Origin: Pseudoruegeria sp. HB172150
Lineage (GTDB): Bacteria; Pseudomonadota; Alphaproteobacteria; Rhodobacterales; Rhodobacteraceae
DNA length: 64,000 nucleotides
Direction: 5' to 3'
NCBI RefSeq assembly: GCF_013184805.1
Contig: NZ_JAATNG010000005.1
Coordinates: 186,001-250,000, forward strand
The notes under the pieces were generated by a model. That model searched no databases, was not told the DNA's origin, and saw only the letters and a list, made by a program, of their open reading frames with translations. Of this stretch, positions 1 to 64,000 are shown piece after piece; the stretch's first letter is position 1; the number at the start of each line of letters is the position of its first letter. The position numbers and the translations under genes were made by a program.

Positions 1-54
1 ATCGACGGTACCTGGGACGAGTCGGTCGGGGTCAGCCTGAGCCTGGATTTCTGA
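1..54 (+). CDS. C-terminal end of an outer-membrane-type protein (5' truncated)
   Basis: Only the last 17 codons and a TGA stop lie in the window. The tail reads IDGTWDESVGVSLSLDF. It alternates polar and hydrophobic residues and ends in phenylalanine, the usual C-terminal signature of an outer-membrane beta-barrel strand recognised by the BAM machinery. A strong hairpin terminator follows, which supports this being a real gene end. The family cannot be named from so little sequence. Confidence 0.6.
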   Translation: MDGTWDESVGVSLSLDF

Positions 55-95
55 GCTGGCCGCGGTTGATCGGCCGCAGTTTTTGAGCATTGACG

Positions 96-130
96 GGCGC
101 GCCGGATGGTTTCCGGCGCGCCTTGCTTTT
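96..130 (+). terminator. Rho-independent terminator
   Basis: There is a perfect 11-bp GC-rich stem (96-106 with 112-122) and a 5-nt loop. TTGCTTTT follows. It is placed to end transcription of the gene that stops at 54. Confidence 0.8.
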
Positions 131-206
131 CAGGGGTGCGGCAGGGGCTACGCGATGCGGGCTCCTTCAGAGCAACCAGCGTTAGCTCAAGCCATTAGCG
201 GCTGAC

Positions 207-546
207 TCAGGTAAAGCGGACCAGCAGGACGATCGCGGTGATCGCGCAGAGGATGCCGAGCGCTTCGCGCAGTCCGATCGTCTCGCCGAAAAACACCGCG
301 CCGATGGCGCAGAGGGCGAGCAGACTGAACATCGTGTAGGCGACGCCGGCCTGGGCCAGCGAGATGTGCCGCATGGCGAGGAACCACGCGATGGCCGAGA
401 CGGCGTAAAGGACGGTACCGGCGGCGACATGGGGGGAGGGGAGGCCGTGGCCCTTTTCGGCGGCGAGCTTGAGGATGGTGTCGCCGAGGATGACGATCAG
501 GGCACAGGCCAGGGCGAACAGATAGCCGGCTGAATTCTGCAACATG
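207..546 (-). CDS. Small four-helix DMT/EamA-like (SMR-type) transporter
   Basis: This is an integral membrane protein of about 112 residues with four hydrophobic segments, the size of small multidrug resistance or single-EamA proteins. The motif FGETIGLREALGILCAI near the C-terminus matches the GE-x-L-x-x-x-x-x-LG pattern that closes DMT-superfamily repeats. Such proteins usually act as dimeric drug/metabolite exporters or as halves of flippases; the substrate is unknown. I chose the ATG at 546 because AAAGG lies 8 nt upstream; an in-frame GTG three codons earlier (554) is possible but has poor ribosome-binding spacing. It stands alone, transcribed away from the next gene. Confidence 0.8.
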
Positions 547-763
547 GGGGGCACCTTTCAGGAAATGCACAGGTCTTGGAAATCAGTTTCGAATAATTCC
601 GTAAGGATACCAGAAAACACCCGAAAAGACAACGGAATCGGGATGTTAGGCGACCGCTTGCCTTCGGTGCGGGCAGGCTTGGACAAGTGGTTTGACGCGC
701 TAGGTTTTCTGGAAAGGGAGCGGAAGTGGCACCGTTCCCGGAAAGGCCGATAAGGAGCGAAAG

Positions 764-1036
764 ATGGAAGAGTTTCTGGGGGCCCTCGGGACGCTGGCGG
801 TGATCCTGATGGCGGTTGTGGGGTTGCTGGCAGGATGGATTGCCGGCCTGATCGCGGGCAGAAACATGTTGCTTTACATGGTGCTGGGGGTCGTCGGCGC
901 CTTTGTGCTGCCGTTCCTGCTGGCGCTGGCAGGGCTGGGGGCGCTGGCCGCCTACGGGGTGGTGATGATCCTGATCGTGGCGGCGATAGGGGCCGTGTTC
1001 GTGCTGCTGGTGGGCAAGCTGCTGTTCGACCGGTAG
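764..1036 (+). CDS. GlsB/YeaQ/YmgE-like small membrane protein
   Basis: This 90-residue, very hydrophobic protein has three predicted helices. The pattern GLLAGWIAGLIAGRN followed by LGVVGAFVLP resembles the transglycosylase-associated GlsB/YeaQ/YmgE family of stress-associated inner-membrane proteins, whose biochemical role is not established. The start is well supported by AAGGAG about 8 nt upstream of the ATG. The gene converges on the DUF1344 gene, with a GC-rich hairpin between the two stops. Confidence 0.7.
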   Translation: MEEFLGALGTLAVILMAVVGLLAGWIAGLIAGRNMLLYMVLGVVGAFVLPFLLALAGLGALAAYGVVMILIVAAIGAVFVLLVGKLLFDR

Positions 1037-1040
1037 CAGG

Positions 1041-1062
1041 CGGGCGGGAGCGGTCCCGCCCG
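1041..1062. terminator. GC hairpin between convergent genes
   Basis: A perfect 9-bp stem CGGGCGGGA/TCCCGCCCG with a 4-nt loop lies five bases after the stop of the upstream gene and 14 bases from the stop of the opposing gene. It has no T-tract, so a bidirectional barrier role is inferred from position. Confidence 0.5.
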
Positions 1063-1076
1063 GCCGCAACTTCGGA

Positions 1077-1349
1077 TCAGCCGCCGGTGCCGGGGCGTGC
1101 CTCGGTCCGCAGCACGGTGAGGATCTTGCCCCAGCCGTTGTCGGAGTTCGTGACATAGGTGATCGCCACCGCGTCGCCGGGCTGGATGCTGGCGGGCATG
1201 GTGACGCTGGCGGGCAGGTACCAGACGGTGTTGTCGGTGAAGGTCAGCTGGTTGGTGGCCGCGTCATAGGCGGCGACGGTTCCGGTGGTCTGGTCCGCGA
1301 ACGCGGGACCGGCGAGCACCAGCAGGGACGCGGCGAGAATTGCGCGCAT
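1077..1349 (-). CDS. DUF1344-like exported protein
   Basis: This 90-residue protein has a clear Sec signal peptide (MRAILAASLLVLAGPAFA, about 18 residues). It is followed by a small domain with GTVAAYDAATNQLTFTDNT and a PGDAVAITY segment. The order of a GTV-x-x-x-D start, a T-x-x-L/F-x-DG-like hairpin and a PGD-x-V-x-V-x-Y strand is that of DUF1344, a small beta-barrel found mainly in alphaproteobacteria. Function is unknown; it probably resides in the periplasm. A longer frame extends upstream, but the signal peptide fixes the ATG at 1349. Confidence 0.7.
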   Translation of the reverse strand: MRAILAASLLVLAGPAFADQTTGTVAAYDAATNQLTFTDNTVWYLPASVTMPASIQPGDAVAITYVTNSDNGWGKILTVLRTEARPGTGG

Positions 1350-1971
1350 GATGTTGTCTCGGAAGAGGGGGTGGCCCTGGGGGAAACCCTTGCGGCGGCC
1401 GTGCGGAGCCTCGCGCCCCGGCTGGCGGTGAATATGGGGCAGGTGCCCGAGTCGGACAAGGGGCATGCTTGGCGGCAGGCGGTGGCGGGGCCTCGGTGTT
1501 GCTTGCCAGTGTGGAAAAGACCGCGATGCGTGCAAGCACGCACCCTACGGAGGGCGACGCTGGCTGGCTTGATCCGTTTTCGGTTGCGTGGCTGGCTGTC
1601 TGGCTGGGCGTGCGCCTGGCGGGATGGCTCGCTGCGACCGAAAGCGGATCTGGCTTGCTTTCGCGTCTTGGGGATGGATAGCGCGGAACCGGGAGGGGTG
1701 TAAAGCTGAAAGTGTAGGGAAATCAAGTAGTTGAGTAGTTTTGTCGGGTTTGGGTTTGGAGTGGGTAATCGGGAGTGGGCACTTCGCTTTGACTTGGCCC
1801 AATTCATTATACCTTTCTTAGGGATCACCTGTCCCCATGAATGGTTGAGGCAGGTCACTTTCGCCGCGCAAATTGTTGGTCTCTTGCTCGTACTAAAAAA
1901 CCTCAAAAAGCGTCTCGATTATTGAGCATGGAGGAGTAAGACTTTCAAAAAAAAATTGAAAAAGGGCCGGC
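1350..1971. other. Intergenic region; no gene recognised
   Basis: Base composition shifts from GC-rich to clearly AT-richer at about 1690. Open frames here, such as a 64-codon frame at 1731-1925, have no recognisable domain and no good ribosome-binding site, and the reading frames over 1370-1700 look like random GC-rich frames. The AT-rich right part leads into the two small genes that follow and probably carries their promoter. Confidence 0.5.
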
Positions 1972-2217
1972 ATGGACGAGGGAATTCGAAGAATTTTAAA
2001 TGGAAATCTGGAACGCTTGCCAGTTGGGGCTGTGTTCACTCTGCGCGAACTCATGGGTGAATTATGGCCACCCTACCAAGAGGTTGGAAGGCTACGCGCT
2101 TTGGGGAGATGTTTTCACGAGATGGTCGATCGAGGAGAATTTGGGGTAGTTGTGTTCGTCCGCATACGACCAAATGGACGTGAAAACGAGTTCAGAAAGG
2201 AAGGGGAACTAAATTGA
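1972..2217 (+). CDS. Small protein, DUF1413-like (tentative)
   Basis: This 81-residue soluble protein has the core LPVGAVFTLRELMGELW, then RLRALGRCFHEMVDRGEFG. The pattern (LP-x-G-x-x-F-x-L-x-x-L, then R-x-x-LG-x-x-F-x-x-x-V) resembles the DUF1413 group of small proteins, which have no known role; this link is from memory and tentative. The codon composition is AT-richer than the neighbours. It overlaps the next ORF by 4 nt (TTGA), so the two are probably translationally coupled. With no mobility genes nearby, recent acquisition is only an inference from composition. Confidence 0.55.
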   Translation: MDEGIRRILNGNLERLPVGAVFTLRELMGELWPPYQEVGRLRALGRCFHEMVDRGEFGVVVFVRIRPNGRENEFRKEGELN

Positions 2218-2486
2218 AGATTGAAGCTGAAGCACGCTACCGAAGAACCGGATTGACCCATAAATTGATCGATAGGGGCTTAAATAATCGCGACATCTGC
2301 GTGTCCGAAGACGCAGGTTTGGAAATTGATTTCGCAGTGAATGTCGCTCAGGGGATGACCGGAGACTACAAAATGACTGTGACTCTGACAAACGAGGAGG
2401 CTTTGCTAATAGCGCAACGAGCCTTATCCGCGAACTTAGAGGCACGATTAATACGTGAAGGGATCGAATTCGATCCCTTCCTTTAA
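2214..2486 (+). CDS. Hypothetical small protein coupled to the upstream ORF
   Basis: This 90-residue protein starts at a TTG that overlaps the upstream stop codon. A strong purine-rich ribosome-binding region (AGGAAGGGG) sits just upstream, which supports the unusual start. The sequence has no signal peptide or membrane segment. A central VTLTNEEALLIAQRAL segment looks like a helix following a beta strand. I do not recognise the family. The last codons are part of a 22-bp perfect palindrome. Confidence 0.55.
   Translation: MKIEAEARYRRTGLTHKLIDRGLNNRDICVSEDAGLEIDFAVNVAQGMTGDYKMTVTLTNEEALLIAQRALSANLEARLIREGIEFDPFL
2458..2479. terminator. 22-bp perfect palindrome, possible bidirectional terminator
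   Basis: The sequence is an uninterrupted inverted repeat with half-site AAGGGATCGAA. It covers the 3' end of the 2214-2486 ORF and lies 14 bp beyond the uvrB stop on the other strand. CCTTT follows on the plus strand. A 22-bp protein-binding palindrome is the alternative. Confidence 0.45.
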
Positions 2487-2492
2487 AATGCG

Positions 2493-4688
2493 TTAAAGTT
2501 TTCGCCGCTTCACATTCCCCCCACGCTGCCCGGCCCGACCCGCTGTGCTCCGCCCCCGCGTTCCGACGGCGGCTTCCGCCGCCGCCTCGACCGCCGACTG
2601 GCGCGCAAGGGGGTCGTCGTGAACGGCGAGGTCGACCGCTTCCAGACGCTTGATCTCGTCGCGGAGCCGTGCGGCTTCCTCGAATTCGAGGTTCTCGGCG
2701 GCCTTGCGCATTTCGACGCGGAGGCCGTCGAGATGGGCCTGCAGGTTGGCGCCGACGAGGGGCTTGTCGACCTTGGCCGTCACGCGGGACATGTCGGTGT
2801 CGCCCTTGTAGAGGCCGGCGAGGACATCCTCGACGTTCTTGCGCACCGTCTCGGGGGTGATGCCGTGTTCCACGTTGTAGGCCATCTGCTTTTCGCGGCG
2901 GCGGTTGGTTTCGCCGAGCGCGCGCTCCATCGAGCCGGTGATGCGGTCGGCATACATGATGACGCGGCCATCAGCGTTGCGGGCGGCGCGGCCGATGGTC
3001 TGGATCAGCGAGGTCTCTGACCGCAGGAAGCCTTCCTTGTCGGCGTCGAGGATGGCGACGAGGCCGCATTCGGGAATGTCGAGCCCCTCGCGCAGAAGGT
3101 TGATGCCGACCAGCACGTCGAAGGCGCCGAGGCGGAGGTCGCGCAGGATCTCGATCCGTTCGAGCGTGTCGATGTCTGAATGCATGTAGCGGACCTTGAT
3201 GCCCTGCTCGTGCAGGTATTCGGTCAGGTCCTCTGCCATGCGCTTGGTCAGCGTGGTGACGAGGGTGCGGTAGCCGGCATCGGCGACCTTGCGCACCTCA
3301 TCCAGGAGGTCGTCGACCTGCATCTCGACCGGGCGGATTTCGACCTGCGGGTCTAGGAGGCCGGTGGGGCGGATGACCTGTTCGGTGAAGACGCCGCCGG
3401 TCTGTTCCAGTTCCCAGCTGCCGGGGGTGGCGGAGACGTAGACCGACTGCGGGCGCATCGCGTCCCATTCCTCGAATTTGAGGGGGCGGTTGTCCATGCA
3501 GGAGGGCAGGCGGAAGCCGTGTTCGGCCAGCGTGAACTTGCGCCGGTAGTCGCCCTTGTACATGCCGCCGATCTGCGGGACCGAGACGTGGGATTCATCG
3601 CAGAAGACGAGGGCATCGTCGGGGATGAATTCGAACAGGGTAGGGGGCGGTTCGCCGGGGGCGCGGCCGGTGAGGTAGCGCGAGTAATTCTCGATCCCGT
3701 TGCAGACGCCGGTGGCCTCCAGCATCTCGAGGTCGAAGTTCGTGCGCTGTTCGAGGCGCTGCGCCTCCAGCAGCTTGCCCTCGCCGACGAGCTGGTCGAG
3801 GCGCTGGCGCAGCTCTTTCTTGATGCCGATAATGGCCTGCTGCATCGTCGGGCGCGGCGTGACGTAGTGCGAGTTGGCGTAGACGCGGATGCGATCGAAC
3901 GTGTCGGTCTTTTCGCCGGTGAGCGGGTCGAATTCGGTGATCGCCTCCAGCTCCTCACCGAAGAAGGACAGGCGCCAGGCGCGGTCCTCGAGGTGGGCGG
4001 GGAAGATTTCGAGGACGTCGCCGCGGACCCGGAACGAGCCGCGCTGGAACGCCTGGTCGTTGCGGCGGTAGGCCTGGGCCACGAGATCGGCCATGACGGC
4101 GCGCTGGTCGTAGGACTTGCCTACATGCAGGTCCTGGGTCATCGCGCCGTAGGTTTCGACCGAGCCGATGCCGTAGATGCAGGAGACCGAAGCGACGATG
4201 ATGACGTCGTCGCGTTCCAGAAGCGCCCGGGTGGCCGAGTGGCGCATCCGGTCGATCTGTTCGTTGATCTGCGATTCCTTTTCTATGTAGGTGTCGGAGC
4301 GCGGAACGTAGGCCTCTGGCTGGTAATAGTCGTAATAGGAAACAAAGTACTCGACGGCGTTGTCGGGGAAGAAGCCCTTGAACTCGCCATATAGTTGTGC
4401 CGCTAATGTTTTGTTCGGCGCGAGGATGATCGCCGGGCGCTGGGTCTCCTCGATCACCTTGGCCATGGTGTAGGTCTTGCCGGTTCCGGTGGCGCCGAGC
4501 AGGACCTGATCGCGTTCGCCGCCTTTGACGCCCGTCGAAAGCTCTGCGATGGCGGTGGGCTGGTCCCCCGCCGGCAGGAATTCCGTCTGCATTATGATGC
4601 GCTTACCGCCTTCGAGCTTCTCTCGCTCGCGGACATCCGCAGCGGGCGCGTGCAGAATCGGCATCTGGTCGGGACGGTTGTTGTGCAT
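2493..4688 (-). CDS. uvrB: Excinuclease ABC subunit B
   Basis: This 731-residue protein is the damage-verifying helicase subunit of UvrABC nucleotide excision repair. All signature elements are visible. The Walker A loop is GATGTGKT (about residue 65), and the beta-hairpin region follows with [20 protein letters not shown]. The DEAD-type box is CDESH near residue 368. Helicase motif [11 protein letters not shown] follows. The C-terminal UVR helical hairpin, with [15 protein letters not shown] at about residue 685, binds UvrC. A short Ala/Arg-rich tail follows, as is common in alphaproteobacteria. The start is the first ATG of the frame; the conserved core begins at about residue 34. The gene is monocistronic and transcribed leftward. 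A partial SOS-like motif lies about 36 bp upstream of the start codon. Confidence 0.98.
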
Positions 4689-4723
4689 GGCAGAGAATCC
4701 GGGCAGCGGCAGGCTCTACAATT

Positions 4724-4738
4724 GTACTGCATTCGTTC
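4724..4738 (-). promoter_or_regulatory. Possible LexA (SOS) box upstream of uvrB
   Basis: The alphaproteobacterial SOS box is a direct repeat GTTC-N7-GTTC. Here GTAC-N7-GTTC is found, 7 of 8 specified bases with the correct spacing, 36 bp before the uvrB start codon. uvrB is an SOS gene in many bacteria. A single mismatch makes this tentative. Confidence 0.4.
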
Positions 4739-4926
4739 CGCTTCAACCCCCGACCCCTGACAACATGCAGTCAGCAATCAGGTTGTTCGGGTGCGGAGGA
4801 TTGCCGGACCGCCGTCTCTATACAGCGAAGAATCGCCGTCGGCGGAGTCTCGCTCAACCCAAGGTTTAATTTTTGTTGCGAGTCGCGCGGCCAGCCCCTA
4901 CCTTTGTAGGTGCAAGCAGCAGACCA

Positions 4927-4988
4927 GGCTGCCGGTCGCGCGCGTTGCACCCACCCCACCCCTCATATCGCGCGCGCGACCGGCAGCC
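4927..4988. repeat. Perfect 18-bp inverted repeat with 26-nt spacer
   Basis: The left arm GGCTGCCGGTCGCGCGCG (4927-4944) is the exact reverse complement of the right arm at 4971-4988. No T-tract flanks either side, so it does not look like a simple terminator. It would form a very stable hairpin in the 5' leader of the NDUFS4-like gene, or a bipartite operator. Confidence 0.75.
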
Positions 4989-5100
4989 TACCCTTCCCCC
5001 AAGGATCACAGATGGACATCGCCGCAGATGCGGTGAATTGCGCGGTTGCGCCGGCGGACCGTTCTCTGTCATATCGGCCAGAGACGACAGGAGACCGCCC

Positions 5101-5412
5101 ATGCCCGCGCGCATCTACAAGCCTGCCCGCAATGCGATGCAGTCCGGCACCGCCAAGACCCGCGACTGGGTGCTGGAATATTCCGCCGATCACGCGCGCG
5201 AGGTCGATCCGCTGATGGGCTGGACCTCCTCGTCGGACACCCAGGCACAGGTGCGGATCCGGTTCTCCAGCAAGGAAGCGGCTCTGGAATATGCCGAGGA
5301 ACACGGCATCGACGCCCAGGTCCTGGAGCCGCAGAAGCGCAAGCCCAACATCCGCGCGCGCGGCTATGGCGAAAACTTCGCCACCGACCGGCGCGGGGCG
5401 TGGACGCACTGA
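5101..5412 (+). CDS. NADH dehydrogenase accessory subunit, NDUFS4-like (ETC complex I)
   Basis: This 103-residue soluble protein starts with [16 protein letters not shown] and contains TRDWVLEY, then [12 protein letters not shown], a QVRIRF strand, EEHGID, and a C-terminal ARGYGENFA with a positively charged approach. This is the order of conserved blocks in the ETC complex I subunit family, the bacterial homologue of mitochondrial NDUFS4 (18 kDa), a supernumerary subunit that stabilises the NADH-oxidising arm of complex I. AGGAG lies 8-10 nt before the ATG. The longer frame upstream lacks the conserved sequence. It precedes a tRNA-Arg gene. Confidence 0.9.
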
Positions 5413-5467
5413 GACCCGTCATTGCGGCTTGATCTGCGGGGCGCGCTGGCGCAGAAACGCGGCGAGC

Positions 5468-5544
5468 GGCCCCTTAGCTCAACTGGATAGAGCAGCTGAC
5501 TTCTAATCAGCAGGTTCCGGGTTCGAGTCCTGGAGGGGTCGCCA
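5468..5544 (+). tRNA. tRNA-Arg (anticodon TCT)
   Basis: The cloverleaf folds by eye. The acceptor stem GGCCCCT pairs with AGGGGTC (one G-U pair). The D-arm is GCTC...GAGC. The anticodon stem GCTGA/TCAGC holds the loop CTTCTAA, giving anticodon TCT (reads AGA). The T-arm carries TTCGAGT. The discriminator base is G and the CCA end is encoded. Confidence 0.95.
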
Positions 5545-5582
5545 GTTGAATCGATTGAAATAGGTGGGCATCGACTCGAACG

Positions 5583-6143
5583 TTACTCACCGGACGGTGC
5601 CGCCGGACGCATGGTGGCGACAAGTTCTCCGACCTTGATGCCGAACTTGCGGAATTCGCTTCGGTTCAGGATCGTGCCATTCTCGGTCAGGTAGAGCCAG
5701 TCGTCGACGTCCAGCGTGTGGCCGCCTGAATTCTCAGGCAGAACGATGCGGTATCGCAGATTGATCGTGGCGCCGGAGATCCGGCCGGTGGCCTTGCCGA
5801 TGATATCGTCCGCTTCGGCGGTGAGGTTGCCGTTCTCTCCCAGCGTCAGGGTCCACTTGCGGGCCTGGGTGGAGCCGTTGGCGTAGGTGAAATCTTCTGT
5901 CAGTGTACCGTTTGCGCCGTCCCAGCTGCCTTCCATCCGGGCCACGAACCGGTTCACGGCGCGCCCGGTGGGTCCGAAGATCACCCCTTCGGAGAGGATC
6001 GGTCCAGAGAGGTGCTCGGTCACGGAGAATGTGGGCGACGTGTCCGCGTAATTGTCTGCGGACTGGGCGCGGAAGCTGAAGAACAGGTTGCGCGCGGCAA
6101 TTCCGAGAAGGACGATCAGCAGGATGGCTGTCAGAATTTTCAT
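5583..6143 (-). CDS. DUF3833 family protein
   Basis: This 186-residue protein has an N-terminal hydrophobic anchor (residues 3-17) and a beta-rich domain. Blocks EHLSGPILSEGVIF, FVARMEGSWDG, LTEDFTYANGS, ADDIIGKATG and DDWLYLTENGTILNRS are the hallmarks of DUF3833. Members sit in conserved clusters with CFA-like methyltransferases, DUF1365, FAD amine oxidases and ECF sigma factors, as here. No lipobox cysteine is visible, so it is probably anchored by the N-terminal helix facing the periplasm. It is the last gene of the leftward operon, three bases after the MFS gene. Its function is unknown; a role in handling modified membrane lipids is inferred from context. Confidence 0.85.
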   Translation of the reverse strand: MKILTAILLIVLLGIAARNLFFSFRAQSADNYADTSPTFSVTEHLSGPILSEGVIFGPTGRAVNRFVARMEGSWDGANGTLTEDFTYANGSTQARKWTLTLGENGNLTAEADDIIGKATGRISGATINLRYRIVLPENSGGHTLDVDDWLYLTENGTILNRSEFRKFGIKVGELVATMRPAAPSGE

Positions 6144-6146
6144 GGC

Positions 6147-7421
6147 TCACTCCTCGGTGGGAAGGGTCAGGACAAAGCCGATCGCGACCAGTTTCAGCAG
6201 GCAGGGAAGAATGGCGTAAGCGGCGTTAAGGGCGGCAAGGCTTTCGGGCGTGTTCGCCTCCCCCGGGGCGAAGCCGAAGGCGCCGAGTGCCGGGAGGACG
6301 AGGAAGGCGGCGAGGGCGAGGCCGAGCTTGCCGGCAACGGACCAGATGCCGAAGCCTTCGCCCGCGTTCAGGCCGGCGCGGGTCAGCGCGATGGAGAACA
6401 TGGCCGGCAAAAGCACGAGGTCGGCGCCTGTAGCGGCGCCGGAGGCGACGCAGATGACGGCGAAACCCAGGGACGCGCCGGTGGGCAGGAAGGCGGCACC
6501 GATGAATCCGGCGACGGCCAGCGGCATCGCGATCAGCAGGGTCGCGCGTGCGCCGATGCGATGGGCGGCCGCGTTCCAGGCCGGAACGCTAAGCCCGGCG
6601 GCGAGGAAGAACAGGATGAGGAAGGGTCCGGCGCGGCCCTGCAGTTGCAGGCGGTCTTCGACGAAGAAGACGAACAGGGTAGAGGTGATCGCGACGGGCA
6701 GGTTGTTGATCAGGGCGAGGGCCAGCAGGCGCAGCCCGCCGGAACCGGCGAGATCCGGCAGGGACAGGCGGCGGCCGGGTTGCGCGGGGCGCTTCCACAA
6801 TGGAAGGGTGGCGAGGCCGACAATTACCGAGACGGCGCAGAGCAGGAGACCGAAGGCGGGATACCCGGAACCGTCCGCGCCGATGGCAGCGAGGGCTGAC
6901 GGTGCGGCGGCGGCGAGCACAACGCCGGCGAGCATGCCCGTTTCGCGCCAGGCGGCAATGGACATCAGCGCGCCCGCCTCGGGCTCGGCGGCGAGAGAGG
7001 CGCTGCGGCCGTAGAGAAGGATCATGCCCAGGCTGTAGGCGGAAAAGAGCAGGATGAGCGTGGCGGTCAGGCGAAGCGCGGTGGACTGGCCTGGCTCGAT
7101 GAAGAAAAGCAGTGGGAAACCCGCCGCGAGGCCGAGTGCCGCCAGCAGGCCGAAGACCGTCTGCGCGCGCGGCCACCGGTCTATCATCCAGCCGATGAAC
7201 GGGTCCTGCACCAGGTCGACGACGCGGATTGCCAGCAGGATGGTTCCCACCGCGCCCAGCCCCAGCCCCAGTTCCACGGAGGCGAAACGCGGCAGGTGGA
7301 TATATAGCGGGATACCCGCTGCCGCCAGCATCAGGGCGTACAGGCTGACCCGCAGATTGATCATTGGCGGCGGCGCAGTCTGTGCGCCGCCCGACGGTGC
7401 AGTGGCTGCGGCGGTTTTCAC
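6147..7421 (-). CDS. MFS transporter of the GPH (MelB-like) type
   Basis: This 424-residue polytopic membrane protein has about twelve hydrophobic segments. The early motif VVDLVQDPFIGWMIDRW corresponds to the D-x-x-x-DP-x-x-G-x-x-x-D cation-coupling region typical of glycoside-pentoside-hexuronide symporters and relatives. It lies between the CFA-like methyltransferase (24 nt gap) and DUF3833 (3 nt gap), so it is part of the same operon. In homologous RpoE-ChrR clusters an MFS protein of this kind accompanies lipid-modification genes; here a lipid or lipid precursor is a more likely cargo than a sugar, which is inference. The start shown is a GTG; an ATG at 7364 is an alternative. Confidence 0.85.
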   Translation of the reverse strand: MKTAAATAPSGGAQTAPPPMINLRVSLYALMLAAAGIPLYIHLPRFASVELGLGLGAVGTILLAIRVVDLVQDPFIGWMIDRWPRAQTVFGLLAALGLAAGFPLLFFIEPGQSTALRLTATLILLFSAYSLGMILLYGRSASLAAEPEAGALMSIAAWRETGMLAGVVLAAAAPSALAAIGADGSGYPAFGLLLCAVSVIVGLATLPLWKRPAQPGRRLSLPDLAGSGGLRLLALALINNLPVAITSTLFVFFVEDRLQLQGRAGPFLILFFLAAGLSVPAWNAAAHRIGARATLLIAMPLAVAGFIGAAFLPTGASLGFAVICVASGAATGADLVLLPAMFSIALTRAGLNAGEGFGIWSVAGKLGLALAAFLVLPALGAFGFAPGEANTPESLAALNAAYAILPCLLKLVAIGFVLTLPTEE

Positions 7422-7445
7422 CTGCGCGAACCTCGGCCACAGGGT

Positions 7446-8606
7446 TCAGGCATGGGCCAGTTCCACCTGCACGATGTCGGTATGACCGATCGCGAAAGAG
7501 GCGGCGCAGCTTTCAAGGTAATAGCGCCAGTTGCGGAAGAACGCATCGTCATGGCCAAGCGCCCGGATCGCCGGTTTCTTTGCGCACAGCCGATCCGCCC
7601 AGATCCGGCAGGTGCGCCCGTAATCCTGCCCGAAAGCGAAACTGTCGTTGACCTTCAGCCCCGCCGCCCGTGCCTGTTCGGCGATGTTGCGGTCGGACAG
7701 CAGCATGCCACCCGGGAAGACGTATTTGCGGATGTAGTCGGAGGAGGACCGATAATTGTCGAAGAACGCGTCCGACACGGTGATCGCCTGAACCATCGCG
7801 CGGCCGCCTTCGGCCAGACGGTTCTTGAGCGTGGCGAAATACATCGGCCAGTAGCGTTGGCCCACGGCCTCCACCATTTCGATGGAGACGAGGTTGTCGT
7901 ACCTGCCCCCTGTGTCGCGGTAGTCGCAGAGGCGGATGTCGGCGCGTCCGTCCAGCCGTGCGGCGGCGTAGCCGTGCTGGCTGGGCGAGATGGTGACGCC
8001 GGTCACGTTGCGCCCATCCTCGGCGGCATGCTCGGCGAAGCCGCCCCAGCCGCAGCCGATCTCGAGCACGCGCTCGCCTTCGGTCAGGCGTGACAGGATG
8101 CGGTCGTTCTTGCGGCGTTGCGCGGTTGACAGGTCGTCGGCCCCGTCCTGGAACAGCGCCGAGGAATAGGTCATGCCGTCGTCCAGCCAGAGCTGATAGA
8201 ACTCGTTGCCGACATCGTAATGCGCGCGGATGTTCCGCCGCGCGCCGCGCCGGGAATTGGCGCGCAGTAGGGTGTCGATCAGCCGGTTGCGGACGATGTT
8301 CAGCATGTTGCCGCTGTCATAGCTGCCCATCCGTTCTCGGTTGCGCATGGCCAGTGTGATCAGCCCCTCGACGGAGGATGTGTCCCAGTACCCCTGGACA
8401 TAGCTCTCGCCCAGCCCGATCTGGCCGTGAGCCGCGATTGCCGACACGGCCGACCAGTCGCGGATGTCCATGTCCGTTTCCGGTCCGGTGCTGCCGAAGT
8501 GATGGATCTCTCCTTCCGGGGTGCGCAGTGTCAGCTGCCCCTCGGAGATCCGCTCACAGGTCTGCAGGAATTCCGATTTCAGCCGGCGGTCTGCGATATG
8601 CCGCAT
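7446..8606 (-). CDS. Cyclopropane-fatty-acid-synthase-like SAM methyltransferase
   Basis: This 386-residue protein is a class I SAM-dependent methyltransferase. SAM motif I is LEIGCGWGGFAEHAAE (about residue 170). The family-specific blocks ARRNIRAHYDVGNEFYQLWLD, MTYSSALF, SIEMVEAVG, YIRKYVFPGG and NWRYYL match bacterial CFA synthases acting on the double bond of phospholipid acyl chains at the inner membrane. In Rhodobacter sphaeroides RpoE-ChrR regulon genes, including a CFA-like methylase, have been linked to methylated furan fatty acids, so this enzyme may methylate without closing a cyclopropane ring. The start overlaps the upstream FAD gene by 53 bp. Confidence 0.93.
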   Translation of the reverse strand: MRHIADRRLKSEFLQTCERISEGQLTLRTPEGEIHHFGSTGPETDMDIRDWSAVSAIAAHGQIGLGESYVQGYWDTSSVEGLITLAMRNRERMGSYDSGNMLNIVRNRLIDTLLRANSRRGARRNIRAHYDVGNEFYQLWLDDGMTYSSALFQDGADDLSTAQRRKNDRILSRLTEGERVLEIGCGWGGFAEHAAEDGRNVTGVTISPSQHGYAAARLDGRADIRLCDYRDTGGRYDNLVSIEMVEAVGQRYWPMYFATLKNRLAEGGRAMVQAITVSDAFFDNYRSSSDYIRKYVFPGGMLLSDRNIAEQARAAGLKVNDSFAFGQDYGRTCRIWADRLCAKKPAIRALGHDDAFFRNWRYYLESCAASFAIGHTDIVQVELAHA

Positions 8607-9882
8607 CCGTGTCTCCCATTATGGTCTTGGTCCTGATGCCGCGTACGACGCGCATCGCGCTGGCGATGCCGTCCTCGTGAAAGCCGTTTCGATGATAGGC
8701 GCCGGCGAACCAGGTGTTGTTGTCGCCCTGCATCCCGCGCAGTCGCTCCTGCGCGCTGAGAGCGGCCGCGTCGAATACTGGATGGGCGAAGGTGGTCTGG
8801 TCATAGACGAGGCGTTCGTCGATGGGTCGCGACGGGTTCAGCGTGACGAACAGCGGGTCGATCTCGGGGATGTTTTGCAGTCGGTTCATCCAGTAGGTGA
8901 CGCCGATCGCCCCCTCCTGCGAGCGGTAGGACCAGCTGGACCAGCAGGCGCGGCGGCGGGGCATCTGCGACGGGTCGCGGTGCAGCACGGCCACGTTCGG
9001 CTGGTAGCGGATGCTGCCGAGGGCCTGCCGTTCCGCTGTCGTTGCCGCGGGCCCGAGAATGCCGAGCGCCTGGTCGGAGTGGCAGGCAAAGACGACTTCG
9101 TCGAAGCGCTGCGACGGTTCGTTGTCCAGAAACAGTTCGATGCCGAATTCGTCGCGGCTGACATGCGCGGCGCGGGTCGATGTGCTGATCCGGCAGCCGC
9201 GGGCGATGAGCGCGGCTTCCAGCCGGCGGACGTATTCGCGGCTGCCGCCTTCGACTGTCCACCACTGGTGCTGCGTCGCACCTGCCAGCAGCGCGTGGTT
9301 GCGGAAGAAGCTGACGAGCGGCAGGGCGGGGAAGCAGCCGATTTCCTCGGTCGGGGTCGACCAGATCGCACCGCACATCGGCATCAGGTAGTAGTCCCGG
9401 AACCAGCGCCCAAGCTGCAGCTTTGCCACGAGGTCGTCGATGCTCATCCCGTCACGCGCAGTCGCCTCGGCCTTCGCGCCGAACCGCAGGATGTCCCGGA
9501 TCATGCCAAGGAACCGCGGCCGCGCCAGGTTGCGCCGCTGCGCCGTCAGCGCCCCGAGAGACTTGAAACCATATTCTATGCGGCCACCGTCGATGCTGGC
9601 GCCGAAGCTCATCTCGCTTTTGGCAACCGGCACGTCGAGGTCACGGAACAGGCGCGTCAGGTGCGGATAGGTGACATAGTTGAAGACAATGAAGCCGGTG
9701 TCGACAGGCTGGTCGCCGTTGACACCTGCCATGACAGTGCGGGCGTGGCCGCCGAGCCTCGGGGCCGCTTCGAACAGCGTCACATCATGTGTGGCCGCCA
9801 GTTCATAGGCCGCAGACAGGCCGGAGATTCCTCCGCCGATGATGGCGATGCGTTTACGCGGTAACCGGGTTTCGTCGAACAT
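8554..9882 (-). CDS. FAD-dependent amine-oxidase-like oxidoreductase (NAD(P)-binding Rossmann)
   Basis: This 442-residue flavoprotein opens with the dinucleotide-binding fingerprint RIAIIGGGISGLSAAYEL and an E-A-A-P-R-LGGHA FAD motif. The VDTGFIVFNYVTYPHLTRLF and YYLMPMCGAIWST blocks are typical of the desaturase/amine-oxidase-like proteins that co-occur with DUF1365 and CFA synthases. The likely role is oxidation or desaturation of a membrane acyl chain produced with the neighbouring methyltransferase, consistent with the furan fatty acid pathway, but this is inference. AGAGG precedes the ATG. A candidate RpoE-type promoter lies 29-57 bp upstream, so this gene may head its own transcript as well as being read from rpoE-chrR. 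Confidence 0.9.
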   Translation of the reverse strand: MFDETRLPRKRIAIIGGGISGLSAAYELAATHDVTLFEAAPRLGGHARTVMAGVNGDQPVDTGFIVFNYVTYPHLTRLFRDLDVPVAKSEMSFGASIDGGRIEYGFKSLGALTAQRRNLARPRFLGMIRDILRFGAKAEATARDGMSIDDLVAKLQLGRWFRDYYLMPMCGAIWSTPTEEIGCFPALPLVSFFRNHALLAGATQHQWWTVEGGSREYVRRLEAALIARGCRISTSTRAAHVSRDEFGIELFLDNEPSQRFDEVVFACHSDQALGILGPAATTAERQALGSIRYQPNVAVLHRDPSQMPRRRACWSSWSYRSQEGAIGVTYWMNRLQNIPEIDPLFVTLNPSRPIDERLVYDQTTFAHPVFDAAALSAQERLRGMQGDNNTWFAGAYHRNGFHEDGIASAMRVVRGIRTKTIMGDTDAAYRRPPAEIGIPADL

Positions 9883-9910
9883 ACGCGCCTCTGTTAAGCA
9901 ATCGTATGTC

Positions 9911-9939
9911 TGTTACGGACCGGTCGTGGGGAGCGATCA
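9911..9939 (-). promoter_or_regulatory. Candidate RpoE (ECF) promoter for the FAD/CFA operon
   Basis: On the minus strand the sequence is TGATCG, 18 nt, TAACA. The RpoE promoter reported for Rhodobacter is about TGATCC-N18-TAAGA. The -35 matches 5 of 6 and the -10 matches 4 of 5. The downstream distance to the ATG at 9882 is 28 bp. Confidence 0.6.
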
Positions 9940-9942
9940 AAA

Positions 9943-9968
9943 AAAGATCGGGCTGGCCTTCAGATCTT
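9943..9968 (-). terminator. Weak terminator at the end of chrR
   Basis: In the leftward transcript AAAGATC (9968-9962), 12 nt and GATCTTT form a 7-bp stem that runs into four more T residues. It overlaps the chrR stop codon and abuts the -35 of the next promoter, so it could partly insulate rpoE-chrR from the downstream operon. Confidence 0.35.
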
Positions 9969-10595
9969 TAGAAGTGGCTGCAGGATGCGCGGGAGGAAGG
10001 CACCGAACCGCAGCGGTGCGTTGGTGGCCGCGAGGCAGATGCAGGGTTCGTCCGGTCCGGCGACGGGCGTGTGTTCTACATCCTCGTCCGCGATCTCCAC
10101 ATCGCCGGCGGCATAGGTCTGCCCGGCGGCCGTGTAGTTGCCCTTGAGGACGAGGGTGAACTCGGGGCCGGAATGGCCGTGGTCGGGCACGGCGCGGCCC
10201 TGGGGAATGTAGAGCAGGCGGAGCGATCCGTTGGCGTCGTTCTGCAGGATCGACTGGCGCGCCTTCATGCCGATGGCGGACCATTTCGGGCCTTCAGCGC
10301 CGAAGTACTGTGACAAAGGCAGCGGATAGGGCGCCGGGAGGGTCGGCAACGGAACGGGTTCTGCGGGTGTGTCGTCCAGCATGTCCATCACGCCGGTTTT
10401 CAGGCCCTGTGACACCGGTTTTCCGGGCAGTTGATCGAGGACTGCGCCGCCGATGGCGATCTGCTCGCGATAGGCGCGCTGGCAGACCGGGCACATCGCC
10501 AAGTGCGACGCGACGACCACAGCGAAAGGCTGCGCCAGTTGCCCGGCGGCGAAGGCGGCCAGTGTCGCCTCGTCGATATGATGCCGGATGTTCAT
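9960..10595 (-). CDS. chrR: ChrR-type zinc-binding anti-sigma factor
   Basis: This 211-residue protein has the two-domain layout of ChrR. The N-terminal anti-sigma domain has zinc ligands His6, His31, Cys35 and Cys38 (SHLAMCPVC), exactly the numbering known for Rhodobacter sphaeroides ChrR. The C-terminal cupin carries HGH at 139-141, Glu145 and His175, two residues offset from the known metal site. ChrR holds RpoE inactive in the cytoplasm; singlet oxygen causes its loss and RpoE release, with the cupin domain needed for the response. Its start codon overlaps the rpoE stop by 4 nt (ATGA), giving stoichiometric coupled synthesis. Confidence 0.96.
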   Translation of the reverse strand: MNIRHHIDEATLAAFAAGQLAQPFAVVVASHLAMCPVCQRAYREQIAIGGAVLDQLPGKPVSQGLKTGVMDMLDDTPAEPVPLPTLPAPYPLPLSQYFGAEGPKWSAIGMKARQSILQNDANGSLRLLYIPQGRAVPDHGHSGPEFTLVLKGNYTAAGQTYAAGDVEIADEDVEHTPVAGPDEPCICLAATNAPLRFGAFLPRILQPLLKI

Positions 10596-11149
10596 GGGGT
10601 TCTCAGATGTTTCAGCTCGTGCCGCAGCTTTTCCAGCCCAAGGCGGATGCGCGACTTGATTGTGCCGATGGGGAGGCCGGTAGCTTCGGTCACTTCTCTA
10701 TGGGTCAGTTCGCCGAGGTATACGCGCTCTATCATCACGCGCTGCGCTTCGGGGAGGCGGCCAAGCGCCTCGCGCAACAGGGCGGATTCCTGCGTCTGAC
10801 CAAGGTCGTCTGGCTGGGTGCCGGGTTCCGTGTCGGTTTCGTAGAGTTCCGACGGAATGGCGCGCTGTTCCTTGCGGATGATGTCGATCATCCGGTTGCG
10901 TGCCACGCGGTAAATCCAGGCCGAAGCGGAGGCCTTGGCGGGATCATACAGATGCGCCTTGCGCCAAATCGTCAGCATCACGTCCTGCAGGATATCGTCG
11001 GCCTGCGCGTCGCTCATGCTCGATCGCAAAAGCAGCGCCTTAAGACGCGGTGCGTAATAGTCGAACAGCTGGGAAAACGAGGCCCTGTCGCGCCGGTCGC
11101 GCACCGCAAGCAGCAGATCTGTCTGTCGCGCGGCGTCGTCGCCCGGCAC
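10592..11149 (-). CDS. rpoE: ECF sigma factor RpoE (ChrR-controlled)
   Basis: This sigma-70 family protein of about 185 residues lacks regions 1 and 3. Region 2 includes FSQLFDYYAPRLKALL, DDILQDVMLTIWRKA and WIYRVARNRMIDIIRK. Region 4 has the helix-turn-helix LTHREVTEATGLPIGTIKSRI. It is the positive regulator of the singlet-oxygen response. I chose the GTG at 11149 because GAGGG sits 8 nt upstream, the length then equals that of the Rhodobacter protein, and the candidate autoregulatory promoter at 11230-11258 would start transcription just downstream of the -10, at or before the alternative ATG at 11224. It overlaps chrR by 4 nt. Confidence 0.93.
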   Translation of the reverse strand: MPGDDAARQTDLLLAVRDRRDRASFSQLFDYYAPRLKALLLRSSMSDAQADDILQDVMLTIWRKAHLYDPAKASASAWIYRVARNRMIDIIRKEQRAIPSELYETDTEPGTQPDDLGQTQESALLREALGRLPEAQRVMIERVYLGELTHREVTEATGLPIGTIKSRIRLGLEKLRHELKHLRTP

Positions 11150-11229
11150 GTGCGGTTCCCTCGTCTTTCGCAGGTGCGCCGCATGTTGCGGTTCCTGCAG
11201 ATGATGATCCACCGTTCCTAGCATGCCGG

Positions 11230-11258
11230 TTCTACGCTGGGCAAACGCGTGCGGATCA
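11230..11258 (-). promoter_or_regulatory. Candidate RpoE autoregulatory promoter for rpoE-chrR
   Basis: On the minus strand the sequence is TGATCC, 18 nt, TAGAA. The -35 is a perfect match to the reported RpoE consensus, and spacing equals that of the site before the FAD gene. The 5' leader to the chosen GTG start would be roughly 75 nt. Confidence 0.65.
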
Positions 11259-11310
11259 GAATTCGATGAGATTATTTGAGCCGGCTGCGCGGCTGCTACG
11301 TATCAGGTGC

Positions 11311-12078
11311 ATGATCGATCACATCCAGGGCCATACCGTTCACGCCCGGCGTGGCGGGCTGAAGAACAGCTTTCGTTATGGCGTCGACTACCTGCTGCTG
11401 GATCCGGAGGCGCGGCGCCTGCCGTTCCTGCTGTCGCGCAACCGCTTTAACCTCTGGTCGGTCGAGGACCGGAATCACGGCGGCTCGCGCGGGCATGGCG
11501 CGGGTGCCGCTTGGTTTCGCGCGATGCTGGAGTTGCACGGTGCCCCGGCGGATATGAAGATCCTGCTGCTGACCCAGCCGAGTTTCCTGTGGTTCCATTT
11601 CAATCCGGTAAGCTTCTGGATTGCATTGCGGGACGACCGGCCCGCCGCCTTCGTCGCAGAGGTGAACAGCACCTTCGGCCAGCGGCATTGTTATTTCTGC
11701 GCACATCCCGGTTTCCGCCCGATTGAGCCCGGCGACCGGATCACCGCGGAAAAGCGCATGCATGTCTCGCCATTCCAGACCGTCGCCGGAACCTATAGCT
11801 TCCGGTTCTCTTTGAAGGACGATGCCGTCGACATCCGGATCTCCTATGCCAATGGCGCCGAGGGCGTGTTCGCCACACTTGCCGGCCGGCGCAGGCCCGC
11901 CACGAACCGGTCGCTGGCTTGGGCGGCGCTGCGGCGGCCGTTCGGCGGGTTGCGGGTGCTGGTGCTGATCCACTGGCAGGCGCTGATCCTGTGCCTGAAG
12001 CGGGCGCCATTTCTGAAAAAGCAAAGACCGCCCGAGACGCTGGTGTCGGACAGTTACAGGCTGGAGGCCGGGGAATGA
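11311..12078 (+). CDS. DUF1365 family protein
   Basis: This protein of about 255 residues has IQGHTVHARRGGLKNSFRYG near the start, then LLLDPEARRLPFLLSRNRFN, FLWFHFNPVSFWIAL, EVNSTFGQRHCYF and HVSPFQTVAGTYSFRF. These are the conserved blocks of DUF1365, which nearly always neighbours an FAD amine oxidase and a CFA-like methyltransferase. Its biochemical function is unknown; a role in oxidised or methylated fatty acid formation is suspected from context. I prefer the ATG at 11311, where family homology begins; an in-frame ATG at 11266 is possible. It diverges from rpoE and overlaps the SDR gene by 4 nt. Confidence 0.88.
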   Translation: MIDHIQGHTVHARRGGLKNSFRYGVDYLLLDPEARRLPFLLSRNRFNLWSVEDRNHGGSRGHGAGAAWFRAMLELHGAPADMKILLLTQPSFLWFHFNPVSFWIALRDDRPAAFVAEVNSTFGQRHCYFCAHPGFRPIEPGDRITAEKRMHVSPFQTVAGTYSFRFSLKDDAVDIRISYANGAEGVFATLAGRRRPATNRSLAWAALRRPFGGLRVLVLIHWQALILCLKRAPFLKKQRPPETLVSDSYRLEAGE

Positions 12079-12809
12079 CCGTGATCGGGGGCAAGGCGTA
12101 CTGGCTGATCGGCGCCAGCGAGGGGATGGGGCGCGAAGTTGCAAAACTGCTCGCCTCGGATGGCGCGGAACTGATCCTGTCGGCGCGTAATCGGGAGCGC
12201 CTGCAGGAACTGCGGGACGAGCTTGGCATGGGCCGGGTGGTGCCGTTGGATGTGACCGATGCCGACTCGATTGCTGGCGCTGTCGACGAGATCGGCTTGC
12301 CCGATGCGCTGATCTACAATGCCGGCGCCTATTATCCGATGCCGACCGATGAGTGGGACAGCGCCAAGGCGCTGACAATGTGCGACGTAAACTTCATGGG
12401 CGCGATGCGGGTGCTGGGAGAGGTCGTGCCGAAGTTCGTGGAGCGAGGTTCGGGCGAGGTCACGCTGGTGGGTTCACTGGCCGCCTATCGCGGGTTGCCC
12501 AAGTCCATCGGCTACAGTGCCAGCAAGGCCGGGATCGCCAGTCTGGCGGAAACCATGAGACGGGATCTGAAAGGGTCGGGCGTGACGGTTCGGCTGGTCA
12601 ATCCGGGGTTCATCCGGACGCGGTTGACCGACAAGAACCAGTTCCGCATGCCGATGCTTATGGAGCCGGAGGACGCCGCCGAACGCGTTGTCGCGGCGTT
12701 GAAGTCGAGCCGGTTCCGTACCGATTTTCCGGCGCCGTTCTCGTGGCTAATGCGCGGCCTGCGCTGCGTGCCGGACTGGCTGTATTTTGCAGGCGGTGGG
12801 CGAGGCTGA
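12075..12809 (+). CDS. Short-chain dehydrogenase/reductase
   Basis: This 244-residue classical SDR has the cofactor loop IGASEGMGREVAKLL (a TG-x-x-x-GIG variant in which Thr is replaced by Gly), LSARN, YNAGAYYP and the active site LVGSLAAYRG...YSASKAG (Ser-Tyr-Lys). The PGFIRTRLTDKN segment follows. The substrate is unknown. The start ATG overlaps the DUF1365 stop (ATGA), so the two are co-expressed. An SDR is also a member of the singlet-oxygen gene set of Rhodobacter, so a role in processing a modified lipid or aldehyde is plausible. Confidence 0.88.
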   Translation: MTVIGGKAYWLIGASEGMGREVAKLLASDGAELILSARNRERLQELRDELGMGRVVPLDVTDADSIAGAVDEIGLPDALIYNAGAYYPMPTDEWDSAKALTMCDVNFMGAMRVLGEVVPKFVERGSGEVTLVGSLAAYRGLPKSIGYSASKAGIASLAETMRRDLKGSGVTVRLVNPGFIRTRLTDKNQFRMPMLMEPEDAAERVVAALKSSRFRTDFPAPFSWLMRGLRCVPDWLYFAGGGRG

Positions 12810-13119
12810 TCGGCCGGTGGCTGAGGAAGGCGATGCCTTGTGGAAATGGAAAGCAATTCGGAAATTCGGGCGCTTCAATTAAGGTGTTAATAATTTTGAC
12901 GCCGATTCGTTAAGAATTTCATAAGTTTACCACTTGTATTATAGGTTAAGAAATATAGTTGCTTTGGTGGGAAATATAATTTCAATATTTTATTAACAGA
13001 ACAATATTACTCAACAATTTGCCTCTCTTTTAGTGTTTGTTGTGCGTTAACGCCACCTGACCGCCACAATCTTCCCGTTGCCTGACCTTGGGGCAAAGTA
13101 ACGGTTTCGGAGCGCGTAA
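12810..13119. other. AT-rich intergenic region upstream of the TadE-like gene
   Basis: From about 12840 to 13035 the sequence is strikingly AT-rich compared with both neighbours and contains several GTTAA/TTAA words and long A/T runs. No ORF is convincing. It likely holds the promoter and perhaps binding sites for a TTAA-recognising regulator, but no full CtrA site (TTAA-N7-TTAA) is present. Confidence 0.5.
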
Positions 13120-13539
13120 GTGGTTGTTGCGTTTCATAAGTTGATCGGCATTCGGCCGAGGGCGCGCTTTCGTGACTCGGAAGATGGCACAATATCGGTC
13201 GAATACGCGCTTTGGGCACCGGCGATCCTTCTGACTTTCATCTTCATAGCGGACCTGGCCTTTGCGCTGACCCTGAATGCAACGATGTGGCACGGGTCGC
13301 GCGACACCGCGCGGGCGCTGTCTATACATCGAATCAACGAGGAGCAGGCGGTTCCATACCTGAAGGAACGGCTGATTGCCCCGGGCCGCGACTATGCATT
13401 CGACGTCGAAGTCGATGCACGCGCGGTCACTGTCTCGGTCTCGATCCCGTTTTCCGACGCCGGCGTGACGAACACCATCTCTCGCTACATCAAGGGCAAT
13501 TTCGTCGCGCGGGTGATGATGTACCGAGAGCCGGCATAG
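13120..13539 (+). CDS. TadE-like pilus/secreted pseudopilin-type protein
   Basis: This 139-residue protein has a short basic N-terminus, then DGTISVEYALWAPAILLTF, a single membrane helix (about residues 25-48) with the G-x-x-x-VE-x-A pattern of TadE proteins. The rest is a small periplasmic domain. TadE-type minor pseudopilins help assemble Flp/Tad pili. The start is a GTG with CGGAG 9 nt upstream. It is followed 9 nt later by a TadG-like gene, but no tad secretion ATPase, pilin or secretin gene lies in the window, so this is an isolated pair. Confidence 0.8.
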   Translation: MVVAFHKLIGIRPRARFRDSEDGTISVEYALWAPAILLTFIFIADLAFALTLNATMWHGSRDTARALSIHRINEEQAVPYLKERLIAPGRDYAFDVEVDARAVTVSVSIPFSDAGVTNTISRYIKGNFVARVMMYREPA

Positions 13540-13548
13540 GAGCGCGCG

Positions 13549-14865
13549 ATGACCAGGACCTTCAGACAGGACGACAGCGGTGCGGGAACGATTACAGCGC
13601 TGTTCGGCTTCGTTCTGGTGCTGGTTCTTGGCGGTCTGGCGCTGGATGTCAGCAATGCGTGGCGCGTGCGGGAAATCCTGCAATCGACGGCCGAAGCCGC
13701 AGCGATCAGCGCCGCTATCGAGGCGACTGAACCACGGGAGGGTCATAGCCCGGCGGCGATCGCGCGCCAGGTGGCGCACAAGGGACTGGCCGCCGCGAAC
13801 CTGCTTGATGCCTGGCAAACGGACAGTTTTCAACTGGGACGACATAATGAAACGACTGGCGTGTTCGTGGCCGGAGCGGCCGATCCGAATGCGGTAGAGG
13901 TGCGTTTGCGGAAGACCTCGGCGCGGAACAGCGAGTTGCCGACATTCCTGCTCATGCTCGTCGGTCACCGGTTCTGGAATGTGCAGGGCTCTGCCATCGC
14001 GAAATTTGCGACCACGCCGAAGCTGGGCTGCGACGATCCGCTCCTGTCTGTTCAGGCTCGCGCGGATGCCGGGGCGACCGACGCTTACCTGGGCGTATGC
14101 GTCTTCGCCAGCGGGACGGCGGACTATGGTGGAACGCCAGTCTGGCAAACCGACGCTGCCGACACGCTGATCGACGGCATGCTGGCCGAGGCGATTGGGC
14201 TGACCGGGGTTGAGACCGACCTGGCGTTGTTGGGCGGCGACCTGAGTGACGTGCTGGACGTTGCGGACTGGTCATCGATCGACGTGGGGCAGCAGATCAT
14301 CACTGTGGCGGGCGAAGCGTCGGTTGTTCTGGATGCCGAGGATCTGAACCAGATCACGCTGACTGCCGGCGGTGCCTATCGCGTCCGTTGCGACGATTAC
14401 GAGGTTGCCACGGTGCCGGCAGGCACCCGGCTGGAGAACCTGCTGCTGGTCAGTGAATGCCCGGTGAAGTTCGAGGCGGACGTGTCGGTCGAGGCGAGCC
14501 TTATCATCAGCAACCTTCTGGCTCTGATGGATGTGCTGGAGACGGAATTCGTGCAGCCGGACGCGGTGCTGCATTCACCGCCGCCCTGCCTGCCGGGCAC
14601 CGGGGTGAAGGTGTTTCTTTACGCCGATGTGGACATTGCGGCGCGTGTTCCGGCGCTGGTGTCGGAAGCGTCGCCGCTGGGCCGGTACCTTGATGAAACG
14701 GTCACCGCGACCGGCGAGACGATCAGCGACCTGGAGGAGTTCGCGGGCGACCTGTTCAATGCCCTTGCAGATGAGATTTCGGAAACATTGGCAGAGCAGG
14801 ATCTGTTACCTGTCTGCCTGAATGCACATACAACTCTTTCAGGAGATACAGTAGTCCTTCGTTAA
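13549..14865 (+). CDS. TadG-like pilus assembly protein
   Basis: This 438-residue protein begins with a basic leader and DSGAGTITALFGFVLVLVLGG, followed by ALDVSNAWRVREILQSTAEAAAISAA. This is the membrane helix plus Leu-Gln/Ala-rich helix that opens TadG proteins. The large remainder is a predicted periplasmic beta-rich domain with paired cysteines and no vWA motif that I can see. TadG proteins associate with Flp pilus assembly and may anchor fibres in the envelope. It forms an operon with the TadE-like gene upstream. Confidence 0.75.
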   Translation: MTRTFRQDDSGAGTITALFGFVLVLVLGGLALDVSNAWRVREILQSTAEAAAISAAIEATEPREGHSPAAIARQVAHKGLAAANLLDAWQTDSFQLGRHNETTGVFVAGAADPNAVEVRLRKTSARNSELPTFLLMLVGHRFWNVQGSAIAKFATTPKLGCDDPLLSVQARADAGATDAYLGVCVFASGTADYGGTPVWQTDAADTLIDGMLAEAIGLTGVETDLALLGGDLSDVLDVADWSSIDVGQQIITVAGEASVVLDAEDLNQITLTAGGAYRVRCDDYEVATVPAGTRLENLLLVSECPVKFEADVSVEASLIISNLLALMDVLETEFVQPDAVLHSPPPCLPGTGVKVFLYADVDIAARVPALVSEASPLGRYLDETVTATGETISDLEEFAGDLFNALADEISETLAEQDLLPVCLNAHTTLSGDTVVLR

Positions 14866-14887
14866 TATAATATGAAATTATTTGTCC

Positions 14888-14925
14888 TTCTCCAGAATAA
14901 TGGAGGTGGTTTTCTTTTGTTGTTT
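14888..14925 (+). terminator. Possible weak terminator after the TadG-like gene
   Basis: A short stem CTCCA/TGGAG (14890-14894 with 14901-14905), extendable by a T-G pair, is followed by GTGGTTTTCTTTTG. The stem is weak but the T-rich tail and position after the stop fit termination. Confidence 0.4.
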
Positions 14926-15044
14926 TACAATAGTTTCAATAACATGCACAAAAGAACAATCTTTTTTCCTTAATTATTCCTAAATCTGAAACTTAATCTG
15001 GCTCCACTTCGTAACTATTGATGCAGTAAACAGGAGGAGCTGCT

Positions 15045-15815
15045 ATGCGTAACTTTAGGAATGCAATGATCGTATTTGCCTCGGCAACTATGATCGCTCC
15101 GATGGCAATGGCTGCCGGTCTCGGCGTCAAGGCTGATGTCAAGATTGGCGGCATCGAGGCCAATGTGGACGCCAAGGTGGGTGGCGGACGCGGTGTCAGC
15201 GCCAGTGCAGATGCCAAGGTCGGCGGCGGTGCCAGCGCCAGCGCTGATGCCAATGTCGGCGGCGGGGACATCAGTGCCGATGCCGATGTGAGCGTCGGCG
15301 GTGGCGGAAGCGGCGGCAGCGGTGGAGGAGGATCCGGCGGTGGCGGCAACGGCGGTGGTGGCAACGGCGGCGGTGGCAACGGCGGCGGTGGCTCAGGCGG
15401 TGGCGGCAACGGTGGTTCCGGTGGTGGCGGAGGTTCCGGCGGTGGCAATGGAGGAGGCGATTCCAACAGCAACTTCGCCGACGGCAGCAACCGTTCCGAC
15501 GGCAGCAACAGTTTTGGCAACGGCTCTGTTGTGCGGAACGCCGATGGCAACCGAGATACCGGGATCTCTGGAGCGCATGCATTCCTGGTTGGCATGCCGG
15601 TGCTGTCTCAGGACTACAAACTTCTCGGGATCGTCGACCGAATTCAATGGTCGGACGGCCGCAGCGCCGTGGTGCTGATCAAGGTGAACAACGGGCTTGG
15701 ATTGCGGGCGCGGCGGGCGATGGTGAAACTGAACTCGTCCACCATGCATGACGATCACATCCGGATCGGCCGGACCCGGCAGAGCTTTGTCGATTACGTT
15801 GCCAGAAGGTCGTAG
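15045..15815 (+). CDS. Secreted glycine-rich protein with PRC-barrel-like C-terminal domain
   Basis: This 256-residue protein has a Sec signal peptide (about residues 1-24, ending AMAMAA). Residues 26-84 form about five degenerate repeats of the type ADA-x-VGGG. Residues 85-145 are almost pure glycine with Ser and Asn, arranged as GGGGN/GGGGS units. An Asn/Ser-rich linker follows. The last 85 residues (GMPVLSQDYKLLGIVDRIQW, then SAVVLIKV) resemble a PRC-barrel fold. This suggests an extracellular or periplasmic elastic spacer with a globular end. AGGAG lies 7 nt before the ATG. It is next to TadE/TadG-like genes but has its own AT-rich promoter region. Confidence 0.75.
   Translation: MRNFRNAMIVFASATMIAPMAMAAGLGVKADVKIGGIEANVDAKVGGGRGVSASADAKVGGGASASADANVGGGDISADADVSVGGGGSGGSGGGGSGGGGNGGGGNGGGGNGGGGSGGGGNGGSGGGGGSGGGNGGGDSNSNFADGSNRSDGSNSFGNGSVVRNADGNRDTGISGAHAFLVGMPVLSQDYKLLGIVDRIQWSDGRSAVVLIKVNNGLGLRARRAMVKLNSSTMHDDHIRIGRTRQSFVDYVARRS
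15298..15470 (+). repeat. GGN-codon tandem repeat encoding poly-glycine tract
   Basis: Degenerate short-period repeats built on GGCGGTGGC and GGCAACGGC encode GGGGN/GGGGS units in frame. Such tracts vary in length by slippage. Confidence 0.8.
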
Positions 15816-15840
15816 ACCGGATTCGACCCTGTGCTGACGC

Positions 15841-15868
15841 GGGCGGCCGGGCAACCGGCCGCCCGTTT
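15841..15868 (+). terminator. Rho-independent terminator after the glycine-rich gene
   Basis: A perfect 10-bp stem GGGCGGCCGG/CCGGCCGCCC with a GCAA tetraloop is followed by GTTT. It sits 25 bp after the stop codon. Confidence 0.75.
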
Positions 15869-16094
15869 CGCATTGCTTCCAGTCGCTTCGGAGCGGGTTT
15901 CAAAGGGAGATGATTCTGCATTGACCGGCGTATTGCATCCTCGGGCTGCTGCGAGATTGGGCAGTTGCCCGGCAAAACGGCCGGTACGGGCGGCCCAGGC
16001 CATGCCGGATGGCGAATTTCGGTGCAAAGGCTGTTCGAGGCCTTTCAGCGTGGTATCGTATTTTCGAACACTCGCTCGATAATCGGACATACAT

Positions 16095-16883
16095 ATGCCC
16101 TTCACACCGTGGTCGGACCTTCGGACGACCGACTTCGCGTCTCTTGATCGGGAGCGCTCGGTGGCCCTGCTGCCGGTCGGTGCGACCGAGCAGCACGGGC
16201 CGCATCTGCCACTGTCCACGGATACTGTTCTGGCCGAGGAAATGGCGAAGCTGTCGGGGGCGGCGGCGGAGCGGGCCGAGGTGTTGTTGCTGCCGGCCGT
16301 GGCGGTGGCGAAATCGGACGAGCATGTCGGTTTCGCCGGGACGCTGACGCTGGACGGGCCGACGCTGCTGGCCGTTCTGGAACAGATCGGCGCGTCGGTG
16401 GCGCGTGCCGGGGTCGGGCGGTTCGTCTGCCTGAACGCCCATGGCGGCAACGTGCCAGTGCTGCAACAACTGTGCCGCAGCCTGCGCCTGAAACACGACA
16501 TGCTGGCGGTGACGGCAGGGTGGATCGGCATGGGCTTTCCCGAAGGTGCGGTGCCGGAACGCGAGCGCGCCGAGGGAATACATGCGGGCCTGGTGGAGAC
16601 GGCGGCGATGCTGCATTTCCGGCCCGACCTGGTGGACATGTCGAAGGCGGAGCATTTCGTGCCGACCTCCTCGGCGGTGGCCGCGCGAAACGAGGTGCTG
16701 CGGATGATGGGATCCGTCACGATGGGATGGCGCAGCGAAGATCTGCACCCGGCCGGTGCTGCAGGCGATGCGCGTGGCGCGACCGCCGAGCTGGGCGCCC
16801 GGCTGGCTACGCATTCGGCGGCGCGGTTCGGGAAACTGTTGGACGAAGTGGCCGCAATGGCGCTGCCGGAGGTGTTTGCATGA
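16095..16883 (+). CDS. Creatininase-family amidohydrolase
   Basis: This 262-residue protein has the family metal-site motifs LLPVGATEQHGPHLPLSTD (residues 23-41, with Glu, His and Asp ligands) and LNAHGGN at about 115, plus IHAGLVETA near 160. Creatininase-family enzymes open cyclic amides or hydrolyse formamides with two metal ions (creatinine, formamidopyrimidines, inosose rings), so family membership alone does not give the substrate. It heads a tightly packed catabolic operon and overlaps the next gene by 4 nt (ATGA). No promoter motif can be named with confidence upstream. Confidence 0.9.
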   Translation: MPFTPWSDLRTTDFASLDRERSVALLPVGATEQHGPHLPLSTDTVLAEEMAKLSGAAAERAEVLLLPAVAVAKSDEHVGFAGTLTLDGPTLLAVLEQIGASVARAGVGRFVCLNAHGGNVPVLQQLCRSLRLKHDMLAVTAGWIGMGFPEGAVPERERAEGIHAGLVETAAMLHFRPDLVDMSKAEHFVPTSSAVAARNEVLRMMGSVTMGWRSEDLHPAGAAGDARGATAELGARLATHSAARFGKLLDEVAAMALPEVFA

Positions 16884-18169
16884 GTGACCGCAAGGTGATG
16901 TCGCACGGTGTGATTGCGGCGGACCTGGTGCTGCGGAACGCGCTGGTGCCGTCGGTGCTATGCCGCGAGATCGGTGGCGGGGCGATTGGCGAAGGTCTGG
17001 TCCTGACGGATATCGCGGTGCGGGACGGACATATCGTGGCCGCTGCGCCGAACCAGACGCTTGTGGCGGGCGAGGCGCGCGACCTTGGTGGGCGGATGGT
17101 GCTGCCCGGCTTCGTCGATATGCATGTGCACCTGGACAAGGCGTATACGGCTGCGCGGACCGGAGTGTCGCGGATCGGGCTGGCCGAGGCCGTGTCTCTG
17201 TCGATGGCAGATGCGCCGAACCGGACGCTGGAGGATCTTCTGGTCCGGATGGATCGGGCCATCCGCGCCGCGTACCGGCTGGGTACGGTGGCGATGCGCA
17301 CCCATCTGGACAGTATGGCGCCACCCGATGAGAGCCCGGCTTGGGCGGCACTACGGCGGTTGCAGGAAAAATGGCAGGGCCGGATGCGGTTGCAGCCGGT
17401 GGCGCTGATGCGGATCGAGCGGGCGGTGGACCGGGATTTCGCCGACCGCTGCCGACAGATCGCGGAGCGCGGTGGATTGGCCGGCGGGTACATCTCGGGC
17501 GAAGGTTGCGATCCGGCGATGGTGGACGCGTTTCTGACGCTGGCCGCCGATGCCGGGCTGGACGTGGATTTCCATGTCGATGAGACGCTGGATGCCGGGG
17601 CGCGCGGGATCGAGACGGTGCTCGACAGTGCCGAAAAGGTGCGGTTTCCCTGGCGCGTGACCCTGAGCCATTGCTGTTCGCTGGCGGCGATGGAGCAGGG
17701 GCGTGCTCTGGCCATCGCGGAACGGATCGCGGCTGCGCAGGCGCATGTGGTCAGCCTGCCGCTGACCAATGCCTACCTGATGGACCGGATGCCCGGAGAA
17801 AGCCCGCGGCGGCGCGGGATGACCATTGTGCAGGAGCTTTCGGCACTGGGCGTGCCGGTATGTTTCGCCTCGGACAACGTGCGGGATGCATTCTACCCCT
17901 ATGGCGCTTTCGACATGCTGGAGATCTTCCGGCAGGCGGTGATGACGTCACAGCTCGAGGCGGATGTGGAGCACTGGATCGCCTCGGTCGCGGCGCGGCC
18001 GTCGGAGACGATGCGGCTGGAGTCCGCCAGGACGATTGCGCCGGGGGTGCCGGCGGATCTGGTGATATTCGACGCGCGCGACTGGACCGACCTGCTGTCG
18101 CGCGCACATGAGGACCGGCAGGTGCTGCGCGCCGGGGTCGCTCTGGACGCGGAAGGAGAGGCGGCATGA
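16880..18169 (+). CDS. Cytosine-deaminase-like metal-dependent amidohydrolase
   Basis: This 429-residue amidohydrolase-superfamily enzyme has an N-terminal beta-sandwich segment, then LPGFVDMHVHLDKAYT (H-x-H metal ligands), FHVDETLD (His), LSHCCSLAAM (His) and CFASDNVRDAFYPYGAFDML (Asp). The last block and the H-x-x-x-x-H layout are those of CodA-type cytosine deaminases and related aminohydrolases of N-heterocycles. The true substrate could be a pyrimidine, imidazolinone or other cyclic amidine. ATGA overlaps with the genes on both sides point to coupled translation. The open frame extends far upstream, but homology begins only at this ATG. Confidence 0.88.
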   Translation: MSDRKVMSHGVIAADLVLRNALVPSVLCREIGGGAIGEGLVLTDIAVRDGHIVAAAPNQTLVAGEARDLGGRMVLPGFVDMHVHLDKAYTAARTGVSRIGLAEAVSLSMADAPNRTLEDLLVRMDRAIRAAYRLGTVAMRTHLDSMAPPDESPAWAALRRLQEKWQGRMRLQPVALMRIERAVDRDFADRCRQIAERGGLAGGYISGEGCDPAMVDAFLTLAADAGLDVDFHVDETLDAGARGIETVLDSAEKVRFPWRVTLSHCCSLAAMEQGRALAIAERIAAAQAHVVSLPLTNAYLMDRMPGESPRRRGMTIVQELSALGVPVCFASDNVRDAFYPYGAFDMLEIFRQAVMTSQLEADVEHWIASVAARPSETMRLESARTIAPGVPADLVIFDARDWTDLLSRAHEDRQVLRAGVALDAEGEAA

Positions 18170-19551
18170 ACCTCGACGCGTTCAAGGCGGTATTGGACGG
18201 CGTGGCGATGGATGAACGGCCCGCGGTGGTGCGGCAGAAGAGCCGAGATTTCTATTGGTATTCGCCGGTGCTGAAGCGACAGCTCGACGGGTTTACCGGC
18301 GATCTGGTGGTGTTGCCGACCAGCGAGGCCGAGGTGGCGCGGGTGCTGGCGGCGGCCTTTGCCCATGACGTGCCGGTGACTGTGCGGGGCGGCGGCACCG
18401 GGAATTACGGGCAGGCGATGCCTTTGCAGGGCGGCGTGGTGCTGGACATGTTGCAGGTGGCCGGGATCACCGAGATCGGCGAGACGCATGTGACGGCACG
18501 GGCCGGGACGCTGATCGAAGGGATCGAGCGCACGTTGCGGTCGCAGGGCAAGGAGATCCGCCTGTTCCCCTCGACCACGGCGACGGCGACCATCGGCGGG
18601 TTCATCGCGGGCGGTTCGAGCGGCGTGGGCGCGATCCGCTGGGGCGGGCTGCGCAACCCGGCGAACATCCGGCGGGTGCGGCTGGTAACAATGGAGGCGA
18701 AGCCGCGGGTGATCGACCTGACCGGCGACGACATCCCGAAGGCGGCCCATGCCTATGGTGTGAACGGGGTGATGACCGAGGTGGAACTGCCGGTCGATCC
18801 CTGTACCGACTGGGTCGACGTGATGGTGACGGTCGACGATTTTGCCGATGCGAACCTGCTGGCGATTTCGCTAGGCGAGGATGACGGCGTGCTGCTGCGG
18901 ATGCTTTCGACCTTCCAGCCGCCTATCCCGGAACTGTATTTCCAGCGTTACCGGGCCCATGCCGGAACCGGGCGTGCGGTGTTAGCACTGATGGTGGCCC
19001 GGGCGGACCTGCCCGCCTTGGAGGCGCGGGTAGCAGACTGGCCGGGGGCGGAGACCGCATTTCGGGCGGACGGCGCGGATGCGGTCACGCGCCTGCCCGC
19101 GCTGTACGAGATGGCGTGGAACCACACGACCTTGCGCGCGATGAAGGTCGATCCATCGCTGACCTACCTGCAGATGATGTTTCCGCGCGAGACCATGACG
19201 GAGACCATCGCGGCGCTGGGCGTGCGGTTCGGTGACGAGCTTATGCTGCATTTCGAATTCACGCGGTTTTCCGGAGTGGTGAGCCCGGTGTGTCTGCCGC
19301 TGGTGCGGTTCACCTCAGAGGACCGGCTGGAAGAGATCATCCGTATCCTCGAGACCGAGTATCCGGTGACCGTGTTCAACCCGCATCGTGTCACGCTGGA
19401 GGAAGGCGGCATGAAGCGAACCGATATCTCGCAGCTGGCTTTCAAGCGGCAGACCGATCCGAAGGGGTTGATGAACCCGGGCAAGATGATTGCCTGGACC
19501 GAACCCGACTGGACCCCTGCCAATGGCAGAAACTTCCTGTTTTCCGAATGA
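18166..19551 (+). CDS. FAD-linked oxidase (GlcD/PCMH type)
   Basis: This 461-residue flavoenzyme has a PCMH-type FAD-binding domain: VVLPTSEAEVARVLAAAFAH, then VTVRGGGTGNYGQAM, GTLIEG and TIGGFIAGGSSGVGAIRWGG. The C-terminal FAD-oxidase cap ends in PKGLMNPGKM. Relatives oxidise 2-hydroxy acids or amine/heterocycle intermediates. It is the third gene of the operon (4-nt overlap with the amidohydrolase). A redox step on a ring-opened product, or on the ring itself, is a reasonable role. The electron acceptor might be the quinone-reductase-like flavoprotein encoded next, which is inference. Confidence 0.88.
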   Translation: MNLDAFKAVLDGVAMDERPAVVRQKSRDFYWYSPVLKRQLDGFTGDLVVLPTSEAEVARVLAAAFAHDVPVTVRGGGTGNYGQAMPLQGGVVLDMLQVAGITEIGETHVTARAGTLIEGIERTLRSQGKEIRLFPSTTATATIGGFIAGGSSGVGAIRWGGLRNPANIRRVRLVTMEAKPRVIDLTGDDIPKAAHAYGVNGVMTEVELPVDPCTDWVDVMVTVDDFADANLLAISLGEDDGVLLRMLSTFQPPIPELYFQRYRAHAGTGRAVLALMVARADLPALEARVADWPGAETAFRADGADAVTRLPALYEMAWNHTTLRAMKVDPSLTYLQMMFPRETMTETIAALGVRFGDELMLHFEFTRFSGVVSPVCLPLVRFTSEDRLEEIIRILETEYPVTVFNPHRVTLEEGGMKRTDISQLAFKRQTDPKGLMNPGKMIAWTEPDWTPANGRNFLFSE

Positions 19552-19564
19552 GGCCGTTCACCCG

Positions 19565-20146
19565 ATGAAAGTACACGTCATCTATGCCCATCCGCAGGAA
19601 AACAGCCTGAACGCGCTGCTGCACAGGACCGTAGTGGAGGGGCTGACAGAAGCGGGGCACGAGGTGGATGACCTGGATCTGTATGCCGACCGTTTCGATC
19701 CGGTGCTGACGCGCGAGGACCGAGACATCTATCATGACGTGCCCGCAAACCGGGCCAAGGTCGAGCAATACATCAAGCGGCTCGAGTCCTGCGATGCGCT
19801 TGTACTGTGCCATCCCGTGTGGAATTTCGGCTGGCCGGCGATCCTAAAAGGCTATGTCGACCGGGTTTTCCTTCCCGACGTATCCTTCAAGCTGCGCGAT
19901 GGCGAGATGTCGCCGGGTCTGCAAAACATCCGGAAGTTGGCGACCGTGACGACCTATGGCTCTAAACGTTGGCGGGCATGGTTTCTGGGGGACGCACCGC
20001 GTAAGAATGCGACACGGTTCCTGCGGGTGATCTGCCATCCCCGGGTCAAGGTCAGTTACCACGCGCTCTATGACATGAACAATGTGACCCGCGCGGAGAC
20101 GGAGGCCTACGTGGCACGCGTGCGGCAGGCGATGCTGAAGTTTTGA
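19565..20146 (+). CDS. NAD(P)H quinone-reductase-like flavodoxin-fold protein
   Basis: This 193-residue protein has the flavodoxin_2 fold: KVHVIYAHPQENSLNALL at the N-terminus, DLYADRFDPVLTREDRD, then ALVLCHPVWNFGWPAILKGYVDRVF. These are the FMN/FAD-binding and dimer blocks of NAD(P)H dehydrogenase (quinone), KefF and MdaB relatives. It probably moves electrons between NAD(P)H and a quinone or flavin. The first ATG with family homology is at 19565, 13 bp after the FAD-oxidase stop; the frame open from 19490 overlaps the upstream gene and was not chosen. Confidence 0.88.
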   Translation: MKVHVIYAHPQENSLNALLHRTVVEGLTEAGHEVDDLDLYADRFDPVLTREDRDIYHDVPANRAKVEQYIKRLESCDALVLCHPVWNFGWPAILKGYVDRVFLPDVSFKLRDGEMSPGLQNIRKLATVTTYGSKRWRAWFLGDAPRKNATRFLRVICHPRVKVSYHALYDMNNVTRAETEAYVARVRQAMLKF

Positions 20147-20168
20147 CGCGTAACAGGAGTCCGAGTAG

Positions 20169-20939
20169 ATGAATGCACTTGTTGAACAGTCCGAACCGAG
20201 CGTCGAGATCGCGTTGCAGTTCGATGCCGTGTCGATGGAGTTTCCGGATGGAACCATCGCGCTGGACGAGGTGGACCTGACGGTCGAGCGGGGCGAGTTT
20301 GTTTCGGTTGTCGGGCCCTCGGGCTGCGGCAAGTCGACCCTGCTGAAACTCGCCTCGGGTCTGGAGACGCATACCGGCGGTGAGATCCACGTGGACCGGT
20401 CGCATCTGGGCTACACGTTCCAGGACGCGACGCTGATGCCGTGGCGGACGGTGCTGCCGAATGTCGAACTGCTGATGGAGCTGCGCGGGGTTCCCGCCGA
20501 GGAGCGCCGCCGCATAGCGATGGAGCAGATAGCGCTGGTGGGGCTGGAGGGCTTCGAGGACCATTACCCGAAACGGCTGTCAGGCGGAATGAAGATGCGC
20601 GCTTCGCTGGCGCGGTCGCTTGCGCTGGAACCCAACGTCTTTATGTTCGACGAGCCGTTCGGGGCGTTGGACGAGATCACCCGCGAACGGCTGAACGACG
20701 AGCTGATCGAACTGTATCTGCGCAAAGGGTTCACCGGCCTGTTCATTACCCACTCGATCCCAGAGGCGGTCTACCTGTCGAGCCGCGTTGTAGTAATGAG
20801 CCGCCGGCCCGGCCGCATCATCGCCGAGTACGACGTGCCCTTCGAATGGCCGCGTACGCCGGAGCTGCGGTACGACCCGGAATTCACTCGGCTGGCCGGA
20901 GAGATCTCGGTCGCTCTGCGCAAAGCGCTAGAAGGATAG
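20169..20939 (+). CDS. ABC importer ATP-binding protein (SsuB/TauB/ThiZ type)
   Basis: This 256-residue ABC ATPase has Walker A GPSGCGKSTLLKLASG, a Q-loop at FQDATLMPW, signature LSGGMKMRASLARSLAL, Walker B VFMFDEPFGALDE and the switch histidine in FITHSIPEAVYLS. The TLMPW block after the Q-loop is typical of the nitrate/sulfonate/taurine and pyrimidine-precursor import group. It energises the permease that follows 3 nt later. Confidence 0.95.
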   Translation: MNALVEQSEPSVEIALQFDAVSMEFPDGTIALDEVDLTVERGEFVSVVGPSGCGKSTLLKLASGLETHTGGEIHVDRSHLGYTFQDATLMPWRTVLPNVELLMELRGVPAEERRRIAMEQIALVGLEGFEDHYPKRLSGGMKMRASLARSLALEPNVFMFDEPFGALDEITRERLNDELIELYLRKGFTGLFITHSIPEAVYLSSRVVVMSRRPGRIIAEYDVPFEWPRTPELRYDPEFTRLAGEISVALRKALEG

Positions 20940-20942
20940 GCG

Positions 20943-21809
20943 ATGGCGCTGAAGACCCTGACACGAAGCGCGCGGACACAGACCTACAAGCCGGTTCCGG
21001 TCACGCCACCGCCGGGGCCGGTGAAGCGTTTCGTCTCGGCTGTGGTGCCACCGGTTATAATGGGACTGCTGCTGATCGGGCTTTATGCCTGGGTGCGATC
21101 GCAGCTGCCGCCGCACCGGCTCTTCCTGATGCCGTCGGCGCAGGGGCTGTGGGAGCAGGCCTTTTCCAAACCGGAGGTATTGCAGGAGCTGTGGGAACGA
21201 AGCCTTGTTACGATTTCCATCGCCGTATGCGGGCTGGCGGTATCGATACCGCTGGGTATGGCGATCGGCATTGTGATGTTCCGCTTCCACGTGATGGAGC
21301 GGGCGGTATTTCCCTACCTTGTGGCGCTGCAATCCATTCCGATCCTCGCGATCATCCCGCTGATCCAGAGCGCGCTGGGCTTCGGGTTCCTGCCGAAGGT
21401 CCTGATCGTGGCGCTCTTCACCTTCTTCGCGGTACCGACCACGCTGCTGCTTGGGTTGAAGAGCCAGGACCCCGGCATCCTGAACCTGTTCCGTCTGCAG
21501 GGCGCGGGATGGCGCAAGATGCTGTGGAAGGCGGGGCTGCCATCGGCCGCGCCGGCGCTGTTCGCCGGGTTCCGCATCTCGACCAGCATGGCGATCATCG
21601 GCGCGGTGACCTCGGAACTGTTCTTCCTCGCCGGCAAGGGCGGGCTCGGGCAGATGCTGATCAACGCCAAGACCGAGTTCAAGTACGAGCAGATGTATGC
21701 CGCGCTCATCGCCTCTTCGGCACTGTCGATCGGGATATTCCTGATCTTCACCTGGGTGGGCAACCTGCTGTTTTCCAGCTGGCACGAGTCGGCCAGCCGC
21801 CGGGGATGA
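20943..21809 (+). CDS. ABC importer permease
   Basis: This 288-residue inner-membrane protein has about six helices. The cytoplasmic EAA-like loop is present as WRKMLWKAGLPSAAPALFAG, and a C-terminal GLGQMLINAKTEFKYEQMYA segment is typical of SsuC/TauC-type permeases. It pairs with the ATPase three bases upstream and the binding protein 54 bp downstream. Confidence 0.93.
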   Translation: MALKTLTRSARTQTYKPVPVTPPPGPVKRFVSAVVPPVIMGLLLIGLYAWVRSQLPPHRLFLMPSAQGLWEQAFSKPEVLQELWERSLVTISIAVCGLAVSIPLGMAIGIVMFRFHVMERAVFPYLVALQSIPILAIIPLIQSALGFGFLPKVLIVALFTFFAVPTTLLLGLKSQDPGILNLFRLQGAGWRKMLWKAGLPSAAPALFAGFRISTSMAIIGAVTSELFFLAGKGGLGQMLINAKTEFKYEQMYAALIASSALSIGIFLIFTWVGNLLFSSWHESASRRG

Positions 21810-21863
21810 AAGGCCCCGTTCCTCTCCTCCACGAAACGAAACACGAAACAACAGGGAACTGAC

Positions 21864-23021
21864 ATGACGAAAGGACTGAACCGCGTACTGGCCGGGACGA
21901 CCGCGTTCCTGGCCGCGCATGCCGCAACTGCCGCTCCGGGCGACTTCGCCAAGGAAAACTACACCACGCCGCTGGCCGATGTGTGCCCGAGCCCGTTCTA
22001 CATCCAGAAGGACTGGCTGGCGCAGGCGGAGCATGGTGGGCTGTACCAGATGATCGGTGGCGGCGGCACGATGGAGTCGGGCCGCTATACCGGGCCGCTG
22101 GGGGCAACCGGGATTGACCTGGTGATCCTGGAGGGCGGCGGTAATATTGGGCTAGGTGACGGCGAGACCGCCTATTCGGCGTTGTTCAACGGCAACTCCA
22201 AGGCCGGGGTTGTGCCGCATCTGGGGTTCCAGGAGCTGGATAACGCCTTCATTTTTTCCAAGATGTTCCCGGTGGTTGGCGTCTTCGTACCCTTGGACAT
22301 AGCGCCCTCGGGGCTGATCTGGGACGAGGGAACCTATCCTGACGGCTTCCATTCGGTCGAGGACCTGAAGGCGTTCGGGGAATCCGGTGGCGGCATGATC
22401 TATGTCTCGACCATCACCCGGACCTTCGGACTGTATCTGGTGAATTCCGGCGTGCCGAAGGAGGCCTTCATCGAGGGTTATCGTGGCGACCTGGAGAATT
22501 TCGTCACACATAACGGCGAGTGGCTGAACCAGGGTTTCGTGACGACCGAGGTCTACAACCTGTCGCACGGGCTCAACTGGGAAAAGCCGGTGGATGCGGT
22601 GACGGTGAACGAACTGGGCTATCCGACGATCACCGGCATGGTCTCTGTCGCGGCGCCGCGCATGGAAGAGCTGGCGCCCTGTCTGGAAAAGATGGTGCCG
22701 ATCATGCAGCAGGCGGCGGTCGATTACATGAACGACCCGGCTGAGGTGAACCAGCTGATCTATGAGTTCAACGAGGGCGGATACGGCACTAGCTGGTGGA
22801 AGACATCGATGGAGCTGAACGAATTTTCGGCAAACGCGCAGAAGGAGCGCGGGATCGTCGGGAACGGCACCAACGATACGATCGGCGACTTCGACATGGA
22901 GCGCGTCGAGGAGATGTTCGGGATCGTGAAGCCGTGGCTGGACGAGCGGTCGAACCCCGACGTGGTGCCGGACGACGTGGTGACCAACCGGTTCATAGAC
23001 CCCACAATCGGTCTGGAGTGA
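21864..23021 (+). CDS. ABC importer periplasmic substrate-binding protein
   Basis: This 385-residue protein has a signal peptide (about 23 residues, ending HAATA-AP). The mature part resembles the NMT1/ThiY/SsuA class in size and context, but its ligand motifs are unfamiliar to me. It has notable Gly-rich turns (MIGGGGTMESGRY, LEGGGNIGLGDGE). The ligand is therefore unknown; the flanking ring-opening enzymes suggest a small N-heterocycle. The next gene, folD, starts within 10 bp of the stop. Confidence 0.88.
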   Translation: MTKGLNRVLAGTTAFLAAHAATAAPGDFAKENYTTPLADVCPSPFYIQKDWLAQAEHGGLYQMIGGGGTMESGRYTGPLGATGIDLVILEGGGNIGLGDGETAYSALFNGNSKAGVVPHLGFQELDNAFIFSKMFPVVGVFVPLDIAPSGLIWDEGTYPDGFHSVEDLKAFGESGGGMIYVSTITRTFGLYLVNSGVPKEAFIEGYRGDLENFVTHNGEWLNQGFVTTEVYNLSHGLNWEKPVDAVTVNELGYPTITGMVSVAAPRMEELAPCLEKMVPIMQQAAVDYMNDPAEVNQLIYEFNEGGYGTSWWKTSMELNEFSANAQKERGIVGNGTNDTIGDFDMERVEEMFGIVKPWLDERSNPDVVPDDVVTNRFIDPTIGLE

Positions 23022-23029
23022 TCCGGACA

Positions 23030-23890
23030 ATGGCGCCCGTTCTGCTGGACGGCGACGCCCTGGCTGCCAGCCTGCGCCGCGAGATGGCGCAGGAACTGGC
23101 GGCCGATGGCTTGCGCCCGCGGATGGCGACCGTGCTTGTCGGGGATGATCCGGCGAGCCGGTCGTATATCGGGCGCAAGCATTTCGATTGCGACGAGATC
23201 GGGATTGATGCCGATCTCGTCGCCTTGCCATCGGATATCGGACCGGAGCGGCTGATGGCCGAGGTGGCGTGTCTGAACGCGGATGCTTCGGTTGACGGGT
23301 TCTTCGTGCAGTTTCCGCTGCCGGACGGGTTTGGATACGACGAGTTGGCCGTGGCCGCCGCGATCGATCCGGAAAAGGATATCGACGGGCTGGCGCCGGT
23401 GAACCTGGGACGGCTGATGGCGGGGGCAGAAGGGCTGCTGCCCTGCACGCCTGCGGCGATCCTTGCGCTTTTGCGGGGCTATGACGTGCCGCTGGCGGGG
23501 CGGCACGTGGTGATCATAGGGCGCGGTCTGCTGGTGGGGCGGCCCCTGGTGATGCTGCTGTCGGCGCAAGGCGTGGATGCCACGGTGAGCCTGCTGAACA
23601 GCAGGACGCCGGATCTAGGAGCGTTTACGCGCGCCGCCGACGTGGTGATCGCGGCGGCGGGGGTCCCGGACCTTGTGACTGCAGGAATGCTGCGGCCGGG
23701 CGCGGCAGCAGTGGGTGTGGGTATCACCTATGACGATGCGGGGAACATGGTGTCGGACCTTGCAGGCGATGTCACCTCGGTCGCTGGACATGTCACGCCG
23801 CCGCACGGCTCTGTCGGGGCGCTGACGCGGGCGATGCTGCTGCGAAATCTTATCACCGCTGCGCGCAGGAGGAGAGCACGCAATGGATGA
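23030..23890 (+). CDS. folD: Methylenetetrahydrofolate dehydrogenase/cyclohydrolase
   Basis: This 286-residue protein carries the FolD catalytic set: Tyr46 and Lys50 in SYIGRK, Gln94 in FFVQFPLPDGF, the EKDIDGLAPVN block, PCTPAAI, the NADP loop IIGRGLLVGRPLVMLL and the C-terminal VAGHVTPPHGSVG near PGGVGPMT-type positions. It interconverts 5,10-methylene-, methenyl- and 10-formyl-THF in the cytoplasm. Being embedded in a catabolic operon rather than a housekeeping locus suggests it handles a one-carbon unit released from the substrate. A GTG start at 23018, overlapping the upstream stop (GTGA), is an alternative. It overlaps the IclR gene by 8 nt. Confidence 0.93.
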   Translation: MAPVLLDGDALAASLRREMAQELAADGLRPRMATVLVGDDPASRSYIGRKHFDCDEIGIDADLVALPSDIGPERLMAEVACLNADASVDGFFVQFPLPDGFGYDELAVAAAIDPEKDIDGLAPVNLGRLMAGAEGLLPCTPAAILALLRGYDVPLAGRHVVIIGRGLLVGRPLVMLLSAQGVDATVSLLNSRTPDLGAFTRAADVVIAAAGVPDLVTAGMLRPGAAAVGVGITYDDAGNMVSDLAGDVTSVAGHVTPPHGSVGALTRAMLLRNLITAARRRRARNG

Positions 23891-24665
23891 CAGCCAGGCG
23901 CTGTTCAAGGACGACAAGGAAATCTCGCTGACCTTCGCAAGGGGGCTCGATCTGATCGAGGCCTTCGCCGGGGCGGAGCGGCGCCTGTCGATTTCGGAAC
24001 TGTCGGCGAAGACCGGGTTCAACCGCGCGGTGACACGGCGGCTGATCCGAACGCTGGAAAAGAAGGGTTATGCCCGGTCGGACCGAGGGCAGTACGAGCT
24101 GACGCCGCACGTGCTGCGCCTGATCCGCGGGTTCATCGAGGGGCGCAGCCTTCCGCAGATCGTGAACCCGATTCTGCGGCGGCTGGCGGACCAGATCGGG
24201 GAATCGGTGTCATTCGCGATGCTTGACGAGGCCGAGGCGGTCTATGTCGCACACGCCTACCTGCCGTCGCGTTTTACGCTGAATATGGTGACGGTTGGAA
24301 CGCGGGCGCCACTGCTGCCGACGGCGGTGGGGCGTGTGATTCTGGCCTACCTGCCGGAGGTAGAGCGGGCGGCGATCATTGCGCGGCTGGCGCCGACTTC
24401 GCATACGCCGCAGACCGAGACCGATGTCGGGCGGTTGGAGAAGATTTTTCTGGAGTGCCAGCGGCAGGGGTACTGTCTGTCGGTCAGCGAATATGTCGAG
24501 GGTGTCGCGTCTCTGGCAGTGCCGGTTTTCGACGGGATGCGCAGCGTGACCGGGGCGATATCCATTATCTTTCCGACCGGCGGGCAGGATCCGGCGGAGT
24601 TCGCTGACCGGATTGCGCGGCAGATGCGGCAGGCGGCAGCGGACCTGGGAGGTGCACTGCAATGA
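23883..24665 (+). CDS. IclR-family transcriptional regulator
   Basis: This 260-residue protein has an N-terminal winged helix-turn-helix, ARGLDLIEAFAGAERRLSIS then TGFNRAVTRRLIRTLEKKGY, and a C-terminal effector domain of the PcaR/PcaU subgroup (VGTRAPLLPTAVGRVILAYL, SVSEYVEGVASLAVPVF). IclR proteins typically control the catabolic operon beside them and bind an aromatic or small-acid effector. It is co-transcribed between two folD-like genes with overlaps on both sides, so autoregulation of the whole operon is likely. Confidence 0.93.
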   Translation: MDDSQALFKDDKEISLTFARGLDLIEAFAGAERRLSISELSAKTGFNRAVTRRLIRTLEKKGYARSDRGQYELTPHVLRLIRGFIEGRSLPQIVNPILRRLADQIGESVSFAMLDEAEAVYVAHAYLPSRFTLNMVTVGTRAPLLPTAVGRVILAYLPEVERAAIIARLAPTSHTPQTETDVGRLEKIFLECQRQGYCLSVSEYVEGVASLAVPVFDGMRSVTGAISIIFPTGGQDPAEFADRIARQMRQAAADLGGALQ

Positions 24666-25564
24666 GTCGGACGGCAATCTTCACCGGGTATGAGCTTGCG
24701 GCGCGGCTGCTGGCGAGGACCCGGCGCGAGGTTGCTGAGTTGGGCCGGGCGCCGGTTGGCGTGACGCTGCACGACCCGGTGGATGTGGCGGCGGGTGCGT
24801 ACCTGAGGCGGCAAATGGCGATGGCTCATAAGGTCGGTGTGAGTTTGCGGTCGGAAGAGTATGCCATTGATCCCGAGGGACAAATACGCGCCTTGGCTGC
24901 GGTTCCAGGTGTGGATGCGGTTATGGCGCTGACGCCTTTGCCTCGGGCTCTGACGCCGGTCGAGGTTGCCAGACTGATCGGGCCGGAGAAGGATGCCGAC
25001 GGCCAGCACCCGTTACATGCGGGGGCGCTGCTGTTGGGCGATGGCGCGACGCGGCTGCCGCCGACGGCGCTGGCGGCGTTGCTATGTGCGCGGGAGATCC
25101 TTGGTGATCTGCGCGGTGCGGAGGTGGTGCTGGTGGGCGCGTCGCGTCTGATCGGGCGGCCATTGTCGATGCTGCTGGCAGATGCGGGGGCCACGGTGAC
25201 GCTGTGCCATGCAGAGACGCGCGACCTGGCGGCGCATACCCGCTGCGCCGACCTGATCGTGACGGCGGCGGGGGTGCCGGGGCTGATCGGCCGCGACCAT
25301 GTTGCTGAAGGCGGATTGGTGCTGGACCTTGCCGTCGTGGGCACCGGGGCCGGGCTGGTCGGGGACGCCGACCTGTCCGCGCTGGACGGGCACGCCGCCC
25401 TGATTTCCCACGTACCGGACGGGGTAGGCCCGGTCACCACCGCCTGTCTGATTTCCATAATCGCGGCCGCTGCCGGCTGCGCGCCCTTCTCTCCGGGCGA
25501 GGATGTTTGCCCGGGGTTCGAAGATCCTCCCAATGAAAAACGTCCAACAGGAGTCCTCCCATGA
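24662..25564 (+). CDS. Divergent FolD-like protein lacking catalytic Lys and Gln
   Basis: This 300-residue protein has the FolD architecture: AGAYLRRQ, ALTPLPRAL, GPEKDADGQHPLHAGAL, the Rossmann loop LVGASRLIGRPLSMLLADAG and a C-terminal ISHVPDGVGPVTTACL. Against the neighbouring folD, the catalytic Lys (Lys50 there) is Gln51, and the conserved Gln (Gln94 there) is Leu90. The Tyr and the KD-x-DG aspartate are kept. Without the Lys, normal cyclohydrolase/dehydrogenase chemistry should be lost. It may be a partner subunit, a sensor, or an enzyme for another folate adduct. A Pro/Gly-rich tail of about 25 residues follows. It overlaps genes on both sides by 4 nt. Confidence 0.85.
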   Translation: MSRTAIFTGYELAARLLARTRREVAELGRAPVGVTLHDPVDVAAGAYLRRQMAMAHKVGVSLRSEEYAIDPEGQIRALAAVPGVDAVMALTPLPRALTPVEVARLIGPEKDADGQHPLHAGALLLGDGATRLPPTALAALLCAREILGDLRGAEVVLVGASRLIGRPLSMLLADAGATVTLCHAETRDLAAHTRCADLIVTAAGVPGLIGRDHVAEGGLVLDLAVVGTGAGLVGDADLSALDGHAALISHVPDGVGPVTTACLISIIAAAAGCAPFSPGEDVCPGFEDPPNEKRPTGVLP

Positions 25565-26175
25565 AAAAGTCTGTAATATCCCTTGTGCTTACGGCAGCGA
25601 TGGTGCTGCCGGCCGCCGCCGCTGAAGTGCGCTCCGGCGTTACCTATGACGGCCCGATGGAACCTGAAGGGTCCGACCGCGCCGTGATGCAGGCGCTGAT
25701 GTTCGATATCGCCACCGCCTGGGCCGCCTGCGACACCGAGGCGATGGAAGGTGCGATCACCGACGACGTGCACTTCTCCTATCCGACCAGCGTGAAGGAA
25801 GGCCGCGAAGCGGTGATGGAAGACCTGGCGCTGTTTTGTGACAACGCGACGGATACCAGCATCTATTTTCCGAAGGATGCGTTCTATATCGACGTGGACA
25901 CCGGCCGCGTTGCCGCCGAGGTACAGTTCCGGACCTTCCAGCGTGGCAGCCGTCAAGTGGTGAACGACGTCTGGGTTGCGCATGTGGCGGACGGCAAGGT
26001 GAGCGTGATCAAAGAGTATCTCGACGGCCGGGTGAAGGACCTTCAGGCGCTGGGCGTGCTCACGCTTGAGGAGAGTCCGGAGGTGCTGACGCCATGGCCG
26101 CCGCGGACCGAAGAATGGGCCGAGTGCTTCCCAATCGTGAAGGCCGCGCCGATCAACGAGTGCCCGTCGAACTGA
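25561..26175 (+). CDS. Exported NTF2-like (SnoaL-type) protein
   Basis: This 204-residue protein has a signal peptide MKKSVISLVLTAAMVLPAAAA and then a cone-like NTF2 fold: MFDIATAWAACDTEAMEGAI, TDDVHFSYPTSVKEGREAVM, and a later strand VWVAHVADGKVSVIKEYLDG. NTF2-like domains bind small ligands or act as isomerases/dehydratases. Three or four cysteines could form disulfides in the periplasm. It is the last gene of the operon (ATGA overlap with the FolD-like gene), so it could bind or process the imported compound before uptake. Confidence 0.8.
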   Translation: MKKSVISLVLTAAMVLPAAAAEVRSGVTYDGPMEPEGSDRAVMQALMFDIATAWAACDTEAMEGAITDDVHFSYPTSVKEGREAVMEDLALFCDNATDTSIYFPKDAFYIDVDTGRVAAEVQFRTFQRGSRQVVNDVWVAHVADGKVSVIKEYLDGRVKDLQALGVLTLEESPEVLTPWPPRTEEWAECFPIVKAAPINECPSN

Positions 26176-26853
26176 TACCGGGCCGGCGTGGCGGCAGGTC
26201 TGCCGCTGCGCCGCAGTTCCAATGCGCAGGTGGCAGTGCGCAGCGATTGTCGCTGTGGGCTGAACGGGCCGGGAAAAATGGCGAAATCGTTGCGCATTTT
26301 TCGCCCTGCGTTGTTCCGGCTGGTTCCGGGCTATCGTGAGGTGGCCCGAACGGTTGAGGTGCGGATTGGCAAGCCCGCTTGTCGTTAAGGCGTTAACTAA
26401 ATCCTTGTTTGCAAAGGGCTGCGACTAACCGGACCCCCACCGTGACGTCGGGCATGATCCGCAAGTTCTGTTCGGGAAAATTCACAATCCTCGGTTGCCC
26501 CAACGTAAATTTTCCCGAAACCGAAACGACCTTCCCAAAACGTCAGGTCGACAGCGCCCGTGCTGTGGCGCGCAATGTATGCGGGTGTGCGACGTTCCGT
26601 TTCGATTCGGAGATTTACCAAGTCGCATGAATTACTTGCGCCGCTTCCTCGGGGGAACGGCCAAACACGGTCTGTAGACATGAACTTGAAGACTGCGTTC
26701 AGGGGTGGGGGCAGTAACGACGGCAATCGGCGCTTTCCTGGTTTTGCCGAACAGGTGAACTATGTAGCTTCTGGTTGTAATAGAGTGTTTGGCGCGGTCT
26801 TTTTGAAAGACCGCGGAGTGCCAAGACAAGATGCGGAACTGGAAAGGAAAAGG
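26176..26853. other. Long intergenic region before the kinase block
   Basis: This 678-bp spacer shows a small GCGGCAG/CTGCCGC hairpin at 26191-26206 after the operon end, a 12-bp perfect inverted repeat at 26471-26519, and no convincing ORF. The frame of the following kinase is open back to 26560, but that upstream part has no domain character and the good ribosome-binding site is at 26854. Confidence 0.6.
26471..26519. repeat. 12-bp perfect inverted repeat with 25-nt spacer
   Basis: TTCGGGAAAATT (26471-26482) and its exact reverse complement (26508-26519) flank a 25-nt spacer. It lies 334 bp before the sensor kinase start. It could be a small-RNA or leader hairpin or a bipartite regulator site. 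Confidence 0.7.
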
Positions 26854-29178
26854 ATGGCGTTTCTGACCGGACGGAAAGCTCCGATCAGGACCATCCGCGG
26901 CCGCATCATATTTCTGGCCTGTGGTCTGACACTGGTCACGACCTATTGGCTGGGCACCTTGATCTACGACAGGACCGAAGCGATCGCGCTGGATTCGACG
27001 ATCGAGGCGCTGCGCGGCGAGGCGCGGCTGGTGACAGAGCGCGCGACCAAATCGCTGGACCGCGTTTTGAATGATGTGGTCATGCTGAGCCTGCTGCCGG
27101 CTGTAGAGGGGATTGCCCGGGCCGAGCGCAGCAACGGCATTGATCCTGCCGACGGCTCTTCGCTGGTCGAGTGGAAGGGACGCATGCAGTCGATCTTTGC
27201 GTCGCTACTGGCCAACAGGGACGCCTATTTCCAGATCCGGTTTATCGACGCTTCGGCCGATGGCCGGGAGATCGTGCGCGTGGAACGGCGGGCCGGCGGC
27301 GTTGCGGTTGTTCGAGAAACGGAGCTCTCGGGCCATGTGCCGGATGCGTTCTTCCGGCCCGCGCGCGACCTGGAGGAAGGGCAAACCTACCTTTCTCGCG
27401 TCACCCTGCAGCATGAATTCGGGGTGCCCAATCCGAAGCGGATTCCGATCGTGAACGCCGTGCAGCCGGTTTTTTACGAGGGTACGTTGCTGGGCATGGT
27501 GGTTATCGGCGCGGAGTACGAAGACCTGCTGGCCCGCCCGGTCCTGGCGCCGCATGTCGAACACGACATTCTGGTCTTCAACAATGTCAGAGATGCTTTC
27601 GGGCTGCGTGTGGGACAATCCGGGATCGCCTTTCAATCCGGTACTCCGGAACAGGTGCTGGCGGGGTATACCGAGGCGAAGTCCTCTGCGCCGGGGTTCC
27701 AGGAGTTTTACCGGGTTGGCGACGATACGATCAGCTACGCTGTCGAGGCTCCGGTCGACGTAGCCGGCCCGTTCGGATCGCTGTTGCTGATCTTGTCCGA
27801 GGACTCGGCATCGGTTCTTGGCCCGGTTTATGCGCTGCGGAAAGAGACGCTTGTCCGGGCCGGGCTGATCCTGCTGGTCGCGCTTGTGCTTGGGGTACTG
27901 GCAGCCCGCCGGATCGCGCGGCCGTTGGACCAGTTGGCAGATCACGTGACCAGGTTGTCCGATTTCGGCGAACTCGATGCGCTGCCGGTCGATGCGTCGG
28001 GCGAAGTCGGTCAGATTGCGCGGTCTTACAAGAGCCTGGCGGAGAACCTGCGGACCTCTCAGAGCCGGGCGGAGGTGGTGCTGGACAACATCGCCGACGG
28101 TGTCATCTCGGTCACGACCGACGGGAAGATCCTTGGCGCAAATCCGGCGGCGGCTGAGATCTTTGGCCGGAGCCGCAGCGAACTGGAGTCGATTTCGTTG
28201 GCCGATGTTCTGCCGGATATCGTGCTGGACGAGGCGGGGCTTCCGGAGGGGGAATTGCGCAGCCTTGGCCGCGATGTCTATGCCATGCGGACTCGGTGGC
28301 AGGCAGCGGGTGGGGCGCTCGAGGATATCGAACTGACCATCGGCAAGCTGCAGGGCGAGCCGTGCGGCAGCCATCGGATCTGGGTGATCCGGAACATCAC
28401 TGAAGCGGTGCGGATCGAAAGGGCCAAGGAAGAATTCGTGTCGACTGTAAGCCACGAATTGCGGACGCCGCTATCGGTCGTCGTCGGGGCTCTTGGCCTG
28501 CTTCATCACACGGCCGGGCGGCAGAAGCTGGATGAAAAAGAGCGGAAGCTGCTGGAATCCGCATCGCGCAACGCGGATCGGTTGTCGCTGTTGATCAATG
28601 ACGTACTGGATTTCGAGAAGCTGTCTGCCGGGCAGATGGAGTTCGATTTCGATGAAGTCGAGGTTCGGGAGCTGGTGCGCGATGTCGTCAGCCAGCATCA
28701 GAGCCTAGCTGAAGAAAAGTCGCTTACGCTCAAACTGGATCTGGATCCGGAACCGGTGGTGTGCCGAATTGATCGTGCGCGCATGACACAGGCCCTGGTG
28801 AACCTACTTTCCAATGCGATAAAGTTCTCTCCGCAGAACGAGGCGATCCAATTCCAGGTGCATCGCGACGGCGATGGGCAAGTCCGTATCTCGGTTCGCG
28901 ATCATGGCCCGGGAATTTCCGAGAGTTTTCGCAAGCGGATCTTTCAGCGGTTCGCTCGTGCCGAGCGCAACGGGAAACCGGGGACGGGTCTGGGGCTGGC
29001 GATCACGAAGTCCATCGTCGAGGCGCATGACGGTGACGTTGGATTCGAGACTGAACTTGGAAAAGGCACCGTCTTTCACATTACGCTGCCACTCTATCAG
29101 CCGGCGGATGATTGCCCGGCCAGATCCGACGACTTTGGCCCGGGAGACACCGTGGCCGGAGTGCATGGGACGGTGTAA
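26854..29178 (+). CDS. Membrane sensor histidine kinase (dCache-like, HAMP, PAS, HisKA, HATPase)
   Basis: This protein has about 774 residues. Helix 1 is at about 15-36, followed by a large periplasmic sensory domain of about 300 residues with Cache-like strands, and helix 2 at about 335-353. The HAMP linker ends RRIARPLDQLADHV. A PAS domain (about 415-520) has VVLDNIADGVISVTTDGKIL. The phosphoacceptor His534 is in SHELRTPL. The ATPase domain contains NLLSNAIKFSP (about 650), DHGPGIS and GTGLGLAITKSIVEAH. No receiver domain is fused, so it must act on a separate regulator. The ATG at 26854 has GGAAAGGAAAAGG just upstream. It is followed by a second kinase and a receiver in the same direction. 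Confidence 0.92.
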   Translation: MAFLTGRKAPIRTIRGRIIFLACGLTLVTTYWLGTLIYDRTEAIALDSTIEALRGEARLVTERATKSLDRVLNDVVMLSLLPAVEGIARAERSNGIDPADGSSLVEWKGRMQSIFASLLANRDAYFQIRFIDASADGREIVRVERRAGGVAVVRETELSGHVPDAFFRPARDLEEGQTYLSRVTLQHEFGVPNPKRIPIVNAVQPVFYEGTLLGMVVIGAEYEDLLARPVLAPHVEHDILVFNNVRDAFGLRVGQSGIAFQSGTPEQVLAGYTEAKSSAPGFQEFYRVGDDTISYAVEAPVDVAGPFGSLLLILSEDSASVLGPVYALRKETLVRAGLILLVALVLGVLAARRIARPLDQLADHVTRLSDFGELDALPVDASGEVGQIARSYKSLAENLRTSQSRAEVVLDNIADGVISVTTDGKILGANPAAAEIFGRSRSELESISLADVLPDIVLDEAGLPEGELRSLGRDVYAMRTRWQAAGGALEDIELTIGKLQGEPCGSHRIWVIRNITEAVRIERAKEEFVSTVSHELRTPLSVVVGALGLLHHTAGRQKLDEKERKLLESASRNADRLSLLINDVLDFEKLSAGQMEFDFDEVEVRELVRDVVSQHQSLAEEKSLTLKLDLDPEPVVCRIDRARMTQALVNLLSNAIKFSPQNEAIQFQVHRDGDGQVRISVRDHGPGISESFRKRIFQRFARAERNGKPGTGLGLAITKSIVEAHDGDVGFETELGKGTVFHITLPLYQPADDCPARSDDFGPGDTVAGVHGTV

Positions 29179-29307
29179 CCCGGCTGCCGCAGTTCGCGCC
29201 GAAAATGTGACTACTTTTTACGACAAATTGCCTTGGTGGGACCACCAAATTGCCCGGACGCCATGGGAAAGACGGAGGCGAATTAAGAATACCGAGTAAT
29301 CAGGCCC

Positions 29308-30975
29308 ATGAGTCAGAAGCATTCTCATCCTCTCGTTTCGGCTTGTCCCATTGGAATTGCATTTGCCATCGGCCTGCTGGCCGCAGGTTACGGTGCCGCC
29401 GATCCGGACAACCGCCTGGACCTTTTGTTTCTTGCCGCGGCCGGAATGGCGCTGGTCGCCCTGACCTCTATGTTGATCGAGGGTAAACGGAAATGGCGCC
29501 TGTCGCAGGAGCGGAACGCTCAGCTTGAACATGAGCGCGTCGCTCTGAACGATCATTGCATCGTGACCCTGACAGATGAGCATCACCGGATTACCTATGC
29601 AAACGAAAAGCTTTGCAAGCTGACCGGTTACACCCGCGACGAGCTTTACGGCGCACGACCTATGCTGCTGTATCCGGAAAGCGGCGCTGGTCGTTTCCAG
29701 ACGATCCGGGAGACTTTGGATGCCGGGAAGTCCTGGGTTGGCGAAACGCCGATGCGATGCCGTGACGGATCAGTCATGTGGACCCACGCGACGATCATTC
29801 CTCGGCTCGGACCGAATGGCCAGCTTCTGGGTGCCATATCAGTTCGAACCGACCTGACAGATTCCAAGGTCGGTACCAGCGAGCGGGAGATGTCCGCGGC
29901 TCTGAACCAGATCCCGGATATCGTCTATGTCTTCGACTCGCAGACCTATCAGCTTGTCTACATGAACGATCCGGCGCTGCGGCATCTTGGCTGGCACCGG
30001 GCAGGCTATCTGTCGCGATCACTGTTCGACGCCAAGCCGTATTTCGAACGCGATGCTTTCGAGACGCTGATCCGTCCGCTGCGGGACGGCATCGCGCGGC
30101 GTGTAGAGTACGAGGTCGATATGGACGGGGTGCCGCACGATGCGACGATCCATCTGGTCGCCCCGGAGAACGGACCCGAGCGGCTGGTCCTGATCATGCG
30201 CGACGCGCGGGAGCGGCGTGATGTGGAGCGGGCGAAGGATGAGTTCATCTCGACAGTCAGCCACGAACTGCGGTCACCACTGACTTCGATCAAGGGGGCC
30301 ATGGGGCTGCTTCTGTCCGGCGCGGCCGGCGAAATGCCCGAAAAGGCGCGGGGGATGGTGAAAATCGCTCAGCGCAACGCGGACCGGCTGGTCCTTATCG
30401 TAAATGACATCCTGGACTTGGAAAAGATCGCGGCCGGGCGAATGGAGTTCGACCGGAGCCCCGAGAGCCTGGGCGCGCTGATCAACGAGGCGGTTTCGGT
30501 GAACGCCGCGGGTGCGGAACGCTTCGACGTGAGGTTCGAGGTGCGAGGTTGCGATCAGGCGGCCTTTGCCCGGCTCGACCAGGCACGAATGATGCAGGTG
30601 ATGACGAACCTGCTGAGCAATGCGGCCAAGTTTTCCAATCCGGGCGGCAAGGTGCTTGTTACCCTGAAAACGACTCCGACGGGGCACGAGGTTTCGGTGC
30701 AGGACTTTGGTGTCGGTATTCCGGCGGAGTCTCTGGCCACCATCTTCGACCGCTTCTCGCAGGCCGATAACCTGTCCGACCGCACCGGGCGAGGCACCGG
30801 TCTTGGCCTGAGCATCGTCAAGGCGATCGTCGAGGCACATGACGGAACCGTCCGTGTTGCGAGCCACCTTGGAAAGGGCACGGTGTTTACCGTGACGCTG
30901 CCGAAATTGCCCGTCATGCCGGCCAAACCCACTGGAAGCGATGCTTTTGCTGGTGTAACTAGCAGCTTTAGCTGA
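29308..30975 (+). CDS. PAS-PAS sensor histidine kinase
   Basis: This 555-residue kinase has two short N-terminal membrane helices (about 10-28 and 36-52) with almost no periplasmic loop. A first PAS domain (DHCIVTLTDEHHRITYANEK, about 75-190) has a PAC segment GAISVRTDLTD, and a second PAS domain follows (about 195-305). Phosphoacceptor His319 is in SHELRSPL. HATPase motifs are NLLSNAAKFSN, DFGVGIP and GTGLGLSIVKAIVEAH. The layout suggests cytoplasmic redox or ligand sensing. It ends 20 bp before a single-domain receiver that is its likely target. Confidence 0.92.
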   Translation: MSQKHSHPLVSACPIGIAFAIGLLAAGYGAADPDNRLDLLFLAAAGMALVALTSMLIEGKRKWRLSQERNAQLEHERVALNDHCIVTLTDEHHRITYANEKLCKLTGYTRDELYGARPMLLYPESGAGRFQTIRETLDAGKSWVGETPMRCRDGSVMWTHATIIPRLGPNGQLLGAISVRTDLTDSKVGTSEREMSAALNQIPDIVYVFDSQTYQLVYMNDPALRHLGWHRAGYLSRSLFDAKPYFERDAFETLIRPLRDGIARRVEYEVDMDGVPHDATIHLVAPENGPERLVLIMRDARERRDVERAKDEFISTVSHELRSPLTSIKGAMGLLLSGAAGEMPEKARGMVKIAQRNADRLVLIVNDILDLEKIAAGRMEFDRSPESLGALINEAVSVNAAGAERFDVRFEVRGCDQAAFARLDQARMMQVMTNLLSNAAKFSNPGGKVLVTLKTTPTGHEVSVQDFGVGIPAESLATIFDRFSQADNLSDRTGRGTGLGLSIVKAIVEAHDGTVRVASHLGKGTVFTVTLPKLPVMPAKPTGSDAFAGVTSSFS

Positions 30976-30995
30976 TTTACGAAATTGGGTGTGGT

Positions 30996-31370
30996 TTGCG
31001 GATACTTCATGTTGAAGACGATCCCGATGTGCTGGAGATCGCCGCTCTAGCGTTTGAGTTCGCCGGTGAGGTGGAGTTGCGCCAATGCGCGTCCGGTCAG
31101 GATGCTGTTGACGTCCTGAAAGGGGAAGGGTTCGATGTCGTTCTGCTGGACGTGATGATGAACGGCATGGACGGACCGTCGACCCTTAGAGAGCTTCGCC
31201 AGACCAAGTATGGTGCCGAGTTGCCGGCGATTTTTATGACCGGTCGGGCCCGTGAAGCGGAAATCCAGGAGTTGCTGGGAGAGGGTGCTGTCGGCGTCAT
31301 CACGAAGCCGTTCGATCCGGTGACGCTGGTCGACGAGATCAAATCGATCCTGGCGAGCCCGGCAAACTAG
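30996..31370 (+). CDS. Single-domain response regulator (receiver only)
   Basis: This 124-residue CheY-like receiver has acidic residues Glu7/Asp8/Asp9, phosphoacceptor Asp52 (VVLLDVMM), Thr at FMTGRA and the switch Lys in ITKPFDP. It has no output domain, so it probably relays phosphate to the Hpt protein or acts by protein contact. It starts at a TTG, since the conserved RILHVEDD follows immediately and no ATG is in position. It is co-directional with the two kinases and convergent with the Hpt gene. Confidence 0.9.
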   Translation: MRILHVEDDPDVLEIAALAFEFAGEVELRQCASGQDAVDVLKGEGFDVVLLDVMMNGMDGPSTLRELRQTKYGAELPAIFMTGRAREAEIQELLGEGAVGVITKPFDPVTLVDEIKSILASPAN

Positions 31371-31375
31371 CCGGA

Positions 31376-31732
31376 TTAGGCGGCGCCGGTCTCTGTATCG
31401 GGTAAGGAGTTATAGACTTGGTCGATCAGCTTCAGCACGCGCTGCAGCTTTTCGTGTAGTTCGGCAAAATTGATCTGAGCTCCGTCGGCATAGGCGACGA
31501 TCAGGTCCTCTGCCTGGCGCGACATGTCACCGAGATTGCTGAACCCGAGCGTGCCAGCGGTACCGGCAATGCGATGGAGGTTGATCTTGGCGGCGTTCAT
31601 TGATGGGAAGCGGTAGGCGTCCGGGTCGTCTTCGAGTTCCTGTCTCAGAGAATCGATCACGGCGGCCCGCTCTGGCAGGCACGCCGCGAAACGTTTTCTA
31701 ACAACCGACAGTCCAGCCTGCAGCGTATTCAT
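31376..31732 (-). CDS. Hpt (histidine phosphotransfer) domain protein
   Basis: This 118-residue all-helical protein has the Hpt signature INLHRIAGTAGTLGFSNLG, with phosphorylatable His53. Hpt proteins shuttle phosphoryl groups between receivers in multistep phosphorelays in the cytoplasm. It lies 10 bp downstream of a receiver-containing regulator on the same strand and converges on the single-domain receiver (5-bp gap), so a relay kinase - receiver - Hpt - receiver is a sensible model. Confidence 0.9.
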   Translation of the reverse strand: MNTLQAGLSVVRKRFAACLPERAAVIDSLRQELEDDPDAYRFPSMNAAKINLHRIAGTAGTLGFSNLGDMSRQAEDLIVAYADGAQINFAELHEKLQRVLKLIDQVYNSLPDTETGAA

Positions 31733-31742
31733 CTTTGGCTAC

Positions 31743-32723
31743 CTATGCGGACCGTTTCGACAGGACCGCTCCCAGAGGGCTTTGTTCCATTTCACGGCAA
31801 ACGGCTTCGACGCTGTCCTGAGCCTGGCTCAGGGCGTTAACCGCCTGTTCGCCGCTTTTCGACAGCAGGCGGATCGGCCGGCCGGCGCAGACGACGAGGT
31901 TCATTTCTTCACCGTCGCCGAAATGCAGGTCCATCAGCTTCAGGCACTTATGTACCGAGTCAATGAAGCTATCGAGGTTCGGGCGCCAGCCATCTTCCAC
32001 CACGCAGGCGAAGGTGCCATAGCCGCAGTAGGAGATCAGCGCCTGGTGGTCCGACAGGCTGTCCGAGATCGCCTCGGCCGTGTCGGTGATCATGCAGACG
32101 AAATCGAATGCCTCGGCCTTCTGGTGTAGGCGCTCGACGCCGGCGATCTTGACCGCGAACACCGTCGAGCCGAACAGGGAACGTCGCGACAGCTGGGCCA
32201 GATAATTTTCCAGCGCGTGGTATTCGACCACGCCGGGAATGTCGTCGATTTCGACCGGCGCATGCAGTTCATAATGCTCCTGCGACTCGCGGATCTTGCG
32301 GGTCGTCTTGGCGGCGAACAGCTTGTCGTTGCGCTTGCGGTTCTCGTTGACCAGCTTTTCCACCATGCGCATGCGGGTGCGAAGTTCGCCAAGTTCGAAC
32401 GGCTTGGTCAGGTAGTCGCTGGCGCCGGCGGAGAAGGCATCGTCGATGAAGCGCTTCTCGTGCTTGCGGGTGATCATCAGGATCGGGCTGTGCCGGTAGA
32501 CCGCGATCGAGCGCAGGATCTCGCAGAGTTCGACCCCGTTCATCCCGGGCATCTCAATATCCAGTAGGAAGCAGTCGAACGGAGCGGCTCCGCGCTGGGC
32601 TATCTTATCCAAGGCATCCGCCGCGGAGTCTGACTTAACCAGAACGTGTCCACCGATCTGACCGATCAGGACCTCGAGAAGGTCCAGACTAATGGGGTCG
32701 TCATCTACTGCCAGAATACGCAC
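31743..32723 (-). CDS. Response regulator with degenerate GGDEF-like output domain
   Basis: This 326-residue protein has an N-terminal receiver (residues 1-125; Asp7-Asp8-Asp9, phosphoacceptor Asp55 in FLLDIEMPGMNG, Lys in LTKPFEL), then a coiled linker of about 45 residues. The C-terminal domain, with FGSTVFAVKIAGVERLHQKA and ALISYCGYGTFACVVEDG, matches the layout of a diguanylate cyclase. The catalytic GGDEF loop is replaced by CGYGTF and the metal-binding Asp is lacking, so it should not make c-di-GMP. It may bind a nucleotide or act as a protein-interaction output. It is co-transcribed with the Hpt gene. Confidence 0.85.
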   Translation of the reverse strand: MRILAVDDDPISLDLLEVLIGQIGGHVLVKSDSAADALDKIAQRGAAPFDCFLLDIEMPGMNGVELCEILRSIAVYRHSPILMITRKHEKRFIDDAFSAGASDYLTKPFELGELRTRMRMVEKLVNENRKRNDKLFAAKTTRKIRESQEHYELHAPVEIDDIPGVVEYHALENYLAQLSRRSLFGSTVFAVKIAGVERLHQKAEAFDFVCMITDTAEAISDSLSDHQALISYCGYGTFACVVEDGWRPNLDSFIDSVHKCLKLMDLHFGDGEEMNLVVCAGRPIRLLSKSGEQAVNALSQAQDSVEAVCREMEQSPLGAVLSKRSA

Positions 32724-33017
32724 TGCCTGCTACCTTCGTCGTCTGTACCGCGCTGTTGGCCATTATAGATCGTTCCATGGCCGGCGGATGGTTGCCGTTT
32801 GCTTGTTATAAATTCACCAAAAATGTAGGCTAAAAAGTGGCTAAGGTTAATTTTTTTATTGCTGCTTTCGGGACCGGTTCGCCCTGTTTCATGAAGCACA
32901 AATACAACTATAGCGCGTGCTGCAGATGCGAACGGAGGGTACTATCTGCAATTGAATTAACGTTATGTTTACCGCTTATTGCGCGAGAAACCGAATCATA
33001 TGCGGCAAGCGGGGACA

Positions 33018-33833
33018 ATGCGCGAAGGTGTCATCTATGTGGCTCAGGGCCCGGACTATCTGGATCTGGCGATTCAGTCTGCCGGCTCGTTGAAACGTCA
33101 CAATCCCGAGATTGCCGCGGAGGTGTTTACGGACCAGCCCTGCGATTCCCCCTGTTTTGACCGGGTGCTTCCGATCCCGGATGGGCCGACTCCGAAACTC
33201 GCCTGCCTGCCGGAAAGCCGGTTCCAGCGCACTCTGTATCTTGACTGCGATACGGTTATTCTTGCGCCTCTCGGCGACCTCTTCGACATACTGGAAAGGT
33301 TCCCATTGGCGGTGGCGCACGATGTGCGGCGGACGTCCAACCTGATCCGGGAGGGAGGCGACCATGACACTCCCTATGCTTTCCCTCAGTTGAACGGCGG
33401 TGTGATCCTTTACCGAGACTCTGCCGAAGTTCGGAGTTTTCTGCTGAATTGGCAGGTACAGTACCGCAAACTGGCCCGCAAACGCGATCAGGTCTCGTTG
33501 CGCGATCTGCTGTGGTCCAGTGACTTGCGGTTTTATGTTCTGCCGCCAGAGTTCAACCTGCGCCGGGTGACCATGCTGGATGCATGGGAACCGCTGGACG
33601 TTCGCCCGACAATCATGCACTCGCATCGGCTGCTGCAACATATGCGTATGGGCGACGTGCGGTTGAGCACGTTGGCCGAGGTGCTGCCTGCGGAACGTAT
33701 CGCGCTGGCGGAGGAGTGGGACGCAGTGCTGGGACCGCTAGCAGCGCCCGGCGAGACAGCTGATCCGACGGAACGCTTCAGCATCGCGGAGGCTGGCGAG
33801 CGTAGCCCGGCGCAGGGCCCGTCCGACGAGTAA
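33018..33833 (+). CDS. Nucleotide-sugar glycosyltransferase (DxD type)
   Basis: This protein of about 271 residues opens with EGVIYVAQGPDYLDLAIQSA. The GT-A motif TLYLDCDTVILAPLGDLFD carries the D-x-D metal/nucleotide-sugar site, and LNGGVILYRD is the usual acceptor-side block of GT8/GT77-like enzymes. It probably transfers a hexose to a cell-surface glycan. The start could be at 32979 (TTG), 33000 or 33018 (ATG); CGGGGACA precedes the last and homology begins right after it. The C-terminal 35 residues are low complexity. It stands alone between a regulator and an ABC exporter. Confidence 0.8.
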   Translation: MREGVIYVAQGPDYLDLAIQSAGSLKRHNPEIAAEVFTDQPCDSPCFDRVLPIPDGPTPKLACLPESRFQRTLYLDCDTVILAPLGDLFDILERFPLAVAHDVRRTSNLIREGGDHDTPYAFPQLNGGVILYRDSAEVRSFLLNWQVQYRKLARKRDQVSLRDLLWSSDLRFYVLPPEFNLRRVTMLDAWEPLDVRPTIMHSHRLLQHMRMGDVRLSTLAEVLPAERIALAEEWDAVLGPLAAPGETADPTERFSIAEAGERSPAQGPSDE

Positions 33834-34115
33834 CTGCTACTGCTGGAAATAGGGTGGCAGGCGCCTTATCTGGGGGTGGGAACTTGTTCAATATCAATAT
33901 TATGTAGAAATCTTGTATTCTCGGCGTTGAATGGACCGGTACCTAGAGGGCAAAAAATACAACCTAAGCATGAAAATCTTTCGGTCGCCATACTGAGAAC
34001 GGCATGATTTTCTGGCAACAATTGTCCGGAAAGCGCAGGCATGTTGCCGTATTCGAAAAAGACGCAGCGTCAACAGGTCTGGGTAGTCGAATCATTTGGG
34101 CTGTCAAGCATGGGA

Positions 34116-35948
34116 TCAGCCTTCGATCATGTCGGGTTCCGCGCGCTGTTGTTGCCACATCGCCGCGTAGATTCCACCTTTACGTATCAATTCTGAATGC
34201 GGACCGTCCTCGACGATGCGGCCGCGATCCAGCACGACGATCCGGTCGAACTGCGCCAAAGTGGACAGGCGGTGCGCGATGGCTATGACCGTCTTGCCGC
34301 GGGTGATCTGCTGCAGGTTTCGCAGGATCTTTGCCTCCAACACGCTATCCAGAGCGGATGTGGCCTCGTCCAGCACCAGGATCGGCGCATCCTTGAGAAT
34401 GGCCCGCGCGATCGCCAGCCGCTGCCTTTGCCCGCCAGAGAGCGTAACTCCGCGTTCGCCGATATGGGCGTCGTAGCCGCTGTGGCCGTCGGACCCGGAC
34501 AGTTTCTGGATGAAGTCATGAGCCTCTGCCAGCCTGGCGGCGCGGATCATGTCCGCTTCAGTGGCATCCGGGCTGCCGTAGAGAAGGTTGGTGCGGATCG
34601 ACCGGTGCAGGAAGGATGGGTCCTGCGCCACCACCGATATTTGGCTGCGCAGGCTTGCCTGGGTCATGCTTTCGATGCACTGGCCGTCGACCTGGATACT
34701 GCCGTGGTTCGGACGCTGAAGGCGTAGCAGCAGACGGATCAGCGTGGACTTCCCGGCGCCGGAATGGCCGACGAGGCCGATTTTCTGCCCGCCCGGGATA
34801 TGCAGGTCGATTTCCTGCAGGCAGCCTTTGGCGCCGCCATGGCCGTGGCTTACCTGCTTGAACGCGATCTCGCCGCGCCGGATTCGGCGCGGGGCGGCGG
34901 TTTCCAGATCGGTCAGTTCGTGCGGTACGGAAATTGTCGCCAGTCCGTCCTTGATGATGCCGACATTCTCGAAGATGCGGGTGGCGACGAACATCAGCCA
35001 GCCGGTCATCCCGTTGAGCCTGATCGTAAGGGCGGTGGCGGCGGAGACCTGGCCGACGGTGACGCTGCCCTGCATCCATAGCCAGACGGCGGGTCCGACG
35101 ACGCCGGCGATCATCGCTCCGTTCAGTAGGTTCATTCCCAGTGACAGGTCAGTCATCTCGCGGCGGAAACGCTGGGCTCGGTGCCGGAGTAGGCGCATCT
35201 CGGGGAGGAAGTGATCCTGTTCGGTCGAAGTGTCAGCAAACAGCTTGACCGTCTCGATGTTGGAATAGGCGTCGACGACGGCGCCGGAGACGGCGGAGCG
35301 GGCGTTTGACCAGTTCTTTGAGGCATGCGCGATGCGGACGGTCTTGTAACGGACATAAAGGATGTACGCCAGGATCCAGATTGCCAGCGGCAGGCCGAGC
35401 CGCCAGTCGATCTGCCCTAGCAGGATGACAGCGGATACCGCGTAGACCAAGCCGAACCACAGCGCCTCGAACGTGGAATGGAATATTTCCTCAACCGCTT
35501 GGCCGAGCTGCATCACGCGGTTCGACAGCTTGCCTGCCAGTTCGCGCTGAAAGAAGGACATGGATTGTCCAAGCATGTGCCGGTGGGCCTGCCAGCGGAC
35601 CTGTTCCTGCAGGTTGGAGGCGACAGCCTGATCTAGAAACAGGTGGTGTACCCAGATCAGGACCGGACGGAACATCAGCACGACGAAGAGGGCGATCACC
35701 AACTCGACCTTGTGCGTGTCCCAGAACGCGGCAACGCCAGTTTCGGTCATCAGGTCGATGAGCCGGCCGGCGTAAAAAATCAATCCGCATTCAAGCAGCG
35801 CCTTGCAGAGGCCCAGCAAGACCATCAGCGGAAGCAGGTGCCGGAACGGGTGGATATGGCTTTTGAGGAAACTCCAGATGGTGCTGGGCGGTGGCCGGTC
35901 GTCACCGGCGGCGAACGGGTCCACAAGAGACTCGAAATGCCGGTACAT
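34116..35948 (-). CDS. ABC exporter (fused membrane and ATPase domains)
   Basis: This half-transporter of about 610 residues has an N-terminal six-helix exporter domain (about residues 35-330) and a C-terminal ATPase. The ATPase has Walker A GLVGHSGAGKSTLI, signature TLSGGQRQRLAIARAIL, Walker B LVLDEATSALD and the H-loop IAIAHRLST. It resembles lipid/peptide/multidrug exporters of the MsbA/AtmA type and should work as a homodimer. The frame is open to 36107, but the family N-terminus MYRHFESLVDPF starts at 35948. It is monocistronic and its substrate is unknown; a glycosyltransferase next door might indicate a glycolipid. Confidence 0.92.
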   Translation of the reverse strand: MYRHFESLVDPFAAGDDRPPPSTIWSFLKSHIHPFRHLLPLMVLLGLCKALLECGLIFYAGRLIDLMTETGVAAFWDTHKVELVIALFVVLMFRPVLIWVHHLFLDQAVASNLQEQVRWQAHRHMLGQSMSFFQRELAGKLSNRVMQLGQAVEEIFHSTFEALWFGLVYAVSAVILLGQIDWRLGLPLAIWILAYILYVRYKTVRIAHASKNWSNARSAVSGAVVDAYSNIETVKLFADTSTEQDHFLPEMRLLRHRAQRFRREMTDLSLGMNLLNGAMIAGVVGPAVWLWMQGSVTVGQVSAATALTIRLNGMTGWLMFVATRIFENVGIIKDGLATISVPHELTDLETAAPRRIRRGEIAFKQVSHGHGGAKGCLQEIDLHIPGGQKIGLVGHSGAGKSTLIRLLLRLQRPNHGSIQVDGQCIESMTQASLRSQISVVAQDPSFLHRSIRTNLLYGSPDATEADMIRAARLAEAHDFIQKLSGSDGHSGYDAHIGERGVTLSGGQRQRLAIARAILKDAPILVLDEATSALDSVLEAKILRNLQQITRGKTVIAIAHRLSTLAQFDRIVVLDRGRIVEDGPHSELIRKGGIYAAMWQQQRAEPDMIEG

Positions 35949-36215
35949 GCGTTGATCGTCTTCCCGCACCACCATAAATTTCTCGATTCGTATTGGCGGC
36001 CCCACAAGACCTTCTAGCCCGCGCCTGTTCAAAACCGCAACTTCCGATGGAACCATTGTCCAAAGGGAACAGCGCAGTGCATGCAACCTTTTGCCGAATC
36101 GCCACACTTACGTCAAATGGCGCAATCTGTATCAAAAAGCTGATCTCGAAATTGAATATGATTGCAACACAGCGTACGAAGGACATAAACAAAACAAGTG
36201 TGATAGAGGCCTCAT

Positions 36216-36704
36216 ATGATGCAGACTGTAACTCGTACCTTGTTCGCAGCCGCTATGCTGGCGCCGTGGCCGGCTTTGGCGGCGCCAATGCTGACCGTGA
36301 CGACCACTGACGCCTCGGGGTTGCAAACGGTCCTTGAATTTTCTTCTGAAGACCTGCTCTCCATGCAACCCATAGAGGTGCAAACCGACAACGATTTTGT
36401 CGAAGGCGAGACAGTGTTCACTGGGCCGCTTTTGCGCGACCTGTTCGGGGAGATTTCTCTGGAGCCCGACGACGAGATCGTCGTGACCGCACTGAACGAT
36501 TACAGCACTGTGATCCCCGCGAGCGAAGCGCTGGAATATGATGTCATCGTCGCCGTGCTGATGGACGGTGAAGAGATGTCGGTTCGGGACAAGGGACCGT
36601 TCTGGGTGATCTACCCGATGAGCGACCATCCCGAACTGCAGGATCCTGGGTACAACGACCGGCTCATCTGGCAGCTTTCCGATGTGGAGCTTACTAAGGA
36701 CTAG
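36216..36704 (+). CDS. Exported molybdopterin-oxidoreductase-fold-like protein
   Basis: This 162-residue protein has a signal peptide (about 1-22, ending PALAA). The mature part has TGPLLRDLFGEI, VTALNDYSTVIP and DKGPFWVIYPMSDHPEL, typical of the small truncated sulfite-oxidase/YedY-fold proteins encoded beside sensor kinases. The usual molybdopterin-coordinating Cys is not seen, so it may be a periplasmic ligand-binding accessory rather than an enzyme. It ends 3 bp before the histidine kinase gene, so the two are certainly an operon and probably work together in sensing. Confidence 0.8.
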   Translation: MMQTVTRTLFAAAMLAPWPALAAPMLTVTTTDASGLQTVLEFSSEDLLSMQPIEVQTDNDFVEGETVFTGPLLRDLFGEISLEPDDEIVVTALNDYSTVIPASEALEYDVIVAVLMDGEEMSVRDKGPFWVIYPMSDHPELQDPGYNDRLIWQLSDVELTKD

Positions 36705-36707
36705 CTA

Positions 36708-38093
36708 ATGAACTCGGGCTTCTCTGCCCTGCGATGGCTGGCAGCTCTGGGTCTTATGGTGGCTCTGGGGCTGAGCGCTGCGGGGCTGATGACCATGCGG
36801 TCGGAGCTCGGGGCGCTGTCGAATACCAAGCGGACCGGCGCCATCTGGATCGCAAACCAGCTTGAATTCGAGCTGTTCCGTTTCACTCAGACCGTTGCGT
36901 TGTTCATGGCACAGGATCCCCGGGTAGATGCCGAGGATGTCGTGTTCCGGTTCGACATCCTCTGGAGCCGTCATTCGGTCGCGGAAATGGCGGACAACGG
37001 AAAGCCGGTGGCCGGTGACTGGCCAGAGGCCGTGGTGCTGGCAGATCTGGGGGAACAGCTGCGCGAGGACGATCCGCTGGTCCTGGGGCTGGAGTCTGGA
37101 GATGTGGAAACGGCGCGAGTGCTTCTGACTCATTTCGAGGCCTTCGCCGCGCCTCTGCATGACTACACGCTTGTGGTAAAGGATGTGCAGGCACAGGAGG
37201 ATATGGATGCGCGGCAGGAAATCTGGCGTCTGTCAAAGCTGACGGTGGCCTTCAGCGCGGCACTGGGGATCGGTTCGGTCCTATTGGCGATCCTTTTCTT
37301 CGTCGACTCGCGTGTGCAGCGGCAGATCTCCAAGGAAAACATGGTGCTGCTGAAGCGGTCGGAAGCGGCCTACACTGCGCGGATCGAGTTCCTGTCGACG
37401 GTGAGCCATGAATTGAGGACTCCGTTAACCTCAATAAAGGGCGTCCTCGGGTTCTTGAAGGCTGGTGTCCTCGGCGACCTGGACAGCAAGGCGCACCGAA
37501 TGATCCAGATCGCTCATTCGAATGCGGTGCGGCTGGAGAAGCTGATCGACGACATCCTCGACTCGGTGAAGGCGGAGCGAGGAGAATGGACCTTCGACTT
37601 TGAGCAGTTGGATCTGGTCAAGGTCGCTGAGGGTGTCGTCACCGCTAATGCCAGCGTCCGGATCGACCGGACCATCCGGTTCCGCAACGCGGCCAGCGGG
37701 CCAGTGATGGTCTTTGCAGATCGAGGGCGGATCGAGCAGGTTTTGTCGAACCTGATCTCTAACGCGGTGAAGTTTTCGGAGTCTGACACCGAGGTCGTGG
37801 TGACGGTGCGCAGCGAAGGCGAGCATGCCGTGGCGTCGGTCAAAGATTCCGGTGCGGGCATTCCTGAGGCTTTCCGCGGACGCATCTTCGAGAAATTCGC
37901 GCAGGCGGATTCATCCGACAAACGCCGCGCTGGCGGTACCGGGCTGGGGCTGAACATCGCCAAGCGGATAGTGGAAAGCCACAACGGCAAAATCTACTTC
38001 GAAAGCGAGCCAGGAAAAGGCAGCATATTTACCTTCGAATTGCCGCTGCTGAAGGATGCTGTCCGCGAAAAACAGGACCACGTGCTGGTTTGA
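36708..38093 (+). CDS. Membrane sensor histidine kinase
   Basis: This 461-residue kinase has helix 1 at about 7-27, a periplasmic helical region of about 145 residues and helix 2 at about 178-200. HisKA carries His234 in STVSHELRTPLTSIKG. The ATPase contains NLISNAVKFSESD, DSGAGIP and GTGLGLNIAKRIVESH. It has no HAMP or PAS domain that I can identify. Its periplasmic region may contact the small exported protein encoded 3 bp upstream. A single-domain receiver gene converges on it and is the obvious candidate partner. Confidence 0.92.
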   Translation: MNSGFSALRWLAALGLMVALGLSAAGLMTMRSELGALSNTKRTGAIWIANQLEFELFRFTQTVALFMAQDPRVDAEDVVFRFDILWSRHSVAEMADNGKPVAGDWPEAVVLADLGEQLREDDPLVLGLESGDVETARVLLTHFEAFAAPLHDYTLVVKDVQAQEDMDARQEIWRLSKLTVAFSAALGIGSVLLAILFFVDSRVQRQISKENMVLLKRSEAAYTARIEFLSTVSHELRTPLTSIKGVLGFLKAGVLGDLDSKAHRMIQIAHSNAVRLEKLIDDILDSVKAERGEWTFDFEQLDLVKVAEGVVTANASVRIDRTIRFRNAASGPVMVFADRGRIEQVLSNLISNAVKFSESDTEVVVTVRSEGEHAVASVKDSGAGIPEAFRGRIFEKFAQADSSDKRRAGGTGLGLNIAKRIVESHNGKIYFESEPGKGSIFTFELPLLKDAVREKQDHVLV

Positions 38094-38108
38094 GTCGTGC
38101 AGGGCGGG

Positions 38109-38495
38109 CTATCGGCCTGATCGTTCCCAGAGTTCCTGCACCTTCGAGAAGAGCTGCATCGGGTCAAACGGCTTCGGGATGACGCCCAGTGCGCCTTTGG
38201 ACAGGATCCGTTCAGTGGTTGCTGCATCCGCTTTGGCGGTCAGGAATACCGCCGCGATGTTTTCCTTGCCCGGGATCTTTCGGATCTCGTCCCAAGCTTC
38301 TTCTCCGGTCATGTGCGGCATCATCAGATCCAGCAAAAGCAGGTCCGGATCGTAGGTCATGCATGCTTCGATTGCGCTTTTTCCGGAGTCGCATTGCTTT
38401 AATTCCAGCCCGCCGCCAAGCGCCAGCGCCATTTCGGTGATTACGCGAACATCTTCGTCGTCGTCGACATGAAGGATCTTATTCAGGTCAGTCAT
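38109..38495 (-). CDS. Single-domain response regulator (receiver only)
   Basis: This 128-residue receiver has Asp11-Asp12-Asp13, phosphoacceptor Asp56 (LLLLDLMMPHMTG), Thr in FLTAKAD and Lys in IPKPFDPMQL. It is closely similar in layout to the receiver at 30996-31370: both share ILHV[E/D]DD, LKQC/LRQC and G[A]LGVI-PKPFDP-type ends, so the two kinase-receiver sets look like paralogous modules. It converges with the kinase gene 15 bp away. Confidence 0.92.
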   Translation of the reverse strand: MTDLNKILHVDDDEDVRVITEMALALGGGLELKQCDSGKSAIEACMTYDPDLLLLDLMMPHMTGEEAWDEIRKIPGKENIAAVFLTAKADAATTERILSKGALGVIPKPFDPMQLFSKVQELWERSGR

Positions 38496-38882
38496 CTAGA
38501 TTCCGACGATTACGTTAGTACCGAAACTGACCGGCAGCCGCCCGCCGTCCGTCGCGCATCCCTTGTCACAGCTCCGCGACGCGCACAAGCAGTCGGAACG
38601 TATAGTGTACCAACCAACTCACCTTTTGGGAGTGTTGCATGCATGTTACCCGTCAGCAAGCGAATATCGTTATCGAGTTAGTATTCGCGGCGAAACCGGC
38701 GAGGATTACGCTGCGGCAGAACTTTGAGTGAGAGGAAACAGCTCTGCGTTGTTGTATGATAAAGGCGCCATTATCGCCGAATTTAGCCCGAACTCGCCCA
38801 TTGTGATTTCAAATTTCCGTGGCGGCAAGAATTCAAGGCAAAGATTGGCGCGCATTTTGCCCACCGGAAACAATATTAGGCC
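38496..38882. other. Intergenic region; no gene recognised
   Basis: It lies upstream of the receiver gene (leftward) and downstream of the fuconolactonase-like gene. It is moderately AT-rich and must hold the receiver promoter. I see no ORF with coding character; a terminator for the neighbouring gene is at its right edge. Confidence 0.5.
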
Positions 38883-38909
38883 GAAAAAGTCATCGTCCGG
38901 GTCCCGGAC
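38883..38909 (-). terminator. Rho-independent terminator of the fuconolactonase-like gene
   Basis: In the leftward transcript GTCCGG-GAC-CCGGAC forms a 6-bp GC stem, followed 6 nt later by TTTTT. It lies 13 bp beyond the stop codon at 38922. Confidence 0.6.
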
Positions 38910-38921
38910 GCAAGTGTCAGT

Positions 38922-39764
38922 TCAGTTCGCCAGGCGATAGAAGGCGGAAGCGCTTCCGCCGAAGACCTGTGCCTTGTCCCTGGAGTCGAGTCCCTGGGTC
39001 AGCGACTCGGCAATGTCGAACCAGGTTTCGTATTCCACGCGCAGTCGGCAGACCGGCCAGTCCGACCCCCACATTACCCGGTTCGGTCCGAAGACATCCA
39101 ACACGTGATCGGCATAGGGGCGCAGGTCAGGTAGAGTCGGATTTTCGGACGCTTCGGTGACGAGGCCCGAAAGCTTACAACAGGCTCCGGTCTCGCGCGC
39201 GAGGGCGGTCATGCCATCGGCCCATTGCCGGAAAGATTCCCGCGAATGGGCGCGAATTTGCGGTTTCATACAATGATCTATGACGACTCGCATCTGCGGG
39301 TAACGTGTAAGGATCGTGAAGAATTTCTGGAGATGTCGCGGGAAACCGAGCGCGTCGAACGTTAAATCCAGGTCGACGATCGCCTGGAACGCCCACTGAA
39401 TGTCGGGCCGCAGCATCCAGGCGTCGTCCTCGATGTCCTGGATCATCGGGCGGACGCCCTTGAACTTTGGATGGGCGGCGAAGCGTTCAAGTTGCGTGCG
39501 GTGGCTCGGCTTCTCGAAGTCCACCCAGCCGACAACACCAGCGACATGCGGTGTCGCGTCGGCGATACCGAGGAGGTATTCGGTTTCTTCCAGGGTGGCG
39601 GCTGCCTGAACAAGAACGGTTCGATCAATACCCTTTGCCGCCATCGCAGGTTTCAGGTCTGCAGGGCCATAGGGCCGTGATAGAACGGGATCATCCTGCG
39701 GCATCCAGTGATAATCGCCGCGTGCCGGATTCCAGTAGTGATGATGTGCATCGACCTGGGTCAT
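38922..39764 (-). CDS. Amidohydrolase-2 family lactonase (L-fuconolactonase-like)
   Basis: This 280-residue TIM-barrel hydrolase starts with VDAHHHYWNPARGDYHWM (H-x-H metal motif). It has VIDHCMKP and a C-terminal GSDWPVCRL (Asp ligand), the block set of L-fuconolactonase/2-pyrone-4,6-dicarboxylate lactonase relatives. It probably hydrolyses a sugar lactone in the cytoplasm. The neighbouring FucU mutarotase and KDPGal aldolase suggest a fucose- or galactose-type oxidative pathway. It diverges from fucU across a spacer packed with palindromes. Confidence 0.88.
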   Translation of the reverse strand: MTQVDAHHHYWNPARGDYHWMPQDDPVLSRPYGPADLKPAMAAKGIDRTVLVQAAATLEETEYLLGIADATPHVAGVVGWVDFEKPSHRTQLERFAAHPKFKGVRPMIQDIEDDAWMLRPDIQWAFQAIVDLDLTFDALGFPRHLQKFFTILTRYPQMRVVIDHCMKPQIRAHSRESFRQWADGMTALARETGACCKLSGLVTEASENPTLPDLRPYADHVLDVFGPNRVMWGSDWPVCRLRVEYETWFDIAESLTQGLDSRDKAQVFGGSASAFYRLAN

Positions 39765-39817
39765 GACACGTTGGCCAAGACTTTTTCTCTGTTCATCAAA
39801 TCCTCCCTTGCAGTGAG

Positions 39818-39886
39818 GCTAGACTGAATTCTAGCTTAGTCCAAGACGCCTATACTTGGCCTACATGCATGCATTTGGGCCCAAAT
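39818..39886. promoter_or_regulatory. Cluster of palindromes between divergent sugar genes (putative operators)
   Basis: Three dyads sit in 70 bp: GCTAGA-N6-TCTAGC (39818-39835), CCAAG-N9-CTTGG (39841-39859) and the perfect 14-mer ATTTGGGCCCAAAT (39873-39886). They lie between the starts of the lactonase and fucU genes, where a sugar-responsive repressor would bind. No regulator gene is adjacent. Confidence 0.55.
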
Positions 39887-39920
39887 CGTCCGTCGCGAGA
39901 GATCAAGGGAGGAGAGCGAA

Positions 39921-40373
39921 ATGCTCAAGGGCATCGATCCGCGGCTAAACGCGGACATGCTTCACGCGCTGCGGTCGATGGGGCATGGCGACATGCTGAT
40001 CGTGGCGGATGCGAATTTCCCCGCGGAGTCGCTGGCGCGGCAAACAGTACTGGGACGGCTGCTTCGAATGGAAAACCTGACAGCGCCGGAAGCGGTGGAG
40101 GCGATCCTGTCAGTAATGCCGCTTGACACCTATGTCGAGGATTTCGCGGGCCGGATGGAGGTGATTGGCGCGCCGGAGGAGTTGCCGACGGTTCAGCAGG
40201 AGGTCCAGGCGACGATCGACGCCGCTGAAGGACAGCGGCGCCCGATGATCGGGATCGAGCGGTTCGCCTTTTACGAATTGACGAAGAAGGCCTTCGCGGT
40301 GGTGCTGACCAGCGAAGGGCGCGGATACGGCGACTTCATGCTGCGTAAGGGGGTTATCCTTGCAGATGGGTAG
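39921..40373 (+). CDS. fucU: RbsD/FucU family sugar mutarotase
   Basis: This 150-residue protein begins LKGIDPRLNADMLHALRSMG, then HGDMLIVADANFPAES (catalytic His and Asp region), PLDTYVEDFAGRM and a C-terminal FYELTKKAFAVVLTSEGRGYGD. These blocks match L-fucose mutarotase FucU rather than RbsD in length and motif order. It interconverts sugar anomers in the cytoplasm, feeding a sugar dehydrogenase or isomerase. GGGAGGAGAG lies 5-12 nt before the ATG. It is transcribed away from the lactonase gene and converges with galM. Confidence 0.9.
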   Translation: MLKGIDPRLNADMLHALRSMGHGDMLIVADANFPAESLARQTVLGRLLRMENLTAPEAVEAILSVMPLDTYVEDFAGRMEVIGAPEELPTVQQEVQATIDAAEGQRRPMIGIERFAFYELTKKAFAVVLTSEGRGYGDFMLRKGVILADG

Positions 40374-40379
40374 ACGCTG

Positions 40380-41381
40380 TTAGCCGGCCGAGAAACGCCA
40401 TTCCGTGACTTGCTTCCAAGGCTCGCCCGGCCGCAAAACAATGGACGGAAAGTTTGGATGGTTGGGCGCATCCGGCCAGTATTGAGCCTCGAGAGCGACA
40501 CCGCAATATCCGCGCGCGGTTGTCCCGTCATGGAGGACATACGGCGCCTGCTCCAGCCCATGACCGTCATAGACCTGGATGCCCGGTTCGGTCGTGGCCA
40601 TCTCCATCGTCACGCCTGACTGGCCAGTGAGCCAAGCGACCGGGCGCAGCGGTTCGCGGCCGCGCGAGAGGCAGAAATTGTTGTCGATGAGCCCCTCGGC
40701 GCCGCCTTCCAGAACTCGACCCTCGCGGTAGTCGAAACGGGTGCCATCGACGGGAGCAATCTCTCCGGTGGGGATCAGGTCTTCGGTGGCGGGCGTGTAT
40801 TCCGCTGCCGCCAGTTTCAGGATGTGGCCTGCAACAGTCGGCGCGTCGTCCAGCCGCCAGTATGAATGGTTGGCGAGGTTGACCACCGTCGGCGCGTCGG
40901 TTTCGGCGGACAGGGTAAGGCGCAGTGTAGCCGGCGGCAGGACCTCGAAACGTGCGGTGAACAATCGGTTGCCTGGGAAGCCGCCGTCCCCGTCGGCCTG
41001 TCGGATCTGCAGGGTGGCGCTGCCGTCGTCGGTTTCGGCGATTTCCCATGTGCGGCGGTGCATGGCGGCGTCGCCGCCGTGGAGCGTGTGTTTGCCGAGG
41101 AAGTTCGTGGCGAAGTCATAGGTCTTCCCGTCGATCTCGGCCTTCGCTCCCGCGATGCGGTTCACGACCGGCCCGCAGGTGGCACCGGCGCTGCCCATCT
41201 TGCCCTCGTAGGCCGCGATGTCCGGGCTGCCCACGGTCAGTGAATAGGGGATGCTTTCAAGCCGTACGTCATTCAGTACCGCACCACGGGTGAGTAGCGC
41301 GACCGAGATCGCACCGGCATTAATATGCAGCCGGTGGATGGATTCGCCATCGCTCAATCGGCCGAAAACCTCTGTCGTCAT
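40380..41381 (-). CDS. galM: Aldose 1-epimerase (galactose mutarotase family)
   Basis: This 333-residue beta-sandwich epimerase has GKHTLHGG (about 97-104), NLANHSYWRLDD (catalytic His about 170) and the C-terminal catalytic Glu in VALEAQYWPDAPNHPNFPS. The second half shows KLAAAEYTPAT and the IQVYDGHG block. It equilibrates alpha and beta anomers of aldoses. It overlaps the SMP-30 gene by 4 nt and belongs to a three-gene leftward operon with the KDPGal aldolase. Confidence 0.92.
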   Translation of the reverse strand: MTTEVFGRLSDGESIHRLHINAGAISVALLTRGAVLNDVRLESIPYSLTVGSPDIAAYEGKMGSAGATCGPVVNRIAGAKAEIDGKTYDFATNFLGKHTLHGGDAAMHRRTWEIAETDDGSATLQIRQADGDGGFPGNRLFTARFEVLPPATLRLTLSAETDAPTVVNLANHSYWRLDDAPTVAGHILKLAAAEYTPATEDLIPTGEIAPVDGTRFDYREGRVLEGGAEGLIDNNFCLSRGREPLRPVAWLTGQSGVTMEMATTEPGIQVYDGHGLEQAPYVLHDGTTARGYCGVALEAQYWPDAPNHPNFPSIVLRPGEPWKQVTEWRFSAG

Positions 41382-42241
41382 GTTTGAAGCTCCACACGTG
41401 GTTCGGGTAGGCCCTTCAGCTCGGTCTGCAGCGAGAATGTCATGCCGCTTTCGGCGCGGGCCGCTTCTTCGGGGTCCAGCCCCTCCAGCGCGGAGGTGCA
41501 GAACAGCGTTGACAGGCCCGAGCCGCCGAGAGCCGGACAGGAGGTGTGCTTTGCAGGAAACTCGAATGTTCGCAGGAGTTTGCCTTCGGGATTATAGCCG
41601 GCGACGCGGAACGCGCCCCATTGCGCGTTCCAGAAATTGCCGTGCGAATCCGTGACCGCACCGTCTGGTGCCAGACCCTCGGGATTCAGATCTAGGAACA
41701 GTTTGGCCTCGGCCTTCGGCCAGCCGTCATCGTCCAGTTCCAGTGTGAAGACCTTTTTCGCGCGGGAACAGGCGTAATAGGCCAGTCCGCCGTCCGGCGA
41801 GAAGCAGATGGCGTTGGGGATCGTGATGCCTTCGACCAGCTTGCGCAGCTCGTTCTTGTGATACCGGTAGATCGTACCGCGGCCGGATTCCGCGCTCTTG
41901 CCCATAGTGCCGATCCAGAAGCCGCCCTGCCGGTCGGCGCGGCCGTCGTTCGAGCGGGTGCCGTCGTCGTCGGCTTCCAGCGGGCAGAGATCCTGCTCGT
42001 CGCCATATTCCAGATCGAAGCTGAACAGCCGCGTTTCGCTCGCAATCAGTAGCGTGTCGGTGTCGACCCAGCCGGCGGCGGTTACGTGTTCGTCGAACTG
42101 CCAGCGTCTAGGTTCGCCGTTCACCCGAGTCATCAGTTGCTTGCCGAGGATGTCGAACCAGAAAAGCTGATTGCGTTCCGGGTGCCAGAGCGGGCCCTCT
42201 CCCAGCTCGCAACGGCGGTTGTCATAAACCTCGACACTCAT
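41378..42241 (-). CDS. SMP-30/gluconolactonase family sugar lactonase
   Basis: This 287-residue six-bladed propeller has [20 protein letters not shown] (metal Glu), the [19 protein letters not shown] block (Asn and Asp ligands) and [17 protein letters not shown]. It hydrolyses aldonolactones in the cytoplasm. Together with the aldolase and mutarotase it fits an oxidative De Ley-Doudoroff-type pathway for galactose, arabinose or fucose. It overlaps both neighbours by 4 nt. Confidence 0.92.
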
Positions 42242-42843
42242 TGAAACACCTCGTCATAAGTCGCGACGATGTCGCGGGCACGGGCGGCGACGTCGGAGGC
42301 GCTGTCGCCGGGTTTGTAAAGCGAGCTGCCCAAGCCGAAGCCGCAGGCACCGGCGGTGCGCCAATCGGCGAAGTCGGATGGGCCAACGCCGCCGACGGCG
42401 TAGATCTGCGTATCCGGCGGCAGGACCGCGCCAAGCGCCTTAAGGGCGTCGGTTCCCATCTGCATGGCTGGAAATATCTTCAGCCCCGTCGCACCCCAGC
42501 GGATCGCCTCGAAGCATTCCGTGGCGGTAAAGACGCCTGGGTAGCTTTGCATGCCGAGGTTGCATGTTGCGCGGATCACAACGCGCCGGCAGTTGGGCGA
42601 AACCACCATTTGGCCGCCGGCCTGGTAGACGCGGGCGACCTCTTCTTCGGTCAGCACGGTGCCGGCCCCGATCGTCGCGTCGTCGCCGTAGGCGTCCACC
42701 ATTGCCTCTATGCTGTCGAACGGGTCCGGGGAGTTCAGCGGTACCTCGATCCGGTCAATTCCCGCACCGATCAACGCCTCGGTCACGGATACAGCATCGG
42801 CTGGCGTGATGCCGCGAAGAATGGCGATAAGGTTGCGGCCCAT
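42238..42843 (-). CDS. dgoA: 2-dehydro-3-deoxy-6-phosphogalactonate (KDPGal) aldolase
   Basis: This 201-residue class I aldolase has [46 protein letters not shown] and the Schiff-base lysine in [14 protein letters not shown], plus IYAVGGVGP. The VPLNSPDP block favours KDPGal aldolase over KDPG aldolase. It cleaves KDPGal to pyruvate and glyceraldehyde-3-phosphate. GGAGG lies 7 nt before the ATG at 42843; the frame is open to 43155 without further homology. It is the first gene of the operon; no KDGal kinase or galactonate dehydratase is in the window. Confidence 0.93.
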
Positions 42844-43219
42844 GCGGGTTCCTCCCTCGCAGGCCGGGCGGTTGCAGTTTCTGTCCGGCCCGGAAGCGCG
42901 GACAGGTGGCGATTGCGGAGCGCACCCCCCGGTTCCGATTTGTTCGCAGGCAGGTCTCGTTTCGTCAAGCAAGCGTATGCGGGCGGATGGTAAAGTGCGG
43001 CTTTGTTGCCGATGTCCGGGACGCAGGTTCAATTTCGCTGCGCAGCATACTGCTGCGAAGCGTAACGATCTGAACGTTTCCTTAACCTGCGCGACTGTAC
43101 GGTTTTTGTGGAGTTTGATGGGCACGGATGACCATGGACGGTTATTATTGGTCATGTCGGATGCAGGGGCCGTCCGTCTGTCGCGTCGACGGGTGGCGCG
43201 TCACTGAGGGGCTGGCGAA
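42844..43219. other. Divergent intergenic region between dgoA and the sugar transferase gene
   Basis: This 376-bp region holds the promoters of the leftward sugar operon and the rightward transferase. I see no further gene, strong hairpin or named motif. Confidence 0.5.
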
Positions 43220-43906
43220 TTGACGCCTGCGAAGCGCGTGATGGATTTGGCGTTGGGCCTTCTGATGGCGGTTTGTACTGCGCCGTCGCTCTTGCTGATC
43301 GCACTTGTGATCCTGCTGGTGGATGGCAGGCCGGTGTTTTACAGCTCCGAGCGGATGCGAACACCGGTGCGGTCGTTCCGCCTGATCAAGTTCCGCACGA
43401 TGACCATCGGGTCGGACGACGCGGGCGTGTCCGGAGGCCACAAGTCGCGCCGACTGACTCGGTGCGGCCGTTTCCTGCGTCGAACGCGCCTGGACGAACT
43501 GCCTCAGATCTGGAACGTCGTTGCCGGCGACATCAGCCTTGTCGGGCCGCGACCGCCGTTGAGGACATGTGTCGAGGCCAATCCTGAAATTTATGAGCTG
43601 GTCCTGCAGAGCCGGCCGGGGATCACCGGGCTGGCGACGTTGTATTTTCACCGTCACGAAGAGCGGCTGCTGGCCGAGTGCAACAGCGCAGAGGAGGCGG
43701 GTATCGTTTATGCCCGGCGTTGTGTGGCCCGCAAGGCGCGGCTGGACCTGATTTACCAGCGTCGGCAGTCGCTGGGAATGGACCTGCGGCTGTTGATGCT
43801 GACAGCGGCGTTTCCGCTCCGGGTCGTGCTGGGCCAGTTGAGGCCGGTCCTGCACCGCTACTCGCTGCGAGGAATATTGCCGCATTCCCTTTCGCGGGCG
43901 AGATAG
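43220..43906 (+). CDS. ExoY-like undecaprenyl-phosphate sugar-phosphate transferase
   Basis: This 228-residue protein has one N-terminal membrane helix (about 9-31), then PVFYSSERMRTPVRSFRLIKFRTM, RRTRLDELPQIWNVVAGD and SLVGPRPPL, ending with RPGITGLATL. This is the bacterial sugar transferase (PF02397) signature of initiating enzymes for exopolysaccharide synthesis at the inner membrane. The start appears to be TTG at 43220, giving the expected KR-x-x-DL N-terminus; an ATG at 43241 would cut into the helix. No other polysaccharide genes are adjacent. Its end overlaps the convergent WYL gene by 49 bp. Confidence 0.9.
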   Translation: MTPAKRVMDLALGLLMAVCTAPSLLLIALVILLVDGRPVFYSSERMRTPVRSFRLIKFRTMTIGSDDAGVSGGHKSRRLTRCGRFLRRTRLDELPQIWNVVAGDISLVGPRPPLRTCVEANPEIYELVLQSRPGITGLATLYFHRHEERLLAECNSAEEAGIVYARRCVARKARLDLIYQRRQSLGMDLRLLMLTAAFPLRVVLGQLRPVLHRYSLRGILPHSLSRAR

Positions 43907-44556
43907 GCGGCGAGGCTTTTGTCCGTCTCGGCGCGGAAGCGGCCCTGCGGCGTGGCGCGGGCGATGCGGTCCAGGCGAAACATGCGGAAATCCTGGCGCA
44001 GTTCGCACCATGCGAGTAGCGTCCAGACCTTGCCCCAGAAGCCCAGTGTCAGCGGCCGGACGATGCGAGCGGTTTCGGCGCCGTCGGCATCGCAATAGGC
44101 GAGCAGCATGCTCTCGCGGGTGTCAGACGCTGCCTCCAGTTGGTCGATCAGTGCGCGCGTGGCGGGATCGAGTGAGCCGGAGAAGGCGTGGACTTTGACG
44201 GCATCGGCACGGGCGCGCTCCGCTTCGGGCAGGACGGCGGCTATCTTTACAAGCGCCTCCTCCGCACCCTGCACCATCGCCAGCCCGCCCCAGGCGCGGA
44301 TCAGCCGGGCGCCCGCGACCAGCGCGACGATTTCGTCGCGCGTGAACATGAGTGGCGGCATCTCGTAGCCATCGGCCATCACGTAGCCGTAGCCTGACGC
44401 GCCCTCGACGGGCACGCCGGATGCCTGCAGGTCGGCGATGTCGCGATATACGGTTCGCTCTGATACCTCGAGCGTCTCGGCAAGCTGCCGCGCCGTCCGC
44501 AGGCGCCCGCCGCGCAGGGATTGCACGATGCGGAACAGACGGTCGGCGCGGCGCAT
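43858..44556 (-). CDS. YafY-type HTH/WYL-domain transcriptional regulator
   Basis: This 232-residue protein has an N-terminal winged HTH, RADRLFRIVQSLRGGRLRTA then LEVSERTVYRDIADLQASG, followed by GYGYVMADGYEMPPLMFT and a C-terminal WYL-like ligand domain (LTLGFWGKVWTLLAWCELR, FRMFRLDRI). These regulators sense small molecules or DNA ends and often control the adjacent gene; a VOC protein gene lies upstream on the same strand, three bases from its start. Confidence 0.9.
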   Translation of the reverse strand: MRRADRLFRIVQSLRGGRLRTARQLAETLEVSERTVYRDIADLQASGVPVEGASGYGYVMADGYEMPPLMFTRDEIVALVAGARLIRAWGGLAMVQGAEEALVKIAAVLPEAERARADAVKVHAFSGSLDPATRALIDQLEAASDTRESMLLAYCDADGAETARIVRPLTLGFWGKVWTLLAWCELRQDFRMFRLDRIARATPQGRFRAETDKSLAAYLARERECGNIPRSE

Positions 44557-44559
44557 CCG

Positions 44560-44922
44560 TCAGGCGGCCTTGGGCTCGAACAGGCCGATGCGATTACCAT
44601 CCGGGTCGAGCATGACGACGTAGCGGCCGGGCGGGATCGTCATTTCGGTGCCCTCGAACTTGGCGCCGGCGGCCTCGGCGCGCGACTTCGCGGCTTCCAG
44701 CCCTCCGGGAGCATTGAGGTAGATAATGTTACCGGTGCCGTTGCCGACTGGGCCTTTCACCAGGTTGCCGCCGATGCCTTCCATGCCGAAAGCCGCGATT
44801 TCTTCGGGGCCCATGGTGGAGGGCTCCATCCCCCAGAGGAAGATGGCGTTGTAGAACTCGGTGGAACGGGCGAGATCGGTAACCGGGATCTCGGTCCAGA
44901 CGACGGTGGGCTGCGGGCTCAT
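44560..44922 (-). CDS. VOC (glyoxalase/bleomycin-resistance fold) family protein
   Basis: This 120-residue protein has two beta-alpha-beta-beta-beta modules: VVWTEIPVTDLARSTEFYNA and IPPGRYVVMLDPDGNRIGLF. The PDGN-x-IGL(F/W) end is typical of the metal-binding glyoxalase fold. The reaction is unknown. The gene precedes the WYL regulator (3-bp gap) and is therefore probably its co-transcribed partner. Confidence 0.9.
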   Translation of the reverse strand: MSPQPTVVWTEIPVTDLARSTEFYNAIFLWGMEPSTMGPEEIAAFGMEGIGGNLVKGPVGNGTGNIIYLNAPGGLEAAKSRAEAAGAKFEGTEMTIPPGRYVVMLDPDGNRIGLFEPKAA

Positions 44923-45008
44923 CCTGTTTCTCCTTGAGAGCGTTGCGATGAGTCCCTTATCTCATAGTCCCACTGACAGCGTTCTGTCAGCATCTGTCAG
45001 GGATCGGG

Positions 45009-45767
45009 TCACCCCACCATTTTCATCCAGCCGAGCGTGTCCTCTGTCGGTCGAGACGGATTGTATTCACCGCTGATCCAGCCTTCGTAGCCTGCGCCTT
45101 TGACGGCGGCGAAAAATGCCGAAAAATCAATGCCCTCGCTACTCGGTTCGCGCCGGTCGGGAATATTACCGACCTGAACGTGGCGGGTCAGCGGGGCATA
45201 TTGCTGCCACGCGGCCAGCGCGTCGCCAGTGATGACCTGGGCGTGGTAGGTGTCGAATTGCAGGCCGAGATTCTGGGCGCCAACCTCGGCGATCACTTCG
45301 GCGGCGAGGTTGTAATCGTTCAGGAAATAGCCGGGCATGTCCCTAGGGTTCAGCGGCTCGATCGTCAGGCTCTGCTCCGGTGCCTGTACCGCCGCCCATC
45401 TCAGGTTCGAGATGAAAGAATCACGCGCCGCCGCACCTTCGGCCCGGCCGGCCATGACATGCAGGTGCTGTGGTTTCAATCGTTGGGCGTAGCGCAGAGC
45501 ACGCGGGAAATCGCGGCGAAAGCGTTCCTCGCCCCCCGGAATTGCTGCATAGCCGCGGTCGCCGCCAGTGTAGTTTGGCGGCGGCACGTTGATCAGCGCC
45601 AGCGGTAGACCGGCGCTTTGTAGGCGGTCGAGTATCTCTGTGGCCGGGTCATCATAGGGAAACAGAATTTCGACCCCGTCGAATCCAGCATCTGCCGCTG
45701 CCTGGATGCGTTCGAGGAAGGGCAGTTCCTTGAACAGAAAGGTGATATTCGCGCAAAGCCGGGGCAT
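45009..45767 (-). CDS. hyi: Hydroxypyruvate isomerase family protein
   Basis: This 252-residue TIM-barrel isomerase has MPRLCANITFLFKELPFLER, FDGVEILFPYD, VPPPNYTGGDRGYAAIPG, LTIEPLNPRDMPGYFL (catalytic Glu), QFDTYHAQ, HVQVGNIPDRREPSSEGIDF and GWISGEYNPSRPTEDTLGWM (catalytic Glu). It converts hydroxypyruvate to tartronate semialdehyde; 2-oxo-tetronate isomerase (OtnI) is a close alternative. Its ATG overlaps the DUF1285 stop. A glyoxylate link with glcDEF further downstream is possible. Confidence 0.9.
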   Translation of the reverse strand: MPRLCANITFLFKELPFLERIQAAADAGFDGVEILFPYDDPATEILDRLQSAGLPLALINVPPPNYTGGDRGYAAIPGGEERFRRDFPRALRYAQRLKPQHLHVMAGRAEGAAARDSFISNLRWAAVQAPEQSLTIEPLNPRDMPGYFLNDYNLAAEVIAEVGAQNLGLQFDTYHAQVITGDALAAWQQYAPLTRHVQVGNIPDRREPSSEGIDFSAFFAAVKGAGYEGWISGEYNPSRPTEDTLGWMKMVG

Positions 45768-46366
45768 CAGGGCAGCTCCGCCGTGGGGATGAAGGGGAAG
45801 AACTGGCCGCCGGACCAGACGCCGAACCAATCAACGCCGTCCACCGCCTCGGATGCGCCCAGCTCGACCAAGCGATAAAAGCTCTTGCGATCGATCAGTG
45901 CTTCAAGGTTCGCGCGGACCAGAATGTACGGTGAGGGCTCGCCGGTTTCGGCATCACGAACCACACGGATCGGGTGGTCGGGGTCAGCGGCGGCGACATC
46001 CTCGACATTGGTCAGGAAGGTCAGCATCTGGTTGCGGCCTGCTCCGGAAACCTCGAAATCGACGGCGACGAATGGAGCGTCCTCTACCTGAATGCCTACT
46101 TTTTCGACAGGGGTGACGAGAAAGTAATCGTCGGCATCTTTGCGCAGGATAGAGGAGAACAGTTTTACAAGCTCTTTTCGTCCAATGGGCGTGCCCAGGT
46201 AGAACCAGGTTCCGTCCCTTGAAATCCGCATGTCGAGTTCACCGCAAAACTCGGGATTCCAAAGATGTACCGGTGGTAGCCCCTTCTCCGATGCCGCCTT
46301 CGCCGCCTCGGCGAGCGCCTCTGCAGACGGGCTCACGATCATTTGTCCGCTATCGCGTTTTGTCAT
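45767..46366 (-). CDS. DUF1285 domain protein
   Basis: This protein of about 199 residues has PPVHLWNPEFCGELDMRISR, GTWFYLGTPIGRKELVKLFS, SILRKDADDYFLVTPVEKVG, VEDAPFVAVDF and DPDHPIRV. This is the conserved order of DUF1285, a small beta-rich soluble family widespread in proteobacteria with no assigned biochemical role. I chose the ATG at 46366; an internal ATG at 46342 is possible. It diverges from the moxR operon and overlaps hyi by one base in the ATGA arrangement. Confidence 0.88.
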   Translation of the reverse strand: MTKRDSGQMIVSPSAEALAEAAKAASEKGLPPVHLWNPEFCGELDMRISRDGTWFYLGTPIGRKELVKLFSSILRKDADDYFLVTPVEKVGIQVEDAPFVAVDFEVSGAGRNQMLTFLTNVEDVAAADPDHPIRVVRDAETGEPSPYILVRANLEALIDRKSFYRLVELGASEAVDGVDWFGVWSGGQFFPFIPTAELP

Positions 46367-46429
46367 TTGTGCTTTCGAAGATACCTGCCGATACTGTGAC
46401 CGGGATATAACACGCGTTGGAGTTTTGCC

Positions 46430-47433
<1,004 letters not shown>

Positions 47434-47437
<4 letters not shown>

Positions 47438-48309
47438 CATCCGCCGCCGAGTATCGCCAGCGGGCAGAAGCCCTTTCCGCCCCCCTGCCGCCGCTTCTGG
47501 CGGAGGCCGAACATCTGGCGCAAGCGGTCCTGCTGGGGTTTCACGGGCGCCGGCGCGCCGGGATGGGCGACGAGTTCTGGCAGTACCGTCCGGCGCGCGA
47601 CGGCGACGAGGCGCGGCTGATCGACTGGCGCCGCTCGGGCCGGTCGGACATGCATTTTGTGCAGGAAAAGGAATGGCAGGCAGCGCAGTCGGTGTTCATC
47701 TGGCTGGACGAGTCGCAGTCGATGGGATTCTCCGGCGACAAGAATCGCTCCACCAAGCTGGAACACGGGCGGCTTTTGTCTCTGGCCCTGTCGATCCTGC
47801 TGATCCGGGGTGGGGAGCGTGTGGCGCTTGCTTCTCTGGGAACCCCGCCGCGGTCGTCGGAGCTGCAGCTTCTTCGTATCGCGCAGAGTTTCGCCATGGA
47901 GCGGGAATCGCCGGATTACGGCGCGCCTGAGGTGCGCAACCTGCTGCCGCATTCCCGCGCATTGTTCGTTTCAGATTTCATGGGCGATCTGGCGCCGCTG
48001 GAGGCGCAGCTTGCCAAGGCCGCGGATCGCGGCGTGCGGGGCGTATTGTACCAGTTGCTCGATCCGCAGGAAGAGGCGTTCCCCTTTGACGGGCGCACGA
48101 TATTCGAGAGTATGGGCAAGACTTTGCGGCACGAAACGTTGAAAGCGGGCGACCTGCGCGACCGCTACCTGCAGCGGCTGGCCGAGCGCAAGGCGCGGCT
48201 GGACGACCTGGCCCATGCGACAGGCTGGCAGTACGAGTGCCACCATACCGGCGACAGCGCGCAGGCCGCGTTACTGTGGCTGTACGGTGCGTTGGAGCGG
48301 AAAGGCTGA
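47434..48309 (+). CDS. DUF58 (vWA-like) protein
   Basis: This 291-residue protein contains the DUF58 signature GRRRAGMGDEFWQYRPARD and DEARLIDWRRSGRSD, followed by VFIWLDESQSMGF, which carries a D-x-S-x-S MIDAS motif. DUF58 proteins are the usual MoxR partner. The start is a GTG overlapping the moxR stop. It ends one base before the TTG of the next gene. Confidence 0.93.
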
Positions 48310-48310
48310 C

Positions 48311-51079
48311 TTGTTCACAATAGGCTCGATAGGTTTCACAGCGCCCTGGCTTCTGCTGGGGCTTCTGGCACTGCCGATCCTGTGGTTGCTGCTGCGGGCG
48401 GTGCCGCCGGCACCGATCCGGCGGATGTTCCCAGGTGTGGCGCTGCTTCTGGGTCTGACCGATGACGAAACGCAGACCGACAAATCGCCGTGGTGGCTGT
48501 TGCTGCTTCGGACGTTGGCAGTAGCGCTGATTATTCTAGGCTTTGCCGGACCGGTGCTGAACCCGCGAGAGGAAACGCTGGGTTCCGGTCCGCTGCTGAT
48601 CCTGATGGACGGCACCTGGGCCGATGCCCGCGACTGGACGCGCCGGATCGACCGAGTGGATGCGGCACTGGACGAGGCGAGCCGTTTGGGCCGTCCTGTC
48701 GCGCTGGCCACTCTGACCGATCTGGAAGCGGGCGAACTGCCGTTCCGCGCCGCCGACGCTTGGGCACAGACTTTGCCCAGCCTGAAGCCGAACCCCTGGG
48801 AGCCTTCGCCGGCCGCGTTGGAAGCATGGATCGCCGAATTGCCTGACGAAAGCTTTGACACTTTCTGGGTATCAGACGGTCTGGAACGTGACAGCCGGTC
48901 TGAGTTGCTTACTGCGCTGGAAGGCCATGGCACTGTGACCGTCTTTGAATCGCCGGGCGCGGTTTACGCGCTTCGCCCTGCAGGGTTTGCCGAAGGCAAT
49001 GTGGCGGTGACTGCGGTGCGCACGGGCGGTGGCGAGGCGGTGACTGTCACGATCGCCGCGCGCGGGCTGGACCCGAGCGGCGTCGAGCGGGAACTGGCGC
49101 GCGAGGACCTGACCTTCGAGAGCGGCGCGACCGAAGCCGTGCTTGAGCTCGACTTGCCGCCGGAGCTGCGCAACCGCGTCTCCCGCTTCGAGATAGCGGG
49201 CGTCCGGTCCGCCGGAGCGGTGACGCTGACCGATGACGCGCTGAGGCGGCGCGAGGTGGCGTTGATAGCCGGGCTGGACGACCGCGAGGGACTGGAACTG
49301 CTGTCTCCACTGCATTTCCTGCAGCATGCGCTGGAACCCACGGCGGACCTGATCCAGGGCGACATGCTGGATATACTGCTGGCCAATCCGGATGTGCTGA
49401 TACTGGCGGACATCGCCACCATCAGCGACGCGGAACAGGAAGGGATGCTGGACTGGGTTGAGAACGGTGGCATGCTGCTGCGATTTGCCGGGCCGAGGCT
49501 GGCCGCGTCAGATGTAAGTCGCCGCCAGGAAGACCCGCTAATGCCGGTGCGGCTGCGCGCGGGCGGTCGCAACATTGGTGGCGCGATGAGCTGGGGAGAG
49601 CCGAAGAAGCTTCGCCCCTTCAAGGAAGGCTCGCCCTTTTTCGGGTTGGAGATCCCGGACGACGTGACAGTGTCGAGCCAGATCATGGCACAGCCCGACC
49701 CGCAGCTTTCCGAGCGGGTCATCGCGTCGCTGGCCGACGGTACGCCGCTGGTCACCCGCAAGCGACTGGGTCAGGGACAGGTGGTGCTGTTCCACGTCAC
49801 CGCCAACGCGGAATGGTCGACGCTGCCGCTATCCGGACTGTTCGTGCAGATGCTGGAGCGGCTGGCAGTGTCCACCAGGCCGTCGCAACCGTCGGCCGAA
49901 GACCTGGCCGGGACCGTCTGGGCGCCGGATGCAGTGCTCGACGCTTTCGGTGTGGTGCAAGACGCTGGCACACTTCCGGGTGTCGCGGGCGAGGATATCG
50001 CCGCTGGCGTGTTGAGCGCGGAGATGCCGCCGGGGCTCTATACCGGCGAGGACCGGCGCATCGCGGTCAACGTCGCCAAGGCGGATACGGAACTGGCCCG
50101 CATGGCATGGCCGCAGACCGTGGCTGTGACCGGGCTGGATGTGCTGGAGGAACTGGCGCTGAAGGGCTGGATGCTGGCGGCGGCGCTGGCGCTGCTTTGT
50201 GTGGACATCCTGGCATCGCTGTGGATTTCGGGCCGGCTGTCGCGTGTCTCACGGAGTGCTGCGGCGGTGCTGGCGTTGAGTCTGCTTTCGCTGCCGCAGG
50301 GCGCGGATGCGCAGGAGAGCGACGACGAACTGGCGCTGGCCGCCACCTCTGAAGTAGTGCTTGCCTTTGTAGTCACCGGCGACGCGCGGGTCGATCAGGT
50401 GTCCGAGGCGGGGCTGCGCGGGCTGAGCCAGGTGCTTTGGGCGCGCACGTCGATCGAGCCCGCGGAGCCGATCGCCGTCGACCTTGAGACCGACGAGCTT
50501 GGGTTTTTCCCGTTCCTTTACTGGCCAATCTCCGAGGGCCAGCCGATTCCGTCGGACGTCGCCTATGCCAAGCTGAACCGCTACCTTCGCCATGGTGGCA
50601 TGATCCTGTTCGACACGCGCGACGCCAATATCGCGGGGTTTGGCGCATCCAGCCCGAATGGCCGCAAGTTGCAGCGGCTGGCGGCGCCGCTCGACATTCC
50701 GCCGCTTGAGCCGGTGCCGGAGGACCACGTTCTGACGCGCACCTTCTACCTGCTGCAGGATTTTCCGGGCCGCTATGCTGGCCGCGACATCTGGGTCGAG
50801 GCAGCGCCGGCCGACGCGGCGCAGGTGGAGGGCATGCCGTTCCGCAATCTCAATGACAACGTGACCCCGGTGGTGATCGGCGGAAATGACTGGGCGGCCG
50901 CCTGGGCGGTCGATCCGAACGGCAACAGGATGTTCCCCATCGGGCGCGGATTTGCCGGTGAGCGACAGCGCGAGCTTGCGCTGCGTTTCGGCGTGAACCT
51001 GATCATGCATGTGCTGACCGGCAACTACAAATCCGACCAGGTACATGTCCCGGCGCTGCTGGACCGGTTGGGGCAATGA
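48311..51079 (+). CDS. BatA-N/DUF4159 membrane protein
   Basis: This 922-residue protein begins with the aerotolerance-regulator N-terminal pattern GFTAPWLLLGLLALPILWLL. A second helix lies at about 58-77, followed by a long beta-rich extracytoplasmic region, a third helix at about 620 and a short Arg-rich loop. A secretory-like segment leads into a C-terminal DUF4159 domain (about 700-920) with LGFFPFLYWPISEGQ, NRYLRHGGMILFDTRD and LRFGVNLIMHVLTGNYK. It fits the Bat-like complex at the envelope. The TTG start lies one base after the DUF58 stop; the frame opens earlier but overlaps that gene. Confidence 0.88.
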   Translation: MFTIGSIGFTAPWLLLGLLALPILWLLLRAVPPAPIRRMFPGVALLLGLTDDETQTDKSPWWLLLLRTLAVALIILGFAGPVLNPREETLGSGPLLILMDGTWADARDWTRRIDRVDAALDEASRLGRPVALATLTDLEAGELPFRAADAWAQTLPSLKPNPWEPSPAALEAWIAELPDESFDTFWVSDGLERDSRSELLTALEGHGTVTVFESPGAVYALRPAGFAEGNVAVTAVRTGGGEAVTVTIAARGLDPSGVERELAREDLTFESGATEAVLELDLPPELRNRVSRFEIAGVRSAGAVTLTDDALRRREVALIAGLDDREGLELLSPLHFLQHALEPTADLIQGDMLDILLANPDVLILADIATISDAEQEGMLDWVENGGMLLRFAGPRLAASDVSRRQEDPLMPVRLRAGGRNIGGAMSWGEPKKLRPFKEGSPFFGLEIPDDVTVSSQIMAQPDPQLSERVIASLADGTPLVTRKRLGQGQVVLFHVTANAEWSTLPLSGLFVQMLERLAVSTRPSQPSAEDLAGTVWAPDAVLDAFGVVQDAGTLPGVAGEDIAAGVLSAEMPPGLYTGEDRRIAVNVAKADTELARMAWPQTVAVTGLDVLEELALKGWMLAAALALLCVDILASLWISGRLSRVSRSAAAVLALSLLSLPQGADAQESDDELALAATSEVVLAFVVTGDARVDQVSEAGLRGLSQVLWARTSIEPAEPIAVDLETDELGFFPFLYWPISEGQPIPSDVAYAKLNRYLRHGGMILFDTRDANIAGFGASSPNGRKLQRLAAPLDIPPLEPVPEDHVLTRTFYLLQDFPGRYAGRDIWVEAAPADAAQVEGMPFRNLNDNVTPVVIGGNDWAAAWAVDPNGNRMFPIGRGFAGERQRELALRFGVNLIMHVLTGNYKSDQVHVPALLDRLGQ

Positions 51080-51172
51080 GTTTCGGGCCGGCGCCCCTGG
51101 TCGGCGCCGGATCGGGGGCAGCCTCCGAAACCCCGAAGTTTTCATGACCAGAAGAAGGACTGGAGCTGAGAT

Positions 51173-53248
51173 TTGACCGGCTCGATCATCTTTGACCCTC
51201 TCCTGGAATGGCCACTTGCCTGGGCTGCTCTTGCCGTGGCTGTGCTGTTCGTGGCCGTTGCGATCTGGCGTGGGCTTTCGGGCTGGTGGTTGCGCGGACT
51301 GGCGTCGGCGGTGTTGCTGGTGGCGCTGTTCAACCCATCGCTGCAGCAGGAGGACCGCGCGCCGCTGACGGACATCGTGCTGCTGGTGGTGGATGAAAGC
51401 GCGAGCCAGCGGATTTCTAACCGCCCGGACCAGACCGCCGAGGCGATCGCGGCGGTGGAGGCCGAGGTGGCGGCGCTGGGCAACACCGAGCTTCGCGTCG
51501 TGCCTTTGGGCGACGGTGAGGGCGACCAGGGAACGCTGTTGATGACAGCGCTTGCCGAGGCGATGGCGGAGGAGCCGCGCGCCCGGCTGGCGGGGGCGAT
51601 CCTGCTAACCGACGGGCAGCTTCACGATGTGGATCGCGCGCCAGACCTGCCGGCGCCATTGCATGTGCTTCTGACCGGGCGTGAGAGCGACTGGGACCGG
51701 CGACTGCTGATCACCAACGCGCCGGCCTTTGCCATTCTCGGCGAACCGGTCACGCTGAAGCTGCGGGTTGAGGACCAGGGGGCGGTGCCAGCCGAGTTGG
51801 GAGAGACCGCGGATCTGAAGATCGCCATCGACGGCGAGGAATTCCGCACCGTCGAAGTGCCGATAGGGCGCGACCTGGAGATGCCGATCGTACTGCCCCA
51901 CGGTGGCATGAATGTGATCCAGTTCCAGCTGCCAGAGGCCGAGGGCGAACTGACCGACCGCAACAACTCCGCCGTGGTGCAGATCAACGGCGTGCGCGAC
52001 CGGTTGCGGGTGCTACTGGTTTCGGGCGAGCCGCATCCGGGAGAGCGCACCTGGCGCAACCTGCTGAAATCTGATTCCTCCGTTGATCTGGTGCATTTCA
52101 CGATCCTGCGGCCGCCCGAGAAGCAGGACGGCGTACCGGTCAACGAGTTGTCACTGATTGCCTTTCCGACGCGCGAGCTATTCATCGACAAGATTGACGA
52201 GTTCGATCTAATCATCTTCGACCGCTACAAACGGCGCGGCATACTGCCTTCGCTCTACCTCGACAATGTGCGGCAATACGTGCTGGACGGCGGGGCGGTG
52301 CTGGTCGCGGCAGGGCCGGATTTCGCCGGCGCCGCGTCGCTGTTCCGATCTCCGCTGGCCGAAATCCTGCCAGCGGCGCCGAGCGCGCGGGTGATCGAGG
52401 AAGGTTACAAGCCGAAAATCAGCGAGCTGGGGCAGCGGCACCCGGTAACGGCAGGGCTGGAAGCCTTTGCGCCAGGCGAGGCGGATGAGGACGGGCCCGG
52501 CTGGGGGCGCTGGTTCCGGCTGGTAGATCTGCAGGCGACCGAGAGCGGCCAAACGGTAATGGATGCGCTGGACGACCGACCGCTGCTGGTGTTGGACCGG
52601 GTCGGCGAGGGGCGCATCGCGCTGTTGGGGTCGGATCACGCCTGGCTGTGGAACCGCGGCTTCGAAGGCGGCGGGCCGCAGCTGGAACTGCTGCGACGGC
52701 TGGCGCACTGGATGATGAAGGAACCGGAGTTGGAGGAGGAGGCGCTGAGCGCCGCGGCCGAAGGCCAGACGATGACGATCACTCGCCGGACACTGGGCGA
52801 CACGGTCGGCGACGTGGAACTGACGGCGCCGGATGGGTCGGTCATGCTGGTGCCGCTTGAGGAAGTCCAGCCGGGGCGTTGGGAGGCCATCGTGGAGGGC
52901 CCGGAGATCGGACTTTACCGACTTTCGGAGGGTGAGGAAGAGGCGGTGATCGCACTGGGGCCGGCGGCGCCGAAAGAATTTGAGGCGACCATCGCGGACG
53001 CGTCGCTGCTGGAACCGGAGGTCGAGGCGACGCGCGGCGGCGTGGCGCGGATCGAAGAGGGGTTGCCGGATCTTCGCCGGGTACGCACCGGCCGACCGGC
53101 CGCTGGGCGCGGCTGGCTGGGCATTACTCCGCGCGAAGCCTACCTGACAGCGGATGTCACTCTCGTGCCGCTAGTGCAGGGCTGGCTGTTCCTGTTTCTG
53201 GCGGCATTCCTGATGGTCGGTGCCTGGATGCGCGAAGGGCGAAGCTGA
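51173..53248 (+). CDS. Large membrane protein of the MoxR/DUF58 operon (vWA/GATase-like)
   Basis: This 691-residue protein has two N-terminal helices (about 12-30 and 38-55) and then DIVLLVVDESASQRI, a vWA-like segment with D-x-S-x-S. A long beta-rich region contains RVLLVSGEPHPGERTWRN and YVLDGGAVLVAAGPDF, which resemble the GATase1-like segments of related proteins. A C-terminal helix (WLFLFLAAFLMVGAWM) precedes a short tail. It starts at TTG. It is probably the outermost partner of the MoxR system. It ends 10 bp from the convergent chemoreceptor gene. Confidence 0.85.
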   Translation: MTGSIIFDPLLEWPLAWAALAVAVLFVAVAIWRGLSGWWLRGLASAVLLVALFNPSLQQEDRAPLTDIVLLVVDESASQRISNRPDQTAEAIAAVEAEVAALGNTELRVVPLGDGEGDQGTLLMTALAEAMAEEPRARLAGAILLTDGQLHDVDRAPDLPAPLHVLLTGRESDWDRRLLITNAPAFAILGEPVTLKLRVEDQGAVPAELGETADLKIAIDGEEFRTVEVPIGRDLEMPIVLPHGGMNVIQFQLPEAEGELTDRNNSAVVQINGVRDRLRVLLVSGEPHPGERTWRNLLKSDSSVDLVHFTILRPPEKQDGVPVNELSLIAFPTRELFIDKIDEFDLIIFDRYKRRGILPSLYLDNVRQYVLDGGAVLVAAGPDFAGAASLFRSPLAEILPAAPSARVIEEGYKPKISELGQRHPVTAGLEAFAPGEADEDGPGWGRWFRLVDLQATESGQTVMDALDDRPLLVLDRVGEGRIALLGSDHAWLWNRGFEGGGPQLELLRRLAHWMMKEPELEEEALSAAAEGQTMTITRRTLGDTVGDVELTAPDGSVMLVPLEEVQPGRWEAIVEGPEIGLYRLSEGEEEAVIALGPAAPKEFEATIADASLLEPEVEATRGGVARIEEGLPDLRRVRTGRPAAGRGWLGITPREAYLTADVTLVPLVQGWLFLFLAAFLMVGAWMREGRS

Positions 53249-53258
53249 CCCGGGACGG

Positions 53259-55184
53259 TCACGAGGCCTGACGCAGATCCGGACTATCCTCGCGGATTTT
53301 CAACATCGAGCTGTTCTGATCCAGGGCGTTGGCCTGTGCTTGCAGAACCGACAATGCAGCAGTGGTTTCTTCGAACATCGCCGCGTTGTGCTGGGTCAGC
53401 TGGTCGAGCTGGCCAACAGCGGAGCTCAACTCCGTCAAGTTGGTCGATTGCTCAGTCGCCGAGCTGGCGATCGTCTGTACCAGCTCGTCGAGATAGGTGA
53501 CGAGCTTGCCAATCTCTTCCAGCGAGTCGCCGGATTCGTTGACCAGTTTCACGCCATCCTCAACCTGCCGACCGGACATATCGATAAGCTGCGCGATCTC
53601 CCGCGCCGCCTCGGACGATCGCTGCGCCAGTGCCCGCACCTCCGAGGCGACGACGGCAAAGCCGCGGCCGGATTCGCCGGCGCGCGCCGCTTCGACCCCG
53701 GCATTTAGCGCCAGAAGATTGGTCTGGAAGGCGATGTCGTCGATAACGCTGGTGATCTTCGACACCTTCTCGGAGCTTTGCGCGATGTCATTCATCGCCT
53801 TCACAGTACGTTGCAGCACGGTCAGGCCGGATTCAGACTGGTCCTTGGTCTTCGTGACGGTCAGGGCAGCCTCCTGCGCACCACGGGCGGAATTCTCGAC
53901 GGCGCCGGCAATTTCCGTAATGGCGGCTGCAGTTTCCTCAAGCGAGGCGGCCTGGCTTTCGGTGCGCCGGGCCAGTTCGTCGGCGGAGCTGCTTAGGTGG
54001 TCCGTCTCAGCGGTAATCGTGGTCGCGCTTTCGAGAATGCTGCCGGCCAGTTGCGAGATCTGGTCGGCCGCGTTGTTGTAATCGTCGCGCAGCTTTACGT
54101 ATGCCTCCGGGAAGTCACCTTCTATTCGGTATGTCAGGTCACCCAGCGCAATTGCGCCCAGCCCCTCGGCCAGAACCGCCATCACCTTCTGTTGTTGTTG
54201 ATGGGCCTGTTCGCGCTCCGCTTCCTGCTCTGCGCGCTGGCGTTCCCGTTCCCTGCGCGCCTCCTCCTGCTCTTGCCGGCGCTGCTCGGCAGCCTGCGCT
54301 TCCCGCTCCTGCGCCTCGCGTTCCCTCTCCGCCGCCTCGATCTGTTGGCGGGCGATTTCAGCATCCTTTTCAGCCTGCTCCGCTTGCAGCTTCTGGCGTT
54401 CCTGCAGCGCGGTGCGGAACACTTCCAGTGCCCTCGCCATGTCGCCAAGCTCGCTTTTGCCGTCTGTGCCTGGAACGGCGCTGTCAGTATCTCCGTCGGT
54501 CATGCCCTCCATCCGGTGCTTTACCCCATCGAGTGGCTTCGTGATGGTGCGGCCAATCAAGGTCGAGACTACCAGTAGGAGGACGAGCCCGCCGATTTGC
54601 ATGGACCACGCGACCTGGCGCAGATGCGACAGCGATTCCATGATGTCGGAGACGTAGGACCCGGTGCCGACGATCCAGCCCCAGTCTGCAAATTCCTTGA
54701 CGAAACTGATTTTCGCTTCCTGCTCGGTGCTGTCGGGTTTGTTGAAATAGTAGGTGACCGATCCCGCGCCCTGTTCCTCCACGACCTTGAGCATGTCCTG
54801 GAAGATGAATTTTCCGTTTACGTCGGTGTAGTCCCACATGTCGGCGCCGCGCATTTCGGGGCTAGGATGGACGATCATCCGCGCATCGCCATCGAAGACG
54901 AAAAAGTATCCCTCGGTGTCATAGGCAAGAGACGAGAGCAGACGATTGCCTTCTTGCTGCGCGGCCTCGAGCGACATCGATCCGTCGTCCACCGCAGCCT
55001 GCAGATCCGCCAGCGCGCTGATCGCGGTATCGACGACATCGCTCAGGTGACGGTTGCGCATGTCGAAGGCACTATTCACCGACAGGGTCATCATGATTTC
55101 GGCGAGGATGATCGAGATGACGATGGCAAGTGCGACAATCGCATAGATTCGCGTCGAGATTTTGGAAAGGCGTTGGCGGAGCAT
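53259..55184 (-). CDS. Methyl-accepting chemotaxis protein (sCache, HAMP, MCP)
   Basis: This chemoreceptor of about 641 residues has helix 1 at about 12-34 and an sCache_2-type ligand domain ([35 protein letters not shown]). Helix 2 is at about 190-212, followed by a HAMP segment. An unusually long Gln/Glu/Arg-rich coiled coil (about 285-365, including QQQQK) leads to a second HAMP-like stretch. The signalling hairpin tip is [20 protein letters not shown]. The frame is open to 55301, but the helix-bearing N-terminus is at 55184. No CheR-binding pentapeptide ends the protein. Cache_2 domains often sense small carboxylates. Confidence 0.9.
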
Positions 55185-55413
55185 ATGGGACCTTCGTGGC
55201 TTGAAGCGGTCAGGCTCCGCTAATGCCACGCAGGCATTAACAATGAGTATTTCGGTGGTCAGCGCCGGGCGTCGTATCTGCCCGATGCGTCCGCACTGCA
55301 CGACTAAAGTACCGCAAATTCTAATGAATGAAGGGGCAAAACTTGTTAGGCGAACCTGCTCCGAGAGCTATTGCTTTTCCGGTTTCGTTACCAGCTATTG
55401 GCGCAGATGAGAT

Positions 55414-55764
55414 TCAGCGTGTCAGCTTCAGTACAAAGGTCTCGTCCGCCCAGCCATCCTGCGAGCAGTGGGGGCGAATTAGAATGGAGTCGATACCTTC
55501 GGGTATCGACACGACCGAAAGGCTGCGGGTGAAAGGCTGTTCATCGACATGCGGATGCAACAGTTCGCGAAACCCCAACCGCTCACCGTCCGGGGTCAGG
55601 ACTTCCCATCCATCGGCGTAGTGATCCCAGCCGGTGTCGGGATGCGACAGCGTGACCGAAATCTGCCAAGTGTCGCCGCTGCGTGTGGCGGTTGCATCCT
55701 CTACCGCCGGAACGTCGGCGAAGGCCGGCGAAGCAAGCAGAAGCAGGGCAAGAACGTGTTTCAT
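55414..55764 (-). CDS. Small secreted protein coupled to DUF599
   Basis: This 116-residue protein has a signal peptide (MKHVLALLLLASPAFA). The mature domain of about 100 residues has WQISVTLSHPDTGWDHYADG, WEVLTPDGERLGFRELLHPH and TRSLSVVSIPEGI. It looks like a small beta-sandwich and carries His-Pro-rich turns. I do not recall a characterised member. It overlaps the upstream DUF599 gene by 4 nt, so the pair is co-expressed. Confidence 0.82.
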   Translation of the reverse strand: MKHVLALLLLASPAFADVPAVEDATATRSGDTWQISVTLSHPDTGWDHYADGWEVLTPDGERLGFRELLHPHVDEQPFTRSLSVVSIPEGIDSILIRPHCSQDGWADETFVLKLTR

Positions 55765-56459
55765 TCCGGGGCCTTGTTGAGCAGGACGAGCCTGGATTTC
55801 GAGGCGAACTCCCGACGCAGCAGGATCGAGATCACGATTGCCGTGGCAACAAGTAGCGCCACCGGTCCCAAAAGCCAGGCCGCCGCGCCAAGCGCGAAAT
55901 AGACGGCGCGCAGGCCCCGGTTGAAGCTCCGGGCGGCGGAATTGGCGATGCCCGCCGCCTGATGCGCGCGGTGATAGGCCATCTCTCCCTCGTCGTTCGG
56001 CGCGGCGCCCATCACAATCAGGCAATAGCCGAACAACCGGTAGGACCAGATGAACTTGAACAGCCCGTTTGCCAGGAACAGCAGCATGAAGACGATCTTG
56101 ACGTCCCAGATCACGGCAGGTGCGTTCTCCAGCGACAGATCCTCGGCCAGACCCAGAAGCTGATCCGTATTGCCAACCAGGGCCAGCCCGCCGCCGACGG
56201 CGATCAGGCAGGTCGAGGCGAAGAAGCTGGCTCCCTGCCGCAGGTTGCCCATGACCATAGAGTCGAAGACTCTGGGCGAACGGGTGATGTAATGCTCCAT
56301 CCAGCTGACGCGGTACTTTTCCATCAGCACGGCGGTCGAAACGCGGTGCGCGGCCGGATGCTCTATGACATAGGCGACCGCGAACCACGCGATCAGGATG
56401 GCCACCACGGCGACCGCATCGAGCGGAGAAAAAAACTGCAGTCGGCTGATCAGGTCCAT
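55761..56459 (-). CDS. DUF599 inner-membrane protein
   Basis: This 232-residue protein has five or six helices. It contains the DUF599 blocks MEKYRVSWMEHYITRSPRVF, DSMVMGNLRQGASFFASTCL, FMLLFLANGLFKFIWSYRLFGYC and ANSAARSFNRGLRAVYFAL. The family is of unknown function. The ATG at 56459 begins the family N-terminus (MDLISRLQFFSPLD); the frame is open to 56546 without homology. It diverges from glcD. Confidence 0.9.
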   Translation of the reverse strand: MDLISRLQFFSPLDAVAVVAILIAWFAVAYVIEHPAAHRVSTAVLMEKYRVSWMEHYITRSPRVFDSMVMGNLRQGASFFASTCLIAVGGGLALVGNTDQLLGLAEDLSLENAPAVIWDVKIVFMLLFLANGLFKFIWSYRLFGYCLIVMGAAPNDEGEMAYHRAHQAAGIANSAARSFNRGLRAVYFALGAAAWLLGPVALLVATAIVISILLRREFASKSRLVLLNKAPE

Positions 56460-56544
56460 GACCGGGACGTTAGCGCGGGGCGGCCATTCTTGCCAGTTCG
56501 CCGGTGCGAGTCTATTCCATTGGAACCCGAGGGAGACTCTGATC

Positions 56545-57978
56545 ATGGAGATGCCGGAACCGCGCGGCGACGTGCTGGCGAAGAAGGCGCATCTGGTGGC
56601 CCGGCTGCAGGCGGTGCTGCCCGAGGATGCGGTGATCCACGAGGAACACGAAACGCGAGCCTATGAATGCGACGCGCTGACGGCCTATCGCTGCCCGCCT
56701 TTGGCGGCAGTGCTGCCGACCTCGACCGAGGAGGTCTCGGCGGTTCTGAAGATCTGCCACGAAGAAGGCGTTCCGGTGGTGCCCCGCGGATCGGGTACCT
56801 CGCTTGCGGGCGGCGCGCTGCCGACGGCGGACAGCGTGATTCTGGGCGTGGCGCGGCTGAACGGGGTGCTGGAGACGGACTACGCCAACCGCTTTATCCG
56901 GGTTCAGACGGGGCGCACGAACCTGGGCGTGACCGGTGCGGTGGAGGAAGAGGATTTCTTTTACGCGCCCGACCCGTCGTCGCAGCTGGCCTGCGCCATC
57001 GCCGGGAACATCGCGATGAATTCCGGCGGGGCGCATTGCCTGAAATACGGCGTCACGACGAATAACCTGCTGGGCGTGACGGCGGTGCTGATGGACGGCA
57101 CCGTGGTCGAGATCGGCGGCGCACATCTGGATGCGGGCGGGCTGGACCTGTTGGGGCTGATCTGCGGGTCCGAGGGGCAACTGGCCGTTGTCACCGAGGC
57201 GACGCTGCGGATCCTGCGCAAGCCGGAAGGCGCGCGGCCGGTGCTGATGGGTTACGACAGTTCCGAAGTGGCGGGGCAGGTTGTCTCGGACATCATCCGC
57301 GCCGGCATCCTGCCGGTGGCCATCGAGTTCATGGACCGGCCCTGCATCCGCGCCTGCGAAGCCTTTGCCCATGCCGGGTACCCGGATTGCGAGGCGCTGC
57401 TGATCGTCGAGGTCGAGGGCTCGACAGAGGAAATCGACGCTCAGCTCGCCGTGATCCTGGAAATCGCGCGGAAACACAATCCGGTAGAACTGCGCGAAAG
57501 CGGTTCGGCCGAGGAGAGCGCGCGGATCTGGCTGGGGCGGAAATCGGCATTCGGCGCGATGGGGCAGATCAACGATTACATGTGCCTCGACGGTACGATA
57601 CCGGTGGACAAGCTTCCGTTGGTTCTGCGCCGTATCGGCGAGATGTCGAAGGAGTATGGGCTTGAGGTTGCTAACGTCTTCCACGCCGGCGACGGCAACA
57701 TGCATCCGCTGATCCTTTTCAATGCCAACCTGCCCGGACAGCTTGAGAAATGCGAGGCCTTCGGCGCCGACATCCTGCGGCTCTGTGTCGAGGTTGGCGG
57801 CTGCCTGACCGGAGAGCATGGCGTGGGGATCGAAAAGCGGGACCTGATGTTGGACCAGTACGATCCGGTGGACCTGGAGGCGCAGATGCGGGTGAAGGAC
57901 GTGTTCGATCCGGCTTGGCTCCTGAACCCGGCGAAGGTGTTTCCGCTGGCGGCGAGCGATCCGCGGCGGGCTGCGTGA
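56545..57978 (+). CDS. glcD: Glycolate oxidase, FAD-linked subunit GlcD
   Basis: This 477-residue FAD oxidoreductase has the PCMH domain blocks VLPTSTEEVSAVLKICHEEG, VPRGSGTSLAGGALP and LACAIAGNIAMNSGGAHCLK. The C-terminal cap has VFHAGDGNMHPLILF and GGCLTGEHGVGIEKR. It oxidises glycolate to glyoxylate with GlcE and GlcF at the inner membrane. The ATG at 56545 lies downstream of AGGGAGACTCTGATC; the next ATG (56551) is also possible. The glcE gene follows after an insert of about 510 bp holding a damaged small ORF. Confidence 0.93.
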   Translation: MEMPEPRGDVLAKKAHLVARLQAVLPEDAVIHEEHETRAYECDALTAYRCPPLAAVLPTSTEEVSAVLKICHEEGVPVVPRGSGTSLAGGALPTADSVILGVARLNGVLETDYANRFIRVQTGRTNLGVTGAVEEEDFFYAPDPSSQLACAIAGNIAMNSGGAHCLKYGVTTNNLLGVTAVLMDGTVVEIGGAHLDAGGLDLLGLICGSEGQLAVVTEATLRILRKPEGARPVLMGYDSSEVAGQVVSDIIRAGILPVAIEFMDRPCIRACEAFAHAGYPDCEALLIVEVEGSTEEIDAQLAVILEIARKHNPVELRESGSAEESARIWLGRKSAFGAMGQINDYMCLDGTIPVDKLPLVLRRIGEMSKEYGLEVANVFHAGDGNMHPLILFNANLPGQLEKCEAFGADILRLCVEVGGCLTGEHGVGIEKRDLMLDQYDPVDLEAQMRVKDVFDPAWLLNPAKVFPLAASDPRRAA

Positions 57979-58069
57979 CAGGAAGGTTGGGCCGGGTTGG
58001 CTGACGTTTTTCTTGAAGAGACAGGAGGATGGCGGGGGGACCGCGCAGGACGATTCGTGCCGTTATCGA

Positions 58070-58470
58070 ATGACGTGCGGGCTGCTGATCGTCTGGCCCT
58101 GGTTTCTCGGTGCCCCGGCCTGGGCCGACATGTTCCGGCCCTCCGGCATGGTCATGACGATGAAGCGCGCGCCGTTGGTACCGCTGAAGCTGAGCTTCGA
58201 CTGCGTCGTCTCTGGTACGCCGGTGGAGTTCCCGAACGACATCCGCATCACCAACCGCTACAACTTCGTCACCGGCGCGGTGCAAGTGGCCTATTCCGCC
58301 CCCTTCGGCAATCACGGCACGGCCTACCTGCCCGCGCTTGGTCCGGGGCAGTCGGTCTATGTCGCGAATGCGATACCGGGCGGCTATCCCGCCGGCGCCC
58401 CCTGCTACACAAAGCAGAAGCAATGCGGCCCTTTTGCGTGCTGCCGGAGGCTTCGCGCTCCGGCAGCACG
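58070..58470 (+). pseudogene. Small secreted-protein ORF between glcD and glcE, 3' end unresolved (likely frameshifted)
   Basis: From the ATG at 58070 the frame encodes a signal peptide (MTCGLLIVWPWFLGAPAWA) and about 100 residues of plausible domain: FRPSGMVMTMKRAPLVPLKL, then FDCVVSGTPVEFPNDIRITN and GTAYLPALGPGQSVYVANAI. After about 58425 the frame turns into Arg-rich nonsense and runs open inside glcE to 59275. A neighbouring frame stops with a TGA overlapping the glcE ATG. This suggests a single-base indel near 58400-58440 or a degenerate gene end. A 14-bp perfect hairpin lies at the same place. Confidence 0.5.
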
Positions 58471-58471
58471 C
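58436..58471. repeat. 14-bp perfect inverted repeat 20 bp before glcE
   Basis: Left arm GCGTGCTGCCGGAG (58436-58449) and its exact reverse complement (58458-58471) enclose an 8-nt loop. There is no T-tract on either strand. It ends 19 bp before the glcE start and could attenuate or modulate glcE-glcF translation. Confidence 0.75.
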
Positions 58472-58490
58472 GAATACTCGCGGGGCCGGC

Positions 58491-59633
58491 ATGATCGCGC
58501 CAGCCTCCGAAACCGAACTGGCCGAGGCGATCTCTGCCGCCAACGCCCCCATGTCGATCCGCGGCGGCGGCACACGCCTGCAGGCTCCCCCCGACGGCAC
58601 GCCGCTCACTACATCAGGTCTGACTGGCATCACCCTCTACGAACCAGGTGCGCTGACCCTCGTCGCCCGCGCCGGGACGCCCTTGTCCGAGATCATCACA
58701 GCACTGGAAGCCGAAGGCCAGCGTCTGCCATTCGAACCGCCCAATATGCGAAACTTGCTCGGGACCGAGGGCACGCCGACTATCGGCGGCGTCTTTGCCG
58801 CCAACGCCTCCGGCCCGCGGCGGATCAACGGCGGTGCGGCGCGGGATTACCTGCTGGGCGTCCGCTTCGTCGATGGGGCGGGGCAGGTGATCAAGAACGG
58901 CGGGCGGGTGATGAAGAATGTCACCGGTTACGATCTGGTCAAGCTGATGGCGGGCAGTTGGGGCACTCTCGGCGTGTTGACCGAAGTGTCGCTGAAGGTG
59001 CTGGCCCGGCCAGAGGCCGAAGCGACGTTGATCGCCCGCGGCATGGACCCGGTGCAGGGCGTCGCGGCTCTGTCGGCGGCGCTCGGCTCACCCTTCGATG
59101 TAAGCGGCGCTGCCCATCTGGGCGCGGGCGTCGCCGGAGTGGCGCGGACGCAAGTGCGCGTCGAAGGCATGAGTGGCTCGGTCATCTATCGCTGCGGGCG
59201 GCTGCTGGAATTGCTGCCGGGGTTCGAGGTGATCGAAGGCGGGGCCAGCGCGGCGCTGTGGGAAGAGGTTCGTGATGTGGCGCCCTTCGCGGGCCGCAAA
59301 GGTGCCGTGTGGCGTGTCTCGGTGAAGCCCGGCGACGGACCGGTCCTGAGCGACGCGCTGCTGACCGCCGGGGTGGACCATGCGGCGATCTTCGACTGGG
59401 GCGGCGGTCTGGTGTGGCTCTTGACTGATGAGACGAACGACGCGGGCGCAGCCTCGATCCGGCAGCAGATCGTGGCGCTGGGCGGGCATGCGACGCTGGT
59501 GCGCGGCGGCGAGGCGCTGCGCGGGCGGGTGCCGATGTTCCAGCCGCAGCCGGCGCCGCTGGCGGCGATATCCCGCGGGCTGCGCGACAGGTTCGACCCG
59601 CGCGGCATCCTGAACCCGGGGCTGATGGGCTAG
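58491..59633 (+). CDS. glcE: Glycolate oxidase subunit GlcE
   Basis: This 380-residue protein is a short FAD-binding subunit. It has MSIRGGGTRLQAP, LYEPGALTLVARAGTPLSEI, PTIGGVFAANASGPRRINGG and NVTGYDLVKLMAGSWGTLGV, ending FDPRGILNPGLM. This is the GlcE arrangement, lacking the large cap domain of GlcD. The frame is open upstream to 58338, but homology begins at the ATG at 58491. glcF follows 5 bp after the stop. Confidence 0.92.
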   Translation: MIAPASETELAEAISAANAPMSIRGGGTRLQAPPDGTPLTTSGLTGITLYEPGALTLVARAGTPLSEIITALEAEGQRLPFEPPNMRNLLGTEGTPTIGGVFAANASGPRRINGGAARDYLLGVRFVDGAGQVIKNGGRVMKNVTGYDLVKLMAGSWGTLGVLTEVSLKVLARPEAEATLIARGMDPVQGVAALSAALGSPFDVSGAAHLGAGVAGVARTQVRVEGMSGSVIYRCGRLLELLPGFEVIEGGASAALWEEVRDVAPFAGRKGAVWRVSVKPGDGPVLSDALLTAGVDHAAIFDWGGGLVWLLTDETNDAGAASIRQQIVALGGHATLVRGGEALRGRVPMFQPQPAPLAAISRGLRDRFDPRGILNPGLMG

Positions 59634-59638
59634 ACGCG

Positions 59639-60928
59639 ATGCAGACGAATTTCACCGAAGCGCAACTGAAGGATCCCGGCATCGCCCGTGCCAACGAGAT
59701 CCTGCGCGCCTGCGTGCATTGCGGGTTCTGTACCGCGACCTGCCCGACCTATCAGGTGCTGGGCGACGAGTTGGACAGCCCGCGCGGCCGCATCTACCTG
59801 ATCAAGGACATGCTGGAGAACGACCGCCCCGCCGACGCGAAGACGGTCAAGCATATCGACCGCTGCCTGTCCTGCCTGTCCTGCATGACGACCTGTCCGT
59901 CCGGTGTGCATTACATGCACCTCGTCGACCATGCCCGCGCGCATATCGAGAGAACGTACAGGCGCCCTGCCGCCGAACGTGCGCTACGTTGGGTGCTCAG
60001 CCGGGTTCTGCCCTATCCGGGCCGTTTCCGCCTGGCGCTGCTGGGCGCCAAGATCGGCCGTCCGCTACGCCGCCTGATTCCCGACCCGCGTCTGCGCGCG
60101 ATGCTGGAAATGGCGCCAAAGCATATCCCGCCGGTCAGCCGCAACGACGACCCGCAGGTCTTTCCGGCCAGGGGAGAGCGGAAGCAGCGCGTGGCGCTGA
60201 TGACCGGCTGCGCGCAGCGGGCGCTGAACACCGACATCAACGACGCGACGATCCGTCTTTTGACCCGGCTCGGCTGCGAGGTGGTCGTGGCGCGCGGCAT
60301 GGGCTGCTGCGGCGCCCTCGTGCATCACATGGGGCGCGAAGACGAAAGCCACGCCGCTGCGGCTGGGAACATCCACGCCTGGATGTCCGAAGACCGGGCG
60401 GCAGGGCTGGACGCGATCGTCATCAACACATCGGGCTGCGGTACGACGGTGAAGGACTATGGCCACATGTTCCGCAATGACCCGATGGCGGCGGATGCGG
60501 CGCGGGTCTCGGCGCTGGCGGTGGATGTCAGCGAACTGCTTATGCAACTGGACATCCCCGAAGGCGCGACGAAGAACCTACGAGTAGCCTATCACGCCGC
60601 CTGCTCGCTGCAGCACGGCCAGAAGGTCATGTCGGCGCCGAAGACACTACTGAAGCGTGCCGGGTTCGAAGTGGTGGAGCCCGCCGACCCGCATCTCTGC
60701 TGCGGTTCTGCCGGGACGTACAACCTGATGCAGCCCGAGATTTCCGGGAAGCTGAAAGAGCGCAAGGTGCGGACGCTGGAAGCCAAGGCGCCGGATGTGA
60801 TTTCAGCCGGCAATATCGGCTGCATGATGCAGATCGGCTCGGGCACGGATGTGCCGATTGTCCACACCGTGGAACTGCTGGACTGGGCGACGGGCGGGCC
60901 CAAGCCGCCATCATTGATCCGCAATTGA
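59639..60928 (+). CDS. glcF: Glycolate oxidase iron-sulfur subunit GlcF
   Basis: This 429-residue subunit has two ferredoxin-type 4Fe-4S motifs: CVHCGFCTATCP (about residue 22) and CLSCLSCMTTCPSG (about 76). Two CCG-like domains follow, with GCCGALVHH and CCGSAGTYN, characteristic of GlcF/DUF224 proteins. It passes electrons from GlcD/GlcE to the quinone pool. The ATG at 59639 lies 5 bp after glcE. A GCCAGA/TCTGGC hairpin (60929-60964) follows the stop. Confidence 0.95.
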   Translation: MQTNFTEAQLKDPGIARANEILRACVHCGFCTATCPTYQVLGDELDSPRGRIYLIKDMLENDRPADAKTVKHIDRCLSCLSCMTTCPSGVHYMHLVDHARAHIERTYRRPAAERALRWVLSRVLPYPGRFRLALLGAKIGRPLRRLIPDPRLRAMLEMAPKHIPPVSRNDDPQVFPARGERKQRVALMTGCAQRALNTDINDATIRLLTRLGCEVVVARGMGCCGALVHHMGREDESHAAAAGNIHAWMSEDRAAGLDAIVINTSGCGTTVKDYGHMFRNDPMAADAARVSALAVDVSELLMQLDIPEGATKNLRVAYHAACSLQHGQKVMSAPKTLLKRAGFEVVEPADPHLCCGSAGTYNLMQPEISGKLKERKVRTLEAKAPDVISAGNIGCMMQIGSGTDVPIVHTVELLDWATGGPKPPSLIRN

Positions 60929-60997
60929 GCCAGAAACCGCCGCATTTCAGCCGCGGAATCTGGCTAACCAAGTGTTCGGGACAAAGTGGAAGTCGCC

Positions 60998-61816
60998 ATG
61001 AAACGCAGCTTATTGTTTCTGATATTGCTTGTAATGCTGGCCAGTCAGGGCCGAGCGGGCACCGAATCCGAGCTGCGCAAGCTGCTGACCGGAGACGATA
61101 GCCGGGGGTGGCATGCGGTCGGGCGATTGAATTTCGGCACTGTCAGCTTCTGCACCGGGGCGCTGATCGCGCCCGACATGGTCCTGACTGCCGCCCATTG
61201 CATGTACGACCCGACCACCGGCCAGCGCATCCCCGATGCGGAGATCGAGTTCCTCGCCGACTGGCGCGGCGGGCGTGCAGCCGCTTATCGCGGTGTTCGG
61301 CGGTCGGTGGTGCATCCGGATTACACCGCGCTGGGCGACGATTACATCCGGCGTGTTTCCTATGATCTTGCACTGCTTCAGCTCGACCAGCCGATCCGCA
61401 ACGGCTCGATCAGGCCGTTCAGTATGCATCCGCACCCACGCGCCGGAGACGAGGTCGGCGTCGTCAGTTATGCGTTCGACCGAGCTGACAGCCCGTCGCT
61501 GCAAGAGGTCTGCCATATTTTAGAGGCGCATGGCGCGTCGCTGATCATGAGCTGCGAGGTCGATTTCGGTTCTTCCGGCGCCCCGGTCTTCGTATTGCAG
61601 GGCGGCGAGGCGCAGATCGTCTCTGTCGTTTCGGCAAAGGCCGAGCTGCGCGGCGAACCGGTGTCGCTAGGTATGACGCTAGAGAAGCCGATGGCAGACC
61701 TGCTGGCGCTGGTCGAAAGCAACGATGGTGTGTTCGACAGGCCGAAGCCGGTGGTGCGGCGACTGACGCTTGAGGCCACCCAGGGAAGTACTGGCGCGAA
61801 GTTCGTGCGCCCGTGA
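60998..61816 (+). CDS. Secreted trypsin-like serine protease 1 (S1 family)
   Basis: This protein of about 272 residues has a signal peptide (MKRSLLFLILLVMLASQGRA). It contains the S1 catalytic triad: TAAHC (His), YDLALLQLD (Asp) and DFGSSGAPV (Ser in the G-x-SGAP form of V8-like/bacterial trypsin-like proteases). Four cysteines may form disulfides. A Gly-Ala-Lys-Phe-Val-Arg-Pro tail is shared with the next gene. The ATG at 60998 is preceded by TGGAAG; a GTG at 60986 is possible. Its stop overlaps the next start (GTGA). Confidence 0.92.
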   Translation: MKRSLLFLILLVMLASQGRAGTESELRKLLTGDDSRGWHAVGRLNFGTVSFCTGALIAPDMVLTAAHCMYDPTTGQRIPDAEIEFLADWRGGRAAAYRGVRRSVVHPDYTALGDDYIRRVSYDLALLQLDQPIRNGSIRPFSMHPHPRAGDEVGVVSYAFDRADSPSLQEVCHILEAHGASLIMSCEVDFGSSGAPVFVLQGGEAQIVSVVSAKAELRGEPVSLGMTLEKPMADLLALVESNDGVFDRPKPVVRRLTLEATQGSTGAKFVRP

Positions 61817-62631
61817 CGTACATCAGCGGGATACGGATTGCGCTGAGCCTGTGCCTCGCGGCACTGGCGACGCCGGCAATAGCACAGAATACCGGCTTGA
61901 TCCGGCTAACCGACCGCGACGATCTGTTCGGCTACGAGGCCATCGGGCGCCTTGAAGTCGGGAAAAGCGGCTATTGCACCGGCGTGCTGATCTCAACAGA
62001 CTTGGTGTTGACCGCCGCGCATTGCGTGATGGACCGTTCCGGAAAACGTTATGGCACCGAACTGCAATTCCGCGCCGGGTTGCGTGACGGAGTGGCTGTG
62101 GCAGAGCGAGCAGCACTGCGCACCGTGGTTCATCCCAGCTACGATCCTGCCGACCCTGCCGCACAGCGTGTCCTTTACGATGCGGCGCTGGTGCAGCTGG
62201 ACGCACCGATCCCGTCGGCGACTGCCGCACCCTTTCTTGTCTCCGAACCTTCCGGCAAGGGCAGCGAGATCAGCGTCGTCTCCTATGCCCGCGGCCGCGA
62301 CGAGGCATTGTCACGACAGGCGGTGTGTGGGTTGCTCTGGCGCTACAAGGGGCTTTTGTCGTTCGATTGCGATGTGACCTTCGGCGCCTCGGGCGCGCCG
62401 GTTTTCGAGCTGACCGGTCGCCGGGCGCGGATCGTGTCGCTGATATCCTCCGGTTTCCGCGAAGGTGGGCGAAGCATTTCCTACGGCATGGAATTGCCGG
62501 CGCTGGTAGGGCGGCTGAAACGGCAGCTTGCCAGCGGTGAGGGCGTTCACCCCAACAAACCAATACTGGATGCCCGGCGCATTAGGGTCGGCGACAGCAC
62601 GGGCACCGGCGCTAAATTTGTACGACCCTGA
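61813..62631 (+). CDS. Secreted trypsin-like serine protease 2 (tandem paralogue)
   Basis: This 272-residue protein has the signal peptide IALSLCLAALATPAIA. The triad is in TAAHC, YDAALVQLD and TFGASGAPV. Organisation, length and the final GAKFVRP match the upstream gene, so the pair is a tandem duplication that has diverged strongly in sequence. It starts at a GTG overlapping the upstream stop. The two may process the same periplasmic or extracellular targets, or one may activate the other. Confidence 0.92.
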   Translation: MTYISGIRIALSLCLAALATPAIAQNTGLIRLTDRDDLFGYEAIGRLEVGKSGYCTGVLISTDLVLTAAHCVMDRSGKRYGTELQFRAGLRDGVAVAERAALRTVVHPSYDPADPAAQRVLYDAALVQLDAPIPSATAAPFLVSEPSGKGSEISVVSYARGRDEALSRQAVCGLLWRYKGLLSFDCDVTFGASGAPVFELTGRRARIVSLISSGFREGGRSISYGMELPALVGRLKRQLASGEGVHPNKPILDARRIRVGDSTGTGAKFVRP

Positions 62632-62929
62632 GCTTGGCGCCAAGCAAGTGCAGTTGCATTGGAACTACCGTCCGGGTTGTCGCAAAGCTGCATCCGGAGG
62701 GCGGTCGCAGGGAAAAGCGATTTCAGACCGAGCAATCCTGCCGCGCCGTCGCCGAGACTTGAAGGCTAATCAAAATCCAGATCGGAAACGGCAAGACGCC
62801 TCCTTGCGAATAAGCGGCGGAATGGTGATTGCAGGCTGAAGTGAAGGTAGCAGCTCTAATGGCCTGGCAGCTGGAAGATCCTGCGATCACAGTGTGTTGT
62901 CTGCGCAGAGCCACCTAACCCGATAGGGA
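62632..62929. other. Intergenic region upstream of the hsp20 promoter
   Basis: About 300 bp after the protease genes show no ORF with coding character and no clear terminator. The hsp20 heat-shock promoter and its leader follow. Confidence 0.5.
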
Positions 62930-62957
62930 CTTGAAATCGAGTTTTCCCTACCCAAAT
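62930..62957 (+). promoter_or_regulatory. RpoH (sigma-32) heat-shock promoter of hsp20
   Basis: CTTGAAA, a 14-nt spacer and CCCAAAT match the RpoH consensus (CTTGAAA, 11-16 nt, CCCATNT) at 13 of 14 positions. It lies 98 bp before the Hsp20 GTG start, leaving a leader of about 90 nt. Confidence 0.8.
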
Positions 62958-63054
62958 CTGGATCAGCCGGATGCCCACAAGGGGCCGGCGATCAGCGGTC
63001 CGTCCCTAGTGGAGGGCCAAACATACATAGTTGTCGCTCAATGGAGGATGACCC

Positions 63055-63525
63055 GTGCGTAACTACGATCTTGCACCGCTTTACCGTGCGACCGTCGGCT
63101 TTGACCGTATCGCCGACCTGATGGACCGGGTGCTAACCAATGATGTCGCCCAGCCCGGCTACCCGCCCTACAACATCGAAAAAACCGACGAGAGCGCCTA
63201 TCGCATCTCGCTTGCCGTTGCCGGATTCACCGACGAGGAACTCTCGGTTGAGGTCCGCGAAAACGCGCTGATCGTATCGGCTCGCAAGGCCGAGGATACG
63301 ACGGATCGCACCTACCTGCACCGTGGCATCGCGACTCGCGCCTTCGAACGCAAGTTCCAGCTTGCCGACCATATCCGCGTGACCGGTGCAGTCCATGAGA
63401 ACGGTATGCTGCATATTGACCTCGTGCGCGAAGTGCCCGAGGCGCTGAAACCGCGGCAGATCGCGATCAGCAATGGAAAATCCGTCGACATGAAAGCCGT
63501 TGAAGCGGAGCAAGTCGAGGCGTAA
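63055..63525 (+). CDS. Small heat-shock protein Hsp20 (IbpA-like)
   Basis: This 156-residue protein has an N-terminal region YRATVGFDRIADLMDR typical of alphaproteobacterial IbpA-like proteins. An alpha-crystallin domain (PPYNIEKTDESAYRISLAVA, GIATRAFERKFQLADHI, then GMLHIDLVREVPE) and a C-terminal basic segment with a KPRQIAI I-x-I-type anchor follow. It is an ATP-independent holdase for unfolded proteins. GGAGG lies 9-13 nt before the GTG start. A RpoH promoter is upstream and a hairpin terminator downstream, so it is monocistronic and heat-inducible. Confidence 0.95.
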   Translation: MRNYDLAPLYRATVGFDRIADLMDRVLTNDVAQPGYPPYNIEKTDESAYRISLAVAGFTDEELSVEVRENALIVSARKAEDTTDRTYLHRGIATRAFERKFQLADHIRVTGAVHENGMLHIDLVREVPEALKPRQIAISNGKSVDMKAVEAEQVEA

Positions 63526-63550
63526 CCGTCCTTTCGGATCATGTGTCGAA

Positions 63551-63577
63551 GGCGCGCTCTGCGGGGCGCGCCCTTTT
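63551..63577 (+). terminator. Rho-independent terminator of hsp20
   Basis: A 7-bp stem GGCGCGC/GCGCGCC with an 8-nt loop is followed by CTTTT. It lies 25 bp after the stop and next to the convergent gene end. Confidence 0.75.
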
Positions 63578-63578
63578 G

Positions 63579-64000
63579 CTAGGTCTTGATCCAGCCGGTT
63601 TCGAGCATCGCGGCCCAGTCGTCGCGGCCTTCGCGCCGCGCCATTTCTGACATGCGCGAGGGATCATACGGCACAAGGCGGAAATTGACTCGCCAGCTGT
63701 CGCCTTTGCGTTCCAGTATCGCATAGTTGGCATCGGGCGTGCCGGCTTCGACCGCGTGGGGATAGGGCGTGTCATCGGTATAGCCTGGGACACCGACACT
63801 TCCGGGGTTCACGATCAACCGCCCGTCGGTGAGCCGGACGGCGCGGGGCAGGTGGGTATGTGCGCAGAGGATGACCTTGTGCGCACTGCTCCCCGCCAGT
63901 TCCGCGATCCCCTTGTGCGGCCGGCGGATCAGCGCGCCGTCGGGTCGTACCTCTTCCAGGAAATAGGTTTCGTCGTCCTGCGGAGTCGCGTGACACAGCA
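63579..64000 (-). CDS. Metallophosphoesterase (calcineurin-like), 5' truncated by the window
   Basis: The C-terminal part of about 139 residues is present. Visible motifs are LCHATP-x-DD near the edge, ILCAHTHLP (metal-binding G/A-H-T-H) and LIVNPGSVGVPGY, the NPGS motif of the YfcE/MJ0936 group. Its N-terminal metal ligands lie outside the window. The reaction and substrate are unknown; relatives are phosphodiesterases. It is transcribed leftward and converges on hsp20. Confidence 0.88.
   Translation of the reverse strand, partial: LCHATPQDDETYFLEEVRPDGALIRRPHKGIAELAGSSAHKVILCAHTHLPRAVRLTDGRLIVNPGSVGVPGYTDDTPYPHAVEAGTPDANYAILERKGDSWRVNFRLVPYDPSRMSEMARREGRDDWAAMLETGWIKT

Follow-up and report, generated by a model that had tools for sequence, protein, structure and literature searches.

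Bacterial folate breakdown is poorly charted. The closest described relative of the locus analysed here is an enzyme that we know by the title of its structure, PDB 6v42 (with 6v43): 'flavin oxygenase ... involved in folate catabolism'. Rhizobial proteins about 61-67% identical to 6v42 lie within the same core gene set as our locus, and plasmid clusters of R. johnstonii 3841 (pRL12), Klebsiella and Pantoea share a creatininase-family hydrolase, an amidohydrolase, an FAD oxidoreductase and an ABC importer with it (the Pantoea table is incomplete, and the ATPase is not among its entries). Enzymes of the isoxanthopterin deaminase type are described in PMC5270733.

The FAD protein of our locus is homologous to 6v42/6v43 over its whole length, with 50% identity and the same fold. 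The original prediction for this DNA, a catabolic operon with an unknown substrate and no described pathway, stands in part. No description of the gene set was found among the papers listed by searches of open PMC; however, the core has been recognised already by others, since the title of 6v42 names folate catabolism, and the substrate is less obscure than had been supposed.

Gene content and organization

The window, by which we mean the whole stretch of 64,000 nucleotides (64 kb) from Pseudoruegeria sp. HB172150 that was analysed, carries eleven ORFs at positions 16095-26175, all on the plus strand (Table 1). The co-directional eleven-gene run expected here was thus found in place, and Pfam and NCBIfam profile matches agree with the gene families assigned to it, the binding protein excepted. 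The statement that most genes overlap by 4 nt was too strong: by ORF coordinates this applies to four of the ten junctions (crn/cda, cda/fad, iclR/folD2 and folD2/ntf2), the remainder being one 8-nt overlap and five gaps of 3-54 nt, one of which turns into an overlap if FolD1 begins at its alternative start. Scans for promoters and terminators gave nothing exceeding shuffled sequences, and an Rfam scan at gathering thresholds returned tRNA only. The 64-kb window gave no match to RidA, to hydantoinase, to ureidoglycolate lyase or to the DadA-like gene of some relatives.

Table 1. Features of the operon and its upstream element (positions in the window).
Feature	Position	Strand	Basis or remark
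Operator-like element	16060..16088	+	CGAACACTCGCTCGATAATCGG at 16065-16086, immediately upstream of operon
Creatininase-family hydrolase (crn)	16095..16883	+	PF02633, E 1.5e-69
Cytosine-deaminase-like amidohydrolase (cda)	16880..18169	+	Amidohydro_3
FAD-dependent oxygenase/dehydrogenase, VAO-type fold (fad)	18166..19551	+	FAD_binding_4; 6v42_A homology
Flavodoxin_2 NAD(P)H-dependent flavin/quinone reductase	19565..20146	+	PF02525, E 1.1e-32
ABC importer ATPase	20169..20939	+	PF00005
ABC importer permease (one BPD permease)	20943..21809	+	PF00528, E 2.7e-22
Substrate-binding protein, divergent NMT1/THI5-like	21864..23021	+	Motif common to binding proteins of related operons
FolD1	23030..23890	+	PF02882/PF00763; alternative start GTG 23018
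IclR-family regulator	23883..24665	+	PF01614, E 5.8e-33, and HTH_IclR
FolD2	24662..25564	+	PF02882, E 3.8e-36
SnoaL/NTF2-like protein (ntf2)	25561..26175	+	SnoaL_2 PF12680, 31.2 bits (cut-off 27)

Recurrence among relatives

The loci compared (numbered from L001) surround the best 80 of at least 576 confirmed relatives of the FAD protein, and for that reason the counts speak for its close relatives and not for all bacteria. Genes were scored as co-occurring when a tblastn match of at least 60 bits (55 for the permease, 150 for IclR) fell at any point of the fetched stretch, whichever the strand. The creatininase-family hydrolase, the deaminase-like hydrolase, the FAD protein and the ABC importer are found together in 75 of these best 80 loci, while a flavin reductase is matched in 76 and RidA in 67. 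Because it recurs in other genomes, the set is more than a chance assembly. The original prediction was to fail if the FolD pair or the hydrolases were not conserved with the transporter, and here the answer is split: the hydrolases and the FAD protein recur with the transporter, while the FolD pair was seen only in the window and in five of the best 80 loci. L002 and L008 stop short of the place of the binding-protein gene, and in L003 this gene is truncated. In L035 the ABC genes lie apart and on the opposite strand, yet were counted as co-occurring. The molybdenum hydroxylase paoABC, which lies by the R. johnstonii cluster, was rejected as a component, as it occurs in only three of the best 80 loci and in L081, some loci possibly ending before its position.

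Core enzymes and importer

With 234.5 bits against a gathering score of 31.3 for PF02633, the crn product belongs to the creatininase superfamily; its top NCBIfam model is MftE (121 bits, cut-off 172). Residues E32, H34, D43 and H116, which we take to be metal ligands, are invariant in 12 of 12 aligned rows. The best NCBIfam model for cda is 'cytosine deaminase' (NF005759; 389 bits, narrowly under the cut-off of 403), and H82, H84, H232, E235, H264 and D332 are invariant in all 14 aligned rows. We propose this enzyme as a candidate pteridine 2-amino deaminase. Several other assignments were discarded: creatinine or hydantoin breakdown, the hydrolase falling far under the creatininase cut-off of TIGR04448 (100 bits against 235); cytosine deaminase proper, cda lying below NF005759; and caffeine/trimethylurate or Rut-type uracil breakdown, whose gene sets do not match.

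The FAD protein aligns with 6v42/6v43 at E 2.5e-149, and 6v42_A ranks first in Foldseek (TM 0.92). In a tree of 31 rows, which takes in 25 of the best 80 loci, it falls within a nine-row clade (support 100/100, stem 0.76) apart from that of 6v42, with only five fixed differences between the two. Its substrate may thus differ from that of 6v42. The Flavodoxin_2 reductase is proposed as its electron donor.

The top NCBIfam models of the importer ATPase are of the taurine/nitrate type, under cut-off. The binding protein has no Pfam or NCBIfam family match, PF09084 included, and is apparently exported, judging from its N-terminus by eye. It has the motif DW.AQAEHGG.YQ in common with the NMT1/THI5-type (PF09084) proteins of related operons; PF09084 is matched by all four binding proteins that were tested, which come from related clusters or their neighbour operon. 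Relatives of the window type, 63-72% identical, occur in L001, L004-L007 and L084, and one plasmid record matches. The search for PDB relatives gave nothing convincing, and the AlphaFold model is poor (pLDDT 41.8) and not fit for structure search.

Substrate and proposed pathway

Uptake followed by hydrolytic and oxidative opening of an N-heterocycle, as first suggested, is supported by these data, as is a recurring gene set. The likely heterocycle is folate or a similar pteridine, because folate catabolism is named in the title of 6v42, the FAD enzyme's nearest solved relative, and it is on this PDB title that the folate link stands. We consider it probable that the operon, under IclR control, takes up folate or a close, probably reduced, pteridine and degrades it oxidatively, with the FolD pair acting on folate, which most likely looks like food and not a helper. 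Besides the homology of the FAD protein, this reading draws on the recurring core set, on the pterin-type deaminases near some relatives, on the fixed places of the two FolD genes and on the operator-linked genes of relatives, all described here. The order of steps that we infer would begin with uptake of the folate or pteridine by the ABC importer. The cda hydrolase would then strip the 2-amino group from the pterin. Oxygenation of the ring would fall to the FAD enzyme, with the flavin reductase as its electron source, and the creatininase-family hydrolase would open the amide so formed. No enzyme acting on p-aminobenzoylglutamate was recognised in the operon, which counts against the folate reading. 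So do the separate clade of the window's FAD protein, the poor model of the binding protein, the many loci in which FolDs were unseen, and the negative result for RidA, hydantoinase, ureidoglycolate lyase and DadA-like genes in the 64-kb window.

Free pterins or oxidised purines (isoxanthopterin, pterin-6-carboxylate or 8-oxoguanine-like compounds) might instead be degraded, with the FolDs merely scavenging ring-opening carbon. NMT1/THI5 binding proteins are of the pyrimidine type in known examples, which would suit such substrates, and deaminases of the 8-oxoguanine/isoxanthopterin type do lie near related clusters: 8-oxoguanine deaminases over cut-off in L032, L061, L078 and L080, with a weaker match in L023, and, adjoining the Klebsiella cluster, a homologue (E 2.3e-201) of 2paj, which we take to be isoxanthopterin deaminase. 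However, such enzymes are confirmed near the cluster in only four of the best 80 loci and on one plasmid, the title of 6v42 names folate, and formate-THF ligase, like methyltransferase, PurU and formiminotransferase families, has no Pfam or NCBIfam match among the operon proteins. We regard this explanation as unlikely.

The altered FolD pair

The unusual element of the operon is its pair of altered FolDs. FolD1 retains YxxxK, VQxPLP and KDxDG (residue table, alignment to 2c2x), and its active-site Lys, Gln and Asp are kept in 6/6 copies; in the window, PGGVGPMT is changed to HGSVGALT and DxG to GVG. The loop reads [HR]GSVGA[LV]T in all six copies and PGGVGPMT in four of four comparators. FolD2, aligned to solved FolDs, retains KDxDG and has lost the Lys of YxxxK (YLRRQ) and the Gln of VQLPLP (ALTPLP), presumably the catalytic residues of bifunctional FolD; both are absent from six of six copies, and each is present in 4/4 comparators.

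Decaying or housekeeping copies, bystanders to the operon, would agree with the 75 of the best 80 loci in which the FolDs were unseen (three of these, L002, L003 and L008, end near the place of FolD1), and these genes are therefore not needed for the core. This is nevertheless a very improbable account of the pair. The positions are fixed in 6/6 clusters (two of them from strains of one species), FolD1 behind the binding protein and FolD2 behind iclR; identity between the window and the other loci is 47-62%, the same range as for other operon genes; and every copy has the identical motif losses.

It had also been suggested that the substrate may be N-methylated and its one-carbon unit parked on folate. 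In this version a non-folate N-heterocycle would be degraded with release of formaldehyde, and the FolD pair would load the one-carbon unit onto tetrahydrofolate belonging to the cell. On Paracoccus and Rhizobium plasmids folD genes adjoin those of sarcosine oxidase, and this shows that FolD can be found with oxidases that release C1 units, but the two sarcosine-oxidase-linked FolDs retain motifs that both FolDs of the window have lost. Moreover, no N-demethylase family was recognised in the operon by Pfam or NCBIfam (the reaction of the FAD enzyme being a prediction), C1-transfer families are likewise unmatched there, and the title of 6v42, nearest to the FAD enzyme among solved structures, names folate catabolism. 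The suggestion thus found no support, and we judge recovery of one-carbon units quite unlikely. FolD2 itself has 279 plasmid matches, all below 60% identity, the best among the matches listed reaching 42%.

Under the preferred reading, in which folate is the substrate, FolD2, without Lys and Gln, would act as a dehydrogenase on the folate substrate itself, and FolD1, with Lys and Gln kept and its C-terminal loop altered, would be its hydrolytic partner. As a pair they may remove the one-carbon bridge of tetrahydrofolates, or divert it, either ahead of ring breakdown or while it proceeds.

Regulator and operator-like element

An IclR match of at least 150 bits occurs in eight of the best 80 loci. 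The element preceding the operon, a presumed IclR site, has one match in the window at up to three mismatches and none in 100 shuffles, and co-occurs with the regulator gene: a shorter exact pattern is found in 9 of 89 loci (L001-L008 and L084), which are those with a related IclR gene. With a weight matrix the window element, itself a training site, scores 41.0 against a maximum of 17.2 across 1.61 Mb of other loci. Leave-one-out scores are flattering, because the 11 training sites were chosen by pattern and two of them (L004 and L007) are identical; a fair test consists of untrained sites and background.

In set-B relatives of the clade, weaker operator-like copies are found both ahead of hydantoinase/ureidoglycolate-lyase genes and in the space separating a Rieske oxygenase gene from the ferredoxin/reductase/glutamine-synthetase-like operon that faces it. 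The RidA genes of the clade have the element in front in one of five loci (L001; not L003, L004, L007 or L084). The NTF2-like gene, whose product also seems to be exported from inspection of its N-terminus, occurs in four of the best 80 loci and is preceded by a copy in L004, L005 and L007, none being found in L006; its protein has no match among plasmid records.

The operator-linked genes of these relatives might between them handle both halves of the folate molecule. We suggest, tentatively and as something rather short of an even chance, that a FolD pair with complementary losses was recruited from one-carbon metabolism to the destruction of folate, with tetrahydrofolate as food. FolD2 would then be a dehydrogenase that lacks cyclohydrolase activity and FolD1 would supply the hydrolytic half, in an IclR regulon that covers the pterin side of the molecule and, in relatives, seemingly the p-aminobenzoate side too. 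The locus combines a transporter, a regulator gene and its likely operator, a core enzyme set that many Alphaproteobacteria have, and two altered FolDs. With it, what becomes of folate in the environment and how a one-carbon enzyme is re-used can be tested directly.

Comparison with known systems

Both domains of bifunctional FolD (methylene-THF dehydrogenase/cyclohydrolase) are recognised in FolD1 and FolD2, PF00763 of FolD2 scoring 28.7 bits, below the cut-off of 32.8. In contrast to that enzyme, FolD2 is without the Lys, the Gln and the Gly of DxG, and FolD1 without the PGGVGPMT loop and the Asp of DxG.

Another version occurs in Nitratireductor OM-1, Aquamicrobium and Chelativorans, where the IclR type and the operator are the same as in the window, as is the binding-protein family where visible (L003, L084). 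Unlike the window, this version has a DadA-like oxidoreductase, hydantoinase A/B and ureidoglycolate lyase, and its iclR is without an adjoining FolD2; absence of FolD1 is established in OM-1 only, the remaining contigs or loci stopping short of its place. N. alexandrii (L001) carries both sets, the FolD type and the DadA-like/hydantoinase/ureidoglycolate-lyase type.

The rhizobial and enterobacterial clusters differ from the window in having RidA and no FolD among their listed genes. The binding proteins of R. johnstonii and Klebsiella belong to PF09084, unlike that of the window, and in Klebsiella and Pantoea a PDR/VanB-type reductase replaces the flavodoxin-type one. Compared with the 6v42 type, the window has an FAD protein of a separate, well-supported clade, its own type of binding protein, an IclR in place of a LysR regulator, the FolD pair and the NTF2-like gene.

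Substrate class and proposed pathway

The operon probably directs the import and oxidative breakdown of folate or a close pteridine, the chain that best fits our results. By sequence, its FAD protein matched 6v42/6v43 among solved chains with an E value of 2.5e-149 (next best 1e-12), entries labelled only 'FAD/FMN-containing dehydrogenase' in the search table. A PDB structure search with its AlphaFold model (26 rows, mean pLDDT 83.3, four short segments below 50) also ranked 6v42 first, which the depositors titled 'Crystal structure of the flavin oxygenase with cofactor bound involved in folate catabolism'. In a 31-row tree of FAD proteins, the window's protein falls in a nine-row clade (support 100/100) with L001-L006, L008 and Nitratireductor OM-1 (L084), L numbers denoting loci fetched around FAD-protein relatives; L007, a second strain of L004's species, was left out. 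The stem separating this clade from that of 6v42 speaks against the proposed reading.

The amidohydrolase adjoining the Klebsiella core cluster is a homologue (E 2.3e-201) of 2paj, which we take to be isoxanthopterin deaminase. It had tblastn matches in five of 80 loci (the best 80 of 576), namely L032, L061, L078, L080 and L023, in the first four of which the protein was scored and lies above the 8-oxoguanine deaminase cut-off. Such deaminases near relatives are supporting context for a folate or pteridine substrate. PF09084 (NMT1/THI5) is matched by four binding proteins encoded in related clusters or in an operon next to one, and their motif DW.AQAEHGG.YQ also occurs in the window's binding protein, itself without a Pfam match.

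The substrate would be imported, its pterin ring deaminated and oxygenated by the flavin protein with electrons from the reductase, and the ring opened hydrolytically; depending on the genome, hydantoinase/ureidoglycolate-lyase/DadA-type steps or the FolD/NTF2 set would follow. The FolDs would, most simply, act on folate as it is consumed, so that the logic of the original prediction, a C1 unit captured on folate, is reversed.

Organization and recurrence of the gene set

Family searches bore out the families first named for the eleven genes. Their junctions are tight (four overlaps of 4 nt, one of 8 nt, five gaps of 3-54 nt), and we did not count the flanking Gly-rich and sensor histidine kinase-like genes as part of the operon. 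Elsewhere in the window, the methyltransferase and cupin gene set resembles those linked to ChrR and furan fatty acids in relatives of Rhodobacter, and the minus-strand genes suggest a sugar-acid catabolic cluster.

Coordinates of the operon and associated features
Feature	Position	Location	Basis
Eleven-gene operon	16095-26175	window, + strand	ORFs read from sequence
Gly-rich protein gene, long Gly/Ser/Asn repeat stretch, signal-like start	15045-15815	just upstream of operon	sequence
Two successive sensor histidine kinase-like ORFs	26560-30975	directly downstream of operon	sequence reading
Cyclopropane-synthase-like methyltransferase, amine-oxidase-like flavoprotein, ChrR-like cupin, DUF1365, short-chain dehydrogenase genes	7446-12809	window	
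Amidohydro_2, aldose epimerase, SMP-30 lactonase, KDPG-type aldolase genes	38922-43155	window, minus strand; one plus-strand ORF among them	
Second FAD-family paralogue	L012:11712-13148; L031:12977-14545; L053:12958-14337	near core, opposite strand	
2OG-Fe(II) oxygenase, isoxanthopterin-deaminase-like amidohydrolase, second NMT1/THI5 binding protein	L082:870-4299	divergent from Klebsiella core cluster	
Rieske oxygenase facing ferredoxin, ferredoxin reductase, glutamine-synthetase-like genes	L003:15125-19907; L084:18297-23101	operator-like elements in between	

A search of contigs, one genome per species, with the FAD protein confirmed at least 576 relatives, and the best 80 were taken as loci, a match being counted anywhere within the fetched locus on either strand. 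The FAD protein, amidohydrolase and permease matched in 80/80 of these, the ATPase in 79, the reductase in 76, the creatininase-family protein in 75 and RidA in 67. All five core genes (creatininase-family, amidohydrolase, FAD, ATPase, permease) were present in 75 of these best 80; L011 (an 8.75-kb contig), L028, L061, L078 and L080 lack at least one. The core also occurs on annotated plasmids of Rhizobium, Klebsiella and Nitratireductor, and, with no ATPase listed in incomplete gene tables, of Pantoea and Leisingera. The L012 copy of the second FAD-family paralogue had no NCBIfam match at 1e-30.

Variable genes and the FolD pair

Common to the window-clade loci is an IclR gene (8 of the best 80 of 576, plus L084). 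Outside the core, each has at least one of two sets: FolD1, FolD2 and an NTF2-like gene (window, L004-L007), or a DadA-like oxidoreductase, hydantoinase A/B and ureidoglycolate lyase (L002, L003, L008, L084); L001 combines both FolDs with the second set, without an NTF2-like match. RidA, hydantoinase, ureidoglycolate lyase and DadA-like proteins had no match within the 64-kb window, which speaks against the proposed reading. In all six clusters (L004 and L007 being strains of one species), FolD1 comes after the binding protein and FolD2 after iclR, with iclR-folD2 divergent from the core in five and in line with it in the window.

We aligned six copies of each FolD with four annotated plasmid FolDs, which retain Lys, Gln, KDVDG, PGGVGPMT and DxG (the Rhodococcus one reading LQHPVP around Gln). 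All six FolD2 copies replace the Lys of YxxxK by Gln or Leu and the Gln of VQLPLP by Leu; they retain the Asp residues of KDxDG, with a PDGVGP[VL]T loop and DxA or DxS instead of DxG. All six FolD1 copies retain Lys, Gln and Asp, with [HR]GSVGA[LV]T in place of PGGVGPMT and GVG in place of DxG. Alignments to solved FolDs agreed. Since mutation of this Lys in the human enzyme reportedly abolishes cyclohydrolase and spares dehydrogenase activity, these residues suggest that the two activities may be divided between FolD2 (dehydrogenase) and FolD1. A dehydrogenase-only FolD2, FolD1 as the hydrolytic half and tetrahydrofolate as food would be a bolder and rather doubtful version.

An operator-like element and a possibly linked Rieske operon

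Upstream of crn, the creatininase-family gene, window-clade loci share CGAAC-N4-G-N-TCGATAA, in a diverged form in L004 and L007. At zero mismatches it occurs in nine of 89 loci (L001-L008, L084); a longer form with at most three mismatches matches the window once, at 16065 (0 expected). A weight matrix from 11 sites, two of them identical, gave leave-one-out scores of 30-43; across the other loci, 1.61 Mb in all, its highest score was 17.2, with no match at 18 or above. Training sites also lie 5' of the binding-protein gene (L003) and of the NTF2-like gene (L004, L007). Untrained sites scoring at least 18 precede ureidoglycolate-lyase/hydantoinase/iclR genes in L001, L002, L003, L008 and L084, the NTF2-like gene in L005, and RidA in L001 only, of five loci with RidA. 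The diverged crn-upstream sites scored 19.8 in L004 (untrained) and only 16.9 in L007, and the matrix found no site at the NTF2-like gene of L006.

No p-aminobenzoylglutamate enzyme was recognised in the operon, which again speaks against the proposed reading. Further untrained sites of at least 18 lie between a Rieske oxygenase gene and a facing ferredoxin gene (two in L003, one in L084). This oxygenase has its nearest solved relatives among Rieske-domain proteins, one of them a putative phthalate 4,5-dioxygenase, and its neighbours are a dioxygenase-type ferredoxin reductase and a glutamine-synthetase-like ligase, both below cut-offs. Rieske/glutamine-synthetase-like pairs occur in aniline-type degradation; the operon would be a possible route for the p-aminobenzoate half of folate, to which such a pair would be suited.
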